Source of the DNA: Megasphaera paucivorans
GTDB lineage: Bacteria; Bacillota; Negativicutes; Veillonellales; Megasphaeraceae
NCBI RefSeq assembly: GCF_900103535.1
Contig: NZ_FNHQ01000016.1
Span: 1 to 64,000 of the forward strand
Length of the DNA: 64,000 bases
Direction: 5' to 3'
The translations under genes and the position numbers were made by a program. Positions 1 through 64,000 of the stretch are shown one piece after another (within the stretch, counting starts at the first letter, position 1; the number at the start of each line of letters is the position of its first letter). Below the pieces are notes generated by a model. It saw only the letters and a program-made list of their open reading frames with translations. It was not told the origin of the DNA and did not search any database.

Positions 1-397
1 CTGTTCCGGCATTAGGTTCTGTAAGACCAAAAGCACCCAGTTTCTCACCCTTTGCAAGCGGCGTTAAATATTTTAATTTTTGTTTTTCCGTCCCAAATGT
101 ATAAATAGGCCAAGAACACAGCGTCGTATGAACTTCAAAGCTCAATCCCATAGAGGGATCAACTTTAGAAACCTCTTCACATGCCATTGCCATACTTAAA
201 AAATCAGATCCGGCTCCCCCGTATTCTTCCGGATACGGAATACCTAATAATCCTAGTTTCCCCATTCCATTAATTAAGTCTCGGTCAAAAATTTCTTTTT
301 CATCACGATCATGTATCGTCGATGCTAACTTTTTAGCCGCATAGTCAGCCGCTAATTTAGCAATATCCTTATTTTCTTCACTTGCTAAAAAATTCAT
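1..397 (-). CDS. acyl-CoA dehydrogenase, N-terminal part (runs off the window)
   Basis: The minus-strand frame opens at an ATG at 397, preceded by an AAGGAGG ribosome site, and stays open to base 1, so only about 132 N-terminal residues are present. They start MNFLASEENKDIAKLAADYA and read on through a PYPEEYGGAG segment and a GLTEPNAGT segment, which are the FAD and substrate signatures of the acyl-CoA dehydrogenase N-terminal and middle domains. Members oxidise acyl-CoA to enoyl-CoA in the cytosol with electron-transfer flavoprotein. It lies 29 bp downstream of the MFS gene and is probably the next gene of the same operon. With crotonase and 3-hydroxyacyl-CoA dehydrogenase nearby, a butyryl-CoA dehydrogenase role is likely, but substrate specificity cannot be read from this fragment. 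Confidence 0.9.
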   Translation of the reverse strand, partial: MNFLASEENKDIAKLAADYAAKKLASTIHDRDEKEIFDRDLINGMGKLGLLGIPYPEEYGGAGSDFLSMAMACEEVSKVDPSMGLSFEVHTTLCSWPIYTFGTEKQKLKYLTPLAKGEKLGAFGLTEPNAGT

Positions 398-426
398 AAT
401 AAAAATCCTCCTTAAAATAACAGTAC

Positions 427-1779
427 TTATTCTGTTTGTTTAGCTGTTACTCCAGCAACTGATTGTGCTTGAATATCGCTTCCGACCTTATTATCAAAAT
501 CGAGTAATAGTGTTGTAATAATAATAGCAACACCAAAACCAACAAACATCATTAAAGCTACAAAATAAGAACCTGTCATAGATACAATAAATCCAATAAT
601 AATAGGAATCAAAACACCACCCATATTACCGGCAAAATTCATACTGCCTGCCACTGTACCAACATGATTTTTCTGAGAAATAGTAGGAGGAATAACAAAA
701 AATAACATACCACACCATCTTTCAAAAGACACTCCCAACGTCAACCAGACTAAGGCACTTGTTATTGAATCAGCTCTACTTAAAAAATACATACTAATAG
801 CCATCCCAGCTGCCATAGTACACATAATAGTTTTTAAAACTTTATTCAGGCTAGCTCCAGAAGCCCGCCATTTATCAGTGACAACTCCACCAATCAATTC
901 AACAACAACACCTACACCAAAAATCATCAATACGGCTCCACCAATGGCTTTAATGTCTAAACCTTGAGCTTGTGCCAAATAATTAGGCCCCCATGTCATC
1001 AATCCAAACCAATATGAATCAAGTGCAAAAAATCCAATTATCATACACCAAAAATTACGACTCGTTAAATACTTCGTCCAAGATACTTTTTCAACTTTCC
1101 CTTCTTTTATTGCTTCTGAATGATATTCTTTTTCCAGTTCATTTTTTAAATAATTACGTTCCGTTTCATTAATATACGGATTTGTATCTGGTGTACCTTT
1201 CAAAAAGCGGCTTCCACCAAGAACAATACAAAGCGTAAAAATACCTGCACCAATTAGAGCTCCACGCCAGCCGCCAAACCATCCCATAAAAAGGATAACA
1301 ATTGGACCACCAATAGCATTACCAAGCGCTGCACCTGTATCCATCAATGCTGAACCTCGACCACGTTCCTTGGACGTCAACCAAATCGACTGCATTTTTG
1401 TACCACCAGGATAAATAGGTGCTTCAGAAATTCCCAGCATTACACGTAACGCCATAAACATTTTTGCAGAAGCAGCAAATGCACCTGTAATAATTTGGAA
1501 TATTCCCCATAAAATTCCTGAACAAATAATTAATTTATCTGCATGAAACTTATCTAAAAGCCACCCAACAGGTATCTGCATTGCCGCATATCCCCAAAAA
1601 AACGCACTTAAGACAAGTCCTACAATAGCTGGATCAAGAGATAAATCTGATTGAATATCAGGCATACAAATAGATAATACAGCACGATCCACATAATTAA
1701 CCGTACATAAAGCAAAAAGTGTAAAAAATACATGCCAACGAACATTGGTTGATTTTATTGCATTAGTTAATGGTGACAT
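427..1779 (-). CDS. MFS transporter, anion:cation symporter (ACS) type
   Basis: A 450-residue membrane protein with about twelve hydrophobic helices. It begins with a short cytoplasmic tail, and helix 1 carries the NYVDRAVLS segment typical of the ACS branch of the major facilitator superfamily (hexuronate, glucarate and other carboxylate symporters). The loop after helix 2 has GWLLDKFHADK, the MFS motif A, and RVMLGISEAPIYPGG follows in helix 4. An AGGAGG site lies just before the ATG. It sits 13 bp after the FAD-linked dehydrogenase gene, so the two are likely co-transcribed. I infer import of the hydroxyacid or sugar acid that feeds the operon. The actual substrate is unknown. Confidence 0.9.
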   Translation of the reverse strand: MSPLTNAIKSTNVRWHVFFTLFALCTVNYVDRAVLSICMPDIQSDLSLDPAIVGLVLSAFFWGYAAMQIPVGWLLDKFHADKLIICSGILWGIFQIITGAFAASAKMFMALRVMLGISEAPIYPGGTKMQSIWLTSKERGRGSALMDTGAALGNAIGGPIVILFMGWFGGWRGALIGAGIFTLCIVLGGSRFLKGTPDTNPYINETERNYLKNELEKEYHSEAIKEGKVEKVSWTKYLTSRNFWCMIIGFFALDSYWFGLMTWGPNYLAQAQGLDIKAIGGAVLMIFGVGVVVELIGGVVTDKWRASGASLNKVLKTIMCTMAAGMAISMYFLSRADSITSALVWLTLGVSFERWCGMLFFVIPPTISQKNHVGTVAGSMNFAGNMGGVLIPIIIGFIVSMTGSYFVALMMFVGFGVAIIITTLLLDFDNKVGSDIQAQSVAGVTAKQTE

Positions 1780-1792
1780 TATAATAACCTCC

Positions 1793-3190
1793 TCAGATTT
1801 GTATTACTTTTCCCGGATTCATAATATTATTTGGATCTAATGCTTTTTTTACTGCTTTCATCATTTTAAGTTCTACTGGATTAGCAAATTCTTCTAACAA
1901 ATGCACTCTTTTATAACCAATACCATGCTCTCCTGAAAGTTTCCCGCCAATAGAATATACATAGGTGTACACTTCATGCCGAAGTTTGGGCAATAACTCA
2001 TTCCATATCTCAATATCCATATTTTCTTTCAAAATATCGGCATGCACGTTACCATCCGCTGCATGTGCTACGCAATTAATAGCAATACCATATTTTTTAC
2101 TAATTATCTGCATTTTTTCAACCATATTTGCTACCTGTGATGGTGGCACAACTATATCTTCTGCAGAAAAAATTAAACTACAAGCACGATCAGCTTCACC
2201 AAAACTTTTACGAGCTTTCCAGATTCGTTCCGAATCCGCTACCAGAGTTTCTAATGCCTTGTTTTGTGAACAAATATCATCTATGAGCATACATTGTTCT
2301 TCTAAAACTTGTTCATTGTCCCCTTCAACAGATACAATAATATAATTTCCCACATCACTATGTGGCAATTTTTCTTGTAAAAAATTTTCACAAGTTTTAA
2401 TACTATTATTTGCCATAAATTCAACACAAAGAGGCATAATGCCCGAATGAATAATTTTAGGTACGGCCTTGACTGCTTGTTGTGATGTCGGAAAAACAGC
2501 CAGTAAATCCATAACATTTTTCGGTTTTGGCATTAATTTAAGATATACTTTTGTTATAATACCCAACGTGCCTTCTGACCCTATCATTAGCTGTGTCAAA
2601 CAATATCCTGTAGAATCTTTCTTTAATTTTCCACCCAAGGTTGTGATTTCCCCTTTTGGGGTAACTATTTCAATTCCTGACACCTGTTGACGTGTTGTCC
2701 CATATTTAACCGCTTTATTACCACCAGCATTAGTTGCTACATTACCACCTATAAAAGAACTATCTCCACTACAAGGATCTCCAGCATAGAGATATCCATG
2801 TTTAGCTGCTACTGTTTGTACCTCTCCGGTTCGTACTCCAGGTTCAGTAACCATAATCATATTTTCTTCGTCTACTTCTAAAATATGATTCATACGTTCC
2901 GTTGAAACCACAATTCCTCCTAAAAAAGGAACAGATGATGCTGCATAACCAGTACCCGCTCCCCGAGGAACAATAGGAATTATTTTTTCATTGGCCAATT
3001 GTACAATAGATGCTATTTCTAATGCATTCGCAGGTAAAACAACTACTTCCGGCATTTTTTTATACTTGTCACCGGTAACTTCGTCATGAGAATATGATTC
3101 CATTTTTTCTGGATCTGTTAAAACATAATTATCACCTACAACCTCCTTTAATCTTTTTACAACTTTTTCATCAACTTTATTAAAATTCAT
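1793..3190 (-). CDS. FAD-binding 2-hydroxyacid dehydrogenase (GlcD/D-lactate dehydrogenase family)
   Basis: 465 residues with an N-terminal FAD-binding type 4 domain (PCMH fold): PRGAGTGYAAS near residue 75 and GGNVATNAGGNKAVKYGTTR near residue 150 are the FAD-contacting motifs. The C-terminal half is the FAD-oxidase C domain ending in SGEHGIGYKR and DPNNIMNPGK, as in GlcD and D-2-hydroxyglutarate or D-lactate dehydrogenases. It would oxidise a 2-hydroxyacid to the 2-oxoacid, which suits the ferredoxin-dependent 2-oxoacid oxidoreductase in the same cluster. A GGAGGTG site precedes the ATG. The 232 bp between it and the SDR gene contain no terminator, so it may share the upstream transcript or have its own promoter. 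The natural substrate is not determined. Confidence 0.9.
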   Translation of the reverse strand: MNFNKVDEKVVKRLKEVVGDNYVLTDPEKMESYSHDEVTGDKYKKMPEVVVLPANALEIASIVQLANEKIIPIVPRGAGTGYAASSVPFLGGIVVSTERMNHILEVDEENMIMVTEPGVRTGEVQTVAAKHGYLYAGDPCSGDSSFIGGNVATNAGGNKAVKYGTTRQQVSGIEIVTPKGEITTLGGKLKKDSTGYCLTQLMIGSEGTLGIITKVYLKLMPKPKNVMDLLAVFPTSQQAVKAVPKIIHSGIMPLCVEFMANNSIKTCENFLQEKLPHSDVGNYIIVSVEGDNEQVLEEQCMLIDDICSQNKALETLVADSERIWKARKSFGEADRACSLIFSAEDIVVPPSQVANMVEKMQIISKKYGIAINCVAHAADGNVHADILKENMDIEIWNELLPKLRHEVYTYVYSIGGKLSGEHGIGYKRVHLLEEFANPVELKMMKAVKKALDPNNIMNPGKVIQI

Positions 3191-3422
3191 TTTTCACACC
3201 TCCATAAATATAGAATTTTATGATAAGACCTCAGAAAATTGACATAAAAAATACAAAATGATAAATTTCCCCAATACATAAAAATTTTGTAAACCATTTA
3301 TCCTTCGATTTTAACGTTTGCATTATTGAAATATGCTACATTTATCAGTTATATTTACATATAACAACGCATACAGCGTTTATCCTCAAAAGAAAACCTC
3401 ATGGACTTTGAACATTAGAAAA

Positions 3423-4190
3423 TTATCTTCCCAAATATCCACCATCGACAGGAATAATTGCACCATTAATATAATCTGACGCAGGTGAAGCCAAAAACAC
3501 AGCAATCCCCTTCAAATCCTCTGGTGTACCCCATCTTTTCTGAGGAATACGGTTTAATATTTCCATATTACGTTTTTTGTCGTTTAATAAGTTTACATTC
3601 ATTTCAGTATCCATATATCCAGGTGCAATAGCATTTACATGAACATTTTGTTGAGACCACTCGTTAGATAAGGCTTTAGTTAATTGGACAACTCCTCCTT
3701 TGCTAGCCGCATAAGCAGGTACAGTAACACCACCAAAATAACTTAGCATGGAAGCTAAATTAATAATTTTTCCATATTTTTGTCTAAGCATTTTTCTACC
3801 AGCAAGTTGACAAAGCATAAAAACAACATTGAGATTTAATTGTAATACTCTATCCCAATCTTCCAATGAAAATTCGTCACATTTATGACGTTTTTGTATC
3901 CCTGCATTGTTTATCAAGATATCAATATGTTTATCTAATTGATTGAAAGCTTTGTTAAATATTATAGATACATTATTTTCATCTGATAAATCACCAACTA
4001 GTCCAATCGCATTAAGTCCTTTTTTACGAAATTCTTCAGCACTTCTAACAACACTTTGACTGGAACCAATCATTACAACTTTAGCACCAGCTTCACATAA
4101 TCCTTCTGCCATACCTTTACCTAATCCACGACCACCACCTGTAATAATAGCTTTTTTCCCTTCCAAATCGAATAAATTTAAAATTGGCAT
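3423..4190 (-). CDS. short-chain dehydrogenase/reductase (SDR family)
   Basis: 255 residues of the classical SDR fold: the nucleotide-binding GGGRGLGKG near residue 18, NNAG near residue 93, and the YAASKGG catalytic Tyr-x3-Lys near residue 158. The closest type by look is the gluconate 5-dehydrogenase/3-oxoacyl reductase group (C-terminal PASDYINGAIIPVDGG). It would reduce or oxidise a hydroxy/keto group with NAD(P)H in the cytosol. An AGGAGAA site lies ahead of the ATG. It is 127 bp downstream of the CoA-transferase gene in the same direction. Its exact step is unknown; in this context it may act on the carboxylic acid taken up by the MFS carrier. Confidence 0.88.
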   Translation of the reverse strand: MPILNLFDLEGKKAIITGGGRGLGKGMAEGLCEAGAKVVMIGSSQSVVRSAEEFRKKGLNAIGLVGDLSDENNVSIIFNKAFNQLDKHIDILINNAGIQKRHKCDEFSLEDWDRVLQLNLNVVFMLCQLAGRKMLRQKYGKIINLASMLSYFGGVTVPAYAASKGGVVQLTKALSNEWSQQNVHVNAIAPGYMDTEMNVNLLNDKKRNMEILNRIPQKRWGTPEDLKGIAVFLASPASDYINGAIIPVDGGYLGR

Positions 4191-4317
4191 AATAAATTCT
4201 CCTTTTTCAGAATAGCGTCATACTATATTACAAAAAACATCTAGTAACTAGTTCTTAATATGCATCAAATAAAAAATACATAGACAATTTAAAATAATTT
4301 ATTCTTGCATTTAGAAT

Positions 4318-5505
4318 TTATATAATTTTTTCCTTTTTTAATTTCTGAACAGTTTTTTCATCATAATGTAATATATTTTTCAGTATCTCTTCATTATTTT
4401 CCCCTAATAAAGGAGATGGAGTTCGTACTGATCCATTTATTTCAGAAAAATGAATAGGAAAACCTGGCATTGTAATATTTCCAACACCAGGCTGATTTAC
4501 ATCTACCATCATATTTCGTATCTGTAGCTGAGGGTGTTGGACCAATTCTGCAATAGATAATATGGGTGCTACAGGTACCTTCGCTTTGTCTAGCCAAGTA
4601 ATAATATCATTCGTACTGTATTTTCCCATCCAGGAACTAATAACTGGTTTTAATTCAGCATAGTGTTTCTTGCGTAAAATATTTGTTGCAAATCGGGAAT
4701 CATAAATCAAATCTTCACAATGCATAACTTTAATAAGTCGTTCAAACAATTTATTGCTACCAGTAGCAATAACAACATAGTTATCTTTTGTCTGATATGC
4801 ATCAAAAGGGGCGGATGCAGAATGTTCATTCCCGTTCCTTTTTGGAACAATACCATTTAGTGTGTATTGCATCACGTAATTTTCTAAAATAGAAACAGTA
4901 GTATCCATCATGGCTACATCAATATACTGACCTTTCCCAGTTTTTTCACGATTATATAGTGCCGCCATAATGGCAAAAGCCGCATGAATTCCTGCATTAG
5001 CATCTGATATAGAAGCCCCACATTTTACTGGTGGTCTATCTGGAAATCCTGTAATGCTCATCATTCCCCCCATGGCCTGAGCAACAATGTCAAAAGCAGG
5101 TTTTCCACATAATGGCCCACTTTGACCAAACCCAGAGATAGAAGCATAAATAATATTAGGTCGAATTTTTTTTACTTCTTTATAATCTAATCCTAACTTT
5201 TTCATTGTACCGGGGGAAAAATTTTCTACAACAATATCACTCCTTTTTATTAAATATAAAACAATTCTTTTCCCCTCTTTGCTCTTTAAGTTAAGAGTCA
5301 TGCTTTTTTTATTTCGATTTAAATACATAAAATATCCACTTTGCCCATTTTTAAAGGGCAAATAATGACGAGAATCATCCCCCTCTTCAGGTTTTTCTAT
5401 TTTTAGAACCTGTGCTCCTAAATCAGCAAATAACATTGTGCAATAAGGTCCCGAATACACATGGGTAAAATCAAGTATATGCAATGATGCAAAAGGATTT
5501 TTCAT
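4318..5505 (-). CDS. CaiB/BaiF (class III) CoA-transferase
   Basis: 395 residues across the whole family length. Recognisable blocks are LDFTHVYSGPYCTMLFADLG at the N-terminus, VVENFSPGTMKKLGLDY near residue 93, YASISGFGQSGP near residue 120, and AMMDTTVSILEN, which contains the aspartate that forms the acyl-anhydride intermediate in this family. It moves CoA from a donor thioester to a free carboxylate. It starts 2 bp after the crotonase stop, and its ATG follows a GAGGG site. The likely job is activation of the acid substrate to its CoA ester for the dehydratase/crotonase steps. Donor and acceptor cannot be read from sequence. Confidence 0.92.
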   Translation of the reverse strand: MKNPFASLHILDFTHVYSGPYCTMLFADLGAQVLKIEKPEEGDDSRHYLPFKNGQSGYFMYLNRNKKSMTLNLKSKEGKRIVLYLIKRSDIVVENFSPGTMKKLGLDYKEVKKIRPNIIYASISGFGQSGPLCGKPAFDIVAQAMGGMMSITGFPDRPPVKCGASISDANAGIHAAFAIMAALYNREKTGKGQYIDVAMMDTTVSILENYVMQYTLNGIVPKRNGNEHSASAPFDAYQTKDNYVVIATGSNKLFERLIKVMHCEDLIYDSRFATNILRKKHYAELKPVISSWMGKYSTNDIITWLDKAKVPVAPILSIAELVQHPQLQIRNMMVDVNQPGVGNITMPGFPIHFSEINGSVRTPSPLLGENNEEILKNILHYDEKTVQKLKKEKII

Positions 5506-5507
5506 AA

Positions 5508-6284
5508 TTATTTTCCCTCAAACTTTGCCTTTCTTTTTTCTAAGAAAGCTGTCATTCCTTCAATACGATCATGTGTCGCAAAACAGGTTGTATAAGCTTC
5601 TGCCTCGTAAGCCATACCCGAACGCATATCAATATCAAGACCAGTATTAATTGCTTTTTTAGCCATTTGAATAGCTATCGGCCCTTTATCCATTATTTTC
5701 TTTGCAATATTCCTACAAGTAATCATCAACTTATCAAAAGGAACTACTTTTTCGACAAGTCCAAGTGACAATGCTTCATCCGCCATTATCATATCTGTTG
5801 TAAAAATATAGTATTTAGCTTTACCTCTACCAATAAGCCGAGATAATCGTTGTGTTCCTGCAAATCCTGGAATAATGCCTAAATTTACTTCCGGCTGTCC
5901 AAATTTTGCATTTTCACTAGCCACACGGATATCACAAGCCATAGCCAATTCACAACCACCACCCAAAGCATATCCATTAATAGCAGCAATAACTGGTTTT
6001 TCAAGTGTTTCAATTAAATCAAAAACATGTTGTCCAATCATCGTCATTTTTCTGCCTTCCAATGAAGATAATTGGCTCATTTGAAAAATATCAGCACCGG
6101 CAACAAATGATTTTTCACCAGCCCCTGTAATGATCAAAACTCGTACCTGTTTGTCATCAGCTGCATCCCTCACTGCTAACTGTAGTTCTAATAAAGTCGA
6201 TGTGTTCAATGCATTTAGTACGTTAGGACGATTAATTGTAATCAAACAAATTCCATCCGTCTTTTTTACTGCTATATTTTCCAT
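5508..6284 (-). CDS. enoyl-CoA hydratase/isomerase (crotonase)
   Basis: 258 residues of the crotonase superfamily. FVAGADIFQM near residue 60 and GYALGGGCELAMACDIRVAS near residue 105 form the CoA site and oxyanion hole. GQPEVNLGIIPGFAGTQRL supplies the second catalytic glutamate, so both hydratase acids are present. It hydrates crotonyl-CoA to 3-hydroxybutyryl-CoA. It is preceded by AGGAGAAATG and lies 17 bp after the 3-hydroxyacyl-CoA dehydrogenase stop, inside a tight CoA-ester operon. The four-carbon chain length is inferred from the neighbouring 4-hydroxybutyryl-CoA dehydratase. Confidence 0.93.
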   Translation of the reverse strand: MENIAVKKTDGICLITINRPNVLNALNTSTLLELQLAVRDAADDKQVRVLIITGAGEKSFVAGADIFQMSQLSSLEGRKMTMIGQHVFDLIETLEKPVIAAINGYALGGGCELAMACDIRVASENAKFGQPEVNLGIIPGFAGTQRLSRLIGRGKAKYYIFTTDMIMADEALSLGLVEKVVPFDKLMITCRNIAKKIMDKGPIAIQMAKKAINTGLDIDMRSGMAYEAEAYTTCFATHDRIEGMTAFLEKRKAKFEGK

Positions 6285-6301
6285 TTTTACATTTCTCCTT
6301 T

Positions 6302-7150
6302 TTAATAAGTAAAGAATCCTTTCCCCGTTTTACGCCCCAGATAACCTGCTCGTACCATCTTTCGTAAAAGTGGTGCTGGTCTATACTTACTATCACCATA
6401 TTCATGATAAAGGACCTCCATAATAGCCAGTAACACATCTAATCCAATTAGATCTGTTAATGCTAATGGTCCCATGGGATGGTTACAACCATTAATCATC
6501 GCTCTATCAATATCTTCTGCCGTTCCTATACCTTCATCAAGCATGAAAATCGCTTCATTAAGCATCGGATCCAATATCCTATTAACAATAAAGCCTGCAC
6601 TGTCTTTCGATGTAACCGTTACCTTATTCATTGTTTTTCCTACTTGTTCTGCTATTTTTTTTGTTTCGTCACTTGTGTTATAACCAACAGTGATTTCCAA
6701 CAATTTCATTACTGGGACTGGATTAAAAAAATGCATGCCAATAAATTTATCCTGTCGCTTTACATTAGCAGCTAATTGCGTAATGGAAATAGATGATGTG
6801 TTACTGGCAAAAATCGCTTCTGGTTTACAAATTGCATCCAGTTGTGTCCATACTTTTCCTTTTAATTCCGGATTTTCCAAGACAGCTTCGATAATCAGAT
6901 CCGCATCTCGAGCATCGGAAAGAGCATGTGCTGGCATCAAATACTGTAAACATTGTTCTTTCTCATCAACTGTCATTCTGCCTTTTGCCACATTTTTTTC
7001 AAATGCCTTCACAATTTTATTATAATTTTTTTGAATAATTTCATCGCTGATATCATTCATCATAACTTGGTATCCAGCCCGCAGTGCAGTTTGAATAATA
7101 CCCCCTCCCATAGTACCTGTACCAACAACAAAAATTTTTTGAATAGCCAT
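6302..7150 (-). CDS. hbd: 3-hydroxybutyryl-CoA dehydrogenase
   Basis: From the chosen ATG the protein is 282 residues, the usual length. The N-terminal Rossmann motif GTGTMGGGI is at residues 10-18, [11 protein letters not shown] comes near residue 115, [13 protein letters not shown] contains the catalytic histidine, and [11 protein letters not shown] begins the C-terminal dimerisation domain. The reading frame is open a further 90 bp upstream, but the conserved start [10 protein letters not shown] and the purine-rich AGAAGATGAG before it fix the start at 7150, after the thiolase stop. It oxidises 3-hydroxybutyryl-CoA to acetoacetyl-CoA with NAD. The enzyme links the crotonase and thiolase genes on either side. 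Confidence 0.93.
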
Positions 7151-7172
7151 TAATCTCATCTTCTTTCTATTC

Positions 7173-8363
7173 TTAATTACACCGTTCAACAAGTGTAGCA
7201 ATTCCCTGGCCTCCGCCAATACAAAGGCTGATAACTCCATATCGTTTTTGTGTCCGCGTCAATTCGTTCATCAATGTAACAAGCAGTCGTGCTCCCGTGC
7301 AACCAACTGGATGTCCCAGGGCTATAGCGCCGCCATTAACATTAACTTTATTAATATCTATATGTAAATCTTTAACGCAGGCTACTGCTTGCGCTGCAAA
7401 TGCTTCATTTAATTCAAATAAATCAATATCGTCAACTGTCAAATCTGCTTTTTTCAGCAGTTTCGTGATAGCTGGTACTGGTCCATATCCCATAATAGAA
7501 GGATCAACACCAGTCGATGCAAACGCTCGAAATGTAACAATCGGTTTGAGTCCTAATTGGATTGCTTTTTCCTTAGACATAATAATAACTGCTGCTGCTG
7601 CATCATTACAACCAGATGCATTGCCAGCGGTTACAGTTCCTCCCTCTTTGAAACAAGGTTTTAAGGCACTTAGTTTTTCCAAACTAATATCATGCCGAAT
7701 TGTTTCGTCATGATCATACATAAATTTTTTTTTCTTATTTTTGACTTCAACCGGTAAAATTTCATCAATAAACTTACCTTCTTTTTCTGCTTTCGCAGCA
7801 AGTGCGTGACTACGAAAAGCAAATTCGTCTTGCATTTGCCGAGTAATATCACATTTAACTGCAACATTTTCTGCAGTAATACCCATATGATAATTCATAA
7901 ATGGATCAACCAATCCATCATATAGCATAGAATCAAGAAGTTGACTAGATCCCATTTTAATACCAAATCGATGCCCTTGAATAAGATAAGGGATACGGCT
8001 CATAGTTTCACATCCACCAGCTGCAATAATATCTGCTTCCCCCATCATGACCATCTGAGCTGCCAAATTAACAGCTTTAAGACCTGTACCACAATTTTTG
8101 TTTGGTGTCCATGCAGGTACTTCTACTGGAATACCTGCGTAAATTGACGCTTGTCGAGCTGAATTAGCTTTGATTCCTGCTTGAAAATGTGTACCCATGA
8201 TAACTTCATCTAATTCTTTCCCTTCAATGTGTGCACGATTCAACGCTTCCTTAAGCACCAGAGATCCCAATACGGGGGCATCAATTCCGCTCAAACTACC
8301 TCCGAATACACCGTTAGCCGTTCGTACTCCACTGACAACTACTGCTTCTCTTAACTGTACCAT
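7173..8363 (-). CDS. acetyl-CoA C-acetyltransferase (thiolase)
   Basis: 396 residues from the ATG at 8363, which has AAGGAGG nine bases upstream. The frame extends to 8420, but that part overlaps the dehydratase and is not conserved. The nucleophilic cysteine lies in [28 protein letters not shown] holds the His and second Cys, and CIGGGQGIA is at the C-terminus. It cleaves acetoacetyl-CoA with CoA to two acetyl-CoA, or runs the reverse condensation. It starts 4 bp after the 4-hydroxybutyryl-CoA dehydratase stop, so translation is probably coupled. The residue pattern is that of a degradative/biosynthetic short-chain thiolase rather than a KAS enzyme. Confidence 0.93.
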
Positions 8364-8367
8364 CTCA

Positions 8368-9807
8368 TTAATCCTCCTTAATTTTTGCCAATTGTTTTGC
8401 CATTTTCTTTTTTCCTTCAATATTTGTTTCTCTATATAACATAATGCGCATTGCTTGTGGTGACCCCGCTCCGTGCATCGACTCTGCTAATGCCGTACCA
8501 CCTGTCATATTTTCTAAAAGGCGAGCCATCCGGATGCGGTTTTCCGTTGTCACGTTTGGATTAGCTGCAAAATATTTTTTAATTAACGGCCCTGTAATTC
8601 TATTTTTTAAATCTTTTTCATATGGCAGTGTAGCAATAAAACCACCCGCTATATCATGAGCCAATCTGCTGATTTCATACATATATCGCGTACAGTTTAA
8701 CTTAACGGTATTCGCTAATAACGTATTTACATAATATGTACCCGCCTCTGTCTTAGTTCCTTCGTAAGAACACCCGAGAGAACAATTGTACATGGTTTCC
8801 TGCATATGTATCATTTCAATAATTTTATCTTTGATATGTGATGCTTTCGGACAACCATTATACTCAGCCATGGTTGCAGTAGCACCGATAATAACATCGG
8901 CTACTCCAACTTTACAACCACCATAATTTTGACGATGATACGACGCAAACTTTTCCACATATTCTTGCGCATACTGATATTCTCCACACATAAATACGTG
9001 TTCCCAAGGAACAAAAACATTGTCCATCACAGTCAAAGTTTCTCCTCCAACAATGGCATATTCTGAATTACCCGTATCAATATCACCTTCAAGTCTTCGT
9101 GTATCATTAGTCTGACGTCCAAAAATATGAGTAACTCCCTCCGCATCAACAGGAATTGCACAGGCAACTGCATAATCTTTGTCATTTTTACCAAGATTTG
9201 TCGTCGGCAAAATAAGCATCATATGAGAATTTACCATTCCCGTCTGATGTGCTTTTGCCCCTCTGACTATAATTCCATCTTTCTTTTTTTCAACAATATG
9301 CACATATAAATCGGGATCCACTTGATCTCCCGGTTTTTTGCTGCGATCTCCCTTAGGATCTGTCATAGAACCCGCTACCATAAAATCATTTTCCTGTACA
9401 TATTTCATAAAATTCGTAAAACGTTCATGATAATTTGTTCCGCATTCACGATCAATTTTATGAGTAACAATATAAGTGGCATTCATGGCATCCAATCCTA
9501 CACAACGCTGAAAACAAGTTCCTGTTTTTTGAGCAATCATACGCAACATTTTTACTTTTTTCACCAAATCTTCCGCACTTTGATGAAGATGTGTAAAACG
9601 GTTAATTTTTTTACCCGTCAAACTAGATGTAGCCGTCATTAGATTCTCATAGGCGGGATCGCAAGCCAATTCATATGTCATTGCGGCAGAATTTACATGA
9701 GGTCGAGTCATCGGGTCTTCGACAACATTTTCTATACGCTTACCATTGCAATAAATAATTGGATGAAGTTTTTGCAAACTTGCCATATACTGTTCTTTAT
9801 TCATCAT
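8368..9807 (-). CDS. abfD: 4-hydroxybutyryl-CoA dehydratase / vinylacetyl-CoA isomerase
   Basis: 479 residues that match the Clostridium aminobutyricum-type enzyme along their length. The [4Fe-4S] ligands of that family are visible: Cys98 and Cys102 in TCFQRC, and His291 and Cys298 in YHRQNYGGCKVG. The flavin region includes MTDPKGDR and RGAKAHQTG, and the C-terminus has TESMHGAGSPQA-like AESMHGAGSPQA. It converts 4-hydroxybutyryl-CoA to crotonyl-CoA by a radical mechanism with FAD and the cluster, and is oxygen sensitive. The start has AAGGAGA upstream. It is followed immediately by thiolase, Hbd and crotonase, the enzymes that use crotonyl-CoA, which makes the assignment stronger than for the broader HpaB family. 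Confidence 0.93.
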   Translation of the reverse strand: MMNKEQYMASLQKLHPIIYCNGKRIENVVEDPMTRPHVNSAAMTYELACDPAYENLMTATSSLTGKKINRFTHLHQSAEDLVKKVKMLRMIAQKTGTCFQRCVGLDAMNATYIVTHKIDRECGTNYHERFTNFMKYVQENDFMVAGSMTDPKGDRSKKPGDQVDPDLYVHIVEKKKDGIIVRGAKAHQTGMVNSHMMLILPTTNLGKNDKDYAVACAIPVDAEGVTHIFGRQTNDTRRLEGDIDTGNSEYAIVGGETLTVMDNVFVPWEHVFMCGEYQYAQEYVEKFASYHRQNYGGCKVGVADVIIGATATMAEYNGCPKASHIKDKIIEMIHMQETMYNCSLGCSYEGTKTEAGTYYVNTLLANTVKLNCTRYMYEISRLAHDIAGGFIATLPYEKDLKNRITGPLIKKYFAANPNVTTENRIRMARLLENMTGGTALAESMHGAGSPQAMRIMLYRETNIEGKKKMAKQLAKIKED

Positions 9808-9828
9808 TATTATTCGTCTCCTTTATAT

Positions 9829-10725
9829 TTACATATTTAAATATCTTTTTTTTATAAACTGCCATTCATGATCACGCCATTCTCTAATAACGGCCAAATC
9901 CTTTTCTTTCAGATGTTTAAATCGACGTTGTTTCATCAAATAATCTTCAATTGGTTTAAATATTTTAGGAACTATATTAATAGTTACTTTTTCATTCTCA
10001 TATTCAGCTAAATACCACAATCCGGTTTGTACTGCCAATTTCCCAATTTCCACAGTCTGATTACTTGGAAAGCCCCACCCAGTTGGACACGGAGCCATGA
10101 CTTGAATAAATGCGGGACCTTTCACATCTTTTGCTTTTTGTACTTTATTCATAAAATCCAATGGATACGCTATACTAGCTGTAGCACAGTAAGAAATGCG
10201 ATGTGCCACCATAATATCAAACAGATTTTTTTTGAATTTTTGTTCACCGATAGCGCCTGACTTTTTTCCAGCTGGCGTCGTTGTAGTTGTCGCACCATAT
10301 GGAGTAGAACTACTGCGCTGTACACCCGTATTCATATATGCTTCATTGTCATAACAAATATAAACAATATCGTCCCCTCGTTCCACGACTCCAGATAACG
10401 ACTGAATACCAATATCTGCCGTTCCACCATCGCCAGCAATTCCCAGAATTGTAATATTTTTTATCCCTTTTGCATTTACCCCAGCTCTCATTCCAGAAAG
10501 CACCGCTCCGGTTGCTGCAAAGGGTGCCGTCATAGATGGTACGTTAAAATTCATTTGTGGATAAATACTAGTAACAGTTGATATACAGCTAGCCGGATAA
10601 GCCAAAAATGTCCGCTGTCCGATAATTTTCATAACTAATCTTGAAGATATAGCTGCTCCACAACCAGGACAAGCTTTATGTCCATACAACAATTCTTGGT
10701 CTGGAATTTCTTTTACATTAATCAT
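9829..10725 (-). CDS. porB: 2-oxoacid:ferredoxin oxidoreductase, beta subunit
   Basis: 298 residues from the ATG at 10725, which overlaps the porA stop as ATGA and has GAGGTGG five bases upstream. The thiamine-diphosphate subunit is recognisable by YGHKACPGCGAA (cluster cysteines) near the N-terminus, GIAGDGGTADIG as the GDG...N-type cofactor motif, and CYDNEAYMNTGVQRS. A third cysteine region is MAPCPTGW. It decarboxylates pyruvate or a related 2-oxoacid and passes electrons to ferredoxin. It is the last of four adjoining por genes, in the order gamma, delta, alpha, beta, and lies 21 bp before the dehydratase gene. Substrate (pyruvate or 2-oxobutyrate-like) is not settled. Confidence 0.92.
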   Translation of the reverse strand: MINVKEIPDQELLYGHKACPGCGAAISSRLVMKIIGQRTFLAYPASCISTVTSIYPQMNFNVPSMTAPFAATGAVLSGMRAGVNAKGIKNITILGIAGDGGTADIGIQSLSGVVERGDDIVYICYDNEAYMNTGVQRSSSTPYGATTTTTPAGKKSGAIGEQKFKKNLFDIMVAHRISYCATASIAYPLDFMNKVQKAKDVKGPAFIQVMAPCPTGWGFPSNQTVEIGKLAVQTGLWYLAEYENEKVTINIVPKIFKPIEDYLMKQRRFKHLKEKDLAVIREWRDHEWQFIKKRYLNM

Positions 10726-11936
10726 TCTTTCCACCTCAATCCAGTAAATTGAATCTCTGTCGTTTCTTCCCCATGACTAACACAAATTAGTTTCTGATAC
10801 ATTTCCTTAATATCTTCTTTCTTAATATCTCGACCTGACAATCCTGCAATAAAATTTAATTTAGGAAATAAGAAGCCTGAAAGTGCCGCCTTAACATCAC
10901 TGTAAACCGGACCATGATTACCAAAAGAAACTGCTTTATCAATAACTCCAATAGCTTTAATATGTACTTTTCCCTTTTGATTTTTAATAATATTTTGTAT
11001 TGCTTCATTAGGAAACGGACGATAAAATCTAATTTTTAGTACACCAGCTTTAATACCTTCTTCACGTAATGAATCAGCAACAATTTTCATTGTCCCTGTA
11101 ACACTTCCTAAACCCACTAAAACATATTCAGCATCATCACATTTGTAAGCTTCAATAAGTCCTCCATAAAATCGACCAAAAGCTTTATTAAATTTCTGAT
11201 CAATAGCTGGAATAATTTCTTTTGCTTTTTCCATCGCTTTATATTGTTGATATCTAAATTCAGTTTGCCATTCCGGCGATACAGAAATACATAAACCACG
11301 CGGATGATCTAAATCTAAAATATTATCTGTAGGAGTATACTTAGGCAAAAAAGCATCAACTTCTTCCTGTTTTGGCACTTTCACCAATTCATATGTATGA
11401 GTCAACACAAACCCATCAACACATACCATAACAGGAGTTGAAACATCACAATTTTCAGCTAATTTATATGCTTGGATAATACTATCCAGAGCTTCTTGTC
11501 CATCTTCTACATAAACTTGCATCCACCCGGAATCTCGCATAGCCATAGAATCACGATGATCTCCATAGATATTCCATGGTGCAGCAATTGTACGATTAGC
11601 ATTCATCATAACAATAGGAAATCGGCTACCACTAACATAATTTAACATTTCACACATATACAATAATCCTTGTGACGAAGTTGCCGTAAAAGTACGACAT
11701 CCAGTCATAGCGGCTCCCATGGTAGCTGCCATAGCACTATGTTCACTTTCTACATTAAAATATTGACAATCCAGTTCTCCATTGGCTACAAGTTCTGAAA
11801 GTTTTTCAACTACAGTCGTTTGTGGTGTTATTGGGTAAGATGCGATAACTTCTGGCCGACAAAGTTGTACACCATAAGCAACAGCATCATTTCCTGATAT
11901 GAATGTTCTATGTATTGCATTTTCTTGATTAGTCAC
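10722..11936 (-). CDS. porA: 2-oxoacid:ferredoxin oxidoreductase, alpha subunit
   Basis: About 404 residues with the POR alpha signature [15 protein letters not shown] near residue 32, the [17 protein letters not shown] block, and [14 protein letters not shown]. The C-terminal domain contains KIRFYRPFP and a [10 protein letters not shown] motif. Two GTG codons could start it: 11945 and 11936. The second has AAGGTG six bases upstream and is preferred. Either start overlaps the end of the ferredoxin subunit by a few codons, which fits translational coupling. It forms the 2-oxoacid-binding part of the enzyme with porB, porD and porG. No frameshift or missing block is seen. Confidence 0.92.
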
Positions 11937-12237
11937 TATTTTCACCTTCTTTTCTCATACTAATTGCATTTTTAGGACATTCGTTAGCACAAATACCGCA
12001 TCCCTTACAATAGTCATAATCAATTTCAAAATTATCTCCTGTCCGATCAATAACTCCTTCTGGACAGAAAATCCAACAAGTCTGACACTTTATACATTTT
12101 TCTTTATCCAATATTGGGCGAAATGTTCTCCAACCCGCATTAATATCTACCAATATTCCCGCCTTTACATATGGCCCAATTGGCATTTCTGTTTCTGAAG
12201 CTGGATATACAAATTTTCCAACTTTTGGTTTGTTCAT
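11929..12237 (-). CDS. porD: 2-oxoacid:ferredoxin oxidoreductase, delta (ferredoxin) subunit
   Basis: 102 residues. Two CxxCxxCxxxCP-type sets are visible, [14 protein letters not shown] and [14 protein letters not shown], so it carries two [4Fe-4S] clusters that relay electrons from the thiamine site to external ferredoxin. The N-terminal [19 protein letters not shown] and WRTFRPI are usual for the PorD subunit rather than free ferredoxin. It starts four bases before the porG stop (ATGA overlap), and its own end overlaps the porA start, so all four subunits form one translational unit. Confidence 0.93.
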
Positions 12238-12788
12238 AATGATGCCCCCTGTTTAAATAAGTAATATGCTTTTTCTACTACCATTTGATTTTTTTCAACT
12301 AATTTAGGTGCCATGGACAATGAAATACTAATCTTAGCCGCTTCTAATGAAACAATTCCCGATATTGCAACAAGAGCGCCAAACATAGCGGTATTTGTAA
12401 TCGGCTGATGTAATATTTCCAAAGCAATCGCTGTTGCATCAATAGTAAAAATTTCGGAAACACCTAATTTTGCAAAATCTTTTTGTTTTTTTGTTGTGTT
12501 AATTAATAATCGCCCATGCGGTTTAATTCCTTGTGTTACATCAATCGTTTCTAGTAGACTTTCATCCAAAACAACAACATAATCACATTCATACACTTTA
12601 CTATGATCATGAATTGGGGATTTATCAATACGTGTAAAACCTAATACGGGAGCCCCTCTCCGTTCTGGTCCAAAAGATGGAAATGCTTGTGCATAACATT
12701 CATCATATTGTGCTGCTGCCATTCCCAGTAAACGAGCCGCGGTAAAACCACCTTGTCCACCACGTCCATGCCATCTAATTTCTATCAT
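12234..12788 (-). CDS. porG: 2-oxoacid:ferredoxin oxidoreductase, gamma subunit
   Basis: 184 residues from ATG 12788, which has GGAGGAATG upstream and begins with the conserved [14 protein letters not shown]. The frame is open to 12860 but the extra residues are unlike the family. [15 protein letters not shown] and [13 protein letters not shown] are the standard gamma-subunit blocks. It completes the four-subunit pyruvate-type oxidoreductase and is the first gene of the long minus-strand operon. The promoter should lie in the 550 bp upstream. Confidence 0.92.
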
Positions 12789-13340
12789 AAATTCATTCCT
12801 CCATTTTTTCATATTATGATATCTACTTTTTATAATAATAGAAAATGCATTTTTAGTCAATACCCTTCAGTTATTATAATATTGCAATATCTTCATATTA
12901 CATGTAATATATGCCTATTCTTAATTTTAAATAATATTTTTTAATATGTTATTTAATCAACCCGAGATCCATTTGAGTATACGAAATTTTCTTCCATCGT
13001 TTTCACGGATACATTCCCAGTCCACACCTAATCCATTGGTTTGAATCCTGTATTTTACAACGTATATCACTTATAAAAGCGTAGTTAATTCAGCTTATTA
13101 TCTAATTCTTTAATTAAGTAAAATACTTTTTATTAACCGACTGAAGTCAGTTGGGTTAATACGTTCGTGTTCTTTATTATGCTCTATTATTTTATTATTT
13201 AAATTTCTTATTATAATGATTGACTTTTTACTAAAAAAATATATTATTGATATTATATTTTTATATTTTTTAAAAATATAATATCATAATAATAATTTTG
13301 AAGATATTTTATACGAGTTGTTTTATAAGGAGGTTTTATA
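12789..13340. promoter_or_regulatory. divergent intergenic region between porG and the LarA-like gene
   Basis: About 550 bp of very AT-rich DNA between two divergently read genes; no coding sequence is convincing. At 13132-13160 there is a near-perfect palindrome: ATTAACCGACTGA, two bases, then TCAGTTGGGTTAAT. It could be an operator or a small hairpin. The A/T run at 13220-13300 would suit promoters on both strands, but I cannot pick -35 and -10 boxes with confidence. An AAGGAGG ribosome site at about 13327-13333 serves the LarA-like gene. Confidence 0.5.
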
Positions 13341-14569
13341 ATGCCCATATTACCCGAACACGCATTAAACCTTTCATTACCAAAAATGATCCATATAAGA
13401 CAAAAATTCGATACCGCTAAAATTAACGATATCGAAAAAAAGTCCAAGAAGAAATAACCACCCCTGAAATTATCACATTAATAAAACCAGGCTCAAGAAT
13501 TGCTATTGCGGTAGGAAGTAGAGGTATTCGCAACCTATCTACAATAGTTAGAGCCGTAGGTAACTGCATAAAAAAAGCTAACGGTATCCCTTTTATTGTA
13601 CCAGCCATGGGCAGTCACGGTGGCGGTACCACAGATGGACAAAAGCAAATATTAGCCTCAATGGGAATAGTAGAAGATTTAATAGGAATACCAGTTCTTG
13701 CTACAATGGATGTCATTCAAATTGGACAAACCGATGATGGGGTTCCTGTATATATGGATAAAAATGCTTACCAAGCAGATATGATTGTTTTAATCAATCG
13801 AATCAAACCTCATACCGATTTTATAGGGGATTTTGAAAGTGGTCTCTGTAAAATGATGGCTATTGGCCTTGGAAAACACATTGGTTGCAGTCGGTTACAT
13901 CAAGAAGGTTTTGAGAATTTTCACAATCTTATACCATCTGTAGCAAAAGTATTTCTAAAAAAAGCAAATATCGGATTTGGAGTTGCTATCTTAGAAAACG
14001 CCTATGACCAAACATATCAAATAAAAGCCATTAAAGCCAACAAAATTATGACCGAAGAACCAAAACTTCTAAAAAAAGCAAAACAATTAATGCCTCGCAT
14101 TATGGTTCCAGAAATTGATGTATTAATCATTGAAAAAATTGGTAAAGATATTAGTGGTGCTGGTATGGACACTAATATTATTGGACGAACAACAAAAGGT
14201 CCCATGTTAGGTTTCAATGGTCCCACAATACAACAAATCATTATCTTAGATTTGACATATGCATCTCATGGTAATGCCTGCGGTGTAGGATTAGCAAATT
14301 TCATTACCAAGTCCATGTATGATAAAATTGATCACGTATCAACATATGCTAACGTCATTGCTTCTGGAAATCCTAATGCAGGCCGAATTCCAGTAATTAT
14401 GAATACCGAAAAAGAAGCTATTGTCGCCGCTACTAGATGTTGTAGTCAAATAGATATCACCAATCCACGTATTGTTCGAATTTTGGATACATTGCACTTG
14501 GAAACTATTTGGGTGTCGGAAAAAATATATAACGAAATTAATTCTAATACCCAAATTGAATTATGTTGA
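13341..14569 (+). pseudogene. LarA-like (nickel-pincer racemase/isomerase family) gene with one-base frameshift
   Basis: An ATG at 13341 with AAGGAGG upstream opens a frame that reads MPILPEHALNLSLPKMIHIR and then stops at a TAA near 13455. Reading on from the A7 run at 13435-13441 in the next frame gives EEITTPEIITLIKPGSRIAI and runs unbroken to 14569. One more A in that run would join both parts into a protein of about 410 residues. The body has PAMGSHGGGT, LINRIKPHTDF and GAGMDTNIIGR, features of the LarA-like N-terminal domain family related to the nickel-dependent lactate racemase. It may isomerise a hydroxyacid for the divergent operon. The break may be a real mutation, slippage-based switching or a sequencing error. 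The intact downstream part could restart at ATG 13607, but this would omit the N-terminal strands. Confidence 0.75.
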
Positions 14570-14980
14570 TTTTCTAAATCTAATTTAGGTAATAACTATG
14601 ATAGGATACTTTAATTAAACCATGTACGTAGTTGCAAACAAAACCTTCTCGTGCGTCAATAACACAATTTACCTTTTATTGCAACAATGGATAAAATATT
14701 ACCATCCTGATAAACAGTGACGTTTTAACCAATACCGGCATAAAAAAATGGCAAGGTTTATACAGTTCTACAATCAATTTATAAACAATTATAAATTTTT
14801 AACTGTCTATCCAATATTAGTGTGAATTTTTGATAGATCAGTAACGATCTGATGAAATTGTAAAATAAGAAAATCTTTAATTTTATAAAAAGAACAACCC
14901 GCCTCCTATATATTTTTTAGGAAGCGGGTTTATATTAAGTTTGATATTTCAGATGCTTTGACTTGATTATATGTTTTTTA
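14570..14980. other. intergenic stretch, no gene recognised
   Basis: About 410 bp between the LarA-like gene and the insertion-sequence debris. No convincing coding frame is present. Its only clear element is the hairpin near 14896-14930. The stretch is AT-rich and marks the change from the metabolic region to the accessory region. Confidence 0.5.
14896..14934 (+). terminator. hairpin terminator after the LarA-like gene
   Basis: AACCCGCCTCCTA pairs with TAGGAAGCGGGTT around an AT loop, followed by TTTATATT. It lies about 330 bp after the LarA-like stop on the plus strand. The T tract is weak, so efficiency is uncertain. Confidence 0.6.
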
Positions 14981-14982
14981 AA

Positions 14983-15022
14983 TTGAGCCTATGAATAAAA
15001 GTCTGTAAATAAAGTCTTCTAT
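14983..15022. repeat. solo terminal repeat of an IS256-type element
   Basis: The sequence reads GAGCCTATGAATAAAAGTCTGTAAATAAAGTCTTCTATGATAG in two blocks. It closely matches the left end of the IS256-like element at 25478-25520 (GTGTGTGAATAAAAATCTGT then AGTCTTCTATGATA). No transposase accompanies it here, so it is probably the leftover end of another copy. Confidence 0.7.
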
Positions 15023-15062
15023 GATAGTTAATGGATTGGCAACACTTTTTTGGACAATTTTT

Positions 15063-15150
15063 TAGATGAGTGATTGCCTAAATTCCACAGGACTTTTATA
15101 ACCCAAACTTCCATGAATTCGTTTCTTGTTAAACCAGTATGACAAATGTC
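15063..15150 (-). pseudogene. IS3-family transposase (OrfB) C-terminal remnant
   Basis: On the minus strand the frame reads WFNKKRIHGSLGYKSPVEF followed by RQSLI and a stop at about 15065. That is the highly conserved C-terminal end of IS3/IS150-type OrfB transposases after the last catalytic block. Nothing of the upstream DDE domain is present. The downstream bases TTGTCCAAAAAAGTGTTGCC resemble an IS3-type terminus. It is a decayed fragment with no function expected. Confidence 0.8.
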
Positions 15151-15224
15151 ACACCTAATTGTAAATTACACCTTAGCTACAATGAGAGCTGATACTTCGT
15201 ACCAACTCTTGTTTGTCATCACTT

Positions 15225-15431
15225 TTATTGATCTATGTCATCATCTTCATTATCATTATTGTTGTACAACCCCAGGTTGATCGTATCTCGCATCAAATAA
15301 TCCGATATCTCTTTTGGAACCTTATCGGTTCCGCTAAAATCAAAACTCCCTAACGATTTAACAATTTCCATGCCGCCTTTACGCATAAAAGAAATATAAA
15401 TGCCGTAATGTACTGAATGTGCCTTGCTCAT
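15225..15431 (-). CDS. small hypothetical protein next to integrase 1
   Basis: 68 residues with a strong ribosome site (TAGGAGGTTTTATTT before ATG). The N-terminal two thirds is mixed hydrophobic/basic and the C-terminus is very acidic and Asn-rich (NNNDNEDDDIDQ). It is not recognised. It lies 73 bp downstream of the integrase stop in the same direction and may be translated from the integrase transcript. The good ribosome site is the main support. Confidence 0.5.
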   Translation of the reverse strand: MSKAHSVHYGIYISFMRKGGMEIVKSLGSFDFSGTDKVPKEISDYLMRDTINLGLYNNNDNEDDDIDQ

Positions 15432-15504
15432 AAATAAAACCTCCTAAAAAAATTATATATTTGTCAAACCCGGGAAAACGGGAAAAGTGTAGGTGAAGTT
15501 TAGA

Positions 15505-16701
15505 TCACCCATCACTCTTCTTCTCAAGTTTTTCATAAGAAGTGGTAATCGCCTTGTTCATTCTACTTTGATTATTCGTCATTGCATGACCGTAATAATC
15601 AAGTAGTGTAGATGCCTTACTGTGACCGGTTCTCTGAATAATGTCAGGCAAAGAAAATCCCTGAATCATCAGTTGCGTTGCAAAATATCCTCTAAGGTCA
15701 TGGAATCGAAAGTGCCTGATTCCGTGACGGCGAATAAATTTCGTAAATTTATTCGAAATATAGTTTGGCCGAACTGGACCACCTTCTGGCGTATAAAAAA
15801 TTAGATTTAAATTATTCCAGCCATCGCCCCCAACATTTTTTATGTTATCAAATTCTGTCTTCGCCGCCTCTATCATCGATAACAGCTGCGGTATAATATA
15901 TATGTACCGCTTACTGTTTTCTGTTTTGGTATGCGGCCATATGTAAGTGCCTTTCTCCACAGTATACTGTGCCGTTTGATGGACAAAAAATGTTTGCTGT
16001 GTCGGATCATAATCATTCCAAGATAATCCTAATATCTCTCCCTCACGACAACCAGTCGTAGCCGCCAATAAAACAATCATTTGGAAGACGCTGTCTTCAC
16101 TGAATAGGACAGAAAAGATTTGATTTACAGTATCTTGATCGAAAATTTGTGGCCTCTTTGACCCACCTTTTGGTGCATCAATTTTTTCCATTGGATTGTT
16201 GGGAATCTGTCCCAATCGAAAGGCCGTGCGAAAAATTCTGCTGACCAAAAAGTAAATGCCCCTTACGGTTCTTGGACTTAAAGTTTTGTCTGCAGACCGT
16301 CTTTGTTTAACCGCTTTTCGCTGATTTGATAAATCAGTAAAAAGTTTTTCTAAAATAATAGGCGTAACATCGACCATTTTTAGACTTCCTATATTAGGTT
16401 TTATATGTGTCTCCAAAAGTCGTCGGTATGAATCTATCGTTCGTGGTGCTAATCTCTGCTTTACTGAATATTGCACTATCCATTCCTCAGAAAAGACAGA
16501 TACTGTCTGCTGTGTGGCAGGTATTAACATGCGAAGTTCTTCCATCCAAGAAGTTAATTGATCTTGCGCATCAGCTTTATTAGCAGCGAATACTGTCTTT
16601 TGTCGACGTTGTTGATGACCCAGTCTATCGCGTCCCATGTCGATTGTTAAAATCCAATATTTTTCCCGGCCACCTTTCTTACGGCGAAGCGTCCCGGTCA
16701 T
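15505..16701 (-). CDS. int: tyrosine recombinase / phage-type integrase 1
   Basis: 398 residues with the full tyrosine-recombinase set: Arg219 in TTGCREGEILGLSW, His334-x-x-Arg337 in FHDLRGYF, His360 in GHSKAST and nucleophile Tyr369 or Tyr370 in LLDYYGHA. The N-terminus has the AP2-like DNA-binding domain (MTGTLRRKKGG...YWILTIDMG), followed by the SAM-like core-binding domain (residues 65-170). The start has GGAGGTGATATAA ahead of it. A paralogue with the same architecture is encoded at 43548-44741. It should catalyse integration and excision of a mobile element. The attachment site it uses is not identifiable here. Confidence 0.93.
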   Translation of the reverse strand: MTGTLRRKKGGREKYWILTIDMGRDRLGHQQRRQKTVFAANKADAQDQLTSWMEELRMLIPATQQTVSVFSEEWIVQYSVKQRLAPRTIDSYRRLLETHIKPNIGSLKMVDVTPIILEKLFTDLSNQRKAVKQRRSADKTLSPRTVRGIYFLVSRIFRTAFRLGQIPNNPMEKIDAPKGGSKRPQIFDQDTVNQIFSVLFSEDSVFQMIVLLAATTGCREGEILGLSWNDYDPTQQTFFVHQTAQYTVEKGTYIWPHTKTENSKRYIYIIPQLLSMIEAAKTEFDNIKNVGGDGWNNLNLIFYTPEGGPVRPNYISNKFTKFIRRHGIRHFRFHDLRGYFATQLMIQGFSLPDIIQRTGHSKASTLLDYYGHAMTNNQSRMNKAITTSYEKLEKKSDG

Positions 16702-16859
16702 TTATATCACCTCCTTCCTGTAATTTTTTTCCACAAGCGTAGTCTATCACAAGGCGAAGCATCACCTACTCCTAAACGCCGACAATCCACTGCAATTTTC
16801 CCCATGTTATTTATAAAAGCATTATTATACACAAATATATATTTTTACGACATAAAAAA

Positions 16860-16888
16860 ATATCTGCTAACCATCGGTTAGCAGACAT
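16860..16888 (-). terminator. hairpin terminator upstream of integrase 1
   Basis: TCTGCTAACC, a three-base loop, then GGTTAGCAGA at 16863-16885 form a 10-bp perfect stem. On the minus strand it is followed by TATTTTTTTATG. It would end transcripts coming from the group II intron fragment/membrane protein side and isolate the integrase promoter. Confidence 0.8.
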
Positions 16889-16944
16889 CTGCAAATTTTT
16901 ATGTCAATTTTTGTTTTTTTGAGCGACGAATTGAGCAACCAAAA

Positions 16945-17155
16945 ATCGAGTAGGAGGTCACCCATTAATTGAGTGACCGACCTCTCACAACACCGTACGT
17001 ACCGTTTGGTAACGGCGTTTCAATTGTTTGAGTGGTGTTTTCGCAATCGCTCGTACTGGCTCGGGAAGTCATAATATCCGGCCGATGCGAGCTTTTCGTT
17101 TGTGATGGAACGTGTTAATATAGGGCTTCCGGCTATTCGCCAGTATCCCAATATC
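16945..17155 (-). mobile_element. 3' end of a group II intron (maturase tail plus domains V-VI)
   Basis: On the minus strand a truncated frame reads GYWRIAGSPILTRSITNEK and then LASAGYYDFPSQYERLR before stopping at about 17020. This is the conserved C-terminus of group II intron reverse transcriptase/maturases. It is followed by GTACGTACGGTGTTGTGAGAGG and then a GGTCACTC...GAGTGACC stem with CTCCTACTCGAT, which is the arrangement of intron domains V and VI at a 3' splice end. Everything upstream of the GYW block is missing; the break falls about 10 bp from the stop of the 17162-18241 gene. A decayed reverse-transcriptase segment in the same orientation lies at 42.7-43.5 kb. Confidence 0.8.
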
Positions 17156-17161
17156 TTTTCA

Positions 17162-18241
17162 TTATTTAGCCAACTCGTCAATTGCTTTAATTGCTTTAAA
17201 TGAACCATCTACATAGCCTAATTGCTTGACAGATTTATCAACCTCTCCATAGATATCTATATTTTTATTATTTACAGATACTATTCCAGTATCGAATGCA
17301 GATCCATCTTTTATTGCATTTCTATAATTTTCATTAACTTTTTGTACTGCCTGCAATTGAATGGTAAACTTTTTAATTGCATAATTTAAAATATTTAAAG
17401 AATAAAACTTATAGATTTTACCTACTTCATTCGTATCAGGAACGCCATTAACCAAATCAATTAATTGATTCATTTTATCGATTTTTGTATTTAATAATTT
17501 TTCAGTTTCTTCTCCTTTTTTTATTCTATCTTTAACTGTACGTTCTTCAATAAATAGACCCATTTCTGTATTTAAACTAACGTCACCCGCCCCTGTAATA
17601 TTTTTAATTTTTTCATCATACGGTTTTGATGCTTTATCAAATTCTACTGCCTGTCTTTTAACCTCATTATCATAGGAAACAAATAAATTAGTAACATTGA
17701 CGGAATTAATTTTCCAATCATCTCCACTTTTCTTTATCGTCATGGGAATAACTATAGCACTATTCCCTACTGCTTTTGCAACAAGATCAAATGATTTACT
17801 ATCATCAGCAATATTTTTTATATTAATAATTTTATAATCACTGATATTCAATAAAATATAAGCAACTCCTATGTTACCTTCGGTGTTCTGCTGTTCTAAT
17901 TTTAATTTTCCACCAATTATATCGTTGATATATCTATTAAACGTAGGTTCACTATTTGCTGGACATGACGTAAATGCTCTATTAAAACTGTTCTTTTTAT
18001 AATCATGCCAGCTAGTATTTACACTAGCTGAAACAGCATTAATATCGACATAGTTATTAAATGTATTAGTATCATGCTGTTTATATGCATCAATAGCATG
18101 GGATACTACATACTGCGGACTGGATGGTAACAGTTGGTTACCCATAACATTTTTTGCTGTATACCCGATGACTCCTAAAACTAATATTGCCAATAGAATA
18201 ATCCCTGTTTTCATCATACGGCTTAATTTCCTGTTTAACAT
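17162..18241 (-). CDS. membrane-anchored protein of unknown function (DUF2939-like N-terminal region)
   Basis: 359 residues. One hydrophobic segment at residues 12-30 (TGIILLAILVLGVIGYTAK) acts as a membrane anchor, with the rest predicted outside. SPQYVVSHAIDAYKQHDTNT followed by FNNYVDINAVS resembles DUF2939-type periplasmic domains. The remainder is rich in Lys, Asn and Asp without a catalytic motif I can name. It has an AGGAGAAATCAT ribosome site. Its C-terminus ends only about 10 bp from the group II intron fragment, so the original 3' end may have been altered. It sits 65 bp after the XRE regulator and may be in its operon. Confidence 0.6.
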   Translation of the reverse strand: MLNRKLSRMMKTGIILLAILVLGVIGYTAKNVMGNQLLPSSPQYVVSHAIDAYKQHDTNTFNNYVDINAVSASVNTSWHDYKKNSFNRAFTSCPANSEPTFNRYINDIIGGKLKLEQQNTEGNIGVAYILLNISDYKIINIKNIADDSKSFDLVAKAVGNSAIVIPMTIKKSGDDWKINSVNVTNLFVSYDNEVKRQAVEFDKASKPYDEKIKNITGAGDVSLNTEMGLFIEERTVKDRIKKGEETEKLLNTKIDKMNQLIDLVNGVPDTNEVGKIYKFYSLNILNYAIKKFTIQLQAVQKVNENYRNAIKDGSAFDTGIVSVNNKNIDIYGEVDKSVKQLGYVDGSFKAIKAIDELAK

Positions 18242-18306
18242 AATATGATTTCTCCTATCTTTTAAAATACCGGCTACAACATTAAATTATTTCTTCATTT
18301 TTTCTA

Positions 18307-18597
18307 TTATTTAGCCCCTATATTCCCGCCTTCTTCCCACCATATCTGTTTTTCTTTTTCTTCGAAGGTAACCAGCAGAGAAATATCAATCCCCAAACCA
18401 TTAGCAATATCAATCAGAATCGACATTGGCACATTATGGTTATATTTCCCTCGTTCAATCCGTCCGATAGAACTGACACTGACATGCGCCAGTATTGCCA
18501 ATTCTTTTTGAGTTAGATGCCGGATGTTCCGGTAATAGGCAACTTTAGCTCCTATCTGTTTAAACACAGTATCCTTATCTGCATACAACACTATCAC
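18307..18597 (-). CDS. XRE-family (Cro/C1-type) transcriptional regulator
   Basis: About 96 residues. The helix-turn-helix spans residues 15-70: IGAKVAYYRNIRHLTQKELA and then HVSVSSIGRIERGKYNHNVP are the classic turn and recognition helix. There is no extra effector domain. The ribosome site AAGAGGTGATA allows a start at GTG 18597, GTG 18591 or TTG 18588, so the exact N-terminus is uncertain. It likely regulates a nearby promoter in this mobile region. Confidence 0.85.
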   Translation of the reverse strand: MIVLYADKDTVFKQIGAKVAYYRNIRHLTQKELAILAHVSVSSIGRIERGKYNHNVPMSILIDIANGLGIDISLLVTFEEKEKQIWWEEGGNIGAK

Positions 18598-18639
18598 CTC
18601 TTGTTCGGATACCCACTATTTTTTCTACTTGCTACATAA

Positions 18640-18830
18640 AAAAAACAGAAAGTGGGGCTGGCTGCCTTCTATTTTTTATCCTAATACTGGAAAGAGCCTG
18701 ATACCCGCTTTATTTCTTATTTATATTATCTCATACTTTCAGCATGTCAGGTTCGCATATACCCGCTGGATATCCGCATACATACGCTGTTTTCAGTGTC
18801 GCGTTATCTTCTTTGTACCCTAAGGTTTTC
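18640..18830. repeat. diverged copy 1 of a ~180-bp repeat
   Basis: This non-coding segment shares an ordered series of blocks with 20150-20340: GGGCTGGCTGCCTTCT, then TATTATCTCATACTTT, CAGGTTCGC, GCATACATACGCTGT and a GTGTCGCGTTATC block. The second copy is the 3' region of the ERF gene. The two have diverged considerably. It seems to be a relic of a duplicated or recombined gene end; no gene is seen here. Confidence 0.65.
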
Positions 18831-18900
18831 TCAATATATGCCCTTTATTTGCATCCAAAATACCGCCCACACCATCCTATCAAGTCCTGCTTGATGGGAT

Positions 18901-18937
18901 AAAAACAGAGTTCACGGGATTTCCCATGAACTCTGCT
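18901..18937 (-). terminator. hairpin terminator after the GGDEF gene
   Basis: CAGAGTTCA and TGAACTCTG flank an inner GGGA/TCCC pair at 18906-18935. On the minus strand the stem is followed by TTTTTATCCC. It lies about 75 bp past the diguanylate cyclase stop and is a likely intrinsic terminator. Confidence 0.75.
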
Positions 18938-19010
18938 TCTATCCAGTTTCCGTATTTTTACTTTTAGTACCCGGGTACTCTTTACTAGTTCGTCCACCAT
19001 CTACACAACA

Positions 19011-19925
19011 CTACCAGTTCATTGCCGTACAGTTTCCTCCCCGTTTTTTTGCAAGGTACATCTGTTTATCTGCCATATCTATTATTTCTTCCATGGACAT
19101 ATTTTTCAGCGTCTTTTTCATGTTTATTGTATACACGCCAATAGATGCTGAAATACCTGGTTCTTTATTTTTCCGTAATTGAAAAATTTTGATCCGAATT
19201 CGTTCAGCAATCTGATACGCAGACGCTTCCTTCACGTTGTTCAAGCATACTATAAATTCGTCCCCGCCAAAGCGGCACGCCCAGTCCTCTTTTATCCGAA
19301 TCGTATTACAGAATATTTTTGCTACATCCGCCAGTACCTGATCCCCTTCCATATGTCCGCAGTCATCATTAATCAATTTAAATTTATCTAAATCTATAAA
19401 TAAAAGTGATACGGTTTGTTGATTGGCGGCTGCTTCCCGAATATCCCGGTCCAGCCGGGAGTACAGATACTTTTTATTATACAGCCCCGTTAATTTATCC
19501 TTAACGATTGTATCATTCATTTGCATAAAAAACTGTTGAAATAAAACCGTTTCCCTATATTCGTCATCCTCAATTGTTAAAGCACTTGTCACATCTTTTA
19601 CCAGTTCCAGTACACTTGGTTTTGCTTTATATAACAGCGGGATTACGGCAACCAGCCACAATTTATGGTGATATCGGACTAATTTATGTAATCCTTTCTC
19701 TTCCATATATGCTTTTTCCGCCATACAGCCATCTTGGTTACAAGGATAAGCCTGTTTTTTGGAACAGATACAGCATCCATTAAAAAACTGTGACTCCTTC
19801 CTGCTATAATCTACAATTACTTCTTTAGAAAAAGGATGTACGATTCTAACCACAGTATATAATGAACTTAAAAAAGACACAGCTACAACGTCCTGTGTAT
19901 CTTCAACTCTTTGATTATTCATCAT
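19011..19925 (-). CDS. GGDEF-domain diguanylate cyclase
   Basis: About 304 residues from ATG 19925, which has AGGAGATG upstream. The frame extends to 19976 without a ribosome site. The C-terminal 160 residues are a complete GGDEF domain: DKLTGLYNKKYL, LLFIDLDKFKLINDDCGH and FGGDEF, the intact catalytic loop. The N-terminal half has a Cys cluster (CCICSKKQAYPCNQDGC) resembling PocR-type sensory domains that may bind a metal or small ligand, so signal input is likely there. It would make cyclic di-GMP. The gene stands alone on the minus strand between two terminator-like hairpins. Its presence inside a mobile region is notable but not unique. Confidence 0.88.
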   Translation of the reverse strand: MMNNQRVEDTQDVVAVSFLSSLYTVVRIVHPFSKEVIVDYSRKESQFFNGCCICSKKQAYPCNQDGCMAEKAYMEEKGLHKLVRYHHKLWLVAVIPLLYKAKPSVLELVKDVTSALTIEDDEYRETVLFQQFFMQMNDTIVKDKLTGLYNKKYLYSRLDRDIREAAANQQTVSLLFIDLDKFKLINDDCGHMEGDQVLADVAKIFCNTIRIKEDWACRFGGDEFIVCLNNVKEASAYQIAERIRIKIFQLRKNKEPGISASIGVYTINMKKTLKNMSMEEIIDMADKQMYLAKKRGGNCTAMNW

Positions 19926-20149
19926 AAAAATGATGTCATCTCCTATATCATTTTTTCTCAATCTATAATAATACATTATATAATAAGGTAATTAATACAT
20001 CATTTGCTACGTCACTCCTTTAGTATAAATTACAGCAATCACTACTTTTGCAGTCTGGAATTTATTATACCACGATATATCCCGCTGTACAGTACCTCTT
20101 CTTTTTATTTATTCCCCCTACATAAATGCAATAAATAATATAGAATCTT

Positions 20150-20340
20150 CTCTTAAAAATAAAAAGGAGCAAAAGGCAGGACTGGCTGCTTTCTGCTCCT
20201 TTTTCACATGCGAGAAGGGTCGGATACCTGTGGTGATTCTCTCATATTATCTCATAATTTTAATACCTCAGGTTCGCCTGTATCTGCTGAATGTTCACAT
20301 ACATACGCTGTCTCCGATGTCACGCTATCCCTTTTGCACT
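20150..20340. repeat. diverged copy 2 of a ~180-bp repeat
   Basis: This covers the last bases of the ERF gene and its 3' flank. It shares GGACTGGCTGCTTTCT, TATTATCTCATAATTT, CAGGTTCGC, ACATACATACGCTGT and a GTGTCACGCTATC block with 18640-18830, in the same order. The inner part includes a terminator (20161-20204). The similarity reaches from just before the ERF stop to past the terminator. Confidence 0.65.
20161..20204 (-). terminator. terminator of the recombination operon
   Basis: AAAAAGGAGCA pairs with TGCTCCTTTTT to give an 11-bp stem flanked by A and T runs, with a shorter inner stem. It follows the ERF stop by about 115 bp and works on the minus strand, and possibly on both. Confidence 0.8.
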
Positions 20341-20946
20341 TCGCTGACAGTCCATACACAAGGCTCTGCCATATTTATCCTTGGAAAACTGGAGTACCTT
20401 TTCCGTGATTACCGTACCGCAGACACTGCAAACAGGCTGCCGGGTAGGTTGCCGGGTTCGGTTCAGTACCGACTGCATCTGATGACGGTGCCCTGTTTTT
20501 TCTTCCAGAGCAGCGGTTATTTCATCCGTATGGCAGTCGGCTTCCGGATCATCGCCGGTACTAATAGCAAAGCTCAGGAGATAGGCATACTTAATCGCTG
20601 CTGTCTGGGCTTTCATGACTGCCTTATCTCCGGCATCCTGCCCGCTGCCCAGTCCTGTGATCTGGATCGTTTCCCCTGATTCTATATCTGTTAACTGGAT
20701 ATCCATCCGCACCGTTGCCAGTTTCTCTATATTTCCCTTTGCCGTGGTAATATCATCCAATCGGAGTAATTCCGGTACCGCCGCAGATGCAATTCTATAT
20801 TGGACAAACGCCGCATTCACTTTCTCCAGTACGTCGGCACTGGTAGCATACGTATACCCATGGTACTTGTTTTCCCCTTTTTTCATCACATATCCGCAGT
20901 CTTTCATGACAGCAATTAGTTTTTTTGCTAAAGCTTTCATACTCAT
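20320..20946 (-). CDS. ERF-family single-strand annealing protein
   Basis: 208 residues. The N-terminal 130 residues match the ERF/RecT-like annealing family: KYHGYTYATSADVLEKVNAA and GSGQDAGDKAVMKAQTAAIKY, where phage ERF proteins bind single-stranded DNA. The C-terminus carries a zinc ribbon with two CxxC pairs (CSVCGT and CMDCQ). It probably pairs homologous strands during phage- or plasmid-like recombination, and may work with the nuclease encoded at 21988. An AAGGAGAG site precedes ATG. Iteron element A lies 30 bp upstream of the start. Confidence 0.85.
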   Translation of the reverse strand: MSMKALAKKLIAVMKDCGYVMKKGENKYHGYTYATSADVLEKVNAAFVQYRIASAAVPELLRLDDITTAKGNIEKLATVRMDIQLTDIESGETIQITGLGSGQDAGDKAVMKAQTAAIKYAYLLSFAISTGDDPEADCHTDEITAALEEKTGHRHQMQSVLNRTRQPTRQPVCSVCGTVITEKVLQFSKDKYGRALCMDCQRSAKGIA

Positions 20947-20975
20947 TCACTCTCCTTGTTTTACTACATAATGGT

Positions 20976-21070
20976 TGTCCACATAGTCCATATTGTCCTA
21001 TCTTTTCAGATATTATCTATACATAAACTTACCTATATAAAATTTGCGGACACCCCGGACAATACGGACA
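20976..21070. repeat. bilateral iteron element, copy A
   Basis: Three boxes TGTCC/AGTCC/TGTCC start at 20976, 20985 and 20994 (9-bp pitch). Three boxes GGACA start at 21048, 21057 and 21066 (9-bp pitch). They enclose a 49-bp AT-rich centre. Copies B, C and D share the design. A lies between the ERF start and the 3' end of the Api92-like gene, 17 bp from its stop. The boxes are inverted relative to each other, so the whole element is symmetrical. Confidence 0.9.
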
Positions 21071-21087
21071 CGACCTAATTTTTCGTC

Positions 21088-21810
21088 TTACACGGCAGCA
21101 TCACAATTATGGCAGTCTTCGCAGCCGTGATACTGTTTGTGCCCTTCATCATCCGTATAGAGGCAGGGGGATGGTCCCCAGCATGTTTCATAAATCTCGT
21201 ACGCTGTACTGAAATGATTGGGTGCGGCATATGCTTCCTGCAATTTCCCGTCTTCATATCGCATCCATCCACAATTCGTGCCGATATCTTCATCAGCCCA
21301 CACATGTGTGATCGTACTATCCGGAAACATCGCTGCTAACTTTTGGATGACTGGTATCGGTGCAGCCCATGCTGTCTGGAAGGAAAGGGTATGATCCGGA
21401 TCCGTTATCACTGCATCCATAGCATTCCATTTGGTGCCCCAGTGTGCGATAGACCAGCCATACCAATCCGTATATCCATATTGCTGTTGATTCTGATAGG
21501 CTTTTCTTCCCAAGTCCCGGTTGATCTGCCGTTGTTTTTCCAATCGGCGAAGATACGCTTTGATCGTCTCATGCGTATGCCGTTCTTTTTCATAGCGGCT
21601 GCGAAGACCGTCCGGAATGATGCCTTCCTGCAGATATATCTCTGCATAAAAAGACAGCTCCATCACACTGCTGGATTCGATCTGTAGAGACGGTGGCATG
21701 GGAATTATTTGGTTAAAATCCAGCAGACTGTCTTTGCCTTTTATGGTCTCCCATAGTTGTCCGATATGGGGACTGGTGATCGTCATCTTGTTTTGCACGT
21801 AATTCGGCAT
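21088..21810 (-). CDS. Api92-like / DUF1281 (YubB ferredoxin-like domain) protein
   Basis: 240 residues. MPNYVQNKMTITS and the later WSIAHWGTKWNA and FQTAWAAPIPVIQKLAAMFP are the hallmark blocks of the Api92/DUF1281 family with a ferredoxin-like fold, usually found on plasmids and phages. Near the C-terminus it has THVWADEDIGTNCGWM and a Cys/His-rich end (CEDCHNCDAAV). The molecular role is unknown. The start has GGGAGAATAGAATC upstream. It is flanked on both sides by iteron elements A and B (17 bp after the stop, 58 bp before the start). Confidence 0.85.
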   Translation of the reverse strand: MPNYVQNKMTITSPHIGQLWETIKGKDSLLDFNQIIPMPPSLQIESSSVMELSFYAEIYLQEGIIPDGLRSRYEKERHTHETIKAYLRRLEKQRQINRDLGRKAYQNQQQYGYTDWYGWSIAHWGTKWNAMDAVITDPDHTLSFQTAWAAPIPVIQKLAAMFPDSTITHVWADEDIGTNCGWMRYEDGKLQEAYAAPNHFSTAYEIYETCWGPSPCLYTDDEGHKQYHGCEDCHNCDAAV

Positions 21811-21868
21811 GATTCTATTCTCCCTTTCGTTTTTGTTTTATATAACATTTCAGCGATGATATGCAGAC

Positions 21869-21964
21869 TGTCCCACCTGTCCACGTTGTCCGCCATTTAA
21901 AAGACACGGATATACTTTCTATATAGGCTCTTTGCTTCTTAGGACAGTGTGGACAAGACGGACA
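21869..21964. repeat. bilateral iteron element, copy B
   Basis: TGTCC boxes start at 21869, 21878 and 21887; GGACA boxes start at 21942, 21951 and 21960. The pitch is exactly 9 bp in each arm and the centre is about 50 bp. It lies just upstream of the Api92-like gene and 23 bp below the stop of the nuclease gene. Confidence 0.9.
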
Positions 21965-21987
21965 GATGCTGTTTTGATAGGTCGTCG

Positions 21988-22875
21988 TTACCCGGCTTTT
22001 CTAAACTGCTGGAGCTTTCTGCCATAGGAGCAGAACTCCCTGCCATCACAGTAATCCAGACATTTCTGATTCTGCCACCGTTCCCGGGAGGAACAGACGG
22101 GCGGCAGAATATTGGCATCTTTTGCCTGTTGCAGCAGTGCTGCTTTTCGACTGAAATAGCGGTTGATCCATCGGTTGCTTATTTTATAAATGGGAATGAT
22201 ATACAACGGTTGGTCAATTCCCCGTTCCGCAGCAATACGCAGCCCGCTGTCCCGGCATAGTGCCTGAATATACATCCGGTGTACTGGAAATCCCGCCTGT
22301 TCCAAGAGCATCCGGTAGTAGTTAAGCTGTACAGCCCAATCCCATACGTGCCGTACGCCGTCATGACAAAGAATCGTCTTGTATTTTAGTTGTCCTTTTC
22401 TGGATCCAGTTTTGTAGATTTCTCCGGTAGGAATCTTCTGTTTATATATTCCCAACGCTTTCATCAGCTTATAAGAGCTCGTAACTTTTAAATCCCCCAG
22501 TACACATTCTTCCGTATCAAGGATCTTCCCGTACAAATCAAACTGACCGCTGGTAATTTGGTCTTTTAATCGGATCTCACTTAAAATCTCGCCCTGCGTA
22601 CAGCGTTCATGCATGGTATGGACGGCTTGTCCTTGCAGTGCATAGAGAATACGCTGCGGGGATACGGCATAGGGCATCGTTTTCTTCAAATACGTTTCCC
22701 GTACTCCGGCAATGAGTTCCGTCACCGTTGGTTCTGTGATCGGCCGGTTTACCGATTTAGCAATGGCACGGAGTGTTGGCAGAAACATGCAGCGTGTTTG
22801 TTTCGGACACGCTGTCAGGCATTGCAGAATCGGAATATGTTGTCCGTCTGGGCAGATAAATTGTGTGGCTGACAT
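21988..22875 (-). CDS. PD-(D/E)XK nuclease-like protein with terminal cysteine clusters
   Basis: 295 residues. The centre reads SGQFDLYGKILDTEECVLGD followed by LKVTSSYK, matching the D...(E/D)xK nuclease core around residues 105-130. Cysteines cluster at the N-terminus (CPDGQHIPILQC, ACPKQTRC) and C-terminus (CSSRERWQNQKCLDYC, EFC). That arrangement resembles Cas4/AddB-type nucleases with an Fe-S cluster, although I cannot prove it. It may act as an exonuclease partner for the ERF protein, as in phage recombination pairs. ATG follows GAAGGAAGCG. It sits next to the 82-residue gene and RadC on the same strand. Confidence 0.65.
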   Translation of the reverse strand: MSATQFICPDGQHIPILQCLTACPKQTRCMFLPTLRAIAKSVNRPITEPTVTELIAGVRETYLKKTMPYAVSPQRILYALQGQAVHTMHERCTQGEILSEIRLKDQITSGQFDLYGKILDTEECVLGDLKVTSSYKLMKALGIYKQKIPTGEIYKTGSRKGQLKYKTILCHDGVRHVWDWAVQLNYYRMLLEQAGFPVHRMYIQALCRDSGLRIAAERGIDQPLYIIPIYKISNRWINRYFSRKAALLQQAKDANILPPVCSSRERWQNQKCLDYCDGREFCSYGRKLQQFRKAG

Positions 22876-22876
22876 C

Positions 22877-23125
22877 TTATTCGCTTCCTTCTACTGTAGT
22901 TTTGAGTCCATTGCAAGGGATGGATTGTTCTGTATTACGTGTAGGTTCTATTTTGGGAAGCGTTACCTCCCTTACGTCATGGTCTTCATCCTGCACGGCA
23001 ATATATACCTGCCGTGTTGTTTTTGTCTGGATCAGACCGAGGGATATGCGTCCAACCTGCAGCGCCATCCGTCCCGGCAGATTGGCTTCTATGATCAATT
23101 GCAGCTGGTTCATCTTACTCATCAT
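22877..23125 (-). CDS. small hypothetical protein between RadC and the nuclease
   Basis: About 82 residues, overlapping the last codons of radC (ATGATGAG) and ending two bases before the nuclease start. It reads MNQLQLIIEANLPGRMALQV near the N-terminus. No known domain is recognised. Tight packing with both neighbours suggests it is a real, translationally coupled gene. The start could be at any of three nearby ATGs (23125, 23122 or 23113). Confidence 0.6.
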   Translation of the reverse strand: MMSKMNQLQLIIEANLPGRMALQVGRISLGLIQTKTTRQVYIAVQDEDHDVREVTLPKIEPTRNTEQSIPCNGLKTTVEGSE

Positions 23126-23747
23126 CTTCTTTCCATAGCTCGCTCATGGCTTTTCGAAAACTGTAGCAATCATACTTTCCGATGATGATATGATCCAGCA
23201 GTGGGATATTCATCAGGATTCCCGCTTCCAATAATCGTTTCGTCATCGCCGTATCCTGTGTACTCGGGGAAGAATCACCGGAGGGATGGTTATGGATCAC
23301 AATCACGGCTGCTGCCATCTGCTGTACGGCCGCATGGAATACCTCTCGAGGCGTTGCCAGAGATGAATCAACTGTACCAATGGTGATCTGTTTCTTTTGT
23401 AAAATATGGTTTTTGGCATCTAACAATAAGGCCCAGAGTTCTTCCTGCTGCCGGTCCGCTAAAAACTGGAAACATTGGATTGCCTCAGACAAACAGGTGA
23501 TGCTGGCGATCGGTTTCGTCCGTTCTTCCTCTACTTTCGTGATGACTTCTTGAAGGCAGCGGATCCGTTTTGCGTTTCTCCGTCCGACACCGGGAACGGC
23601 TTGTAATTGTGCTTCTGACGTATGCAATAAAATGTGATATAAGCTTGGATATTCCCGCAGAAGCTGATTGACACAGCTCTTCGGTAAAAACGTGGCCAAT
23701 AATTCTTTTTCTGTCAACGGGTGCCGTGTTGTATTGGTATGACGCAT
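23115..23747 (-). CDS. RadC-like JAB-domain protein (DUF2466)
   Basis: 210 residues. A helix-hairpin-helix, VPGVGRRNA, is at 51-59. The C-terminal JAB/MPN domain has the metal-binding HNHPSGD at 152-158 followed by PSTQDTAMTK. Despite the old name, the function in repair is not proven. On mobile elements RadC is common beside DUF932 and annealing proteins. AGGAGGAAATAAC precedes ATG. It lies 109 bp downstream of the DUF932 gene. Confidence 0.9.
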   Translation of the reverse strand: MRHTNTTRHPLTEKELLATFLPKSCVNQLLREYPSLYHILLHTSEAQLQAVPGVGRRNAKRIRCLQEVITKVEEERTKPIASITCLSEAIQCFQFLADRQQEELWALLLDAKNHILQKKQITIGTVDSSLATPREVFHAAVQQMAAAVIVIHNHPSGDSSPSTQDTAMTKRLLEAGILMNIPLLDHIIIGKYDCYSFRKAMSELWKEDDE

Positions 23748-23856
23748 GTTATTTCCTCCTAATCAAAAAAACTCCGGATACCCATAGTATCCAGAGATAG
23801 ATGTAATGAAATGATAGAAATATATGTTGTTATCATATAGCTGTCCATAACCCTGT

Positions 23857-24975
23857 TTATTTGACGACTGTCAGCCGTGGTAAATCGGGTGTCACATTCC
23901 GCATGGGTTTCGTTGACTGCTGCCCGGATAGTAATGTCTTTGGAACCGGGTAGGCTAATAATTCTCCACCGATCCGTTCTAATTCCGTGGCCCGTTCATA
24001 GGATTTGGATAACTGGCTGGCAGCGGTTACCGCATTGATCAATCCGTACCGGCTGCAGTCTTTGCCCAAGAACAATTGGCGCAGTACATCGCCCCGTTCA
24101 TTCTGGTTGAGCTGGAAGGTATCTGCCAGTACTTCCACGGCTTCTACCGGATTATGAGTGAGTGGAATCTGTTTAGCTTCCTGCAATTTACGGACAGAAA
24201 GATGAAATTTCGTCTCATCGACGGCACTACGGACAATATCCTGTACCTTCATAAAGAAGGCTTTATCGTCCTGTGCCAGTGTTTCATCGGAATAGAGTTC
24301 ATAGGCATCGTTTGGCTGTTCATTGATTTGCCGCCCTACATGATATTTCTTTTGGGCGTAGTCCTTGACGATCAACCCATTTTTGCAAACCAGACGGAAT
24401 ACTAACGGTTCCACCCGCAGACTACCCAGCCCGATTTCACTATTGCTGATGACAAAGCCGGCCTGTACCACATCGCCTACGGCTACTTCTTCTTTCAGCT
24501 TCCGGTTAATGACCTTCAAATACAAATGGGCATCGGTCACGTCACAGCTTGTAATCTCGGCCTTTTTCATTTCCTGAATTACCGGCAATACCGCACTGCA
24601 TAACTCCAAATGATCCAATCTGCGATACCGGTCGGAGAGAAATGCTCGGACGCTGTGATCCAGCACCCGGACCATGCGCCGTTCCGGACTCTGCCGGAAC
24701 CAACCGTTGACACTTTCATCCAACAGCATGGGGAATTCCTGCTGCATCTTCTGATAGTACCGGTACGGGATCTGCAGTCGGGATGCAATCTGCTGATGAG
24801 CGATGGGCCCAACGGTGTACTGTTTCTCCGTATTGCCAAGTAGTACCGCTAGTTTCGATACCCCGTCTGTCGTCTCCAATTCCAGATTCCGCGTATCAGC
24901 CAAAAAATCTTTCCGACTCTTTCGTTGCCGTGTCAGCTCCGTGCCTATTTCTTGTAACGTTCGTCCTTGTTTCAT
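23857..24975 (-). CDS. DUF932 family protein
   Basis: 372 residues from the ATG at 24975. The frame extends to 24993, but the first six codons are the AGGAGGAACTTGATC ribosome site itself, which decides the start. DUF932 blocks include LEIPYRYYQKM-like LQIPYRYYQKMQQ, VRAFLSDRYRRLDH and KLHLSVRKLQEAK-like KFHLSVRKLQEAK. It is typical of plasmid and phage replication/recombination regions. The role is unknown. It is the first gene of the minus-strand operon DUF932-radC-orf82-nuclease-(Api92)-ERF. Confidence 0.88.
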   Translation of the reverse strand: MKQGRTLQEIGTELTRQRKSRKDFLADTRNLELETTDGVSKLAVLLGNTEKQYTVGPIAHQQIASRLQIPYRYYQKMQQEFPMLLDESVNGWFRQSPERRMVRVLDHSVRAFLSDRYRRLDHLELCSAVLPVIQEMKKAEITSCDVTDAHLYLKVINRKLKEEVAVGDVVQAGFVISNSEIGLGSLRVEPLVFRLVCKNGLIVKDYAQKKYHVGRQINEQPNDAYELYSDETLAQDDKAFFMKVQDIVRSAVDETKFHLSVRKLQEAKQIPLTHNPVEAVEVLADTFQLNQNERGDVLRQLFLGKDCSRYGLINAVTAASQLSKSYERATELERIGGELLAYPVPKTLLSGQQSTKPMRNVTPDLPRLTVVK

Positions 24976-25032
24976 GATCAAGTTCCTCCTCATATATTAT
25001 ATGTAAAATATGTGTTACCTCATTCAGACAGC

Positions 25033-25061
25033 AAAAAGCCCGGACTGCTACGAGTCCGGGC
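25033..25061 (-). terminator. hairpin upstream of DUF932
   Basis: GCCCGGACT, six-base loop, AGTCCGGGC at 25038-25061, followed on the minus strand by TTTTTGC. It would stop transcripts entering from the insertion-sequence cluster. It could also work as a leader attenuator for DUF932, since the promoter position is unclear. Confidence 0.7.
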
Positions 25062-25254
25062 CAGCTGTTTTCTATGTTACTATGTTCCTCTGCAGGGGGT
25101 TACGATGACATTCGTAACACTGCTAAGTCATGTATATAATATATAAGTCAAATGATGAGAAATAACAACTACAGCTTATGCTCAAGTCAATACTGTTATG
25201 GTAAACTAAAGTTGTAACAGGAGTGGATAATAAAAGATATCTCTACGAAGGGAG

Positions 25255-25466
25255 AAAACAAGGCCACAATATTATAACGAATCCCTTAAAAAGAACATCG
25301 TACGCTTTCGGTTACAAGAGGGCCAAACATACAAAAGTATTACCGCAGAATATGGGAGCTCTAAAGCCAGTATTTCAAAATGGTGTACCTACCTAAACCA
25401 GTCTGAAGAATTTGAAAAATCTCAAACTCCATATTCATTTTGGTTATTTAGTGGACACAATTGGTA
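25255..25466 (+). pseudogene. IS3-family OrfA (HTH) transposase remnant
   Basis: The plus-strand frame reads RPQYYNESLKKNIVRFRLQE, then GQTYKSITAEYGSSKASISK and W, the helix-turn-helix of IS3/IS150-type OrfA. It continues to a stop at about 25466, directly before the IS256 end at 25478. It has no catalytic OrfB after it and no clear start codon. Together with the OrfB tail at 15.1 kb it is debris of IS3-type elements. Confidence 0.7.
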
Positions 25467-25477
25467 AGTTTTTTTTA

Positions 25478-26956
25478 GAGTGTGTGAATAAAAATCTGTA
25501 AATACTAGTCTTCTATGATAATACTTGGGCAGAAAATTCTTACTGGTTTTTTCTGCCCTTGATTTATATATAACAGCACATACCATGCATGTCAAGTACA
25601 AGCGAAAAATACGTCGGTTGATCATCATATACAGTGGTTTATTCTGGCAGTCGTCCTTCATACATGATACTCAACTCACCATAGACTTGTCTCCAATTCC
25701 GAATAGGCATGGACCATTTTTTTTTGGCTTCAAAAGTAGATAGGTACAGTGCTTTTAAAAGGGCTGTATCACTTGGGAACACGCTTCTCTGCCGGTTTAG
25801 CTTGCGGTAGGTTGCATTCAGGCTTTCAATTGCATTGGTTGTGTAAATGACCTTCCTGACAATTGCTGAAAACTTGAAGATGGGGGAAATGGCATCCCAG
25901 TTCTGCTTCCAACTTCGCATGGAGTTCGGATATTTTTCATGCCACTTTTCTGTGACACGCTCCAGCGCATCCAATGCTTTTTCTTCCGTTGGGGCTTGGT
26001 AAATTGTTTTTAAATCTGCATAAAATGGTTTTCTATCCTTATCTGCTACATATTTCATGGTATTACGCACCTGATGTACGATACAGCGTTGGTATTCTGT
26101 CTTTGGATACGCAGCCGTGATTGCTTCTTTGATACCGGTTAACCCATCTGCACAAATAATCAGAATGTCTTTTACTCCCCGGTTTTTCAACCCATTCAAA
26201 ACGGACAGCCAATACTTAGAACTTTCATTTTCACTCACCTCTATGGTAAGAACTTCTTTGAGACCATCTTGATTAATGCCTAAGATGACGTATGCTGCGA
26301 GTTTGCGAATGATGCCATTATCACGAACGGAGTAATGGATGGCATCGATATAGAGGACCGGATACACATCTGAAAGAGGACGATTTTGCCAGTCTTCAAT
26401 CTGCGGCATGATTTTATCGGTAATATCCGAAATAAAGCCTTCTGAAGCTTCAAATCCATAAATGTCTTCCAGTGTATCCGAAATTTGTCTGGTGGTCATG
26501 CCCTTGGCGTACATAGAAATGATTTTTTAATCGATAGCAGAGATATCCTTTTGCCTTTTTTTGACGATCTGGGGCTCAAAGGTAGATTTACGATTCTGAG
26601 GAACCTGAATATCCATGTTTCCATAGCTACTGTTGATGCGTTTGTGTTTATACCCGTTACGATAATCATCACTAGCAGAGCGTTCTGATTTTTCATAACC
26701 CAGGTGTTAATCCATTTCATTTTCCATCATTTCTTTTATGGTGCCACCAAGCAGATTCTTAAGGGCGTCCTGAATGTCTTCTGCAGATTTGATGTCATAC
26801 TCTTGCAGGAGTTGTTGGATGATGTTGCGTTTTCCTTCTGTCATTTGTACTTTGTGTACGGGTTTCTTTTCTTTTTCCATAATAAAGGCCTCCTATGATT
26901 TTATCATAGAAGACCCTGAAAAATCTTTATTTACAGAAAAACTTTCACAGGCCCTC
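25478..26956 (-). mobile_element. IS256-family insertion sequence (transposase inactivated)
   Basis: The left end GAGTGTGTGAATAAAAATCT with the GTCTTCTATGATA block (25478-25520) is matched in inverse by the right end, where the minus strand reads GAGGGCCTGTGAAAGTTTTT and later GTCTTCTATGATAAAAT (26956-26903). The transposase frame lies between. The right end has extra bases compared with the left, so the IRs are imperfect. Flanking target duplications are not clear. Boundaries are accurate to a few bases only. Confidence 0.8.
25639..26880 (-). pseudogene. IS256-family transposase with two in-frame stop codons
   Basis: Read from ATG 26880, the frame gives MEKEKKPVHKVQMTEGKRN and KEMMENEMD, then a TAA at 26707-26709, then HLGYEKSERSASDDYRNGYK, and a second TAA at 26527-26529 after DISAID. 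It then continues unbroken with ISMYAKGMTTRQISDTLEDI to 25639. The DDE region is intact: VLYIDAIHYSV, CADGLTGIKEAI and NAIESLNATYRKLNR. Both stops occupy positions where the family carries an acidic residue, and TAA is one base from GAA. The largest remaining frame (291 residues) lacks the N-terminal DNA-binding part, so transposition by this copy is unlikely. Confidence 0.9.
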
Positions 26957-26978
26957 AAACCCCATATTCTTTTTGTAT

Positions 26979-27010
26979 ATTAAGAACAATGGCATGTGTT
27001 CTTAATCGTT
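26979..27010 (-). terminator. hairpin after vsr
   Basis: ATTAAGAACA and TGTTCTTAAT enclose an 8-base loop at 26979-27006. It lies about 40 bp downstream of the vsr stop on the minus strand. There is no long T run, so it may be a weak terminator. Confidence 0.4.
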
Positions 27011-27048
27011 TCCTTAAAGGAAATTTCCGTATAACGATAAATATAATT

Positions 27049-27474
27049 TTACCTTGCATTATTACATTTCTCACAAATAATTTTCAAACAAACGTCAAGA
27101 TTCGCGTGCACTTGCTTTTCCCAAAAATGAACGGGCAGCCAATTCAATTGTCGCAAAAGTTTATTATTTCGTTTATCTCGATTAATATTTTCTTCTATTT
27201 TTTCGTTCCAGTATTTCTGATTGGTTTTGAGCCTTAATTTTCTATTTTCCCAATCATATCCATGCCAAAACTCACCATCAACAAATATTGCGATTTTATA
27301 TTTCAATATCGCGATATCTGGTGACCCTGGCAACTTCTTGTAATTCAATCGATATCGCAGACCTTTATGCCACAGAGCTTTTGCAAGCATAGTTTCTGTT
27401 TTTCCACCTTTTAAGTGGACATGAGCCATTCTCTTGGATATTTCAGGCGTTGTAATAAAGTGTGGATGTTTCAT
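27049..27474 (-). CDS. vsr: very-short-patch-repair (Vsr) endonuclease
   Basis: 141 residues from ATG 27474, chosen because AGGAGCTATC precedes it and MKHPHFITTPEISKRMAHV is the conserved start; the frame runs further to 27528. The Vsr core reads GSPDIAILKYKIAIFVDGEF followed by WHG, with the catalytic Asp and the aromatic wedge. KLPGS and NINRDKRN are also typical. Vsr nicks T:G mismatches left by deamination of 5-methylcytosine, and usually travels with a C5 methyltransferase. Here dcm-type methylase 32305-33921 is five genes away in the same direction, with an IS200 relic inserted just upstream. Confidence 0.93.
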   Translation of the reverse strand: MKHPHFITTPEISKRMAHVHLKGGKTETMLAKALWHKGLRYRLNYKKLPGSPDIAILKYKIAIFVDGEFWHGYDWENRKLRLKTNQKYWNEKIEENINRDKRNNKLLRQLNWLPVHFWEKQVHANLDVCLKIICEKCNNAR

Positions 27475-27519
27475 GATAGCTCCTATGCATTTGAATCTTT
27501 TCCTAAAATAGTAACTCAC

Positions 27520-28024
27520 AACCACCACTTCAAATGGTGGTTTGTCTTAGTCCTATAAAGACAATTACTTACGCGCCTAAAAGGCGGGCATCGCAAGCAC
27601 TGTTACCAACTTAGCTTCTAAAAGAAACTTTTGATTAGTTTATCTTCTTCCTTGGCATAAATTTCTTGCTCTGCAATGTATTTCCTAATTGCTTCTTCTG
27701 TAACATTACCCACGGTGCCCATGTAATAGCCTCGTGCCCAAAATGCCTTGTCCCATTTGCCAAACATATCGGGATGTAAATCATGTATCATCAAAGCGCT
27801 TTTCCCTTTCAATAATTTCAATATTTTTGTAACCACATAACTTTGGGATGACTTCCTTAATATCTAATCGTAACTTTCCATATAATACCCTTCTTCGGTA
27901 TTTTGGTATAAATACTATATGATATTGGCACTTCCACTTTGCATGTGCTAAATTTAAACTATCCATTTGGATACCCCCATGTTCATGATTTGGCTTGCGA
28001 CACCATAATCATGGTATCATGGGG
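27520..28024 (-). mobile_element. IS200/IS605-type element relic with end hairpins
   Basis: A left hairpin AACCACCACTTCAAATGGTG at 27520-27543 and a right imperfect hairpin from CCCCATGTTCATG to CATGGTATCATGGGG at 27975-28024 bracket a small transposase remnant. Subterminal hairpins rather than inverted repeats are the sign of IS200/IS605 elements. There is no TnpB. It separates vsr from the rest of its cluster, and vsr's ribosome site lies about 40 bp inside the flank. Confidence 0.75.
27618..27966 (-). pseudogene. tnpA: IS200-like TnpA transposase, internally deleted
   Basis: The first part reads MDSLNLAHAKWKCQYHIVFI and PKYRRRVLYGKLR up to GYKNIEIIE. The second part, in the next frame, resumes at LKGKSALMIHDLHPDMFGKW and runs through AFWARGYYMGTVGNVTEEAI. 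The intervening segment, which in the family contains the CPDHIHML histidine-hydrophobic-histidine motif, is absent, and the junction also shifts frame. Without that HUH motif the protein cannot cleave DNA. The second part keeps the EAIRKYIAEQE region that normally holds the catalytic tyrosine area. It behaves as a MITE-like relic. Confidence 0.85.
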
Positions 28025-28099
28025 TTTTTAAGTTCCACGAATGTAACATTACGATTCATTTCATTCTCCCCAGCATAGCTGGAGGATTAGGATTATCCT

Positions 28100-29044
28100 T
28101 CAAACTTTCCTAACATGATATGTTTGAGGTTCTACCAACCAATTTTCTGAAAGCATAATGATACTGGCCGGATCAGATAGAATCATTGGAACATAATCAT
28201 CCTTATTGATTCTTGATAACTCAATAAGATATAAATAATAATGTGTTCCTCTTAATTTTGCAATCTCATATTCATTACTTGACCAATAAAATCCATTCCG
28301 CTCTGAAATAGCTTTTACCTCTATGAATCTATCATAATCAGAGGAATCGTTTGATTCAAAAGAAACAATGTCATAACCAGCACACACATCAACTTCTGAT
28401 ATTATTCGAATTTTCTTCGACAATATGGGATTCGTTATACGTTTTTTTTCATATTCTAAAACATACTTTTCAGCTTTTGCTCCTATTATCGCATTTGCTT
28501 CAAGATTATTTTTTAATTGTTCTAAAGAAACTGTCTTTGTACTTTCTTTGCACAAATTTGAAATAACATCCTCAAATTCAGGATTAACATGAATACTAGC
28601 CAGTATTTTTCGGCTTGTTGTAAAAAAATTTTGACTAATCAGAACATTCCTGATGGTAGAATATGTCAATGGTAATAATTCATTTCGAAATGTAATGTTA
28701 CAATCCTTAATGTCATAGAAAAACATATCAGCTTTAAAAATATTTTGTTTAAATAAGGTGCATACTGTACATTTAATCAACGCATCATTCAAAGCTGAAG
28801 ATGATTCTAAATACGGATAAATATCTTCATTAAGACGTATATATTCATCACATAAAATCCATCCGAAACTCATACAATAAGAAATCAATGAATCAACAGG
28901 TAATTGATATATTCCGGGAGCATGAGAACAGAGTACTCTAATATCGTTCACTAAGAGCACGCGTTTTCCTATAATAGTCCTCAAAAAATATATCAAATCA
29001 TCTTTTTTTCCTGGAAAACTAAGATTTTTTAGTCCTTCTAACAT
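28100..29044 (-). CDS. DUF3883 domain protein, probable nuclease-like
   Basis: 314 residues. The C-terminal third, from about residue 205, is a DUF3883 domain: EVDVCAGYDIVSFES, then DRFIEVKAIS, followed by FYWSSNEYEIAKLRGTHYYL. The D...ExK arrangement is the PD-(D/E)XK pattern seen in this family, which is frequent in restriction and defence loci. The N-terminal 200 residues are helical without recognisable motifs. It overlaps the SNF2 helicase gene by 26 bp, which suggests coupling. It probably supplies the cleavage subunit of the neighbouring methylase/helicase system, but this is inference from context. Confidence 0.75.
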   Translation of the reverse strand: MLEGLKNLSFPGKKDDLIYFLRTIIGKRVLLVNDIRVLCSHAPGIYQLPVDSLISYCMSFGWILCDEYIRLNEDIYPYLESSSALNDALIKCTVCTLFKQNIFKADMFFYDIKDCNITFRNELLPLTYSTIRNVLISQNFFTTSRKILASIHVNPEFEDVISNLCKESTKTVSLEQLKNNLEANAIIGAKAEKYVLEYEKKRITNPILSKKIRIISEVDVCAGYDIVSFESNDSSDYDRFIEVKAISERNGFYWSSNEYEIAKLRGTHYYLYLIELSRINKDDYVPMILSDPASIIMLSENWLVEPQTYHVRKV

Positions 29045-31007
29045 AATCTTTGATCAACGCCTTTATATCATCATCACCAAGGTCTTCCGTAATATTATCG
29101 AATAATGGGATAGGCATGCTTTCCATGATATCATTCATTCGATGTTCTTTTTCAGTCAAACGAGTATCAATAGTCTCATCAATAGAATCTTTTGATAAAA
29201 TATAATAGTAATTTGTCTCTACATCTGGTTTAAGTCCATATCTATGAATACGATCTTTGGACTGTACAAAGTGTGCAACATTGAATGATCTTTCAATATA
29301 AATTGCATTATGACAAGCTTTATGCAAAGATATCGATTCAGCTACGGCAAATGGATTCGCGATAACAACTTTATATGAACAATCAGGATCTTGAAACTCT
29401 TGCACAATTCGTTCGCGTGTTATGATTTGACTTTCACTATCGTTAGACAAACCCTCGTTTTCAACAGGTATAGCACCATATAATTCTTGTGATTCGATGC
29501 CTGTTTTTGCAAGATATTGTTTGAGACCAAGAATCGTATGAACAAATGTGGCCCAAACCACTACCTTGCCTCCACTAGCAATAATTTTTTCTATAAGTTC
29601 TTTAACTACTTTATATTTTATCGGGGTTTCTATTTTTTCATAATCTATAATAGATCTCATAATATTGGCATCATTTACAACTTGATATGCTTCTCCAGGA
29701 CACTCATCATCTTCTAAAAATTCCTTAAGCGGAGCTTGTAACATTGAAGGATCTGTCGCCGTTTGCATCAAACGAATCACTCTCGCTTTAGCAAGCATAG
29801 CTTTGAAACGAGAAGATGTATCAACTGACCCATCTTCTATCATTGCATCAATATATTTTTTTTCAATAAAATCATATATGCGTTGCTGTATTAGACCCAT
29901 ATTAACCTTAATAGGAGGATGCACAGTCTCTTGCGGTATCTTCAAATCACTTTTTTTGATACGGATAAAATAAGGTGAAATATTGTCAATCAAACGATTT
30001 ACTCGCGGATCACTTCTTCTAGCAGTCATATCTCGTAATTGATTAACTCCAAATCCAATAACATTTTTATCTGGCCAGATAAATTTAAACATATTATAGA
30101 GATCTTCATATCCGTTAGGCGCCGGCGTACCTGTTAATACAACTCTTGCTCTGCAATACCTCGCTAAGCTAAGAATAGCCTGTGCAATTATTCCTCCTGA
30201 AGAATTTTTAGCCTTGTGAGCCTCATCAAGAACGACCATGACTTTGTTATTACGTAAAAAGTAACCAATGTCGTCTTGTAAAGATACTACTGAAGCATAC
30301 GAAATAAGAGTTAATTCAACTGTATGTTTTGAATACAAATAATTCTGCTTATCTTCCTTACTTATTCCACTAATAAGACGTTTGACATCTGGTTTATGAC
30401 CAAAACATTCAGCATATTCCAATTCCCAAGGTCCAAAAGCGCTCAATGGTCCTACTATCAACAACTTATCGATATATTTTACATCATCAGTAAGAAGATG
30501 ATGTAAATATGCATATGCTCCATAAACGATACTGGTTTTCCCTGCACCTGGAACGGAAAAATTGCAAGCATTTTGTGAAAATGCTAAATGATATGCCGAA
30601 AGTAACTGCAAAGGATACAGAGACCTGTTAGACAATTCATGTACAACAATATTAGTAAATTCCTGAAATTCAACTGTATCACACTTGTTGTTTCTGATAA
30701 GGCAAGCTTTTTTCGAAAAAGTTGTGAATTGGCGTTTTTTTTCATAAAAATCATTAAGAACTTTTTCTGAAGATTTACTCTCGACTTCATTAAATTTATA
30801 CTTAGCTAACATCTTGCTGACCTTTGATAATATATCCATTATATCATTATTTCCTACAGAAATAATGATTTTTGAATCTTCTACAGTCGGATGTAGATAA
30901 TCTTTCATATATCCCCATGCAAATCGGTGTTTTCGTAGAGCATCGACATCTCCAAGTAAATATATTTCTTTTTTTTGAGAATCTACATTTATAGATATCG
31001 TAGCCAT
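29019..31007 (-). CDS. SNF2-family DEAD/DEAH helicase
   Basis: 662 residues from ATG 31007, which has GGAGTTGAG upstream; a longer start at 31046 would overlap the ParB-like gene. Motif I is FSVPGAGKTSIV around residue 150, motif II is VVLDEAHKAKN, motif III is LTGTPAPNGYEDLY, and the second RecA lobe ends in QSKDRIHRYGLKPD. A C-terminal segment follows (DSIDETIDTRLTEKEHRM). The fold is a SNF2/RapA-type translocase. In DISARM and related systems such helicases move along DNA to expose targets. It is between the ParB-like and DUF3883 genes, all on the minus strand. Confidence 0.9.
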   Translation of the reverse strand: MATISINVDSQKKEIYLLGDVDALRKHRFAWGYMKDYLHPTVEDSKIIISVGNNDIMDILSKVSKMLAKYKFNEVESKSSEKVLNDFYEKKRQFTTFSKKACLIRNNKCDTVEFQEFTNIVVHELSNRSLYPLQLLSAYHLAFSQNACNFSVPGAGKTSIVYGAYAYLHHLLTDDVKYIDKLLIVGPLSAFGPWELEYAECFGHKPDVKRLISGISKEDKQNYLYSKHTVELTLISYASVVSLQDDIGYFLRNNKVMVVLDEAHKAKNSSGGIIAQAILSLARYCRARVVLTGTPAPNGYEDLYNMFKFIWPDKNVIGFGVNQLRDMTARRSDPRVNRLIDNISPYFIRIKKSDLKIPQETVHPPIKVNMGLIQQRIYDFIEKKYIDAMIEDGSVDTSSRFKAMLAKARVIRLMQTATDPSMLQAPLKEFLEDDECPGEAYQVVNDANIMRSIIDYEKIETPIKYKVVKELIEKIIASGGKVVVWATFVHTILGLKQYLAKTGIESQELYGAIPVENEGLSNDSESQIITRERIVQEFQDPDCSYKVVIANPFAVAESISLHKACHNAIYIERSFNVAHFVQSKDRIHRYGLKPDVETNYYYILSKDSIDETIDTRLTEKEHRMNDIMESMPIPLFDNITEDLGDDDIKALIKDYVRRTKKS

Positions 31008-31012
31008 TTTGC

Positions 31013-32305
31013 TCAACTCCGATCTAATCGCTTCTTCATCGTCCACGTAATATTATTGATTTCTCTAACCATGTCCTTGATACGTGGATCAGTAGAAAAG
31101 CTATCTTGCTCACAATCAACTGCCTGCAATGCTCCAAGTGCTCTTTCTATAAGTTCTACAGGTTTATGCGAGTCTTGTTGGTCTTCAAGTTTTCTAGAGA
31201 ATCTTCGCAGATTTCCTTTAAGAATCCCTTTTGATTGTCCAATCCAATCATTATCTCTACTTCTTAACAATTTACTAAGGTCCTCATGGGGATGTTGTTT
31301 GCGTAATTCGTCAACAGATTCTTCATCCCCCGGAGTTTTTGCTTGATGTTCTTGTAAAAACGCTTCCCAGAGTTCCTTATAAAAGAAAATGCTTCCGTCT
31401 TTTCCTGTCTTTGCGATATCACGAAACTCTTTTCCTTCATATCGAGCACGTATATAATCAAAACAAACTCGTTTTAAATCCGAAATATCAGAATCAGAAT
31501 ATGTCCAATTCATATTTCTGATATTTGCACCTTGCTTTTTATAAGAATCTAAATATCCTTCCAAATCAACAAAAGGTCCCTCTGTTTTTTCAAGACGGGT
31601 ATATATACCATCATAATCATATTCTCTTAAATATTCCTCCATGAGTTCCAAAATTGAAAGCCATGTTTTGATTTGTCCAGGTTTTTCATTCATAAAACCT
31701 GCAATATCTTCTTCTGAAAAGCCAACCTGTTTGAGTCCTTTACATTTTAAATATTTTTCTATAGGATTGTAATCTAGCTTGTCGTCTTCACCCATCTGAT
31801 AAATAGTTTCAAGCTGTTGAATATCTCTTTCTTCTGCATCATCCGGAAGAATTATAGCAAGAAAGTATCTGCAATGTTCAACTTGTCCCAACTCATAACC
31901 AAGTTCTGTACGCTTATGAAACAGACGATTGAGCAACATTGCCCGTCTATTTCCATCAATAATAATACCATTGGAAGTAACTATACCATAACGCTGTTGT
32001 CCATTCTGGCATAAACTTCTCATAGTCGTTTTGTTCCTGTCTTCTTTTGATTCATAAAGAAATTTTTCTATTATCTTACAATCATCATCGTTTTCTGCTT
32101 TAAGAACACCATTTTGTTTTTCGTAAGAAAGAACATCAGAACCAATACGCCCATTATATTTATTGTAAATCAAATAATCTAGCGGGATACGGTAAACATT
32201 TTCCGTGAGAGTGGCTCCTTTGTAACGAAGGGGTATCCCTGTCATAACCGGTTTCTGGTTATTTCGCAATTCCATAAGTTTTTCTTTGCGTGTTGAAGAA
32301 TCCAT
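31013..32305 (-). CDS. ParB/Srx-fold domain protein of defence-type cluster
   Basis: 430 residues. The N-terminal ParB-like fold includes NVYRIPLDYLIYNKYNGRIG and IIDGNRRAMLLNRL at residues 115-128, the DGNRR motif of ParB/sulfiredoxin-type nucleases. A long helical, charged C-terminus follows. It shares its first base with the last base of the methyltransferase gene and lies six bases before the helicase start, so it belongs to that operon. It is too far from a chromosomal parAB setting to act in segregation. A nuclease or a DNA-loading role is a guess. Confidence 0.8.
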   Translation of the reverse strand: MDSSTRKEKLMELRNNQKPVMTGIPLRYKGATLTENVYRIPLDYLIYNKYNGRIGSDVLSYEKQNGVLKAENDDDCKIIEKFLYESKEDRNKTTMRSLCQNGQQRYGIVTSNGIIIDGNRRAMLLNRLFHKRTELGYELGQVEHCRYFLAIILPDDAEERDIQQLETIYQMGEDDKLDYNPIEKYLKCKGLKQVGFSEEDIAGFMNEKPGQIKTWLSILELMEEYLREYDYDGIYTRLEKTEGPFVDLEGYLDSYKKQGANIRNMNWTYSDSDISDLKRVCFDYIRARYEGKEFRDIAKTGKDGSIFFYKELWEAFLQEHQAKTPGDEESVDELRKQHPHEDLSKLLRSRDNDWIGQSKGILKGNLRRFSRKLEDQQDSHKPVELIERALGALQAVDCEQDSFSTDPRIKDMVREINNITWTMKKRLDRS

Positions 32306-33921
32306 TATTTAAGACCTCCCATTTCTTTAATAATGTTATCAAGAAGATAGTAACCAATGATAATTGCTTGCGGCAAACACTGAGGGGAACTCCCAGTTGA
32401 TATCATATCCGTCCATGCCGCCTTAGGAATAGCTTGTTTTATAAATAGTTTGATATCATCTAATAATTCATAAGGACCAAACTGATTTACATCATACCGT
32501 TGCGTAGTTGTCATACAAAAAAGTTCTTGGAATCTATTATATGATACAGCTTGCATAATTTTATTTTCCAAGTACTCATTAACACGTTCTCTATAAACAT
32601 TGTCAATTAAATCGTTCGTAATAGTCGGTGTAAACATAGCGGCTTTATCTTTCCCTTGGCTATAATGTAATTCAACATCCCAACGAAATCGTTTATTTTT
32701 AAAATCTGAATGGTAATTTGTCAACTCAACTCGATAAGATGAAAGAATCAGGTACGGGATATGATATTTGAATTTTGCAACTGTTCTTTTAGGTTGTTCT
32801 GTTTTTAAAGAAAATTTCATTCCGTTCAAATTCACGAACTTAATTGCTTTGTCATGTTGAATTGGAATGTACTGATTTGGTATTTCTTCATTATCGTCAA
32901 GTGCAATTGCTTTTGCTATTGCATATGCCATTTTGGGCGGTACTGCGTTTCCAACAAGCGTATGTTTTGTTGCTTTCGTTTTTCCATAAAACCAATAGTC
33001 TATAGGAAAACTCATCATTGATGCCGCTTCTCTTACAGTAGGTAATCTATATCGCTTATTCCCATATTCAAAAATCATTGCTTCACGTGAACTCGCTGAC
33101 ATTGTCGCTAAAACTGTCCGAGCAGGTTTATCAAGATTTTCCGGGAATGACATTCGTCCCATATACCCCTTATCTTGTTTCAGTCGTTTAGCAACTTTCC
33201 ATTCAAACGGTGCTAGTTCATATATGTATCTATGATCAGTCATTTCCTTTCTAGTAAGTGTTAGATTAGGGTAATTTATATCAGTAATTGAAGTATTGAA
33301 ATTTGCTAAAGGTTTACCTAAGGATGCAAGCACAGAACGCAACTTTACTACATCATCATCTGTATGCGTTGACTGAGGTTTCGGAAATTCGCCGCACAGA
33401 TAACGTTTGCGATTTGTAGGCGCGCCAAAATATTTAGCATTGTAAATCCCAGACTCTCCTCTATTGGGATGTAAAGTGAAATCACCAAGTAGTCCTAAAT
33501 CCGCCGCAGTATAGTCATCATAAATATACTTTTTTACATTTGGCACATTTTCCAATACCCAATACTTAAGAATTGAATTCGGTTTGTATTTTTTCCTCGC
33601 AACAATTCGTAAATATGCTTTTATAAGTTTGATGCCCAAGGTTTTATCCGCATTCCCAGATTTATTAGACTGCGAAAAAGCTTGACATGGAGGGGAACCT
33701 ATGATTACTTCTGAATCTGGGACTAATTGTTCAAATGCTTCATCATCAAGCTCAGAAATTCTAATAACATCATCTTGAATAACATTTACACCAGGTTTAT
33801 TTCCTTTATATGTTGTAACTGCAGGCATCCACTTGTCTACAGCAAATACTATTTGAAATCCTGCTTGGCGAAATCCCTCAGAGAAACCACCTCCTCCACA
33901 AAAAAAATCTGCAACTCTCAT
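32305..33921 (-). CDS. DNA (cytosine-5) methyltransferase
   Basis: 538 residues, longer than most C5 methylases. Motif I FFCGGGGFSEGF is at residues 6-17, catalytic Cys79 is in GSPPCQAFSQS, ENVPNV is motif VI, GAPTNRKRYL is motif VIII, REAASMMSFP is motif IX and LVGNAVPPKMAYAI is motif X. About 180 C-terminal residues extend past motif X and are not recognised. The target sequence cannot be predicted. It is the first gene of the cluster MTase-ParB-SNF2-DUF3883-(IS)-vsr and would mark self DNA. No close canonical restriction subunit is seen apart from the DUF3883 protein. Confidence 0.93.
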   Translation of the reverse strand: MRVADFFCGGGGFSEGFRQAGFQIVFAVDKWMPAVTTYKGNKPGVNVIQDDVIRISELDDEAFEQLVPDSEVIIGSPPCQAFSQSNKSGNADKTLGIKLIKAYLRIVARKKYKPNSILKYWVLENVPNVKKYIYDDYTAADLGLLGDFTLHPNRGESGIYNAKYFGAPTNRKRYLCGEFPKPQSTHTDDDVVKLRSVLASLGKPLANFNTSITDINYPNLTLTRKEMTDHRYIYELAPFEWKVAKRLKQDKGYMGRMSFPENLDKPARTVLATMSASSREAMIFEYGNKRYRLPTVREAASMMSFPIDYWFYGKTKATKHTLVGNAVPPKMAYAIAKAIALDDNEEIPNQYIPIQHDKAIKFVNLNGMKFSLKTEQPKRTVAKFKYHIPYLILSSYRVELTNYHSDFKNKRFRWDVELHYSQGKDKAAMFTPTITNDLIDNVYRERVNEYLENKIMQAVSYNRFQELFCMTTTQRYDVNQFGPYELLDDIKLFIKQAIPKAAWTDMISTGSSPQCLPQAIIIGYYLLDNIIKEMGGLK

Positions 33922-34113
33922 TCATTTCCCCCTCTATTTTGATTATGCAACTCATCTTTCTGTCCACGATTTTAAAAATATTTTGTGAATGATTGATTTT
34001 AATTATTAATTTATGTCTAAAAATACGTTTGATTTTTTCTCAGTTCTTTTATCTATATTGATTGCGGCCACTGTAACACATTTCAAACAATCAATTTAAT
34101 AGTCAATTAGTAT

Positions 34114-34329
34114 TTATCCTTTAGTCTTTTTTTGTCTTTTAACAAGTTTAATATATGCATTTTTATGACGATTAGGGCATAACGCAACAGTATTTTCCAA
34201 TAAATCATTTTCCCCTTTTGACAGCCATTCAATATGATGAACTTCAAGATAATGGGTTCCGTTTTTCCGTTTAAATGGAGCTTTTACTCCACAAATATCA
34301 CAAGATTCCATGTGCCCTACGTAATGCAA
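34114..34329 (-). CDS. short HNH endonuclease (possibly truncated)
   Basis: Up to 71 residues, starting at TTG 34329 or ATG 34311. CDICGVKAP provides one Cys pair, LEVHHIEWLSKGENDLLENT and VALCPNRHKN are the HNH core with a second zinc Cys-His pair. Most relatives carry this domain at the C-terminus of a larger protein, so it may be a fragment. Two stop codons lie immediately upstream in frame. It lies 190 bp before the methyltransferase, on the same strand. Confidence 0.7.
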   Translation of the reverse strand: MHYVGHMESCDICGVKAPFKRKNGTHYLEVHHIEWLSKGENDLLENTVALCPNRHKNAYIKLVKRQKKTKG

Positions 34330-34745
34330 ATGCTATTATACATGGATTCCTTTGATATTCATTATAGTAACTTTTGCATGTTATTTCAACTTATATTAAT
34401 ATATATTTTTTGAGCAATTTTTTTGAAAGAGTATACGCTTCTTTTTGTGTAATCCACTCAGACTCTAAAATTACTATATTATCAAAGTTATTCTTTGAAT
34501 AAAAGCTTTCAAATCGCTTAGGCTGTATTTTTTATCTTGCCATTTTTATTGCAAGGCGACTGTACTCTAAATATGGTTTGTAAATAATTGGTCGCGGATG
34601 CAGAAAATAAACCTGCAAGAATAAATACTGCAGTCCATTCTTTAGCATAATCAACCCGTAATCGAACACGACTGCCGTTTGAGAGCCATAATTTGCGTTT
34701 CTTATGCTAGCGCTGTAGTAATTTCAGTTCTTCTTACCACCAGAT
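34330..34745. other. intergenic stretch, possible decayed coding sequence
   Basis: About 415 bp. Translating the minus strand gives short runs such as KLWLSNGSRVRLRVDYAKEW, broken by stops, that look like decayed protein but are not identifiable. No hairpin, tRNA or repeat of note is seen. Confidence 0.35.
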
Positions 34746-35129
34746 TTATCCTACTCGTTTGTGACTGATGTATATTCCTTTATTGCGAAGCATATGTGTT
34801 ACCATCCAATATTCTACACGGCCATACGTAGTAATATAAGTCCCGCCGTCTTTTTTATCATCCGGTTTAAAGTATGTAATAGCAACCTGCAGTTTATGTT
34901 CTATCTGTGCCTGTATCAGCATCAGCATTTCATTGATAGCTGCCTTCCTGTCTTCCTCTAACTCCAGTTTTTGATTGGTCAATCGTGCCGTTTCTTTTAC
35001 TGCATTGCCATAACCTGTCAGCGTTGCATATTGGGAAAATTGTGTTGTCCGGGCTGAAACAGACATACGGGGATGTGTAGGAGAGGCAGGGTGCGGAAGA
35101 TGTATGATATCATCGTATGTATCAGTCAT
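34746..35129 (-). CDS. YolD-like protein
   Basis: 127 residues. The N-terminus HPRMSVSARTTQFSQYATLT and the C-terminal beta-rich VAITYFKPDDKKDGGTYITT followed by YGRVEYW fit the YolD-like family, usually encoded next to a UvrX/UmuC-type DNA polymerase on mobile elements. Its ATG overlaps the stop of the uvrX 3' remnant as ATGA, which is the common uvrX-yolD layout. It is intact although its partner is broken. Function is poorly known, with a role in modulating the polymerase proposed for the family. Confidence 0.75.
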   Translation of the reverse strand: MTDTYDDIIHLPHPASPTHPRMSVSARTTQFSQYATLTGYGNAVKETARLTNQKLELEEDRKAAINEMLMLIQAQIEHKLQVAITYFKPDDKKDGGTYITTYGRVEYWMVTHMLRNKGIYISHKRVG

Positions 35130-35226
35130 GCTTTATGTCCCCCTATCTGCGTATCTTGTTCTATCGTAGTTGCGCCGTCCTGAAGGTCGATACCCTTTAA
35201 AATAGCGTTTTTCTCATTTAAATCCT
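35126..35226 (-). pseudogene. uvrX 3' remnant (C-terminal end of Y-family polymerase)
   Basis: The minus strand encodes EKNAILKGIDLQDGATTIEQ followed by DTQIGGHKA and a stop that overlaps the yolD start. This is the characteristic C-terminal tail of UvrX-type Y-family polymerases. It is preceded in frame by a stop at about 35229. The 5' part of the same gene is at 38760-39361. Confidence 0.85.
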
Positions 35227-35283
35227 ATATTTCAAATATTCTGCTAGATCAAAATTGTTGTTCATAACATCTCTCCAAATTGC

Positions 35284-38200
35284 CTATTTCTTTTGCTGAG
35301 TAATAACTTCAGTAATTGGGGCCTTCGTAACATGGTGTGGAATGAATGGATCATCATCAGGAGTAATCGCAGCTGACAGCCAACTCTCGGGGCCAATTTC
35401 CCATGCGTTTTTTATTTCAATATCATTTTTTAATATTGCATAATCAACGGCTAACTCTGGACGATTATCTTTTGGATTCATATAAGACGGCATAAGATAA
35501 TACTGTTTCCCTCGTTTTAGAATTATATCCTCAAAATTTTTAAAATTATCATCATTATTAGGGGTCATTCTTTGAAATCTATTAGCAGTAGTTATATATT
35601 TATTATTCCCAGACATCAGAACATCAAGGTTCGCCCCAAAAATCATTTTGTAATGAGAAAGATTATTTTTATTTATACCTTTTATTAACCCAACCGTTAT
35701 AATATTTTTTTCATCAACTTTACCAAACATAGAAATCCATTCTTTAAAAATTGAAATTCCTGCATCTTTATTTGTAAAAAATGGTGATAAAATAGGTATC
35801 CCTTCATAACGTTCCCGACTTCTGACAAAAATAACACCCTGCCATCTTGCTTTATTCCACAATGAAAGATTAATCATTGAAACTACTTCCATGTTTTTGT
35901 GTCTAATATTTTCTGGATCAAAAGTACCTGGTGGAAACGCATGCCAAGTTAATTTATTAAACTTCACTGCATCAGCGTCGTTTGAATGCAGATTATCCTG
36001 AAATTGTACTGGAATATTCCTTTTAAGTGTATAATCTGTATCATCCATAGATATAAAATTCATTAGAATCATGGAATTTTTACCAAATAAATCTTCAGTC
36101 AAGAAAATACTACCCGTAAAATCTAATGACCTATCAAATACATTATCTTCTTCGATCATTTTTTTTATCTGTGTTTTAGAATCCTTAAATATTAAGATGT
36201 GTGCCATCAATTTCGCGATGAAATCTAAGATAACCCTCTTAGTAAGGTGTTGCGCATGACAAAATTCTTCCTTATGAAAATCAGAACAAATTATGTTATA
36301 TTTTTGACTACCCACTTTATTATAAGATATTTTAAATTTTTCAGAAGCAACATATTTTACAAATATATGCACTTTGGGAGTAACACTAATAATCTGATCA
36401 ATAGGTGCTGTTGCAAGAAAACTCTCAAGTGCAGCCAAAATACTTTCTGATAATTCGATACATGGGAATTTTTGATCAGCTTCAATAATAATATTGCATC
36501 CTAAAATTTTTGACTGTAATAATTCAATATTATGCAATCCAAGTGTTGACACGTTGGTTATTTGGTCTTTTGCAGGTTGATTATACCAATCTTTCATAAA
36601 CTGATGAATTTCATTGGAATTTCGCCCTACAAAAAAAGATTTATCAATATAACCTAATGTATATTTCAAAGCAATAGATGCCATATATAATTGATATTTA
36701 TCCAGTAAATCAGGAAGTAATGATAATTTCGGCAATTGCTCAAATGGTACTCGCAAAAATAACATTCCTAAAATTGTATCAAATAAATCCATATTATTTT
36801 CAGTTTTATTTATTTTGCTTGTATCGTAACCAACTGAAGAAAGTAAGCAACAAGAAATATTATCCATCTTATGCCACGCAAGCAATTGAGGAATCCGTCC
36901 AAGCCTTAATTCTACCATTTTCATACTAGTAGAGGAGGCAACTAATACCGGACTTAAGCGGTCATATTTCATATAATCTATAAAGCCAATATAAAATGCA
37001 TTAAAGTAAAATCCTCTAGAGGCCCATAATAGATCCAAATTTTCACAAGCATGACCTATTAAGAAAAGAGCTAGCAAAAAATCTTCTTTACTTTCTTCTT
37101 TATACAAACTAAACACGGCTCTACCAATATAACGAACTGCCTTAAATGGTTTTTGATTAACTAATTGCTGCCCACGCGTTAATAAAAGTTTAGCAGATAT
37201 AATTTCTTGTTTTCTATTATTTGTCATCGCTACGATAGTTTCGAACAACTTATCAAAACTATTTGATTCTTCCACCTGTGGGGCTAGTTCCATAATGATT
37301 TTTGAGATTGTATCAAGGCTAAAATCAAGAACACCCTGACTTTCGGTGATAATAGAAGAAAGTTCCTCAAATAGTACATTAGCATCTTGACCAAGTAATA
37401 ACTTTACAAAAACATAATTTGCCTTAGCTTCCAAAGCTGAATTGGGACGATTTTTATCATTAATTAGTCTTTCATATTCGGATATTAGTTTCTCTGTATG
37501 CATTCTTATTCTTTTTTCACTGGAATTTTTTTTTGAAATTATAAATAAATTGATCCAAAGCTTCGTCAAACATTCTATATCATACACATTGCTTCCACCA
37601 ACAACAAGCTTTTCATAGTCACAATATTTATTATAGAATTCGTCAAATTCTTCATACCAATAATAAAGAGTCTGTGCTGATTCATAAACACATTCTTTTC
37701 GTTGAACAACTGTACCATATTTATCCGCTAGAATTATAGCTCTATTAAATTTTCCCATGGTTTCCGCAAGTGACCGCTCTAATTCTCTACTTAGTATTGC
37801 GGCATTAATGGCCATTTGGACTATAGATCCATTTTGAACCCCATCGGCAATTAAATTTTTTATCTCATTTTCTAAAGTATCTAATTCTTTTCTGCGTTTG
37901 TAATCTAAAGGTCCAACGTTTATTATTTCCTTAAAAGATTCAGACAATCCAAAAATTTCTGCAGCAACTTGTTCATTATGATTATTAAACACTTTATCCA
38001 ATAGCCATAGTCTGTCCAATATTTTAACTTGTACACTATATTTTTTTGTTAACTCATCTTCCGTAATAGCTCTTTTCTTATCGGGAACGTATTGATTGCT
38101 CATAAAAAAAATTGTTGTGTAATTTCTGTCAGTAGATAAAATATTTTTGACATCAGCTACAATTTTTGATTTCCAATCTTTCTTAGCACTAAATGCAAAT

Positions 38201-38529
38201 GCCCATCTTTCAGATGCAGCTTGTCTCCCAATTCCAACATACCAAGTTAATGCCGTGTTATCTGACACAGGATAAGTCTCAGAATCAACTTTGCTATCAC
38301 CACCACCAGTTGGGCCTGTCTGAGAGATTAAATTAGGACATATTTCTAGTTCAGCTAAACGTTTACAAAACAATTCAAATGTTTTCTCTTCGTTTCGATT
38401 TGTTAAACTTTCAAGGTAATAGTCAAAAAAATTCCTATCTAATTGTGCTTTTTGTAATTCAACAGAATCCGAAAATTGATTTGGTCTTCTTGATTTTAAA
38501 AAGTCATATGGAGATACTGACTTATCCAT
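35284..38529 (-). CDS. large Mrr-type nuclease plus helical-repeat protein, candidate defence factor
   Basis: 1081 residues. Near the N-terminus an Mrr/restriction-endonuclease-like core is visible: TFELFCKRLAE (residues 50-60), QTGPTGGGDSKVDSETYP (70-87) and WAFAFSAKKDWK (109-120), which follow the E...GGGDxxxD...xxK pattern. Residues 200-700 are predicted helical with TPR-like character and no obvious ATPase motif. The C-terminal region (about 850-1081) is a mixed alpha/beta unit with AFPPGTFDPENIRHKNMEVV. It is the only large gene between the two halves of uvrX. No partner methylase is linked. The layout of nuclease effector plus repeat sensor is typical of single-gene phage-defence proteins, but this is inference; no named system is matched. 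Confidence 0.6.
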   Translation of the reverse strand: MDKSVSPYDFLKSRRPNQFSDSVELQKAQLDRNFFDYYLESLTNRNEEKTFELFCKRLAELEICPNLISQTGPTGGGDSKVDSETYPVSDNTALTWYVGIGRQAASERWAFAFSAKKDWKSKIVADVKNILSTDRNYTTIFFMSNQYVPDKKRAITEDELTKKYSVQVKILDRLWLLDKVFNNHNEQVAAEIFGLSESFKEIINVGPLDYKRRKELDTLENEIKNLIADGVQNGSIVQMAINAAILSRELERSLAETMGKFNRAIILADKYGTVVQRKECVYESAQTLYYWYEEFDEFYNKYCDYEKLVVGGSNVYDIECLTKLWINLFIISKKNSSEKRIRMHTEKLISEYERLINDKNRPNSALEAKANYVFVKLLLGQDANVLFEELSSIITESQGVLDFSLDTISKIIMELAPQVEESNSFDKLFETIVAMTNNRKQEIISAKLLLTRGQQLVNQKPFKAVRYIGRAVFSLYKEESKEDFLLALFLIGHACENLDLLWASRGFYFNAFYIGFIDYMKYDRLSPVLVASSTSMKMVELRLGRIPQLLAWHKMDNISCCLLSSVGYDTSKINKTENNMDLFDTILGMLFLRVPFEQLPKLSLLPDLLDKYQLYMASIALKYTLGYIDKSFFVGRNSNEIHQFMKDWYNQPAKDQITNVSTLGLHNIELLQSKILGCNIIIEADQKFPCIELSESILAALESFLATAPIDQIISVTPKVHIFVKYVASEKFKISYNKVGSQKYNIICSDFHKEEFCHAQHLTKRVILDFIAKLMAHILIFKDSKTQIKKMIEEDNVFDRSLDFTGSIFLTEDLFGKNSMILMNFISMDDTDYTLKRNIPVQFQDNLHSNDADAVKFNKLTWHAFPPGTFDPENIRHKNMEVVSMINLSLWNKARWQGVIFVRSRERYEGIPILSPFFTNKDAGISIFKEWISMFGKVDEKNIITVGLIKGINKNNLSHYKMIFGANLDVLMSGNNKYITTANRFQRMTPNNDDNFKNFEDIILKRGKQYYLMPSYMNPKDNRPELAVDYAILKNDIEIKNAWEIGPESWLSAAITPDDDPFIPHHVTKAPITEVITQQKK

Positions 38530-38759
38530 TTTTCATAACCTCCTTGCTAAGCACGACATCCCTTCTGAAAAATCATACCACAAATTAAGAACGCTACAGA
38601 CAAATGCTCTCATAATAAGGCGTTTTTTAACTAAAAATTGTCTTATAGCGTCTTGGCACAATACAAAAAGTGAATAAAGACAAAGTTCGCTTTTTCTACA
38701 AAGATATTTCATTGTTTCTTTTGGCACAAAACATCCAATAAAGATACTTCGTTGACAAG

Positions 38760-39361
38760 TTAAAGCAAGGATACATTTCCCATTTTATTTTGTACTAAAT
38801 CTTGACATAGGATCATTCCTGCAGTCGCAGTAATACCTGTCGTATGAAACACATCCAGAATCATTTTCATTGCAAGTTCCCGCGGCGAAAGCTCATATGT
38901 TTTGAGGTATTGTGTCACATCCATAAATACTTCATCAATCGAATAGACGTGTATATCCTCGGGTGCAATGTACTTCAAGTAAATCTGATATATCTTCGTG
39001 ATGTATTTGACATACAGTCCTATCCGCGGCGGTGCCGTAATGTAATCCAATGATAATGCTGGCGAGACTTTCAACTTAGTATCATCAAAAGATGAATCTG
39101 TAAACGTATGTCCGGGAGCCATGAATTGCCGTTTTGCATTTGCTTCCTTGACCTTCCGCACAACTTCAAACAATCTTGCCCGTCCGGGAATACCGTATGC
39201 TTTTAGCGACGGAGAAACAGCAAGGCATATCGCCTTTTCCGTCCGGCTTTTATCGGCCACTACAAGGTGAGAGTCGTCAGGGGATCCAGCTTACGTTCCA
39301 CACGTTCAACGGAAGCGTAGAACGATTTCAAGTCAATAGCAATATAAATATGATTGTCCAT
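38760..39361 (-). pseudogene. uvrX 5' part (Y-family DNA polymerase), interrupted and frameshifted
   Basis: An ATG at 39361 with GGAG upstream starts MDNHIYIAIDLKSFYASVER, the Y-family polymerase N-terminus with the Asp metal ligand. Two extra bases near 39270 shift the frame, which then continues VVADKSRTEKAICLAVSPSL through YIAPEDIHVYSIDEVFMDVT (catalytic SIDE) to FHTTGITATAG. After this the family would continue with GIGTNLYLAK, but the frame diverges and ends at 38760. The gene's tail is at 35126-35226. About 3.5 kb with the 1081-residue gene sits in between and most of the little-finger coding region is missing. Confidence 0.85.
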
Positions 39362-39549
39362 AGTCACGGTCTCCTTGACGAGTGTTTTCACTTCTTATAT
39401 TCTATCACAATTAACGCCTGTTGCTCTACTTCAAATGCCTAAGCACTTATATAGTTGAAAATCGCGCTTCTACGTGCAGAATCAATCTTCTTTGTGTTGA
39501 GAAATACTAACATACCTGTAATAACAAAGAGAAGGGAGGTCCAACGACC
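39362..39549. promoter_or_regulatory. divergent region between uvrX and the excisionase-like genes
   Basis: 188 bp between genes read in opposite directions. It should hold promoters for both, but no clear -35/-10 pair can be named. A GGGAGG site serves the plus-strand gene at 39550. Confidence 0.35.
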
Positions 39550-39738
39550 ATGAAAGCAGTAGCAATCACTAAAACCGTACTTCATGTTTCTGATGCAGCA
39601 TGCCTTATGAATTGCAGTGCCGGCAAAGTATACAATTTAATCAGATCAGGAAACCTTGATGCCTACAAGGTTGGAAAAGCATGGTTGATCACCGTAGACG
39701 CCTTGGATAATTATCTGCACGTTAAAAGCCACCAGTAA
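39550..39738 (+). CDS. excisionase-family (MerR-like HTH) DNA-binding protein 1
   Basis: 62 residues. LHVSDAACLMNCSAGKVYNL and then IRSGNLDAYKVGKAWLIT is the winged helix-turn-helix of excisionase/AlpA-type proteins. GAAGGGAGG precedes ATG. It is on the plus strand, unlike nearly all large genes here, and is followed by a second gene of the same type 120 bp on. It could control integration or phage-like functions. Confidence 0.85.
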   Translation: MKAVAITKTVLHVSDAACLMNCSAGKVYNLIRSGNLDAYKVGKAWLITVDALDNYLHVKSHQ

Positions 39739-39858
39739 GCCATCACACTGATTTTTCCGGCATATGTACCATTTTCAAAACATTCATATATGATCTATAA
39801 CTCTTAAAAATTTATTAACATCATAATGATGAAAAATCAAAAAAAGAGGTGCATCATC

Positions 39859-40044
39859 ATGTTTGAAATGTACGAGGATCTCGTAACCGTCGAAGAGTTT
39901 GCTGATATGCTATCCATCGGAAAAAACGCTGCCTACAAGTTATTAGCATCCGGTAAAGTAAAGTGTTTTCGACAGAACCGCATTTGGAAAATTCCAAAAG
40001 AAGGAGTGATACAATATATCCGTGAACAAAGCCATTTGTCATAA
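39859..40044 (+). CDS. excisionase-family DNA-binding protein 2
   Basis: 61 residues from the ATG at 39859, chosen by AAGAGGTGCATCATC before it (the frame is open from 39826). DLVTVEEFADMLSIGKNAAY and LLASGKVKCFRQNRIWKIPK form an excisionase-type helix-turn-helix. It is a paralogue of the preceding gene in domain type but not a simple duplicate. A terminator hairpin follows at 40101-40126. Confidence 0.85.
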   Translation: MFEMYEDLVTVEEFADMLSIGKNAAYKLLASGKVKCFRQNRIWKIPKEGVIQYIREQSHLS

Positions 40045-40100
40045 AGTAATAAACTAAATGTCGCAGCATCACAAAAAAGAGGAATTGGGTAATATATATA

Positions 40101-40132
40101 AAGGACTTGGGCATTTCCAAGTCCTTATTTTA
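40101..40132 (+). terminator. terminator after the excisionase-like genes
   Basis: AAGGACTTGG, six-base loop, CCAAGTCCTT is a perfect 10-bp stem followed by ATTTTA. It is 56 bp after the plus-strand stop and borders iteron element C. Confidence 0.75.
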
Positions 40133-40135
40133 CGC

Positions 40136-40233
40136 TGTCCACATCGTCCTAATTGTCCTCGAGTTATAAAACCATCTAATATCCATTACTATGCCCTACC
40201 AAATTTAGGTGGACAATACGGACACATAGGACA
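40136..40233. repeat. bilateral iteron element, copy C
   Basis: Boxes TGTCC/CGTCC/TGTCC start at 40136, 40145 and 40154, and GGACA boxes at 40211, 40220 and 40229. The centre includes GTTATAAAACC and ATGCCCTACCAAATTT. It is 25 bp from the stop of the 688-residue gene. Copy D is a close direct repeat of it, also through the centre. Confidence 0.9.
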
Positions 40234-40258
40234 AACACACTCGCTACAGCAATCATTT

Positions 40259-42325
40259 TTATTTACCAAACAAATAAAGACATATCATTCTAAAATAAGG
40301 ATCTTCGACATGCTTATTACATGCGGTATATAAAGGTGTTCTTACTTGCTCATTTATGAGTGTATCAATATCATTTATCTTTGATAATAAATTATCCATA
40401 TCTTGTAATTCTCTAATTTTTTTTACTAATATATCCCCCATGAATTCCATACAATGCCCCCATTCCGGATAGCTCTGAGCCCACCCTAAATCATACATTA
40501 TCTGGGCATACACGAGTCCCCGTAAAAAATTGTATTCATGTGAGTCAGCATTTAAAAATTTAACCAATATTGTATGCAATGATCTTCCTTCTCTTCCTCT
40601 CTTTTTTCCATAATAATCCTGTACTGTTCCTACATCCCCCATTAAATTATCCATTGCTCTATCTTCCAATTGCATAATAGCTATCAAGATCTTTAAATCA
40701 CATTGAATTATTTTTTCCTTTTCTGGTAATCCGCTGTGATATTGGTCCATATATCGATAGTGTTTAACGGCCTTATTCAATATTTTCTTGAAATCATTAT
40801 GAATAAATTGCGAAGCTTCTTTTTGATGACATATTAAAAAACGATGCGCTTCTTTCATATTCCCCTTACCAAACGAAGCACACAGAGACACAAATATAGT
40901 TCGCTGATTAGCATTAATAGGTTGTACAACAGGTTGTGTCTGTCTATGATGTAATTTAGTTTCCGTAATCACAGAAATAGCTTTTTCTTTCACAAGTTCA
41001 ATAGCAAAAACTTGGAATAAGTATTCATCCGCAACTTTCACCAGTTGCACTGTATCATTTGTTTGACTTAATAAATCCTGCAAACATTGCGCAATATAAT
41101 GATAATATTGTCTACCCTGATCGTCTATATTACTTTTATATACATATTGCCCTACGTCATGGTTAGAAATTCCATGCATAAAATTCAAGCAATAATTTCT
41201 ATCTGTCTTCTGCATTATAAGCAGCTTCAAAATCAGCGCATAATACTGGTAGTATTGTATAACCTCATGCAAACATTGCCGTTTCACTTCTGTTAATAAA
41301 AATATCATAATTTCATTCTGCTGACGTTGTTCTTCAGTAAAGGGTTCTTCAGTAAAGGGTTCTTCAACATAATTTACCGGATTGCTAAATAAAGTTACAT
41401 GGGGATTACTTAAAAGTTTGTTCAAATTAAATGTGCATCGACTTTTATCATTATTGGAATGGTCGTTTTTCCTATCATCTATACCACTCTCCCCCCATTC
41501 ATACTGAATATATTCCAGCAAATTGCATAATTTCCAACACTGTGAGTTCTGATCACCTTTTAACTTTTGAAATTCCTGTAAAGATATATGGAATTGTTCG
41601 AATAAATTACAAATAGGAGAATCTTTATCTCTGCGATCCTGTATTCTTTTTTTTAATTTCTGGTAAGGACGGTATTCTTCTGGTTCTATTAAAGGATCGT
41701 TGAAATCATCTCCTGACGGTTCTTGCCATTTATCTTTATCAGATATTTCTTCAGGCGTATGTATATACTTATATACGTCTTGGCAGCAATAATCAAAAAT
41801 TGATTTACCATATTTTAAATGTACATGCTCCAAATAAAACTCAAGCAAAAATGCACCATGTACATCCCCAATCGCAGGTAACCAAAAGGGTATTTTAATG
41901 AGCTCTTTAAACTGTTTTTGATAAATAATTAGACATACATCTTCATTTTGATTGCTTTCTATTTCTTGAAGTATTTCCCTTGAAATTTTTACAATTTTTC
42001 TTAATCTTTTTGTAAGCTGTTTTTGAAACTGCTTTTTCTTATTGTGTACCCATTCGATTTTTCCAAACTTATCCAGTATAATGGATGAATTCAAGATCCA
42101 ATAAATAAAGTTGTTGATTGCTTGATTTTCACTTTCCATCGTACTCCTAAATATATCATCAGTTAAATTCTCCATTGACTTATACCATTCCTTCTCTGAA
42201 TAAAAAGAAAAGGGTAACACTACTCCATAAAGATGCACTGAAAAATTATTATAAAATTGCCTGGCATTGTAAAGAAAATCCTCGTATTTCTTATTAGCAT
42301 CATCATTAGTGCAATAATCATTCAT
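40259..42325 (-). CDS. 688-residue protein of unknown function
   Basis: A large intact frame with GAGGAG upstream of ATG 42325 and overlap ATGA with an upstream leader frame. It is mostly alpha-helical and rich in Lys, Gln, Asp and His, with no Walker, nuclease, methylase or membrane motifs I can name. Residues about 320-333 contain the short tandem EEPFTEEPFTEE, caused by a 15-bp DNA repeat. Both ends are flanked by iteron elements: C is 25 bp past the stop, D is 280 bp before the start. It could be a cargo, accessory replication or defence protein; nothing in the sequence decides between these. Confidence 0.7.
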   Translation of the reverse strand: MNDYCTNDDANKKYEDFLYNARQFYNNFSVHLYGVVLPFSFYSEKEWYKSMENLTDDIFRSTMESENQAINNFIYWILNSSIILDKFGKIEWVHNKKKQFQKQLTKRLRKIVKISREILQEIESNQNEDVCLIIYQKQFKELIKIPFWLPAIGDVHGAFLLEFYLEHVHLKYGKSIFDYCCQDVYKYIHTPEEISDKDKWQEPSGDDFNDPLIEPEEYRPYQKLKKRIQDRRDKDSPICNLFEQFHISLQEFQKLKGDQNSQCWKLCNLLEYIQYEWGESGIDDRKNDHSNNDKSRCTFNLNKLLSNPHVTLFSNPVNYVEEPFTEEPFTEEQRQQNEIMIFLLTEVKRQCLHEVIQYYQYYALILKLLIMQKTDRNYCLNFMHGISNHDVGQYVYKSNIDDQGRQYYHYIAQCLQDLLSQTNDTVQLVKVADEYLFQVFAIELVKEKAISVITETKLHHRQTQPVVQPINANQRTIFVSLCASFGKGNMKEAHRFLICHQKEASQFIHNDFKKILNKAVKHYRYMDQYHSGLPEKEKIIQCDLKILIAIMQLEDRAMDNLMGDVGTVQDYYGKKRGREGRSLHTILVKFLNADSHEYNFLRGLVYAQIMYDLGWAQSYPEWGHCMEFMGDILVKKIRELQDMDNLLSKINDIDTLINEQVRTPLYTACNKHVEDPYFRMICLYLFGK
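41329..41367. repeat. 15-bp tandem repeat inside the 688-residue gene
   Basis: The unit GTTCTTCAGTAAAGG occurs twice and then in part. It translates in the gene frame to repeated EEPFT. It keeps the frame, so it changes length in steps of five residues. Confidence 0.9.
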
Positions 42326-42528
42326 AAAAAACGCTCCTCATATTTAGCTGGCTCAACCCTATAATACTTATCCATCATCTTACCCACATTCAAACACATG
42401 TAAATGGTACAAATGAGAATAATCCTATTAATCTTCTTTATTATAACTGATATAACAAAAAAGAAAACACGTGTTACACATAATAAGTCCCAACTTTTTC
42501 TAAGATTAAATTTAATAAAATCAAGCAA
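42322..42528 (-). CDS. possible leader ORF upstream of the 688-residue gene
   Basis: A 68-codon frame from a TTG start, or a shorter one from an internal ATG, ends in TGA overlapping the next ATG (ATGA). The middle is very hydrophobic (VFFFVISVIIKKINRIILIC). No start has a strong ribosome site. It might act by translational coupling, or be chance. Little else can be said. Confidence 0.3.
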   Translation of the reverse strand: MLDFIKFNLRKSWDLLCVTRVFFFVISVIIKKINRIILICTIYMCLNVGKMMDKYYRVEPAKYEERFL

Positions 42529-42606
42529 AGACCTACTTCACATCAATAAATAGATAGTCCTTTAAAACCTTTTTAGAGTTATGATGTTACTGTTTCCGTT
42601 ACATGC

Positions 42607-42703
42607 CGTCCATATTGTCCTAACTGTCCGCAGGTTATAAAACCTATAATAACTACAATTATATGCCACTAAATTTTTACGGACATTGCGGACAAATAGG
42701 ACA
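42607..42703. repeat. bilateral iteron element, copy D
   Basis: Boxes CGTCC/TGTCC/TGTCC start at 42607, 42616 and 42625; GGACA boxes start at 42681, 42690 and 42699. The centre has GGTTATAAAACC and ATGCCACTAAATTTT, close to copy C in sequence and in orientation. On its right side it is only about 30 bp from the truncated reverse-transcriptase remnant. Confidence 0.9.
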
Positions 42704-42732
42704 AATACATTAAACTTTCCAATCTAAATAAT

Positions 42733-43480
42733 ACGACTCTTTTCTGAATGTATCTCCAGCTTACATTCCTGCATGCGTTCTTTTAGCGTTGACATGACTT
42801 TTTTGGCTTCTATTTGCGTTCGATAGTGTACAAGCTTATCATCAGCGGACCCATTTCAAATTTGGGTGTTTCCGCTCCATCCATCGATCAAACGCATAAT
42901 GCATACCATCAATTTGAAGGGAAACAACAAGGGAAAAAGACTGTCATTCAAAAAGGACGGCGATATATTTAAGCCCATTGGAACAGTATACAGCGGACGT
43001 TGCATGATACAAAAATATCGAACAGTACCGAATGACATGTTAATCATTTCTTGTCCGAACGATTGAGTTCACGGGGCATGGAATTGAGTAAGAAGGGCTC
43101 AGAACAGATCGCAAGGTTACGACGATGCGGTACAATGGCGGCATATGTCGAAGAAAGATTGATAGGGCGTACCTACCAAGAAACACCAACAGTATGGGAA
43201 TCCGCATTGAAAAACCAGATTGCCAAACACAGGTATTCATATTGCAATCAAACAGTTAATCAATACAGCATCGGATTGCTTGTTGCGCACTCCAGTTCGG
43301 ATGATATCCATAGTTACCATCCACAAATAGCGGCTCGTATATCGATCGCAGTACTTGGACGATTACTTGTTATATTACCCGATCTATGACCGTGGAAATA
43401 CTCAGTTGCCGCGCTGGACTTTCGCTCGTTACGACTTCGTCCATGCCGGTCGCACAAAAAAAAGGTTGCCGCATAAAGTG
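42733..43480 (-). pseudogene. decayed group II intron reverse transcriptase
   Basis: Several blocks of intron-encoded reverse transcriptase can be read on the minus strand in different frames: VIDRVI then QVIVQVLRSIYEPLFVDGNY (near 43390-43300) with GYHPNWSAQQAIR, SPSFLNDSLF/PLL traces, and HYAFDRWMERKHPNLKWVR at about 42910-42853, followed after a small deletion that removes the Y and A of YADD by DDKLVHYRTQIEAKKVMSTL and KERMQECKLEIHSEKSRII. A stop follows near 42733. Frameshifts and stops make it nonfunctional. It ends beside iteron element D. The missing 3' portion of such an intron is present at 16945-17155. Confidence 0.75.
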
Positions 43481-43547
43481 GATTTTCACTTCAGCAGCAG
43501 CCCCAGTGTAACAACATTGACTTGCATGCTGCTAGACCATGTGCGGC

Positions 43548-44741
43548 CTAGCTGGATATTTTTTTTATATTATCGAAGGTAGTCGTTATCGATTGATTGA
43601 TGACTTCCTTATTTTCTTCTATTGCATGCCCGTAATAGTCCAAAAGCGTAGACGCTTTGCTATGTCCGGTACGTTTGATAATGTCCGGCAAGGAATGCCC
43701 GTTAATCATCAGTTGAGTAGCAAAATACCCGCGCAGATCGTGAAAACGCATCGCTTCAATGTGGTGCCTGCGAATAAAGTTAGTAAACCAGTTCGAAATG
43801 GTATTTGGCCGCATTGGAGTACCATCAGAAAGATAAAAGATTAGATCATACGGGTTCCACTGCTTACCTGCATGTTCTTTAATATGTTCAAATTCGCTTC
43901 TAGCTTCCTTGAGCATCGATCTGAGCTGCGGTATGACATAAATATCGCGTTGACTATTTTCGGTTTTCGTATGAGGATATAGGTAAGTTCCTTTTCCCGG
44001 CGTATATTGCACGGTTTGATGAACGTGTATTGTATGGGCTTCTTCGTCATAATCATTCCACGAAAGACCCAACACCTCCCCCTCCCGACAACCAGTGGTA
44101 AGATCCAAGAGAATCAGCAGCTGATAAGTATGATTCTCTTCCGTAAGCGCGATAAAAAGCTGTCGGATTGTCTCTGCCTTGAAGATTTTTGGTGCTTTAG
44201 GCTTCCCCTTGGGTGGATCGACCTTTTCCATGGGATTCGACGGAATCTGATCCAAACGATATGCGGTACGCATGATATGACCAAACAAATAATATACGGA
44301 TTTTACGGTCAATGGACTAAGGCGTTTATCATTAGACCGACGTTGTTTTTCATTCCGTTTTTCCGTCAATAGCTTTGCTAAAAAATCGGTGATCATAGCA
44401 GGTGTAATATCTTTAAGCGCCACATTTCCTAAATTCGGCTGTATGTATCTATCAATTAAGCGCCGATACGAATCGACCGTACGAGGTGCTAATTTTTCCA
44501 TTGCAGCATACTTTGTTAGCCAGTCTTTTGAAAAGGCTGTGAGAGTCGCGCTTTCGGTGTTAACGTCATATTTTTCAAGTTCAGATAGCCAGAGGCCCAG
44601 CTGATGCTGGGCCTCTGATTTATTCCGTGCTTTAACTGTCTTGTCGCGGCGTATTTCCTTCCCTTTGGGATCATATCCAAAGCGAGCAGTTAAAACCCAC
44701 TTATCGGATGTCCCTTTCTTACGTCGAAACGTACCCGTCAT
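43548..44741 (-). CDS. int: tyrosine recombinase / phage-type integrase 2
   Basis: 397 residues from ATG 44741, which overlaps the excisionase stop (ATGA); the open frame upstream to 44819 is ignored. The motif set is complete: Arg in TTGCREGEVLGLSW, His-x-x-Arg in FHDLRGYF, His in GHSKAST, Tyr in LLDYYGHA. The N-terminal MTGTFRRKKGT and most of the body resemble integrase 1 at 15505-16701, so the two are paralogues from related elements. It would excise and integrate the element carrying the replication protein. The tRNA-Ser at 47.6 kb is a possible target, as is common for this family. Confidence 0.93.
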   Translation of the reverse strand: MTGTFRRKKGTSDKWVLTARFGYDPKGKEIRRDKTVKARNKSEAQHQLGLWLSELEKYDVNTESATLTAFSKDWLTKYAAMEKLAPRTVDSYRRLIDRYIQPNLGNVALKDITPAMITDFLAKLLTEKRNEKQRRSNDKRLSPLTVKSVYYLFGHIMRTAYRLDQIPSNPMEKVDPPKGKPKAPKIFKAETIRQLFIALTEENHTYQLLILLDLTTGCREGEVLGLSWNDYDEEAHTIHVHQTVQYTPGKGTYLYPHTKTENSQRDIYVIPQLRSMLKEARSEFEHIKEHAGKQWNPYDLIFYLSDGTPMRPNTISNWFTNFIRRHHIEAMRFHDLRGYFATQLMINGHSLPDIIKRTGHSKASTLLDYYGHAIEENKEVINQSITTTFDNIKKISS

Positions 44742-44941
44742 GATGCATCCTTCTTCCCCTGTGTATCCAGCCATTCCTGCAATTCTTTCGGCCAAATCAA
44801 ATATTTGCCACGGATACAATGAAAAGGCATTTCTCCCGATTTTGCCATCGACAAGACCGAATAGTATGATAACTTCCCGTAAAAAAATTCTTTTGCCACT
44901 TGCTTTGGATTGAGCGGTGCATCAAAAGTAATCATGTCCAT
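44738..44941 (-). CDS. xis: excisionase-like HTH protein
   Basis: 67 residues. LNPKQVAKEFFYGKLSYYSV and LSMAKSGEMPFHCIRGKYLI then WPKELQEWL is a small winged helix-turn-helix of the excisionase kind. AAGGAGGTCCGAG precedes ATG. It overlaps the integrase start, so both are translated together, a layout typical of xis-int. It probably directs the integrase towards excision. Confidence 0.85.
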   Translation of the reverse strand: MDMITFDAPLNPKQVAKEFFYGKLSYYSVLSMAKSGEMPFHCIRGKYLIWPKELQEWLDTQGKKDAS

Positions 44942-44956
44942 CTCGGACCTCCTTCC

Positions 44957-44979
44957 TACCGGGGATTTACACCCCGGTA
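44957..44979 (-). promoter_or_regulatory. hairpin in front of xis
   Basis: TACCGGGG, seven-base loop, CCCCGGTA forms an 8-bp GC-rich stem between the upstream gene's stop and the xis ribosome site. No T run follows, so it is more likely an RNA structure that shields or separates xis than a terminator. Confidence 0.5.
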
Positions 44980-44991
44980 ATACTAAATTGG

Positions 44992-45327
44992 CTATAAACT
45001 GACTCCCGGCAACAACAGCGTATCTCGTTGACCTTCATTATCAAAATCAGGATTAAAATACAATTGGTTTAATGTTAACCGTTCCGGTAAACATGGAATC
45101 TGCTGTGTTGGCCGATACAGCATCATATAGCGAGTAATATAGGCTGATACGGCATATTGATTAGCCTGCGTCAAATCGTCAAATTCCCAGATTGTAATTT
45201 TGAATAATTTTCGAACTGCCTGCAAAAGCATATATTCATTATCGACTATGCATAGACCATTATTACCGATTACGGCGTAATACTTCATTTCTTCCTGTTG
45301 ATATTCACTTTCATTAAAATTAATCAT
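44992..45327 (-). CDS. small element-encoded protein of unknown function
   Basis: 111 residues from ATG 45327, one base after the stop of the replication gene, with GGGAGG upstream (the longer frame to 45375 is inside that gene). MKYYAVIGNNGLCIVDNEYM and FDDLTQANQYAVSAYITRY faintly recall viroplasmin/RNase H1 N-terminal domains, but this is not certain. It is probably co-translated with the replication protein. Confidence 0.6.
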   Translation of the reverse strand: MINFNESEYQQEEMKYYAVIGNNGLCIVDNEYMLLQAVRKLFKITIWEFDDLTQANQYAVSAYITRYMMLYRPTQQIPCLPERLTLNQLYFNPDFDNEGQRDTLLLPGVSL

Positions 45328-45328
45328 A

Positions 45329-47281
45329 TTATATTGCCTCCCTATTCTTTTCAATCGTTTGACGACAAAGTTCATCCTTCAAACACAACATTCTAGGCCG
45401 GCCAGGAATCAGGCTGCTAGCCTTTTTTAAGCAACCGGTAGTATCATGTTCAATTAAGTTTTTTGCCTTGAGGATTTTACACAACTCACGTTCACTGATT
45501 CCCAAATGATCATCTTTTTGCCTATAGTAATCGGATGCTAAAACATATGAATTGCTTGCCTGCAACATAATGGTCTCTTTATCCCAATATCCGCGATACT
45601 GAGATAAATTCGCAATATAGTGGGATAAGTCCGAAGCAATTTGTAATTGTCCGCTACCCATGCAATCATATAATGCAACAAGAAATTTGACCTCAGGTCG
45701 TAAAGGATTTGTCTGTTGGTCCTGACGAGAAACAAGGTCAAAAATAGTCTGATGAACATCCTGAACCCACTGGCTAGCTTCTTCATTCGTACTAAGACCT
45801 GCTTCTTTAAGAAATTGAGCCATGACATAAGCTGTAATAGTCATGGCAATACCGGTGTCTTTTAAGCGGTCAAACTTAAATTTTTTCTCCGTCTGACGCA
45901 TACAATTAAACGTTGATTTGATATATCCTACTATGTTGGCATAATTAGCTTCAACATAATAGATAAAAGCAGACCAAAACTGTTGTAATAGTTGCGGATT
46001 ATCCTGAAATAAAGTTAGTATATTTTCATTTGGCAATGTATCAAAGTACACTTTCAAATACCGCACAGATGCCGATAAAATTTCCCCCGCAATTTCTTCT
46101 TCGGCTGTAAAGACACAACCACCACGTATGCAGTATTTTCTAATACGATTTGGGCCTGCATACATCGCCTGCGGCGTCTTATCGCTATACGCCCTGACAA
46201 GATGATGAATTTTGTTGATGACAGCTTGAATTTGAATTTTAGTACCTTCTTCATTAAAATCGTCAACCACAAAAACATCATCCCGGTGTTTTCCATGCAA
46301 AATTTTCATACTTGCTTCTGTTGATCGTACTGTATATGCTTTATCTTCTTCCGAATCAAATGGTGCAAATATGACGCGGAACAAGCTGGTCTTCTTCGAT
46401 CCACTGCAAGCAACTGCCATCAACGTATGCTGAATAGGGTGTTTAGCATCCGTGAATAGTGCATCTAAGAAAGCTTCTGCTTGATATAGCATGAGAGGGT
46501 ATACAACTCTCTTTCCTGCGATTTGAAAGACTTGTAATGCAGTTTTCAAATCTGCAGTCTTAATGTTTTCCATCGCAACTAATTTTTTTACCGACAGACA
46601 ATCATTTCTTCCACCATGTAAGAAATACCTGGTGCCATCTGAACGTTTATGACTCCAGCCAAAATACGAATATTTTTCCGTAACTGGACCTTGATATTTT
46701 CCGTACAACAGTGACAAAGCATGTTTAAGACATTCTTTTGCTGTACGCACACGTTCAGAAAATAAAGTACATTCCGGAATATTACCATCAAGAAAATGCA
46801 TTAAAGATTTATACCTTCTTACTGGAATAGGAAACTCGTATTTTTTACTATCGACAATAATCATCAGATTAACACTTTCGGTTCGGTTATCCTCTTCATC
46901 AATAGATACATATTTTTCCTGAATGTACACACTAAAATTTGAAAAACGAACGATCGTATCATTATGATTGATCATATACAATCCATCCGTCCCAAGATAG
47001 TACCCATCTCCCAACTCCTGTAATGTTGAAGTAACTGGTAATTTTCCCGGTGGTTTGACAATAGATGAAGTCATGCATCTGTTGTCATCACCAGGGATAG
47101 TGCCTAGCGACATACGTTTCATACCCAGTGTTGGCATAATCGACGAAATTTTCTTACTTTCCGGAATTGTTTGATTAAACCCTTGTACACGAGTAGCAAC
47201 GTCGATTTTTCCGTTTTTTGCTTCCGGTACTACTCGAGCAACACGTTTTGCAACTTCAATTTTGTTTTTGTCTTCTGACAT
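45329..47281 (-). CDS. DUF927-like replication/primase-helicase protein
   Basis: 650 residues. A P-loop-like ACSGSKKTSLFRVIFAPF is near residue 287 and DVFVVDDFN near residue 333 looks like Walker B, giving a DUF927-type ATPase. The upstream part has GDGYYLGTDGLYMINHNDTI, and the end has a winged-helix-like region (GISERELCKILKAKNLIEHD). Such proteins act as replication initiator/helicases on integrative elements and phage satellites. ATG follows AAGGAGGCAATG. It is the first gene of rep-orf-xis-int and starts 290 bp below the tRNA-Ser. Confidence 0.7.
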   Translation of the reverse strand: MSEDKNKIEVAKRVARVVPEAKNGKIDVATRVQGFNQTIPESKKISSIMPTLGMKRMSLGTIPGDDNRCMTSSIVKPPGKLPVTSTLQELGDGYYLGTDGLYMINHNDTIVRFSNFSVYIQEKYVSIDEEDNRTESVNLMIIVDSKKYEFPIPVRRYKSLMHFLDGNIPECTLFSERVRTAKECLKHALSLLYGKYQGPVTEKYSYFGWSHKRSDGTRYFLHGGRNDCLSVKKLVAMENIKTADLKTALQVFQIAGKRVVYPLMLYQAEAFLDALFTDAKHPIQHTLMAVACSGSKKTSLFRVIFAPFDSEEDKAYTVRSTEASMKILHGKHRDDVFVVDDFNEEGTKIQIQAVINKIHHLVRAYSDKTPQAMYAGPNRIRKYCIRGGCVFTAEEEIAGEILSASVRYLKVYFDTLPNENILTLFQDNPQLLQQFWSAFIYYVEANYANIVGYIKSTFNCMRQTEKKFKFDRLKDTGIAMTITAYVMAQFLKEAGLSTNEEASQWVQDVHQTIFDLVSRQDQQTNPLRPEVKFLVALYDCMGSGQLQIASDLSHYIANLSQYRGYWDKETIMLQASNSYVLASDYYRQKDDHLGISERELCKILKAKNLIEHDTTGCLKKASSLIPGRPRMLCLKDELCRQTIEKNREAI

Positions 47282-47439
47282 AATTCATTGCCTCCTTGTA
47301 TGTATTGCACCTTTTTCTTTCGATGCAAGCTCAGCTTATCATTGGTCAGATAACGTTACTGAAAAAACTTCGACAAAAACATGCAGAAAAGGACTCATTT
47401 TTCTTTTCAGTTTGATATCTATCAGCTTTAAAAAGACGA

Positions 47440-47471
47440 AAAAAAATCCCAATACCTTTTTGTATTGGGAT
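47440..47471 (-). terminator. terminator between tRNA-Ser and the element
   Basis: TCCCAATAC, six-base loop, GTATTGGGA (47447-47470), followed on the minus strand by seven T residues. It separates the tRNA transcript from the element's replication gene. Confidence 0.8.
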
Positions 47472-47523
47472 AGAAATACATCATTTTTCCATTTGCACGG
47501 CGATTTACACGGCAAAAAAACAG

Positions 47524-47560
47524 AAAAAAGCGGGCTTGGAAAAATATCCAAACCCGCTCG
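47524..47560 (-). terminator. tRNA-Ser terminator
   Basis: AGCGGGCTTGGA pairs with TCCAAACCCGCT (one G-T) at 47529-47558; the minus strand continues with TTTTTTCTG. It lies 14 bp after the tRNA 3' end and is its expected intrinsic terminator. Confidence 0.85.
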
Positions 47561-47571
47561 TATTAGTAAAA

Positions 47572-47662
47572 TGGCGGAGTGGCAGGGATTTGAACCCTGG
47601 CGGGCCTTACGACCCCTAACGATTTAGCAAACCGTCCTCTTCAGCCACTTGAGTACCACTCC
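47572..47662 (-). tRNA. tRNA-Ser(GCU)
   Basis: The minus strand starts GGAGTGGTACTCAAGTGGCT and ends with GGTTCAAATCCCTGCCACTC followed by CGCCA-type CGCCA. The long variable arm (GGGGTCGTAAGGCCCGCC) and G26-like stem identify a class II serine tRNA. The anticodon GCT is at 47626-47628 (minus strand). The 3' CCA is encoded. It borders the mobile region and is a usual integration target for tyrosine integrases. No second copy of its 3' end was seen within this window. Confidence 0.93.
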
Positions 47663-47683
47663 ATAATGTCGGCTGACTATAAT

Positions 47684-47713
47684 ATATTACTATATATTAT
47701 GTAAAATTGTCAA
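47684..47713 (-). promoter_or_regulatory. promoter of tRNA-Ser
   Basis: On the minus strand TTGACA (47713-47708) is followed after about 18 bp by TAATAT, which fits a sigma-70 promoter about 20 bp before the tRNA start. The -10 box is only a partial match. Confidence 0.6.
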
Positions 47714-47830
47714 GGATTTTCTTTTAATTTACCATTACACTTCCTCATTCAAACTCGATATATCCTACTATATATGATATAATATGTTCACAAATAAAGT
47801 ATTTATTATTTTTTATAAAAAGGAGTACAT

Positions 47831-48493
47831 ATGATGAAAAAACATTCTATAAAACAATATATCTGCCTTATATTAATGGTGATACTAGCCCTATCCTTCA
47901 TTCTTACCATTTTTAGAATGCAGCGTCCGGCTACCCCGAATATTATTACACAGGCTTCAAAAAAAAATTCCTCTGAATCGTCCACACAAGCAACATCTGC
48001 TGTTTCTATTCCTCAAGGATCTTATGTGGAAATTACCTTTAACTTCAATCGCTCTTCCAATAAAAAGGGGAGTGATCAATTTGCAGCTTGGATAGAAGAC
48101 TCTAATGGTAAATTTGTACGCACATTGGTTGTCACACAATATGCTGCCAGAAAAGGGGCTGCTAAATATACTTTCTGTCTTCCTACTTGGAGTGAACGCT
48201 CCGGTGCCCGTGCTAACTCCCAAGAAATAGACACCGCCGCCGGCGCTACTCCCAAAACCGGAACGATACACTATTATTGGGATTTAACGGATAAAAACAA
48301 TACACCCGTCAAACCCGGAATATATCATCTTTACCTGGAAGGAACGCAAAGTGAAACGGACCAACTGTTATTCCAAGGTAATATAAACGTTGGCGGCCAA
48401 TCTGCTGCCATAACGGCAGCCCCAACGTACAAATCAGGAAAAGCACCCGATACGCCTATGCTTTCTGCCGTCACATTCTTGTATAAGCCATAA
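47831..48493 (+). CDS. secreted/anchored DUF2271 protein
   Basis: 220 residues. A hydrophobic N-terminus (YICLILMVILALSFILTIF) is a signal anchor, followed by a Ser/Thr-rich linker. The rest matches DUF2271: AWIEDSNGKFVRTLVVTQYA, GARANSQEIDTAAGATPKTG and YYWDLTDKNNTPVKPGIYHL. These proteins are often in heme/FMN-linked thiosulfate or cytochrome loci. The exact job is unknown. AAAAGGAGTACAT precedes ATG. It converges with the DUF3783 gene and no terminator lies between them. Confidence 0.85.
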   Translation: MMKKHSIKQYICLILMVILALSFILTIFRMQRPATPNIITQASKKNSSESSTQATSAVSIPQGSYVEITFNFNRSSNKKGSDQFAAWIEDSNGKFVRTLVVTQYAARKGAAKYTFCLPTWSERSGARANSQEIDTAAGATPKTGTIHYYWDLTDKNNTPVKPGIYHLYLEGTQSETDQLLFQGNINVGGQSAAITAAPTYKSGKAPDTPMLSAVTFLYKP

Positions 48494-48497
48494 TGTT

Positions 48498-48935
48498 TTA
48501 TCTCTTTTTCTGCGCTTCAAAATAATCATGTTCTTTAGATATTTCCTGGAGTATCGTATATATATTCCAGGAAATATTATTAGGCGTTACTCCTGCTTTT
48601 AGCGGGATATTTTTAAGCGGTCCGCGACGAATCCCATTGAGCAGTACATTTAATGCGGAAGAATCGAAACCACACAAAATAATAGCTTCCTTAGTAACTT
48701 CCATAGCTGCCATTAATTCCTGATTTTCTGGAATATCTTTTTTTTCTTCTTGTTTTTTTAAAGCAGATATATTTTCAATTTCTTCTTCTGTAAATCCTAA
48801 AAGTTCTCCTACCGTTTTATCCATATCATTTTCCGTAACGATGCGAATCTGAGACTTGGTTAATAATGCCAAAAGTTTCAATTGTTTTATGCGTTCGGGT
48901 ATAAAATTTATTGCTAATATCATTTTTAAAGCCAT
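48498..48935 (-). CDS. DUF3783 domain protein
   Basis: 145 residues from ATG 48935 (AATAGGAGTGATTATT before it). The C-terminal part LCGFDSSALNVLLNGIRRGP and PLKAGVTPNNISWNIYTILQ then EISKEH is the DUF3783 signature. No function is assigned to the family. It lies 4 bp from the convergent DUF2271 gene and is divergent from the LysR regulator, whose control it might share. Confidence 0.8.
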   Translation of the reverse strand: MALKMILAINFIPERIKQLKLLALLTKSQIRIVTENDMDKTVGELLGFTEEEIENISALKKQEEKKDIPENQELMAAMEVTKEAIILCGFDSSALNVLLNGIRRGPLKNIPLKAGVTPNNISWNIYTILQEISKEHDYFEAQKKR

Positions 48936-49006
48936 AATAATCACTCCTATTCTTTATTAAGAATACATTAAATATCTCTGCTCTAACTATACAGGATGGT
49001 GGCCTT

Positions 49007-49906
49007 ATGTCAACTAATTTTGAATATTATAAGATTTTTTATTATGTAGCAAAATATAAAAATTTCACACATGCGGCACAGGTCCTATACATAAATCAGC
49101 CATCCGTTACACGTTATATTCACTTATTAGAAGAAGAGTTAGGCTGCCGGTTGTTCATACGTTCCAAACAGGGTGTAAAATTAACACCAGAGGGAAATTT
49201 ATTATATGAACATGTGGCACCTGCCTGCGAATCATTATTTTCAGGTGAAGAAAAATTACATGCCGTGAAAGATTTAAAAGAAGGAACTTTGTTAATTGGA
49301 ACAACAGAAATTGCATTCCGTACTGTTTTACTTGACAAACTTCATATTTTTAGACAACGTTATCCTGATATCAAAGTAAAAATCTCTTGCGATACAGCCC
49401 CTCACTCTGTTTCCAACTTACTAGCAGGAAAATATGAACTCAATCTAGTAACTACTCCCATTGATATAAAAGATACAATTGCTATACGCAAAGTCATGTC
49501 ATTGCAAGACGTCCTGATTTGCAAAACAGGATATATAAAACTTACGAAAAACATACCGTACACACTGAAAAACGTATGCTCCTATCCCATGGTCACACTT
49601 CCTGATTCGACAAGCACACGGAGGTTTTATGAAAGTTTCTATTATAAAGCCGGTCTACAATTTAAAGTAGACATTGAGGTAAGTTCTATTGATCTTATCC
49701 TTCCCGTCATTCGACGGGGTTTAGCGGTGGGCTTTATACCGCAAAAAATTGCAGAACCATATCTTCATTCAGGTGAAATATCTGTAATTCCTCTGTCCGA
49801 AAAAATGCCCACTCGTTCCGTATGCATTCTTTGGGACAAACAACGACCTTTAAGTTTAGCTGCCCATAAATTTTTCGAGGTCCTTACGAAAGATTCCACG
49901 CCGTAA
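49007..49906 (+). CDS. LysR-family transcriptional regulator
   Basis: 299 residues. The N-terminal winged helix (YYKIFYYVAKYKNFTHAAQV then LYINQPSVTRYIHLLEEELG) and the C-terminal periplasmic-binding-like effector domain are complete. It probably regulates its own promoter region and the divergent DUF3783 gene, the usual LysR layout. The effector is unknown. A GGATGGTGG site precedes ATG. It is followed by a bidirectional terminator shared with rplQ. Confidence 0.93.
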   Translation: MSTNFEYYKIFYYVAKYKNFTHAAQVLYINQPSVTRYIHLLEEELGCRLFIRSKQGVKLTPEGNLLYEHVAPACESLFSGEEKLHAVKDLKEGTLLIGTTEIAFRTVLLDKLHIFRQRYPDIKVKISCDTAPHSVSNLLAGKYELNLVTTPIDIKDTIAIRKVMSLQDVLICKTGYIKLTKNIPYTLKNVCSYPMVTLPDSTSTRRFYESFYYKAGLQFKVDIEVSSIDLILPVIRRGLAVGFIPQKIAEPYLHSGEISVIPLSEKMPTRSVCILWDKQRPLSLAAHKFFEVLTKDSTP

Positions 49907-49918
49907 AATAACATAACA

Positions 49919-49958
49919 AAAATCCCGATGCAGCTACTTACTGCATCGGGATTTTTTA
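49919..49958. terminator. bidirectional terminator between LysR gene and rplQ
   Basis: AATCCCGATGCAG, seven-base loop, CTGCATCGGGATT at 49921-49953. A and T runs on either side let it work for the LysR gene (plus) and the ribosomal operon (minus). Confidence 0.9.
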
Positions 49959-49964
49959 TTCAGT

Positions 49965-50303
49965 TTATACTAATTCGATGATAACCATCGGAGCTGCATC
50001 GCCCTGGCGAACGCCAGTTTTGATGATGCGTGTATAACCACCTTGACGATCTTTGTACTTAGGTGCAACTTCGTCAAACAGCTTTTTTACTACATCTTCA
50101 TCCATCATATACGCCAATACCTGACGGCGCGCATGAAGGTCGCCACGTTTAGCCAGCGTCAGCATCTTATCCGCAATTTTGCGAAGTTCTTTTGCTTTTG
50201 CTTCCGTAGTTTCAATGCGTTCATGTTGGAATAAAGAGGTAACAATGCTGCGCAATAATGCTTTACGTGCGGAGCTGTCGCGTCCCAACTTTCTATAAGC
50301 CAT
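49965..50303 (-). CDS. rplQ: 50S ribosomal protein L17
   Basis: 112 residues: [35 protein letters not shown] and a VIIELV end. L17 sits at the peptide-exit side of the 50S subunit. It is the last gene of the minus-strand S10-spc-alpha cluster, 17 bp after rpoA, and is followed by the terminator at 49.92 kb. Confidence 0.97.
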
Positions 50304-50320
50304 CGTTCATCCTCCTCAAA

Positions 50321-51298
50321 CTATTCTTCATGGGATTTCAGATCATATCCGTAATCCTCTAATTTTGCAATAATTTCATCAACGGATTTTTTGCCAAGAT
50401 TACGAATCTTCGACAAATCATCCTTCGTCCGTTCCACCAAATCTGCTAATGTGTACACATTGGCACGTTTAAGACAATTGGATGCCCGAACGGATAAATC
50501 CAATACGTCGATTTTAATCTTTGTAAGATCAACTTCAGGTTCTTCCGGTTCCTTATCAGGATCTTTACTGGTAAATTCACCGGCAGCTTCATTAGCAGCT
50601 GGATCAGAAGCCAATTCCTTAAAGTATTCCAAATAGCTGACCATAATGGAAGAGGCTTTTGCTACTGCATTTTCAGCAGTAATACTTCCATCTGTCCAAA
50701 CTTCCAATGACAACGAATCATAGTCCATTTCGTTGCCTACCCGGATATCACCAATTTCATAATTTACCCGCGTAATGGGCGAGAAAATCGAATCGATAGG
50801 AATAACGCCAATCATATCAGTATCCTTCTTATTCTTCGTAGAAGGAACATAGCCTTTACCTCGTTCAATATGGGCAGTCAAGCGAATATGAGCGTCCTTA
50901 TCAAGAGTAGCAATATGAAGTTCCGGGTTTAAAATTTCAATGTCTGAGCTTACTGCGAAATCATTTGCGGTTAATTCACATTCACCGGTTACGTCTACAA
51001 TGATATCAGTTTCATCAATTCCATCATAGTTGAATTTTAAGCACATTTGCTTCAAATTCAAGATAATATCTGTTACATCTTCACGCACACCAGGAATCGT
51101 TGAAAATTCATGCAATACTCCATCAATTTTAATGGAAGTGATCGCTACGCCATCTAAAGACGATAAAAGGATACGCCGCAAACTGTTACCCAACGTGATT
51201 CCATAACCCCGATCAAGAGGTTCACATACGAATTTTCCATAGGTGTTGTCTTCGCTTCGTTCGACAACTTCAATCTTAAATTTATTATCATCTATCAT
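50321..51298 (-). CDS. rpoA: RNA polymerase alpha subunit
   Basis: 325 residues with the N-terminal assembly domain (LDRGYGITLGNSLRRILLSS, the dimer interface) and the C-terminal DNA/activator domain (LDLSVRASNCLKRANVYTLA and IRNLGKKSVDEI). It starts the core polymerase assembly. It follows rpsK by 52 bp. The usual rpsD is not between them. Confidence 0.98.
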   Translation of the reverse strand: MIDDNKFKIEVVERSEDNTYGKFVCEPLDRGYGITLGNSLRRILLSSLDGVAITSIKIDGVLHEFSTIPGVREDVTDIILNLKQMCLKFNYDGIDETDIIVDVTGECELTANDFAVSSDIEILNPELHIATLDKDAHIRLTAHIERGKGYVPSTKNKKDTDMIGVIPIDSIFSPITRVNYEIGDIRVGNEMDYDSLSLEVWTDGSITAENAVAKASSIMVSYLEYFKELASDPAANEAAGEFTSKDPDKEPEEPEVDLTKIKIDVLDLSVRASNCLKRANVYTLADLVERTKDDLSKIRNLGKKSVDEIIAKLEDYGYDLKSHEE

Positions 51299-51350
51299 TA
51301 GGAAAATCCTCCCATTTCAGAATCAAATCAAATCGGTCAATTAGCAACGA

Positions 51351-51740
51351 TTAGACACGTCTGCGTTTTGGCGGACGGCAGCCATTATGCGGAATCGGAG
51401 TAACATCTTTAATGCTATTGACTTCCAATCCTGCTGCCTGTAAAGCACGGATAGCGGCTTCACGACCAGATCCAGGACCCTTTACAAATACTTCTACTTG
51501 ATGGAGGCCATGTTCCATTGCTGCTTTTGCAGCCTGTTCAGCAGCCATCTGAGCAGCAAACGGCGTACTTTTACGAGACCCACGGAAACCAAGACCGCCT
51601 GCGCTAGCCCACGAAAGTGCATTGCCCTTCGTATCACTGATGGTAATAATCGTATTATTAAAAGTAGAACGGATATGTGCTGCGCCGGATTCTACATGTT
51701 TCTTTTCTTTCTTTTTATTGCTTCTTACGTTTTTAGCCAA
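51351..51740 (-). CDS. rpsK: 30S ribosomal protein S11
   Basis: 129 residues: [34 protein letters not shown] and C-terminal [14 protein letters not shown]. It forms the platform of the 30S subunit. It is 24 bp after rpsM in the alpha operon. Confidence 0.98.
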
Positions 51741-51764
51741 GACTGTTTCCCTCCTTACTTAGAA

Positions 51765-52133
51765 TTATTTTTTATGACCTGCTATTGCTTTTCTCGGACC
51801 CTTGCGAGTCCGGGCATTTGTCTTTGTGCGCTGTCCACGAACAGGGAGTCCTGCACGATGACGCTTGCCACGATATGAATTGACTTCAATAAGTCTTTTA
51901 ATATTTAAAGCATCTTCACGACGAAGATCACCTTCTACTTTGTAATCAGCACCGATAACTTCACGGATTTTAGATACTTCATCTTCCGTCAAGTCGCGTA
52001 TGCGCGTATCAGGGTTAACCCCTGTTTTCTTCAAAATTTCCTGGGAAGAAGAAAGGCCAATACCAAAAATGTAAGTCAAGCCAACTTCAACTCGTTTGTC
52101 ACGTGGTAAATCCACACCGGCTATACGTGCCAT
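51765..52133 (-). CDS. rpsM: 30S ribosomal protein S13
   Basis: 122 residues: [20 protein letters not shown], the helix-turn-helix-like head domain, and a basic tail [18 protein letters not shown]. It contacts the 50S subunit and the P-site tRNA. AGGAGGTGGATGA precedes ATG. It lies 22 bp below rpmJ. Confidence 0.98.
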
Positions 52134-52155
52134 CTATTCATCCACCTCCTGTCTA

Positions 52156-52269
52156 TTAACCTTGTTTTTGTTTATGTTTTGGATTTTCGCAAATAACCAT
52201 AACACGGCCCTTGCGCTTAATGATTTTGCATTTTTCGCAAATCTTCTTTACTGACGGTTTAACCTTCAT
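52156..52269 (-). CDS. rpmJ: 50S ribosomal protein L36
   Basis: 37 residues, too short for most ORF lists: [20 protein letters not shown] then [17 protein letters not shown]. The CxxC, C and H pattern is the zinc-binding form. GGAGGTTAATT lies before ATG. It sits in its normal place between infA and rpsM. Confidence 0.97.
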
Positions 52270-52293
52270 AATTAACCTCCTGCGTAATCAATC

Positions 52294-52512
52294 TTACTTA
52301 AAGCGATACGTAATACGACCGCGATTCAGATCGTACGGCGTCAATTCCATCGTAACTCTGTCACCTGGCAGGATACGTATAAAATTCATCCGCATTTTGC
52401 CGGAAACATGAGCGAGAACAATATGCCCGTTTTCCAACTTTACTTTAAACATGGCGTTAGGCAACGCTTCAACGACGATGCCTTCTACTTCAATGACATC
52501 TTCCTTAGACAT
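52294..52512 (-). CDS. infA: translation initiation factor IF-1
   Basis: 72 residues, an OB-fold S1-like domain: [36 protein letters not shown] and ending RGRITYRFK. It blocks the A site during initiation. It overlaps the KOW gene by 8 bp, suggesting coupling. Confidence 0.97.
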
Positions 52513-52794
52513 GTAATACCTCCCTAGTCATTTCATCCTTGGCCCGATTTAAGACTGACCGCACCCATTCATTGCTGATTCTGCAGGAACCAACGTCCGA
52601 TATGGCTGCGCTTGTCCCTACTACACGGAGATGCCGGCAATTTTTTTTCTTCGGCTTATCCAGATTGTACTTTCTACCGTCAGCAATCCATACATACGGA
52701 TAATCCAATTTACCAACAACTACATATAAACCTTTTTTATCTTTTCCTGCACAGCTTTCTACTGCTGTACCGACTGGAATCGTAACTTTTTCCA

Positions 52795-52795
<1 letters not shown>
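52505..52795 (-). CDS. KOW-domain RNA-binding protein (L14e-like)
   Basis: 96 residues with a KOW/L14e-type N-terminus ([20 protein letters not shown]) and a basic middle. This is the small protein often found between map and infA in Firmicutes. Its precise role at the ribosome is unknown. It overlaps map by one base and infA by 8 bp. Confidence 0.85.
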
Positions 52796-54206
<1,411 letters not shown>

Positions 54207-55469
54207 TTATTTCATAAACCCTTGATACTGTTTTGTCAGAACCAAAGATTCCGCCTGCTTCATTGTGTCAATAGCAACACCAACAACAATCAGCAGCGCT
54301 GTACCACCAAAATAAACACCTTGGATTCCCGTAAGCCAACCGATAAAGTTCGGAAGGATCGCGATAAACGCCAAGAAAAATGCACCGGCAAGAGTAATTC
54401 TCGTCATAATTCTATCAATGTACGTTGCCGTCGGTTTACCTGGCCGTATCCCAGGAATAAATCCACCGTATTTCTGCATGTTTTCAGTCATTTGCGGTAT
54501 GTTCAGCGTAATAGCCGTATAGAAATAAGTAAAGAAAATGATCAGAAAAGCGTAAATAATCGTGTTGCTAATTGTACCCCAAGCAAAGAAACTTGCCAAC
54601 GTCTGTACCCAGCCAATTTGAACAAATTGACCGATGGTAATCGGAAACATAAGTACAGAAGAAGCAAAAATGATGGGAATAACGCCCGCCTGATTTACTT
54701 TCAACGGAATATGTGTCGTATGACCGCCATACATTTTTCGTCCAACAATTCGTTTCGCGTATTGAACGGAAACACGACGCGTACCTTGCGTCACTTCTAC
54801 AACAACGACAATCATCAAAATAGCAATGACCGCAAACAACAAGGCTTGGAATATATTGATTGTTCCTGCCTGAATATACTTATAAACTGTTACCGCTCCA
54901 TCAGGAAAGCGTGCTACGATACCGGCAAAGATAATGAGAGAAATCCCATTACCAATACCACCGGCTGTAATCTGGTCACCCAGCCACATGAGAAAACAAG
55001 TCCCGGCTGTCAATATGATGGAAATCATCAATACCATAGCCCAACTGTTATCAACAAGAGCATTGTTAACCTTAAGCGCATAACTCATGGCAAATGCCTG
55101 TATAAAACCAAGAAAAACCGTACCGTAACGCGTAACCTTTTGAATCTTTTCGCGGCCGTCTTGGTTATCCTTTGCCCACTGTTCAAACGTAGGCACTACA
55201 GATGTCAACAGCTGCATGATAATGGACGCGTTGATATATGGCGTAATGCTCATGGCCAATACAGAGAATTTACTGAGGGCCCCGCCTGAAAACAAGTCCA
55301 ACAATCCGAACAAGTTACCACTGCTGAATAAGTTTTCGATTACGGAGGCGTCCACTCCGGGGACCGGAATATGGACACCAAGTCGAAAGATTACAAACAT
55401 AATCAGCGTAAACACCGCACGCTTACGGAGTTCCGCAACATGTATGATGTTCGAGAGGCCTTCTAACAA
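54207..55469 (-). CDS. secY: preprotein translocase subunit SecY
   Basis: 420 residues with ten membrane helices. It includes GVDASVIENLF, SIMQLLT-type SIIMQLLTSVVPTFE, RKMYGGHTTHIPLKVNQAGV and GFIPGIRPGKPTATYID. The start is a TTG at 55469 with GAGGTGATTTAA upstream, directly after the rplO stop. It forms the protein channel of the plasma membrane. Confidence 0.97.
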   Translation of the reverse strand: MLEGLSNIIHVAELRKRAVFTLIMFVIFRLGVHIPVPGVDASVIENLFSSGNLFGLLDLFSGGALSKFSVLAMSITPYINASIIMQLLTSVVPTFEQWAKDNQDGREKIQKVTRYGTVFLGFIQAFAMSYALKVNNALVDNSWAMVLMISIILTAGTCFLMWLGDQITAGGIGNGISLIIFAGIVARFPDGAVTVYKYIQAGTINIFQALLFAVIAILMIVVVVEVTQGTRRVSVQYAKRIVGRKMYGGHTTHIPLKVNQAGVIPIIFASSVLMFPITIGQFVQIGWVQTLASFFAWGTISNTIIYAFLIIFFTYFYTAITLNIPQMTENMQKYGGFIPGIRPGKPTATYIDRIMTRITLAGAFFLAFIAILPNFIGWLTGIQGVYFGGTALLIVVGVAIDTMKQAESLVLTKQYQGFMK

Positions 55470-55910
55470 TTAAATCACCTCTACCTTACCACCAGCTGCT
55501 TCAATTTTCTGTTGCGCCGACTTAGTAAAACCTTGAGCTTGAACAGTCAGAGATTTTTCTAAATCTCCGTTACCCAAGATACGGATACCGTCGCGAACAT
55601 TTTTTAGAATACCTGCTTCAACCAAAGCAACGGGATCAACCGTAACACCGCTTTCAAAACGATTCAAAACAGAAACGTTAATTTCGGCATACTGTTTGGC
55701 AAAAACATTTTTGAAACCACGTTTTGGGAGCAACCGATACAACGGCATCTGGCCACCTTCGAAGCCCGGACGTGTACCACCGCCACTACGGGAGTTTTGC
55801 CCTTTCATGCCTTTGCCGGCAGTTTTACCGTTACCGGAACCCAAACCACGGCCAATGCGAGTCCGTTTTTTTGTCGAACCCGGAACAACACTCATTTCAT
55901 GAAGTTTCAT
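55470..55910 (-). CDS. rplO: 50S ribosomal protein L15
   Basis: 146 residues: [20 protein letters not shown] then [18 protein letters not shown] and NSRSGG, the basic glycine-rich N-terminus that snakes into the 23S rRNA. It ends one base before the secY start. Confidence 0.98.
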
Positions 55911-55930
55911 TCAGCGCACCTCCTTCTATA

Positions 55931-56110
55931 TTAAATTTCTTCTACAGTTACTAAATGTCTTACTTTATGAAGCATCCCATTAATCTGTGGGGTAGCTTCC
56001 TTAATTACTTGCGAATTTGTCTTATGAAGCCCAAGAGCTATTACTGTTGCACGCTGGTCCTGAGGACGCCCGGCAACACTCTTGGTAAGAGTAATTTTTA
56101 CCTGAGCCAT
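55931..56110 (-). CDS. rpmD: 50S ribosomal protein L30
   Basis: 59 residues: [33 protein letters not shown] and [10 protein letters not shown]-type [24 protein letters not shown] precedes ATG. It is the bacterial L30 (not the larger L30e type) in its usual place between rpsE and rplO. Confidence 0.97.
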
Positions 56111-56127
56111 TACTTATAATCCTCCTC

Positions 56128-56631
56128 TTAACAACCGTAAATTTCTTCTACAGTCTTACCACGGAGTTCAGCTACCTTATTAACATCTTTAAGTTCGCTT
56201 AAACCAGTCAAGGTTGCCTGTACCATATTGTTCGGGTTCGAGGAACCGAGAGATCTTGTAAGAATATTACGAACACCTACTAATTCCAATACAGCACGAA
56301 CAGGGCCGCCGGCAATAACGCCAGTACCTTCAGAAGCCGGTTTCAAGAGAACTTTACCGGCACCAAATACGCCTGTTATTTCGTGAGGAATAGTGCCGTT
56401 TTTAAGAGGAACAAAAATCATATTCTTCTTAGCATCTTCGACACCTTTACGGATAGCTTCGGGAACTTCGCCGGCTTTACCTAATCCTGCGCCTACTTTA
56501 CCATTGCCGTCACCGACAACTACAAGAGCACTGAAGGAAAAACGGCGGCCGCCTTTTACTACTTTAGCTACACGGTTGATAAATACTACATTTTCTTGCA
56601 AATCACTTGCTTCACGGTCATTTCTAGCCAT
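56128..56631 (-). CDS. rpsE: 30S ribosomal protein S5
   Basis: 167 residues: [40 protein letters not shown] and [20 protein letters not shown]. It takes part in decoding fidelity; spectinomycin-resistance positions lie in the N-terminal loop. Confidence 0.98.
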
Positions 56632-56648
56632 GTGTTATTTCCTCCTTA

Positions 56649-57020
56649 TTAGAATTTTAAGCCTGCTTCACGAGCACCGTCAGCCAAAGAAGCTACCCGG
56701 CCGTGATATACATACCCGCTGCGGTCGAAAATGACCGTAGTGATACCTTTTTCCAATGCACGTTCGCCAACAAGTTTACCGACTAATTTAGCTACTTCAG
56801 CGTTGCCACCGTAAGCAGCCTGTTCTTTGATCGCCTTATCCAAAGAACTGGCAGATACGAGTGTAACACCCTTTTTATCATCAATAATCTGTGCATAAAT
56901 ATTGGAAAGGCTGCGGAAAACGTTCAAACGCGGACGTTCTGCCGTGCCAACTATGTTTTTACGTATACGCCAATGACGCTTTACGCGAATTACATTCTTA
57001 CTAGCCTTCAAGGAATTCAC
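56649..57020 (-). CDS. rplR: 50S ribosomal protein L18
   Basis: 123 residues: [20 protein letters not shown] and [19 protein letters not shown]. It binds 5S rRNA. AAAGGAGTGAATT before ATG; 17 bp separates it from rpsE. Confidence 0.98.
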
Positions 57021-57052
57021 TCCTTTCTTCTATTTAAAACTTAAAATGTTAA

Positions 57053-57595
57053 TTATTTTTTCAAACCGGCTTTACCAGCCTTACGACGAACATGTTCACC
57101 CACATATCTGATACCTTTTCCCTTATATGGTTCAGGCAAGCGATATCCGCGGATTTTGGCAGCAAATTCACCAACATGTTCTTTATTTGCACCGGAAACA
57201 ACAATTAATGTTGCTGATGGGCATTCAACGCTAATGCCTTCTGGAGCATCTAATTCAAGTGGATGAGAAAAACCAAGCGTCAAAGCCAATTTTTGACCTT
57301 TCATCTGCGCTCTGTAACCTACCCCTTGAATTTCCAATTCCTTCTTAAAACCATCGGTAACACCGACAACCATATTATGGATCAGTGCACGAGTCAAACC
57401 GTGGAGTGCACGGTGTTGTTTTTCTTCAGAAGGACGTTCAACGGTAATAACATTGTCTTGTATATTAACCTTCATATCCTGGTGGAGTGTACGGGTTAAT
57501 TCGCCTTTCGGGCCTTTTACTGCAATAAACTGGCCATCTAAGGTTACCTTTACGCCTGCCGGGATATCAATAGGCATTCTACCAATTCGTGACAT
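57053..57595 (-). CDS. rplF: 50S ribosomal protein L6
   Basis: 180 residues from ATG 57595, chosen because TTTGGAGGTGTCAAT precedes the conserved [20 protein letters not shown]; the frame runs to 57640 into rps[21 protein letters not shown] is the C-terminal signature. It lies near the factor-binding site. Confidence 0.97.
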
Positions 57596-57614
57596 ATTGA
57601 CACCTCCAAATAAT

Positions 57615-58007
57615 TTACCAGACGTAAGCGATAACTTCACCGCCCAAACCTAGTTTACGAGCTTTCTTATCGCTCATAACGCCCTGGGACGTGGAAATAA
57701 CCGCAATTCCCAAACCACCGAGAACGCGTGGAAGTTCTTCCTGTTTTGCATATACGCGCAGGCCCGGTTTGGAAATTCTCTTGATGCCGGTAATAACTTT
57801 TTCTTTATTTGAACCATATTTCAACGTAACTTTTAACGTTTTGCCTTCATTTACGGACTCGTAATTTTTCACGAAACCTTCTTCTTTCAAAATATCAAGC
57901 ACGGCAGCTTTCATCGTCGAAGCAGGCATTTCTACTTTTTCGTGATATGCCGAGTTAGCGTTACGGATTCTGGTGAGCATATCCGCAATCGGATCGGACA
58001 TTACCAT
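57615..58007 (-). CDS. rpsH: 30S ribosomal protein S8
   Basis: 130 residues: [20 protein letters not shown] and C-terminal [20 protein letters not shown]. It binds the central domain of 16S rRNA and, in some species, represses the spc operon. Confidence 0.97.
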
Positions 58008-58036
58008 AATCTAAAAACCTCCCTCCATTAATCGAG

Positions 58037-58306
58037 TTACCAACTGGCCTTCTTAACGCCAGGAATCTGCCCTTTATAAGCCAATTCACGGAACGTAATG
58101 CGGCAGATACCAAATTTACGCATATAACCGTGAGGACGACCAGTCACCTGACAACGATTGTGCAGGCGTACCGGAGAAGCATTGGCAGGCAGCTTAGAAA
58201 GTGCTTCATAATCACCCTTTGCCTTCAGTTCAGCACGGAGCTTCGCATAGCGGGCAACCATTTTTTCACGTTTTTTTTCACGTTCAAGCATAGACTTCTT
58301 TGCCAT
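58037..58306 (-). CDS. rpsN: 30S ribosomal protein S14 (zinc-less long form)
   Basis: 89 residues: [20 protein letters not shown] and C-terminal [20 protein letters not shown]. The two CxxC zinc motifs of the short form are absent, so it is the longer type. It is normally positioned between rplE and rpsH. Confidence 0.96.
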
Positions 58307-58321
58307 GTATGTATTTCCTCC

Positions 58322-58864
58322 TTATTGCTTTTCGAAAGGCATGCCCATCAACGTCAGCATATAGCGGCTTTCTTCATCCGTTTCAGCTGTTGTAACGATG
58401 GTAATATCCATGCCACGGGCTTTATCAATTTTATCATATTCAATTTCCGGGAAAATCAATTGCTCTTTCAGGCCGAGTGTATAATTACCACGACCATCGA
58501 ACCCGGTAGCGCTTACGCCGTGAAAATCACGAACGCGAGGCAAAGACAAGTTCATCAATTTATCAAGGAATTCATACATACGTTGTCCACGCAATGTAAC
58601 TTTGCACCCAAGGGGCATTCCTTCACGGATTTTAAATGCCGCAATAGATTTTTTTGCTTTCGTAATAATCGGTTTCTGACCGGAAATGATAGTCATATCA
58701 CTTGCAGCAGCATCTAAAGCTTTGGAATTAGTAACAGCTTCACCAATAGCCATATTGATAACGACCTTCGTAACTTTAGGAATCTGCATAACATTTTTAT
58801 AACTGTATTTTTCCTGTAATCCTTTCACAACCTCGGAAAGGTATTTGTCTTTTAATCTGGACAC
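58322..58864 (-). CDS. rplE: 50S ribosomal protein L5
   Basis: 180 residues. The start is taken as GTG 58864 ([20 protein letters not shown]) because GGGAGGG is eight bases upstream; TTG 58870 is too near. [20 protein letters not shown] near the end is typical. It binds 5S rRNA and touches the P-site tRNA. Confidence 0.96.
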
Positions 58865-58892
58865 TCTCAAGGCCCTCCCTTCTTCTTATGTA

Positions 58893-59210
58893 TTAAATAG
58901 CTTTACCGCTCTTAACAGCAGTGCGAACTTTCGTTCCATCGGCCTGTTGTACCATTTTAACACGAGTCGGTTTGCCGCTTTCAGGATCTACGAGCATGAC
59001 ATTGGAGACATGAATAGCTGCTTCCTTTGTAACAATGCCACCTTGAGGATTGTTCTGAGTCGGTTTAGTATGGCGCTTAACTTGATTAATGCCTTCTATT
59101 ACAACGCGGTTTTTCTTCGGATATGCCGCAATGATTTTACCTTTTTTGCCTTTTTCTTTACCAGCGATAACGATTACCGTATCACCTGTTTTAACACGCA
59201 ATTTTGCCAT
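58893..59210 (-). CDS. rplX: 50S ribosomal protein L24
   Basis: 105 residues from ATG 59210 after GGGGAGGTGTTGTCA; the frame opens nine bases earlier. [20 protein letters not shown] is the KOW motif. It starts 50S assembly. Confidence 0.97.
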
Positions 59211-59227
59211 TGACAACACCTCCCCGC

Positions 59228-59596
59228 TTATAATACTTCCGGAGCCAGGGAGATAATTTTCATGAAATCTTTATCACGTAATTCTCTGGCAACGGGCCCA
59301 AAAATACGAGTCCCTTTAGGGCTCTTATCTGTATTTATCACAACAGCTGCGTTTTCATCGAAACGGATGTAAGAACCGTCGGCACGACGCAATCCCTTTT
59401 TCGAACGAACGATAACAGCCTTCACTACGTCACCTTTCTTAACAACGCCACCGGGTGCTGCGTCTTTAACAGAAGCAGTAATGATATCGCCAATGTTACC
59501 AAACTTGCGATATGAACCACCCATGACCTGGATGCACAAGATTTTCTTGGCACCGGTGTTATCGGCAACATTCAACATAGTTTCTTGCTGAATCAT
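59228..59596 (-). CDS. rplN: 50S ribosomal protein L14
   Basis: 122 residues: [20 protein letters not shown] and [20 protein letters not shown]-type [20 protein letters not shown]. It lies at the subunit interface and binds the ribosome silencing factor. Confidence 0.98.
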
Positions 59597-59621
59597 GGCT
59601 TTACCTCCTAATTTCTCAAGC

Positions 59622-59876
59622 TTATTGAGCTTTTTCTACAATATTTACAACTCTCCAATGTTTTTGTTTAGACAAAGGACGAGTTTCTTCAATGCGTACG
59701 ATATCTCCCATATGGCATTCGTTGTTTTCATCATGAGCCTTAAACTTTACAGTCGTAATCATCGGCTTTTTGTATAATTTGTGCTGTTCTTTATATTCCA
59801 CAGCTACAACGACAGTCTTATCCATCTTATCGCTGACAACTTTACCTATGCGGATTTTCCGTTCATTTCTTTCCAT
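59622..59876 (-). CDS. rpsQ: 30S ribosomal protein S17
   Basis: 84 residues, OB fold: [20 protein letters not shown] and [20 protein letters not shown]. It binds the 5' domain of 16S rRNA. In its usual place after rpmC. Confidence 0.97.
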
Positions 59877-59919
59877 ATGTGCCTGTGACCTCCTTTTAGA
59901 TTTCCAATTATATAAAATA

Positions 59920-60120
59920 CTACGCTTGCGCTTTCAGTTCTGCTTCACGCTGTACCGTTTTGATGCGGGCAATAGTTGTCTTAACTTCGCGGATGCGCAT
60001 TGGATTTTCTAATTGGCCGGTCGCATGTTGAAAACGGAGGTTAAACAATTCTTCTTTAAGGCTAACCACCTTTTCGTCCATTTCGGCAGCACTCAGAGCA
60101 CGGATTTCTTTAACCTTCAT
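59920..60120 (-). CDS. rpmC: 50S ribosomal protein L29
   Basis: 66 residues from ATG 60120 ([20 protein letters not shown]), with AGGTGG eight bases upstream inside rplP; the frame is open to 60132. [20 protein letters not shown] is the family core. It overlaps the rplP end. Confidence 0.96.
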
Positions 60121-60547
60121 TTGTGTCACCACCTAATTCCTGACCTTTTTTAACAAATTTAGTTCTAATCGGTAATTTATGACCGGCAAGACGCATAGCT
60201 TCACGAGCAACTTCTTCCGTTACACCGTTCATTTCGAACAAAACACGACCCGGTTTAACTACAGCTACCCAGTATTCTGGTGCGCCTTTACCTTTACCCA
60301 TACGAGTTTCAGCCGGTTTTTTGGTGATTGGCTTATCCGGGAAAATCTTGATCCAAACTTTACCACCACGTTTGATATAACGAGTCATTGCAATACGGGA
60401 AGCTTCAATCTGACGGTTAGTAATCCAGGACGGTTCCAAAGCAATCAGACCGTATTCGCCATGTGCAACGGTATTACCGCGCATAGCCTTGCCTTTCATA
60501 CGTCCACGGAACTGCTTCCGATGTTTAACACGTTTTGGAATCAACAT
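60110..60547 (-). CDS. rplP: 50S ribosomal protein L16
   Basis: 145 residues: [40 protein letters not shown] and [16 protein letters not shown]. It is near the A-site tRNA elbow. Its start shares a base with the rpsC stop. Confidence 0.98.
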
Positions 60548-61218
60548 CAGGCTTCACTCCCTTCATGCTTTTTCTGCGGAGCTTTTTTAGCTTCCGGCAA
60601 GATTTCACCTTTGTAGATCCAGCATTTGACACCAATACAGCCATAAGTTGTATGAGCTTCGGCCAAACCGTAATCAATATCGGCACGAATCGTATGCAGA
60701 GGGATAGATCCATCACGAACGCTTTCACGGCGAGCAATTTCAGCCCCGCCTAAACGACCGGAACACATAATCTTAACACCCTTAGCACCCATACGCATAC
60801 TGCGAGTAACAGACTGCTTCATAGCACGTCGGAAACCAATACGCCGTTCCAACTGGCTGGCAACATTTTCAGCCACAAGAGTAGCGTCCAATTCCGCCTG
60901 CTTAATTTCAGCAATATTTACATCGACTGTTTTATCCGTAAAAGCCTTTAATGCCTTTTTGATATCTTCGATGCCAGCACCGCCGCGACCAATGACCATA
61001 CCTGGTTTTGCAGTGTGGATAATCAATTTTATTCTTTTTGCAGAACGTTCAATTTCTATACGAGAAATGCCTGCAATGTATAGCTGTTTCTTTAAGAATT
61101 CACGGATTTTAACGTCTTCGTTCAAAAGTGTTGCATAATCTTTTTCAGCATACCATTTGGCATCCCAGGGTTTTACAACACCAACACGTAATCCATGGGG
61201 ATTAACTTTTTGACCCAC
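60547..61218 (-). CDS. rpsC: 30S ribosomal protein S3
   Basis: 223 residues: [20 protein letters not shown], a KH domain ([20 protein letters not shown]) and the S3 C-terminal domain to [15 protein letters not shown]. It lines the mRNA entry tunnel. Confidence 0.98.
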
Positions 61219-61231
61219 TACGTTTCCCTCC

Positions 61232-61567
61232 TTATGCTCTTTCTTTTACTACAACAGTCACATGACTGGCATGCTTCAAAATCTTAAAGGCCTGTCCACG
61301 GCTGCGAGGATGAACTCGTTTCATCGTGGAATCCTGATCAACAAAGATTTCAGAAACATATAAATTATCAACATTCATATCATAATTGTGTTCCGCATTC
61401 GCCACAGCAGAGCGTAATACTTTTTCTACTACGCGGGAACCAACTTTCGGTGTGAATTTTAAAATATTGAAAGCTTCACCGACGTTTTTGCCCCGAATTA
61501 AGTCAACAACAATCCGGATCTTACGGGGAGCTATGCGGATGTGTTTAGCAATTGCTTTTGCTTCCAT
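61232..61567 (-). CDS. rplV: 50S ribosomal protein L22
   Basis: 111 residues: [20 protein letters not shown] and [20 protein letters not shown]. Its hairpin reaches into the exit tunnel. Confidence 0.98.
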
Positions 61568-61585
61568 CGTTCGTTACCTCCCTTA

Positions 61586-61867
61586 TTATTGCGCACCCGT
61601 AACTTTTTCGGCTTTAGAATGGCCTTTAAAAGTACGTGTAGGAGCAAATTCGCCTAATTTATGACCAACCATGTCTTCTGTAATATATACAGGGACATGT
61701 TTCCGGCCGTCGTGAACAGCAATGGTATGACCTACAAAGCTAGGCAGAATAGTAGATGCACGAGACCAGGTTTTAACAACTTTTTTTTCATTGGCTTCAT
61801 TCATAGCATCGATCTTCTTAAGAAGATGATCTGCTACATATGGGCCTTTTTTTATGGATCTGGACAC
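61586..61867 (-). CDS. rpsS: 30S ribosomal protein S19
   Basis: 93 residues from GTG 61867 after [33 protein letters not shown] and [20 protein letters not shown]. It forms the head of the 30S with S13. Confidence 0.97.
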
Positions 61868-61891
61868 TTATTTATCTCCTTTCCGGACCTA

Positions 61892-62719
61892 TTATTTACG
61901 TCTCTTCACGATAAATTTACTGGAAGCTTTCTTAGAATCACGTGTTTTAACACCATATGCAGGTTTACCCCAAGGAGTAACCGGGCGTTTACGGCCGACA
62001 GGAGACTTACCTTCACCACCGCCATGCGGATGGTCACACGGATTCATAACAACACCGCGGTTGCCAGGGCGAATACCCTTCCAGCGGGAACGACCAGCTT
62101 TGCCGATTGTTTGATTTTCATAATCAGTATTGCTGACAATACCAATAGTTGCCCGGCAATTAATATGAACTTGGCGCAATTCACCCGAAGGCATACGCAA
62201 AAGAGCATAATTTCCTTCTTTGGCGATAAGCTGTGCAGAAGTCCCTGCAGAGCGCACAAATTGAGCACCTTTACCAATTTTCAGTTCCACATTGTGTACC
62301 TGAGTACCAAGCGGAATTTTGCTCATCGGCAATGCATTGCCGATTTTAATATCCGAATCAGGGCCGCTGACAACAACATCGCCAACTTTCAGTCCGTTCG
62401 GAGCAAGAATATATTTCTTTTCTCCATCTGCATAAAACAGAAGTGCAATATTCGCTGAACGATTCGGATCATATTCAATCGTAGCTACTTTTGCCGGAAT
62501 ATTGTCTTTAATACGTTTGAAATCAATCAAACGATACCGGCGTTTATGTCCACCGCCTTGATGACGTACTGTCATCTTGCCGGTGTTATTACGACCGCCT
62601 TTGTTGGTCAACGGAGCCAGCAAAGATTTTTCCGGCTTGTTCGTCGTAACTTCTTCGAAAGTCGAAACAGTCATAAAACGACGACTAGCGGAATACGGTT
62701 TAAATGATTTAATGGCCAT
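61892..62719 (-). CDS. rplB: 50S ribosomal protein L2
   Basis: 275 residues: [40 protein letters not shown] near residue 225 with the conserved HGGG. It is part of the peptidyl-transferase surroundings. Confidence 0.98.
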
Positions 62720-62750
62720 TTTGGTGCCTCCTCCTTTAATTCTCTATACC

Positions 62751-63035
62751 TTAAGCGCCTTCAAAGAATTCGATGGATTCGCCTTCCTTGAGAGTTACGA
62801 TGGCTTTTTTATAATCCGGGCGTTTGCCTTCATACTTACCCATGCGTTTCATTTTTCCCATCGTACGCAGTGTAGAAACGCTTTTGACTTTAACGCCAAA
62901 AACCTTTTCAACAGCCTTGCGAATTTCAATCTTATTGGCATGGAGCGGTACCTTAAATGTATATTTGCCATCAGACATCATCATTGTCGTTTTTTCAGTG
63001 ATGACCGGTTTTAACAAAATATCATGCATATCCAT
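62751..63035 (-). CDS. rplW: 50S ribosomal protein L23
   Basis: 94 residues: [20 protein letters not shown] and [20 protein letters not shown]. It lies at the tunnel exit where trigger factor and SRP dock. Its start overlaps the rplD stop. Confidence 0.98.
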
Positions 63036-63658
63036 TATGCGAGCACCTCCTCAATCTTAGCTACAGCGCTCTTTGTTACAAACAGCTTGGTGTAGTGGAG
63101 CAAATCAAAAATGTTCATGCCTTCTGCAGAAACAGATTTCACTCCTTTAATGTTGCGCGTGCAACGTGTCATAACATCATCACCATCAGTAATGAACAAT
63201 ACTTTTTCATCAGCAAATTTGAAGTTATTTACAATGTTAACAACTTCTTTAGTTTTTGCTGCTTCAAGTTTCAATTCATTAAGGATGAATAATTCACCCG
63301 TATTAACTTTATCACTCAACGCAGATTTTACTGCAAGGCGTCTAGCTTTGCGGGGCATCTTCTGTGCATAGTCACGAGGATGGGGACCGAAAACCGTACC
63401 GCCGCCAACCCACAATGGGCTGCGAATACTACCACAACGGGCCCGGCCGGTTCCTTTTTGTTTCCAAGGTTTCTTGCCGCCGCCACGGACCAGACCTCTG
63501 GTCTTTGTAGAATGCGTACCTAAGCGTTCATTAGCCAGCTGACGCAAAACAGCTTGTCGCATAACAGCTTCATTTACGTCAACGCCAAAAACGCTATCGT
63601 TTAATTCCATTTCACCGATTTGTGCACCGGTTATATCATATGTGCTTACTTTTGGCAT
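63035..63658 (-). CDS. rplD: 50S ribosomal protein L4
   Basis: 207 residues: [20 protein letters not shown] then [20 protein letters not shown], the loop that enters the exit tunnel. In some species L4 also regulates its operon. Confidence 0.98.
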
Positions 63659-63690
63659 TATTAATTATCCTCCTTCCTGTTAGACAAATA

Positions 63691-64000
63691 TTAGAGCGGT
63701 TTTACCGTTTCACGAATCATGATCAGGCTGCCCTTTGCACCAGGAATACCGCCTTTGATCAAAAGCAGGTTCTTATCCATATCGACCTTTACGACAGAGA
63801 GATGAAGAACAGTTGCTTGATTTCCACCCATTTGTCCAGGAAGTTTCTTACCTTTAAGGACTCTACCGCAACCGCCACTAGACATAGCGCCGAGGGAACC
63901 AGGTTCACGATGAGATTTAGAACCGTGAGCCATAGGTCCGCGGTGAAAACCGTGCCGTTTGATAGTACCAGCAAACCCTTTGCCTTTGCTGGTGCCAATT
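63691..64000 (-). CDS. rplC: 50S ribosomal protein L3, C-terminal part (runs off the window)
   Basis: About 102 residues are inside the window: [40 protein letters not shown] and [18 protein letters not shown]. The N-terminus lies beyond 64000. The conserved GSxSHREPG segment makes the assignment safe. It begins the S10-type cluster seen here. Confidence 0.97.

Follow-up and report, generated by a model that had tools for sequence, protein, structure and literature searches.

The window, that is, the whole stretch of 64,000 nucleotides of Megasphaera paucivorans DNA analysed here, contains an integrated element that spans approximately 15–47 kb and lies beside a tRNA-Ser gene. The element encodes two integrases, ERF, exonuclease, RadC, DUF932 and HTH_17 proteins, defence-like cargo and a 650-aa protein, and conserved ribosomal-protein, rpoA and secY genes are located beyond it. 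Within it, a repeat referred to here as the opposed triplet (three GTCC boxes, a core, three GGAC boxes) occurs in four copies, all of them present where the sequence-only reading had placed them (starts at 20976, 21869, 40136 and 42607). The relevant features are as follows.

20320–20946, minus strand: ERF single-strand annealing protein
20976–21070, no strand: copy A, three GTCC boxes, 49-bp core, three GGAC boxes; between the ERF and Api92-like genes
21088–21810, minus strand: Api92-like (DUF1281_C) protein
21869–21964, no strand: copy B, 50-bp core; between the Api92-like and exonuclease genes
21988–22875, minus strand: phage-type exonuclease, kept beside rep and the opposed triplet in relatives
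23115–23747, minus strand: RadC-like protein
23857–24993, minus strand: DUF932 protein, in the same operon
39550–39738, plus strand: small HTH_17/excisionase-like protein, rival candidate binder
39826–40044, plus strand: second small HTH_17 protein, rival candidate binder
40136–40233, no strand: copy C, 52-bp core; 26 bp 3' of the 688-aa gene
40259–42325, minus strand: 688-aa AT-rich cargo gene between copies C and D, no family match
42607–42703, no strand: copy D, 51-bp core; between the 688-aa gene and the integrase gene
43548–44819, minus strand: tyrosine integrase of the element
44992–45375, minus strand: 127-aa protein, overlapping the 3' end of rep and co-conserved with rep in relatives
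45329–47281, minus strand: putative 650-aa initiator helicase (rep) with the SaPIbov1 Rep/SCC Cch fold in its model and a C-terminal winged helix; proposed cognate binder
47572–47662, minus strand: tRNA-Ser, adjoining the rep end of the element

Among the proteins scanned of the integrated element none matched capsid, tail or terminase; being integrated, carrying integrase and rep genes and, among these proteins, no phage structural genes, it has the make-up of a PICI. No nearby phage or plasmid relatives were found by DNA similarity. The tRNA-Ser gene is a possible attachment site, but no convincing att repeat was seen beside it and the ends of the element were not found. A second tyrosine integrase gene (15505–16701) lies about 28 kb from the first, which suggests tandem or nested elements. 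The region from 28100 to 38529 encodes a NOV_C protein, an SNF2 helicase (ZorD/DrmD-like), a 430-aa unknown protein, a C5-cytosine methylase and a 1081-aa protein that has no family match; this defence-like cargo resembles a DISARM/Zorya-type island while matching no named system. Broken Mutator-family and IS200-type transposase genes are inserted at 25422–27966, and a GGDEF diguanylate cyclase gene (19011–19976), kept there in genome G347, adjoins the ERF end.

Sequence and conservation of the opposed triplets

Measured from the first G of GTCC to the last C of GGAC, copies A to D occupy positions 20977–21069 (93 bp), 21870–21963 (94 bp), 40137–40232 (96 bp) and 42608–42702 (95 bp), and the previously given lengths of 95–98 bp hold when the flanking T/A is counted. 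The regular spacing claimed for the boxes was fully reproduced, as all 24 are exact GTCC or GGAC and neighbouring boxes of an arm are always exactly 9 bp apart. Triple arms occur four times per strand in the window, always in opposed pairs, and a window scan allowing up to one mismatch yielded no isolated half-sites outside copies A to D. The opposed pair is therefore the unit. That the layout is rare by chance was borne out by 150 simulated 64-kb windows (first-order Markov, same dinucleotide make-up), which contained neither the full pattern nor a triple arm. An unbiased scan for any 4-mer with any period from 7 to 12 in opposed layout returned the GTCC array with period 9 as its sole result, the overlapping TGTC being picked up as well in copy B. 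In the whole 2.9-Mb genome, copies A to D are all the occurrences of the exact element.

Other parts of the sequence-only reading have to be modified. It described a centre of about 50 bp that is AT-rich; the length stands at 49–52 bp, whereas AT enrichment over the background is clear for the cores of A (80%) and D (75%) only, those of B (66%) and C (67%) being near the window mean of 62%. For the box, given as (T/C/A)GTCC, the GTCC part is exact throughout, but the preceding base is T in 21, 20 and 22 of 22 Negativicutes half-sites at box positions 1, 2 and 3, respectively, and judged from these sequences the box is better given as TGTCC. In the same half-sites a stretch rich in A, often TATAAAA, marks the edge of the core about one step past the third box. 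A position of all boxes on one DNA face does not strictly hold, because the 9-bp step differs from the helical turn of 10.5 bp and successive boxes rotate round the helix.

The search of related genomes that had been proposed located the exact element in six of 380 genomes of the class, namely the window's genome, the neighbour genome G347 of the same genus and four from the Anaerovibrio genus group, and always beside the ERF/exonuclease/DUF932 module; a backwards control pattern had zero matches in the same 380 genomes. The DUF932 operon was rejected as a partner, the protein being present in 68 of the 380 genomes and the element in six. Conservation was likewise seen in another genome. In G347 both arms of copy B are fully conserved, those of copy D are identical and those of copy C nearly fully conserved, and between the two Megasphaera genomes the flanks drift while the arms stay conserved. 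Copy A is absent from the homologous G347 site, where unrelated DNA is found. This DNA (L257:8922–9053) has its own inverted repeat, GTTTCGCCCATTTCAC...GTGAAAATGGTGAAATGAGAAAC, which is possibly another box type. We also note that an opposed triplet is located 22–26 bp past the stop codon both of the 688-aa gene and of the gene at L256:8425–10227, two large genes that match no family and show no BLASTP homology to each other. The 688-aa protein and the 600-aa protein of genome G105 were ruled out as homologous partners, as they are not homologous by BLASTP.

The 650-aa protein and its homologues

No Pfam, PHROG or NCBIfam entry matched the 650-aa protein, and the Pfam model for DUF927 had no match in genome G000. 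Its AlphaFold2 model (pLDDT 69.7, moderate confidence) has SaPIbov1 Rep as the top fold match (8tch, Z 18.7 over 452 residues, Foldseek E 5e-13). SCCmec Cch is second (5dgk, Z 16.9); MCM helicases come next and are clearly lower (Z 12). Residues 525–648 match TcpK, a DNA-binding wHTH protein, with a Z of 11.1. By the fold matches to 8tch and 5dgk, the integrated element encodes a putative cognate self-loading helicase of the Rep/Pri-Rep kind, in line with the SaPI-like origin envisaged from sequence.

Close homologues of the protein exist in nine genomes of the class. In all five non-Megasphaera loci with a close homologue and enough flanking sequence (L256, L293, L294, L295 and L296), an opposed TGTCC array is located 0.06–2.8 kb from rep, which also speaks for a SaPI-like origin. 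In all five it is 5' of rep, at a distance of 60 bp in L293 and of 2–2.8 kb in the other four, where it is close to the ERF/exonuclease end. An exact four-mer opposed search in these loci had seemed to exclude the link to Rep, and a relaxed search reversed that. The arrays of L293 to L296 are imperfect, with about 4 of 30 positions off or, in L294, a wide core of 311 bp (82% AT versus 61% for the locus). Opposed TGTCC arrays were not seen in 245 kb of control Negativicutes loci, nor beside distant homologues of the 650-aa protein (23–25% identity; L297–L299), and IMG/VR held no relatives of the protein. Three draft assemblies of the Anaerovibrio group (G110, G113, G116) carry the element without a detected 650-aa homologue.

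Phage helicase loci with the same layout

Collagen-like Gly-Pro-X coding repeats (GGTCCNNNN) dominated our first pattern scan of viral sequences; they were removed by forbidding G before GTCC. Many of the non-collagen matches adjoin replication genes. They lie beside genes for DUF5906/NrS-1-type primase-helicases or BLAST relatives thereof (L015, L046, L056, L060, L062, L110, L130, L178, L215, L330), an archaeal D5_N-DUF5906-RFX protein (L168), a VapE-like protein (L100) and AAA_25 helicases (L047, L064, L156; L006 and L027 are relatives of L064). On four actinobacterial phage or prophage-like contigs, opposed GTCCGTTGT-type boxes are situated within a gene for an AAA_25 RepA-like helicase, at its 3' end (L006:7108–7201, L027:3706–3799, L064:6776–6869, L164:656–749). 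For RepA-type mycobacteriophages, a previous study detected no repeated motif in those regions that its authors inspected (PMC7157519).

For a reverse test, 80 IMG/VR phage loci were fetched by the DUF5906 protein alone; the query proteins had been taken from pattern matches, most of the 80 loci had not. GTCC elements with up to one mismatch were present in 12 of these loci, compared with 0–1 for control boxes and periods, and all 12 begin 80–170 bp past the matched end of the DUF5906 gene. When any sequence was allowed, a 9-bp-phased triplet was detected in 63 of the 80 loci, with none in shuffled sequences and no more than 8 for any other lag. In 48 of the 80 loci, opposed arms with 9-bp phasing lie directly 3' of the helicase gene; such arms were seen in none of 262 control windows (0/65 upstream, 0/197 random). 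The box varies among these phages (GTCC, GCCC, GTCA, GGCA). The model of the phage DUF5906 helicase matches the C-terminal region of NrS-1 polymerase (Z 26.6) and the SaPI5 PriRep/primase-helicase (Z 19.1), and it too has a C-terminal winged-helix-like domain. The occurrence of the same layout directly 3' of SF3 primase-helicase genes of this type further supports the origin reading. Profile comparison of the DUF5906 helicase family with the window's Rep family revealed no homology beyond the P-loop. Isolated phages with a fused primase-polymerase (YuA, chi, VP5 and others) showed no clear 9-bp triplets beside the gene, apart from a weak set of GGAC boxes in Microcystis phage Mwe-JY26.

Repeats of other kinds were encountered as well. 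Bacteroidales genomes (L181:1120–3062, L126, L127, L125, L204) bear tandem clusters of 2–7 copies of a related-looking element with inverted 9-bp boxes (GTCC-N5-GTCC-N5-GTCCGTAGAC...GTCTACGGAC), with no recognised helicase within the stretch read. Hairpin arrays, several per genome, in which GTCCCATNN or GTCCCCNNN units recur every 9 bp were found in Planctomycetes (L143, L135, L199, L213, L227, L128, L166, L229, L200) and Syntrophorhabdus (L161, L149) and probably represent a different repeat class.

Candidate function and relation to known systems

Copies A to D are best read as a multi-copy iteron origin of the SaPI/PICI type, or as a multi-copy site for Rep, binding and replication being what we infer. 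It is likely that they are the iteron sites for the element's own SaPI-type initiator helicase, and they are probably replication origins. PICI origins always have two iteron sets around an AT-rich region (PMC6092414). SaPI Reps recognise their origin iterons via the C-terminal domain, and Cch is related to SaPIbov1 Rep, with Cch2 binding AAGTG iterons through its C-terminal domain (PMC7581432). In the mechanism we propose, each TGTCC box would be read by one C-terminal winged-helix domain of the 650-aa Rep, and three such domains would align at 9-bp steps on each side of the core. Two opposed Rep oligomers, probably two hexamers, would melt the core and be loaded facing each other, and this opposed loading would start replication of the excised element in both directions. 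One copy or more would act as the origin; the others may be extra or alternative origins or sites that titrate the initiator and thereby control copy number. Counting against this reading are the lack of copy A in G347, the imperfect arrays of L293–L296, the cores of B and C with an AT content barely above that of the window, the moderate confidence of the Rep model, the three Anaerovibrio group genomes with the element and no detected Rep homologue, and the number and position of the copies, which are taken up below.

A multi-site operator had been considered as an alternative to an origin. A small BldC/Xis-like HTH_17 protein would then polymerise head to tail on the 9-bp repeats and control nearby genes or excision. 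BldC indeed binds 9-bp direct repeats head to tail (PMC5859096), two HTH_17 proteins are encoded beside copy C, homologues accompany the element in G110, G113, G116 and G347, and copies A and B lie upstream of the ERF and Api92-like genes. We nevertheless regard such a role as unlikely, since co-occurrence of these best candidate binders with the site fails both ways: G105 has two elements without the 72-aa HTH_17 protein, G102, G115 and G117 have the protein without elements, and no HTH_17 homologues are encoded at L256 and L293–L296. Moreover, copy C and copy E (in G105) are located between convergent gene ends, the surroundings of A and B show no excess of promoter-like sites (2 found versus 3.2 expected), and in phages the layout adjoins helicase genes. 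Somewhat better placed, though still rather improbable, is a Rep-bound copy-control or partition site that is not an origin, comparable to P4 crr or plasmid inc iterons, the copies of which would titrate the initiator or pair origins and so limit replication. Four copies in one element, none of them adjoining rep, would suit this role, as would the single copy near rep in most relatives; those single-copy relatives, however, would then be without an origin of such kind, and the opposed layout round a core fits PICI origins (PMC6092414).

We give very little credence to a small mobile repeat, be it a MITE or a REP-like element, that is moved by a Y1 transposase. The same motif does occur at several non-homologous intergenic sites, Y1_Tnp genes are present in the window's genome and some REP elements have GGAC head motifs. 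Yet there are just four copies in 2.9 Mb, all of them in one region inside one integrated element and unlinked to Y1_Tnp, several motif-bearing genomes have no Y1_Tnp, the A site of G347 is no clean empty site, the spacers differ while boxes and spacing are fixed, and the element tracks rep and helicase genes. The convergent intergenic gaps that harbour C and E would be suitable places for a bidirectional terminator or another RNA element. This is the least probable explanation, as copy C is preceded by a separate hairpin terminator belonging to the HTH_17 gene, the arms are not followed by a U-tract, the genes flanking A and those flanking B run in the same direction, and tRNA-Ser is the sole Rfam match.

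Returning to the origin reading, we tentatively suggest that opposed 9-bp (T)GTCC triplets may be an origin code common to initiators of different structure, namely SaPIbov1-type MCM-like Reps, SF3 primase-helicases of the NrS-1/SaPI5 type and AAA_25/RepA-like helicases, each of which would read the boxes with a winged-helix domain. Such a code would span satellites, prophages and archaeal elements; the same organisation is seen here in phage contigs with SF3 primase-helicases. For integrated satellites and for most prophages the origins have yet to be mapped; if the code is real, they could be found from sequence alone. As the signature is strict, searchable and tied to named helicase genes, origin predictions are directly testable in many phage and satellite genomes. 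No paper describing the opposed 9-bp triplet layout was found in a non-exhaustive literature search, in agreement with the earlier remark that no named element is known to have it.

Of the known systems, the SaPI/PICI origins (SaPIbov1, SaPI1, EcCICFT073) share with the opposed triplet two sets of short iterons round an often AT-rich core and the use of a like-folded Rep helicase whose gene the integrated element itself carries. The differences concern the strict three-plus-three TGTCC boxes at 9-bp steps, the additional ERF/exonuclease/DUF932 genes and defence-like cargo, the unusual presence of four copies per element instead of one, and their position. PICI origins reside directly 3' of rep, whereas copies A to D are 2.6–24 kb away; the nearest, copy D, lies 2.6 kb past the rep 3' end with the integrase gene in between, and in relatives the array is 5' of rep. 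SCCmec likewise combines a putative origin with Cch, a helicase of the same fold, and Cch2, whose C-terminal domain binds iterons, but the Cch2 site consists of three AAGTG iterons in one direct-repeat set and differs in box and layout. BldC operators resemble the arms in their head-to-tail 9-bp direct repeats; theirs, in contrast, are AT-rich AATT repeats in a single orientation that serve transcription control. P4, with ori1 and crr, also has separate repeated sites for one initiator-helicase, although its iterons are arranged differently. The phage helicases of the NrS-1 polymerase-like (DUF5906) and SaPI5 PriRep type are SF3-type, not MCM-like, and the boxes vary, but phages with such a helicase share the opposed 9-bp-phased arms, there just 3' of its gene.

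Follow-up and report, generated by a model that had tools for sequence, protein, structure and literature searches.

We consider it likely that four short repeats in a genomic island of Megasphaera paucivorans, here named A to D, are Rep-binding, origin-like sites of the SaPI/PICI type that belong to a replicating integrative element. The window, a stretch of 64,000 nucleotides, holds them at the following positions:

Site A, 20976..21070, plus strand: 3+3 iteron architecture, between the DUF1281 and ERF genes
Site B, 21869..21964, plus strand: 3+3 iteron architecture, between the exonuclease and DUF1281 genes
Site C, 40136..40233, plus strand: three TGTCC-type iterons (9-bp period), a 52-bp centre and three inverted GGACA iterons
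Site D, 42607..42703, plus strand: architecture as in C, of which it is a direct repeat; 282 nt upstream of the start codon of a 688-aa protein gene

Each site consists of three 5-nt TGTCC iterons at 9-bp spacing, an AT-rich centre of ~50 bp and three inverted GGACA iterons, the centres having 66-80% A+T compared with 62% for the window. A strict pattern, (GTCCN5)x3 followed by a gap of ~50 and (GGACN5)x3, was matched four times in the window, at A to D, and not at all in dinucleotide shuffles. A whole-genome scan found no fifth site in the 2.9-Mb genome, so that A to D all lie within one 32-kb island. The copies have the 5-nt cores in common but not the N4 spacers or the centres.

Sites C and D had drawn attention in a preliminary description of this DNA as ~97-bp repeats in the same orientation around one gene, alike through their centres as well. 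Both points were borne out: the sites are 79% identical and enclose a 688-codon ORF, and their centres are 73% identical, a score that none of 500 shuffles reached. The likeness of the centre blocks given as shared also holds, but not letter for letter, since the first reads GGTTATAAAACC in D and AGTTATAAAACC in C, and the second ATGCCACTA in D and ATGCCCTA in C. None of the other pairs among A to D has convincingly similar centres, and identity between those of A and B is at chance level. Compared with the congener Megasphaera sp. UW_MP_MEG2_1 (G001), site D is 93-97% identical over most of its length, versus 50-93% in most flanking bins. The best reading is that C is the conserved site and D a diverged copy of it.

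The island extends over 32 kb from tRNA-Ser (47572-47662) to about 15348. Its probable bounds are two copies, at 15348 and 47614, of a stretch of the tRNA-Ser anticodon loop that agree in 16 of 17 nt. Its landmarks are:

tRNA-Ser(GCT), 47572-47662: contains the right att repeat
Probable att repeat CCCTAACGATTTAACAA, 15348..15364: 140 nt from the 3' end of integrase 1, a 16/17 match to the tRNA-Ser anticodon loop
Probable att repeat CCCTAACGATTTAGCAA, 47614..47630: inside tRNA-Ser(GCT)
Tyrosine integrase 1, 15505..16701, minus strand: left end of the island
Tyrosine integrase 2, 43548..44819, minus strand
Recombination module, 20320..24993, minus strand, comprising the next five genes
ERF, 20320-20946, minus strand
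DUF1281, 21088-21810, minus strand
Exonuclease, 21988-22875, minus strand
RadC, 23115-23747, minus strand
DUF932, 23857-24993, minus strand

Adjoining ERF is a gene for a GGDEF-domain protein (diguanylate cyclase, 19011-19976) that is conserved in the congener (86%). Genes for Vsr, a NO VEIN C-terminal protein, an SNF2 helicase, a 430-aa protein and a C5 (cytosine) methylase follow one another at 27049-33921 in the island and probably make up a restriction-modification or defence group, and a 1081-aa ORF at 35284-38529 had no match in Pfam, PHROG, NCBIfam or PADLOC. Neither a relaxase nor phage induction, packaging or interference genes were recognised among the island ORFs searched. NikA-like and relaxase genes lie between the two sites of one relative (G300, L197).

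The island encodes a probable initiator of its own, with a small gene beside it:

650-aa Rep-like AAA+ helicase, 45329..47281, minus strand: fold of SaPIbov1 Rep and SCCmec Cch
127-aa small protein adjoining rep, 44992..45375, minus strand: placed like LP1413 beside Cch in SCC pattern 1, a likeness of position only

The 650-aa protein is unannotated and had no match in Pfam. Its structural model is confident (pLDDT 81). Over ~450 residues it agreed best with the solved structures 5dgk (SCCmec Cch, Z 22.8) and 8tch (SaPIbov1 Rep, Z 22.6), and the next matches were MCM proteins with Z scores of 15.6 and below. Homologues include fusions to DnaG-type and Prim-Pol primases; the Walker A motif of the window Rep is degenerate (SGSKKTS). 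Searching PDB sequences with the Rep profile yielded no informative match, and a sequence-profile link to phage DUF5906 primases was rejected as confined to the P-loop region (probability 27).

Published PICI origins have two iteron sets around an AT-rich region, a layout that was called unique to PICIs (PMC6092414). Short iterons are recognised by the C-terminal domain of SaPI Rep and of SCC Cch2, SaPI Rep apparently acting as two hexamers (PMC7581432). Since the window sites fit the PICI layout and the island possesses a Rep of the corresponding fold, we read A to D as Rep-binding and origin-like.

The distribution of iteron types among related elements ties the sites to the helicase. We scanned 41 Rep homologues and their flanks for 9-bp iteron pairs, weak sites being taken from mismatch scans. 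TGTCC-type sites occurred in six of the eight members of the clade holding the window Rep and TTTNNC-type pairs in 6/13 members of a second clade; each type was confined to its clade among the 41 homologues, the rest of which showed neither, and shuffled DNA gave 0 to 0.2 sites. Within the TGTCC clade, L237 had no site (its contig ends near rep) and L239 one arm only. Three draft Anaerovibrio genomes (G180, G183, G186) have a TGTCC site, and no TGTCC-clade Rep was found in them. Among the labelled rows, the Rep tree requires one change of iteron state versus three on the exonuclease and DUF932 trees. With relatedness ignored, the chance of finding all six TGTCC elements in one clade is 28/4,496,388 = 6e-6, a figure that overstates the case because of shared descent, to which the covariation of iteron type with Rep is in part due. 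The stronger point is a natural swap: in L240 (TGTCC) and L200/L248 (TTTNNC) the exonuclease and DUF932 genes are sisters while the Reps belong to different clades, and it is the Rep that the iteron follows. That the sites follow the Rep helicase across elements speaks for origin or Rep-binding DNA and less for cassette ends. We also considered the sites as part of the ERF/exonuclease/DUF932 module and rejected this, as the exonuclease occurs in 69 of 380 Negativicutes genomes and TGTCC sites in six.

TTTNNC sites with a 9-bp period and mirror 3+3 order were seen in related Negativicutes elements at L248:6558-6654, L256:13602-13704, L259:10923-11020 and L251:6399-6481; in L254, two of them (3382-3485, 4676-4778) flank a NikA-like and a relaxase gene.

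The gene between C and D and the surroundings of C are as follows:

688-aa protein gene, 40259..42325, minus strand: 688-codon ORF between C and D, in the slot of the large rep-adjacent gene of related elements
HTH_17 excisionase-like protein (62 aa), 39550..39738, plus strand
Second small excisionase-like ORF (61 aa), 39859..40044, plus strand: convergent with the 688-aa gene, conserved in G001
Terminator-like hairpin, 40105..40135, plus strand: AAGGACTTGG-CATTT-CCAAGTCCTT plus a T-rich stretch, immediately left of C, conserved in G001

The 688-aa protein had no match in Pfam, PHROGs, NCBIfam, PADLOC, phages or plasmids, and several hundred class- and phylum-level genomes yielded a single homologue, in the congener (79% identity), where it likewise lies between C and D. 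An AlphaFold model built from these two sequences was uninformative (pLDDT 32). The position of C, 26 nt past the stop codon of this gene, matches that of the sites of related elements: in the TGTCC clade the site follows a large gene adjoining rep by 22 nt (L155, 600 aa), 20 nt (L239, 705 aa), 4 nt (L241, 649 aa) or ~100 nt (L240, 622 aa), and in the TTTACC-type element L256 it follows a 789-aa gene by 17 nt. From this slot position, it would appear that the 688-aa gene belongs to the replication region and is not random cargo.

The large proteins in this slot in L155 (13425-15227), L239 (8264-10381), L241 (9943-11892) and L240 (12754-14622) form one fast-evolving family of 600-705 aa (slotT) with a weak Xre/Cro-like HTH, and a second large-protein family takes the same slot in L248, L251, L255, L244, L257, L261 and L262. 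Profile comparison of the 688-aa protein gave no match, either to the two families or to any of the 1255 ORFs in the loci collected; since kinship with the slot family is thus not detectable, position alone is in common. By eye, a short basic motif, YGxKRG, is common to the 688-aa protein and the 680-aa protein of L254.

Rep binding, melting and replication are steps that we infer. Once the island is excised, its own Rep (45329-47281) would occupy the iterons, probably in the form of two oligomers that face each other, and would open the AT-rich centre. Site C occupies the conserved place behind the large gene of the replication region, with D as a diverged copy across that gene, and A and B would be further copies within the recombination operon, which might have an auxiliary part in regulation or in the control of copy number. 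Several points count against the origin reading: one origin would require fewer than four sites, none of the sites stands directly behind rep, the Walker A of Rep is degenerate, and the Anaerovibrio drafts have a site for which no Rep of the TGTCC clade was found.

SaPI/PICI origins (SaPIbov1 ori, EcCICFT073 ori) resemble the window sites in that two iteron sets flank an AT-rich centre and in the fold of the cognate Rep, which the 650-aa protein matches. They differ in that the window island has four dispersed sites, whose 5-nt cores are spaced at 9 bp and keep a strict 3+3 mirror order, and in that none of these was found immediately 3' of the initiator gene: C follows the 688-aa gene and D lies at least 2.6 kb from the recognised Rep gene. 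Moreover, no phage-satellite packaging genes were recognised among the island ORFs searched. The SCCmec Cch operons (LP1413-Cch in pattern 1, CCPol-MP-Cch2 in pattern 2) also come from an integrative element and, like the island, pair an MCM-like helicase of initiator type with a small neighbouring ORF, although LP1413 is likened to the 127-aa protein by position only. Pattern 2 also provides a parallel to the 5-nt iterons, as Cch2 requires 5-nt AAGTG iterons located downstream of its operon (PMC7581432). SCC elements use Ccr serine recombinases, whereas both recombinases found in the island are tyrosine integrases, and the island lies at a tRNA gene. Because neither a position of the sites behind rep nor Ccr recombinases were found, the island is classed neither as a PICI nor as an SCC. 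Replication of an excised island has a precedent in Salmonella genomic island 1 (SGI1), which is likewise integrative and uses an iteron oriV behind rep (PMC7433901). SGI1 differs in its RepA_C-type initiator, four 17-bp iterons and DnaA box and in lacking a mirror arrangement.

A scan of GTDB contigs returned 33 loci with sites. Several of them resemble prophages or phages, and here the site adjoins the 3' end of a primase-helicase gene (L111, L115, L116, L124, L127, L132, L136, L139), a placement that also favours the origin reading. Those in L111, L115, L132, L136 and L139 have the identical 3+3 TGTCC/GGACA architecture and a centre of ~40-60 bp 3' of the primase-helicase gene; unlike the window island, they have one site per element, and their DUF5906/AAA_25 helicases show no clear sequence kinship with the window Rep. 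Several bacterial phyla have TGTCC 3+3 sites so placed, at the 3' end of such a phage or prophage gene or close to it; the centres are often alternating CGCGTATACGCG, and L041, L050, L051, L088 and L107 belong to this group too. Loci in Planctomycetes and Thiosymbion look unrelated; those of Candidatus Thiosymbion (L113, L120, L128, L129, L140) are near-identical palindromic ~90-bp repeats with TGTCC/GGACA arms on several scaffolds, probably an unrelated repeat family. Of the 101 loose-pattern matches in viral contigs we discarded most, which were coding repeats of the collagen-like Gly-X-Y type (GGTCC/GGACC). With TGACC cores as a control, the pattern had two viral matches compared with eight for TGTCC, showing that other cores exist at lower frequency.

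Rather unlikely, in our estimate, is that A to D are operators or architectural sites at which another protein of the element, the HTH_17 excisionase-like protein or an HTH-bearing slot protein, controls transcription or excision. B and A stand 30-60 nt in front of gene starts and may thus have a regulatory role as well, D precedes the 688-aa gene by 282 nt, and an Anaerovibrio site lies 222 nt before DUF932. HTH_17 proteins are encoded beside C, and the slotT proteins carry their weak HTH. C is located between convergent genes, the plus-strand xis-like gene to its left and the minus-strand 688-aa gene to its right, as is a second Anaerovibrio site, and hence an operator role alone is insufficient for C, as the preliminary description had already argued. 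Furthermore, slotT proteins also occur in elements devoid of TGTCC sites (L264, L260, L201, L266) and therefore track the motif worse than Rep does, and the 688-aa protein showed no homology to slotT.

Whether the sites behave as modules was followed in relatives. TGTCC sites are present in 6/380 Negativicutes genomes, and the congener G001 has C and D around the 688-aa gene as well as B. On its contig C1, B lies in an exonuclease-DUF1281 gap of 174 nt; the paralogous recombination module on contig C23 lacks B and has a gap of 49 nt. B is thus demonstrably a discrete unit, present or absent, and sites of this sort can be units in their own right. The place of A is taken in both module copies of G001 by an inverted TTTCAC element with 9-bp spacing, and in Anaerovibrio one strain diverges from three others precisely at the first iteron of its site. 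One might suppose that, in a family of integrative elements, several dispersed initiator-binding copies of the origin mark the borders of exchangeable modules, and that Rep binding or replication together with the ERF/exonuclease pair drives the swapping of modules and cargo; we regard this as doubtful.

That C and D border a mobile cassette, so that recombination between the direct sites would exchange or excise the 688-aa gene together with a site, was the original proposal and appears very unlikely to us. It could draw on the 79% identity of the direct repeats, on the coincidence of homology breaks with sites (to the right of D when the window is compared with G001, exactly at the Anaerovibrio site, and in the replacement at A) and on the presence or absence of B. 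The modularity is real, but there is no evidence for excision between C and D, which is unsupported. Only two of the genomes searched have C and D, both with the same gene between them, and neither an empty nor an alternatively filled locus of the kind expected of a pdif-like module was found. A and B, which had been taken for a second, independent mobile gene-plus-site unit, are unlike beyond their iterons. The 688-aa gene occupies the slot of the large rep-adjacent gene of related elements and hence looks like backbone, and the sites vary with Rep and not with the recombinase, the integrases of the window and of G175 coming from different families.

We give still less credence to a MITE-like, self-moving small palindromic repeat with 23-bp inverted ends: the 3+3 inverted ends and the appearance of B as an insertion of ~97-125 nt relative to the C23 module of G001 would suit it, but only the 5-nt cores are common to the copies, none lies outside the island and no clear target duplication was seen at B. 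Finally, it is extremely improbable that A to D act as RNA, in the form of a long hairpin serving as terminator or attenuator, despite their inverted arms, their position in gene gaps and the terminator-like hairpin adjoining C, because the N4 spacers read from the window sequences are unpaired, C has that separate hairpin at 40105-40135, and the 9-bp period and the covariation with Rep suit DNA binding.

The observation on C and D is therefore confirmed, and its significance differs from that first proposed: the repeats are probably origin-type DNA and not the ends of a mobile gene cassette. The layout called unique to PICIs (PMC6092414) recurs in a tRNA-integrated island, in its relatives and in prophages. 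The window Rep has no Pfam family to name it, and gene annotation misses the sites; the 5-nt core, 9-bp spacing and 3+3 mirror order provide a readable code by which initiator-binding sites and their cognate Reps can be found in integrative elements of gut and rumen Negativicutes. The natural swap, in which the same recombination module is combined with a different Rep and a different iteron, makes initiator specificity testable.
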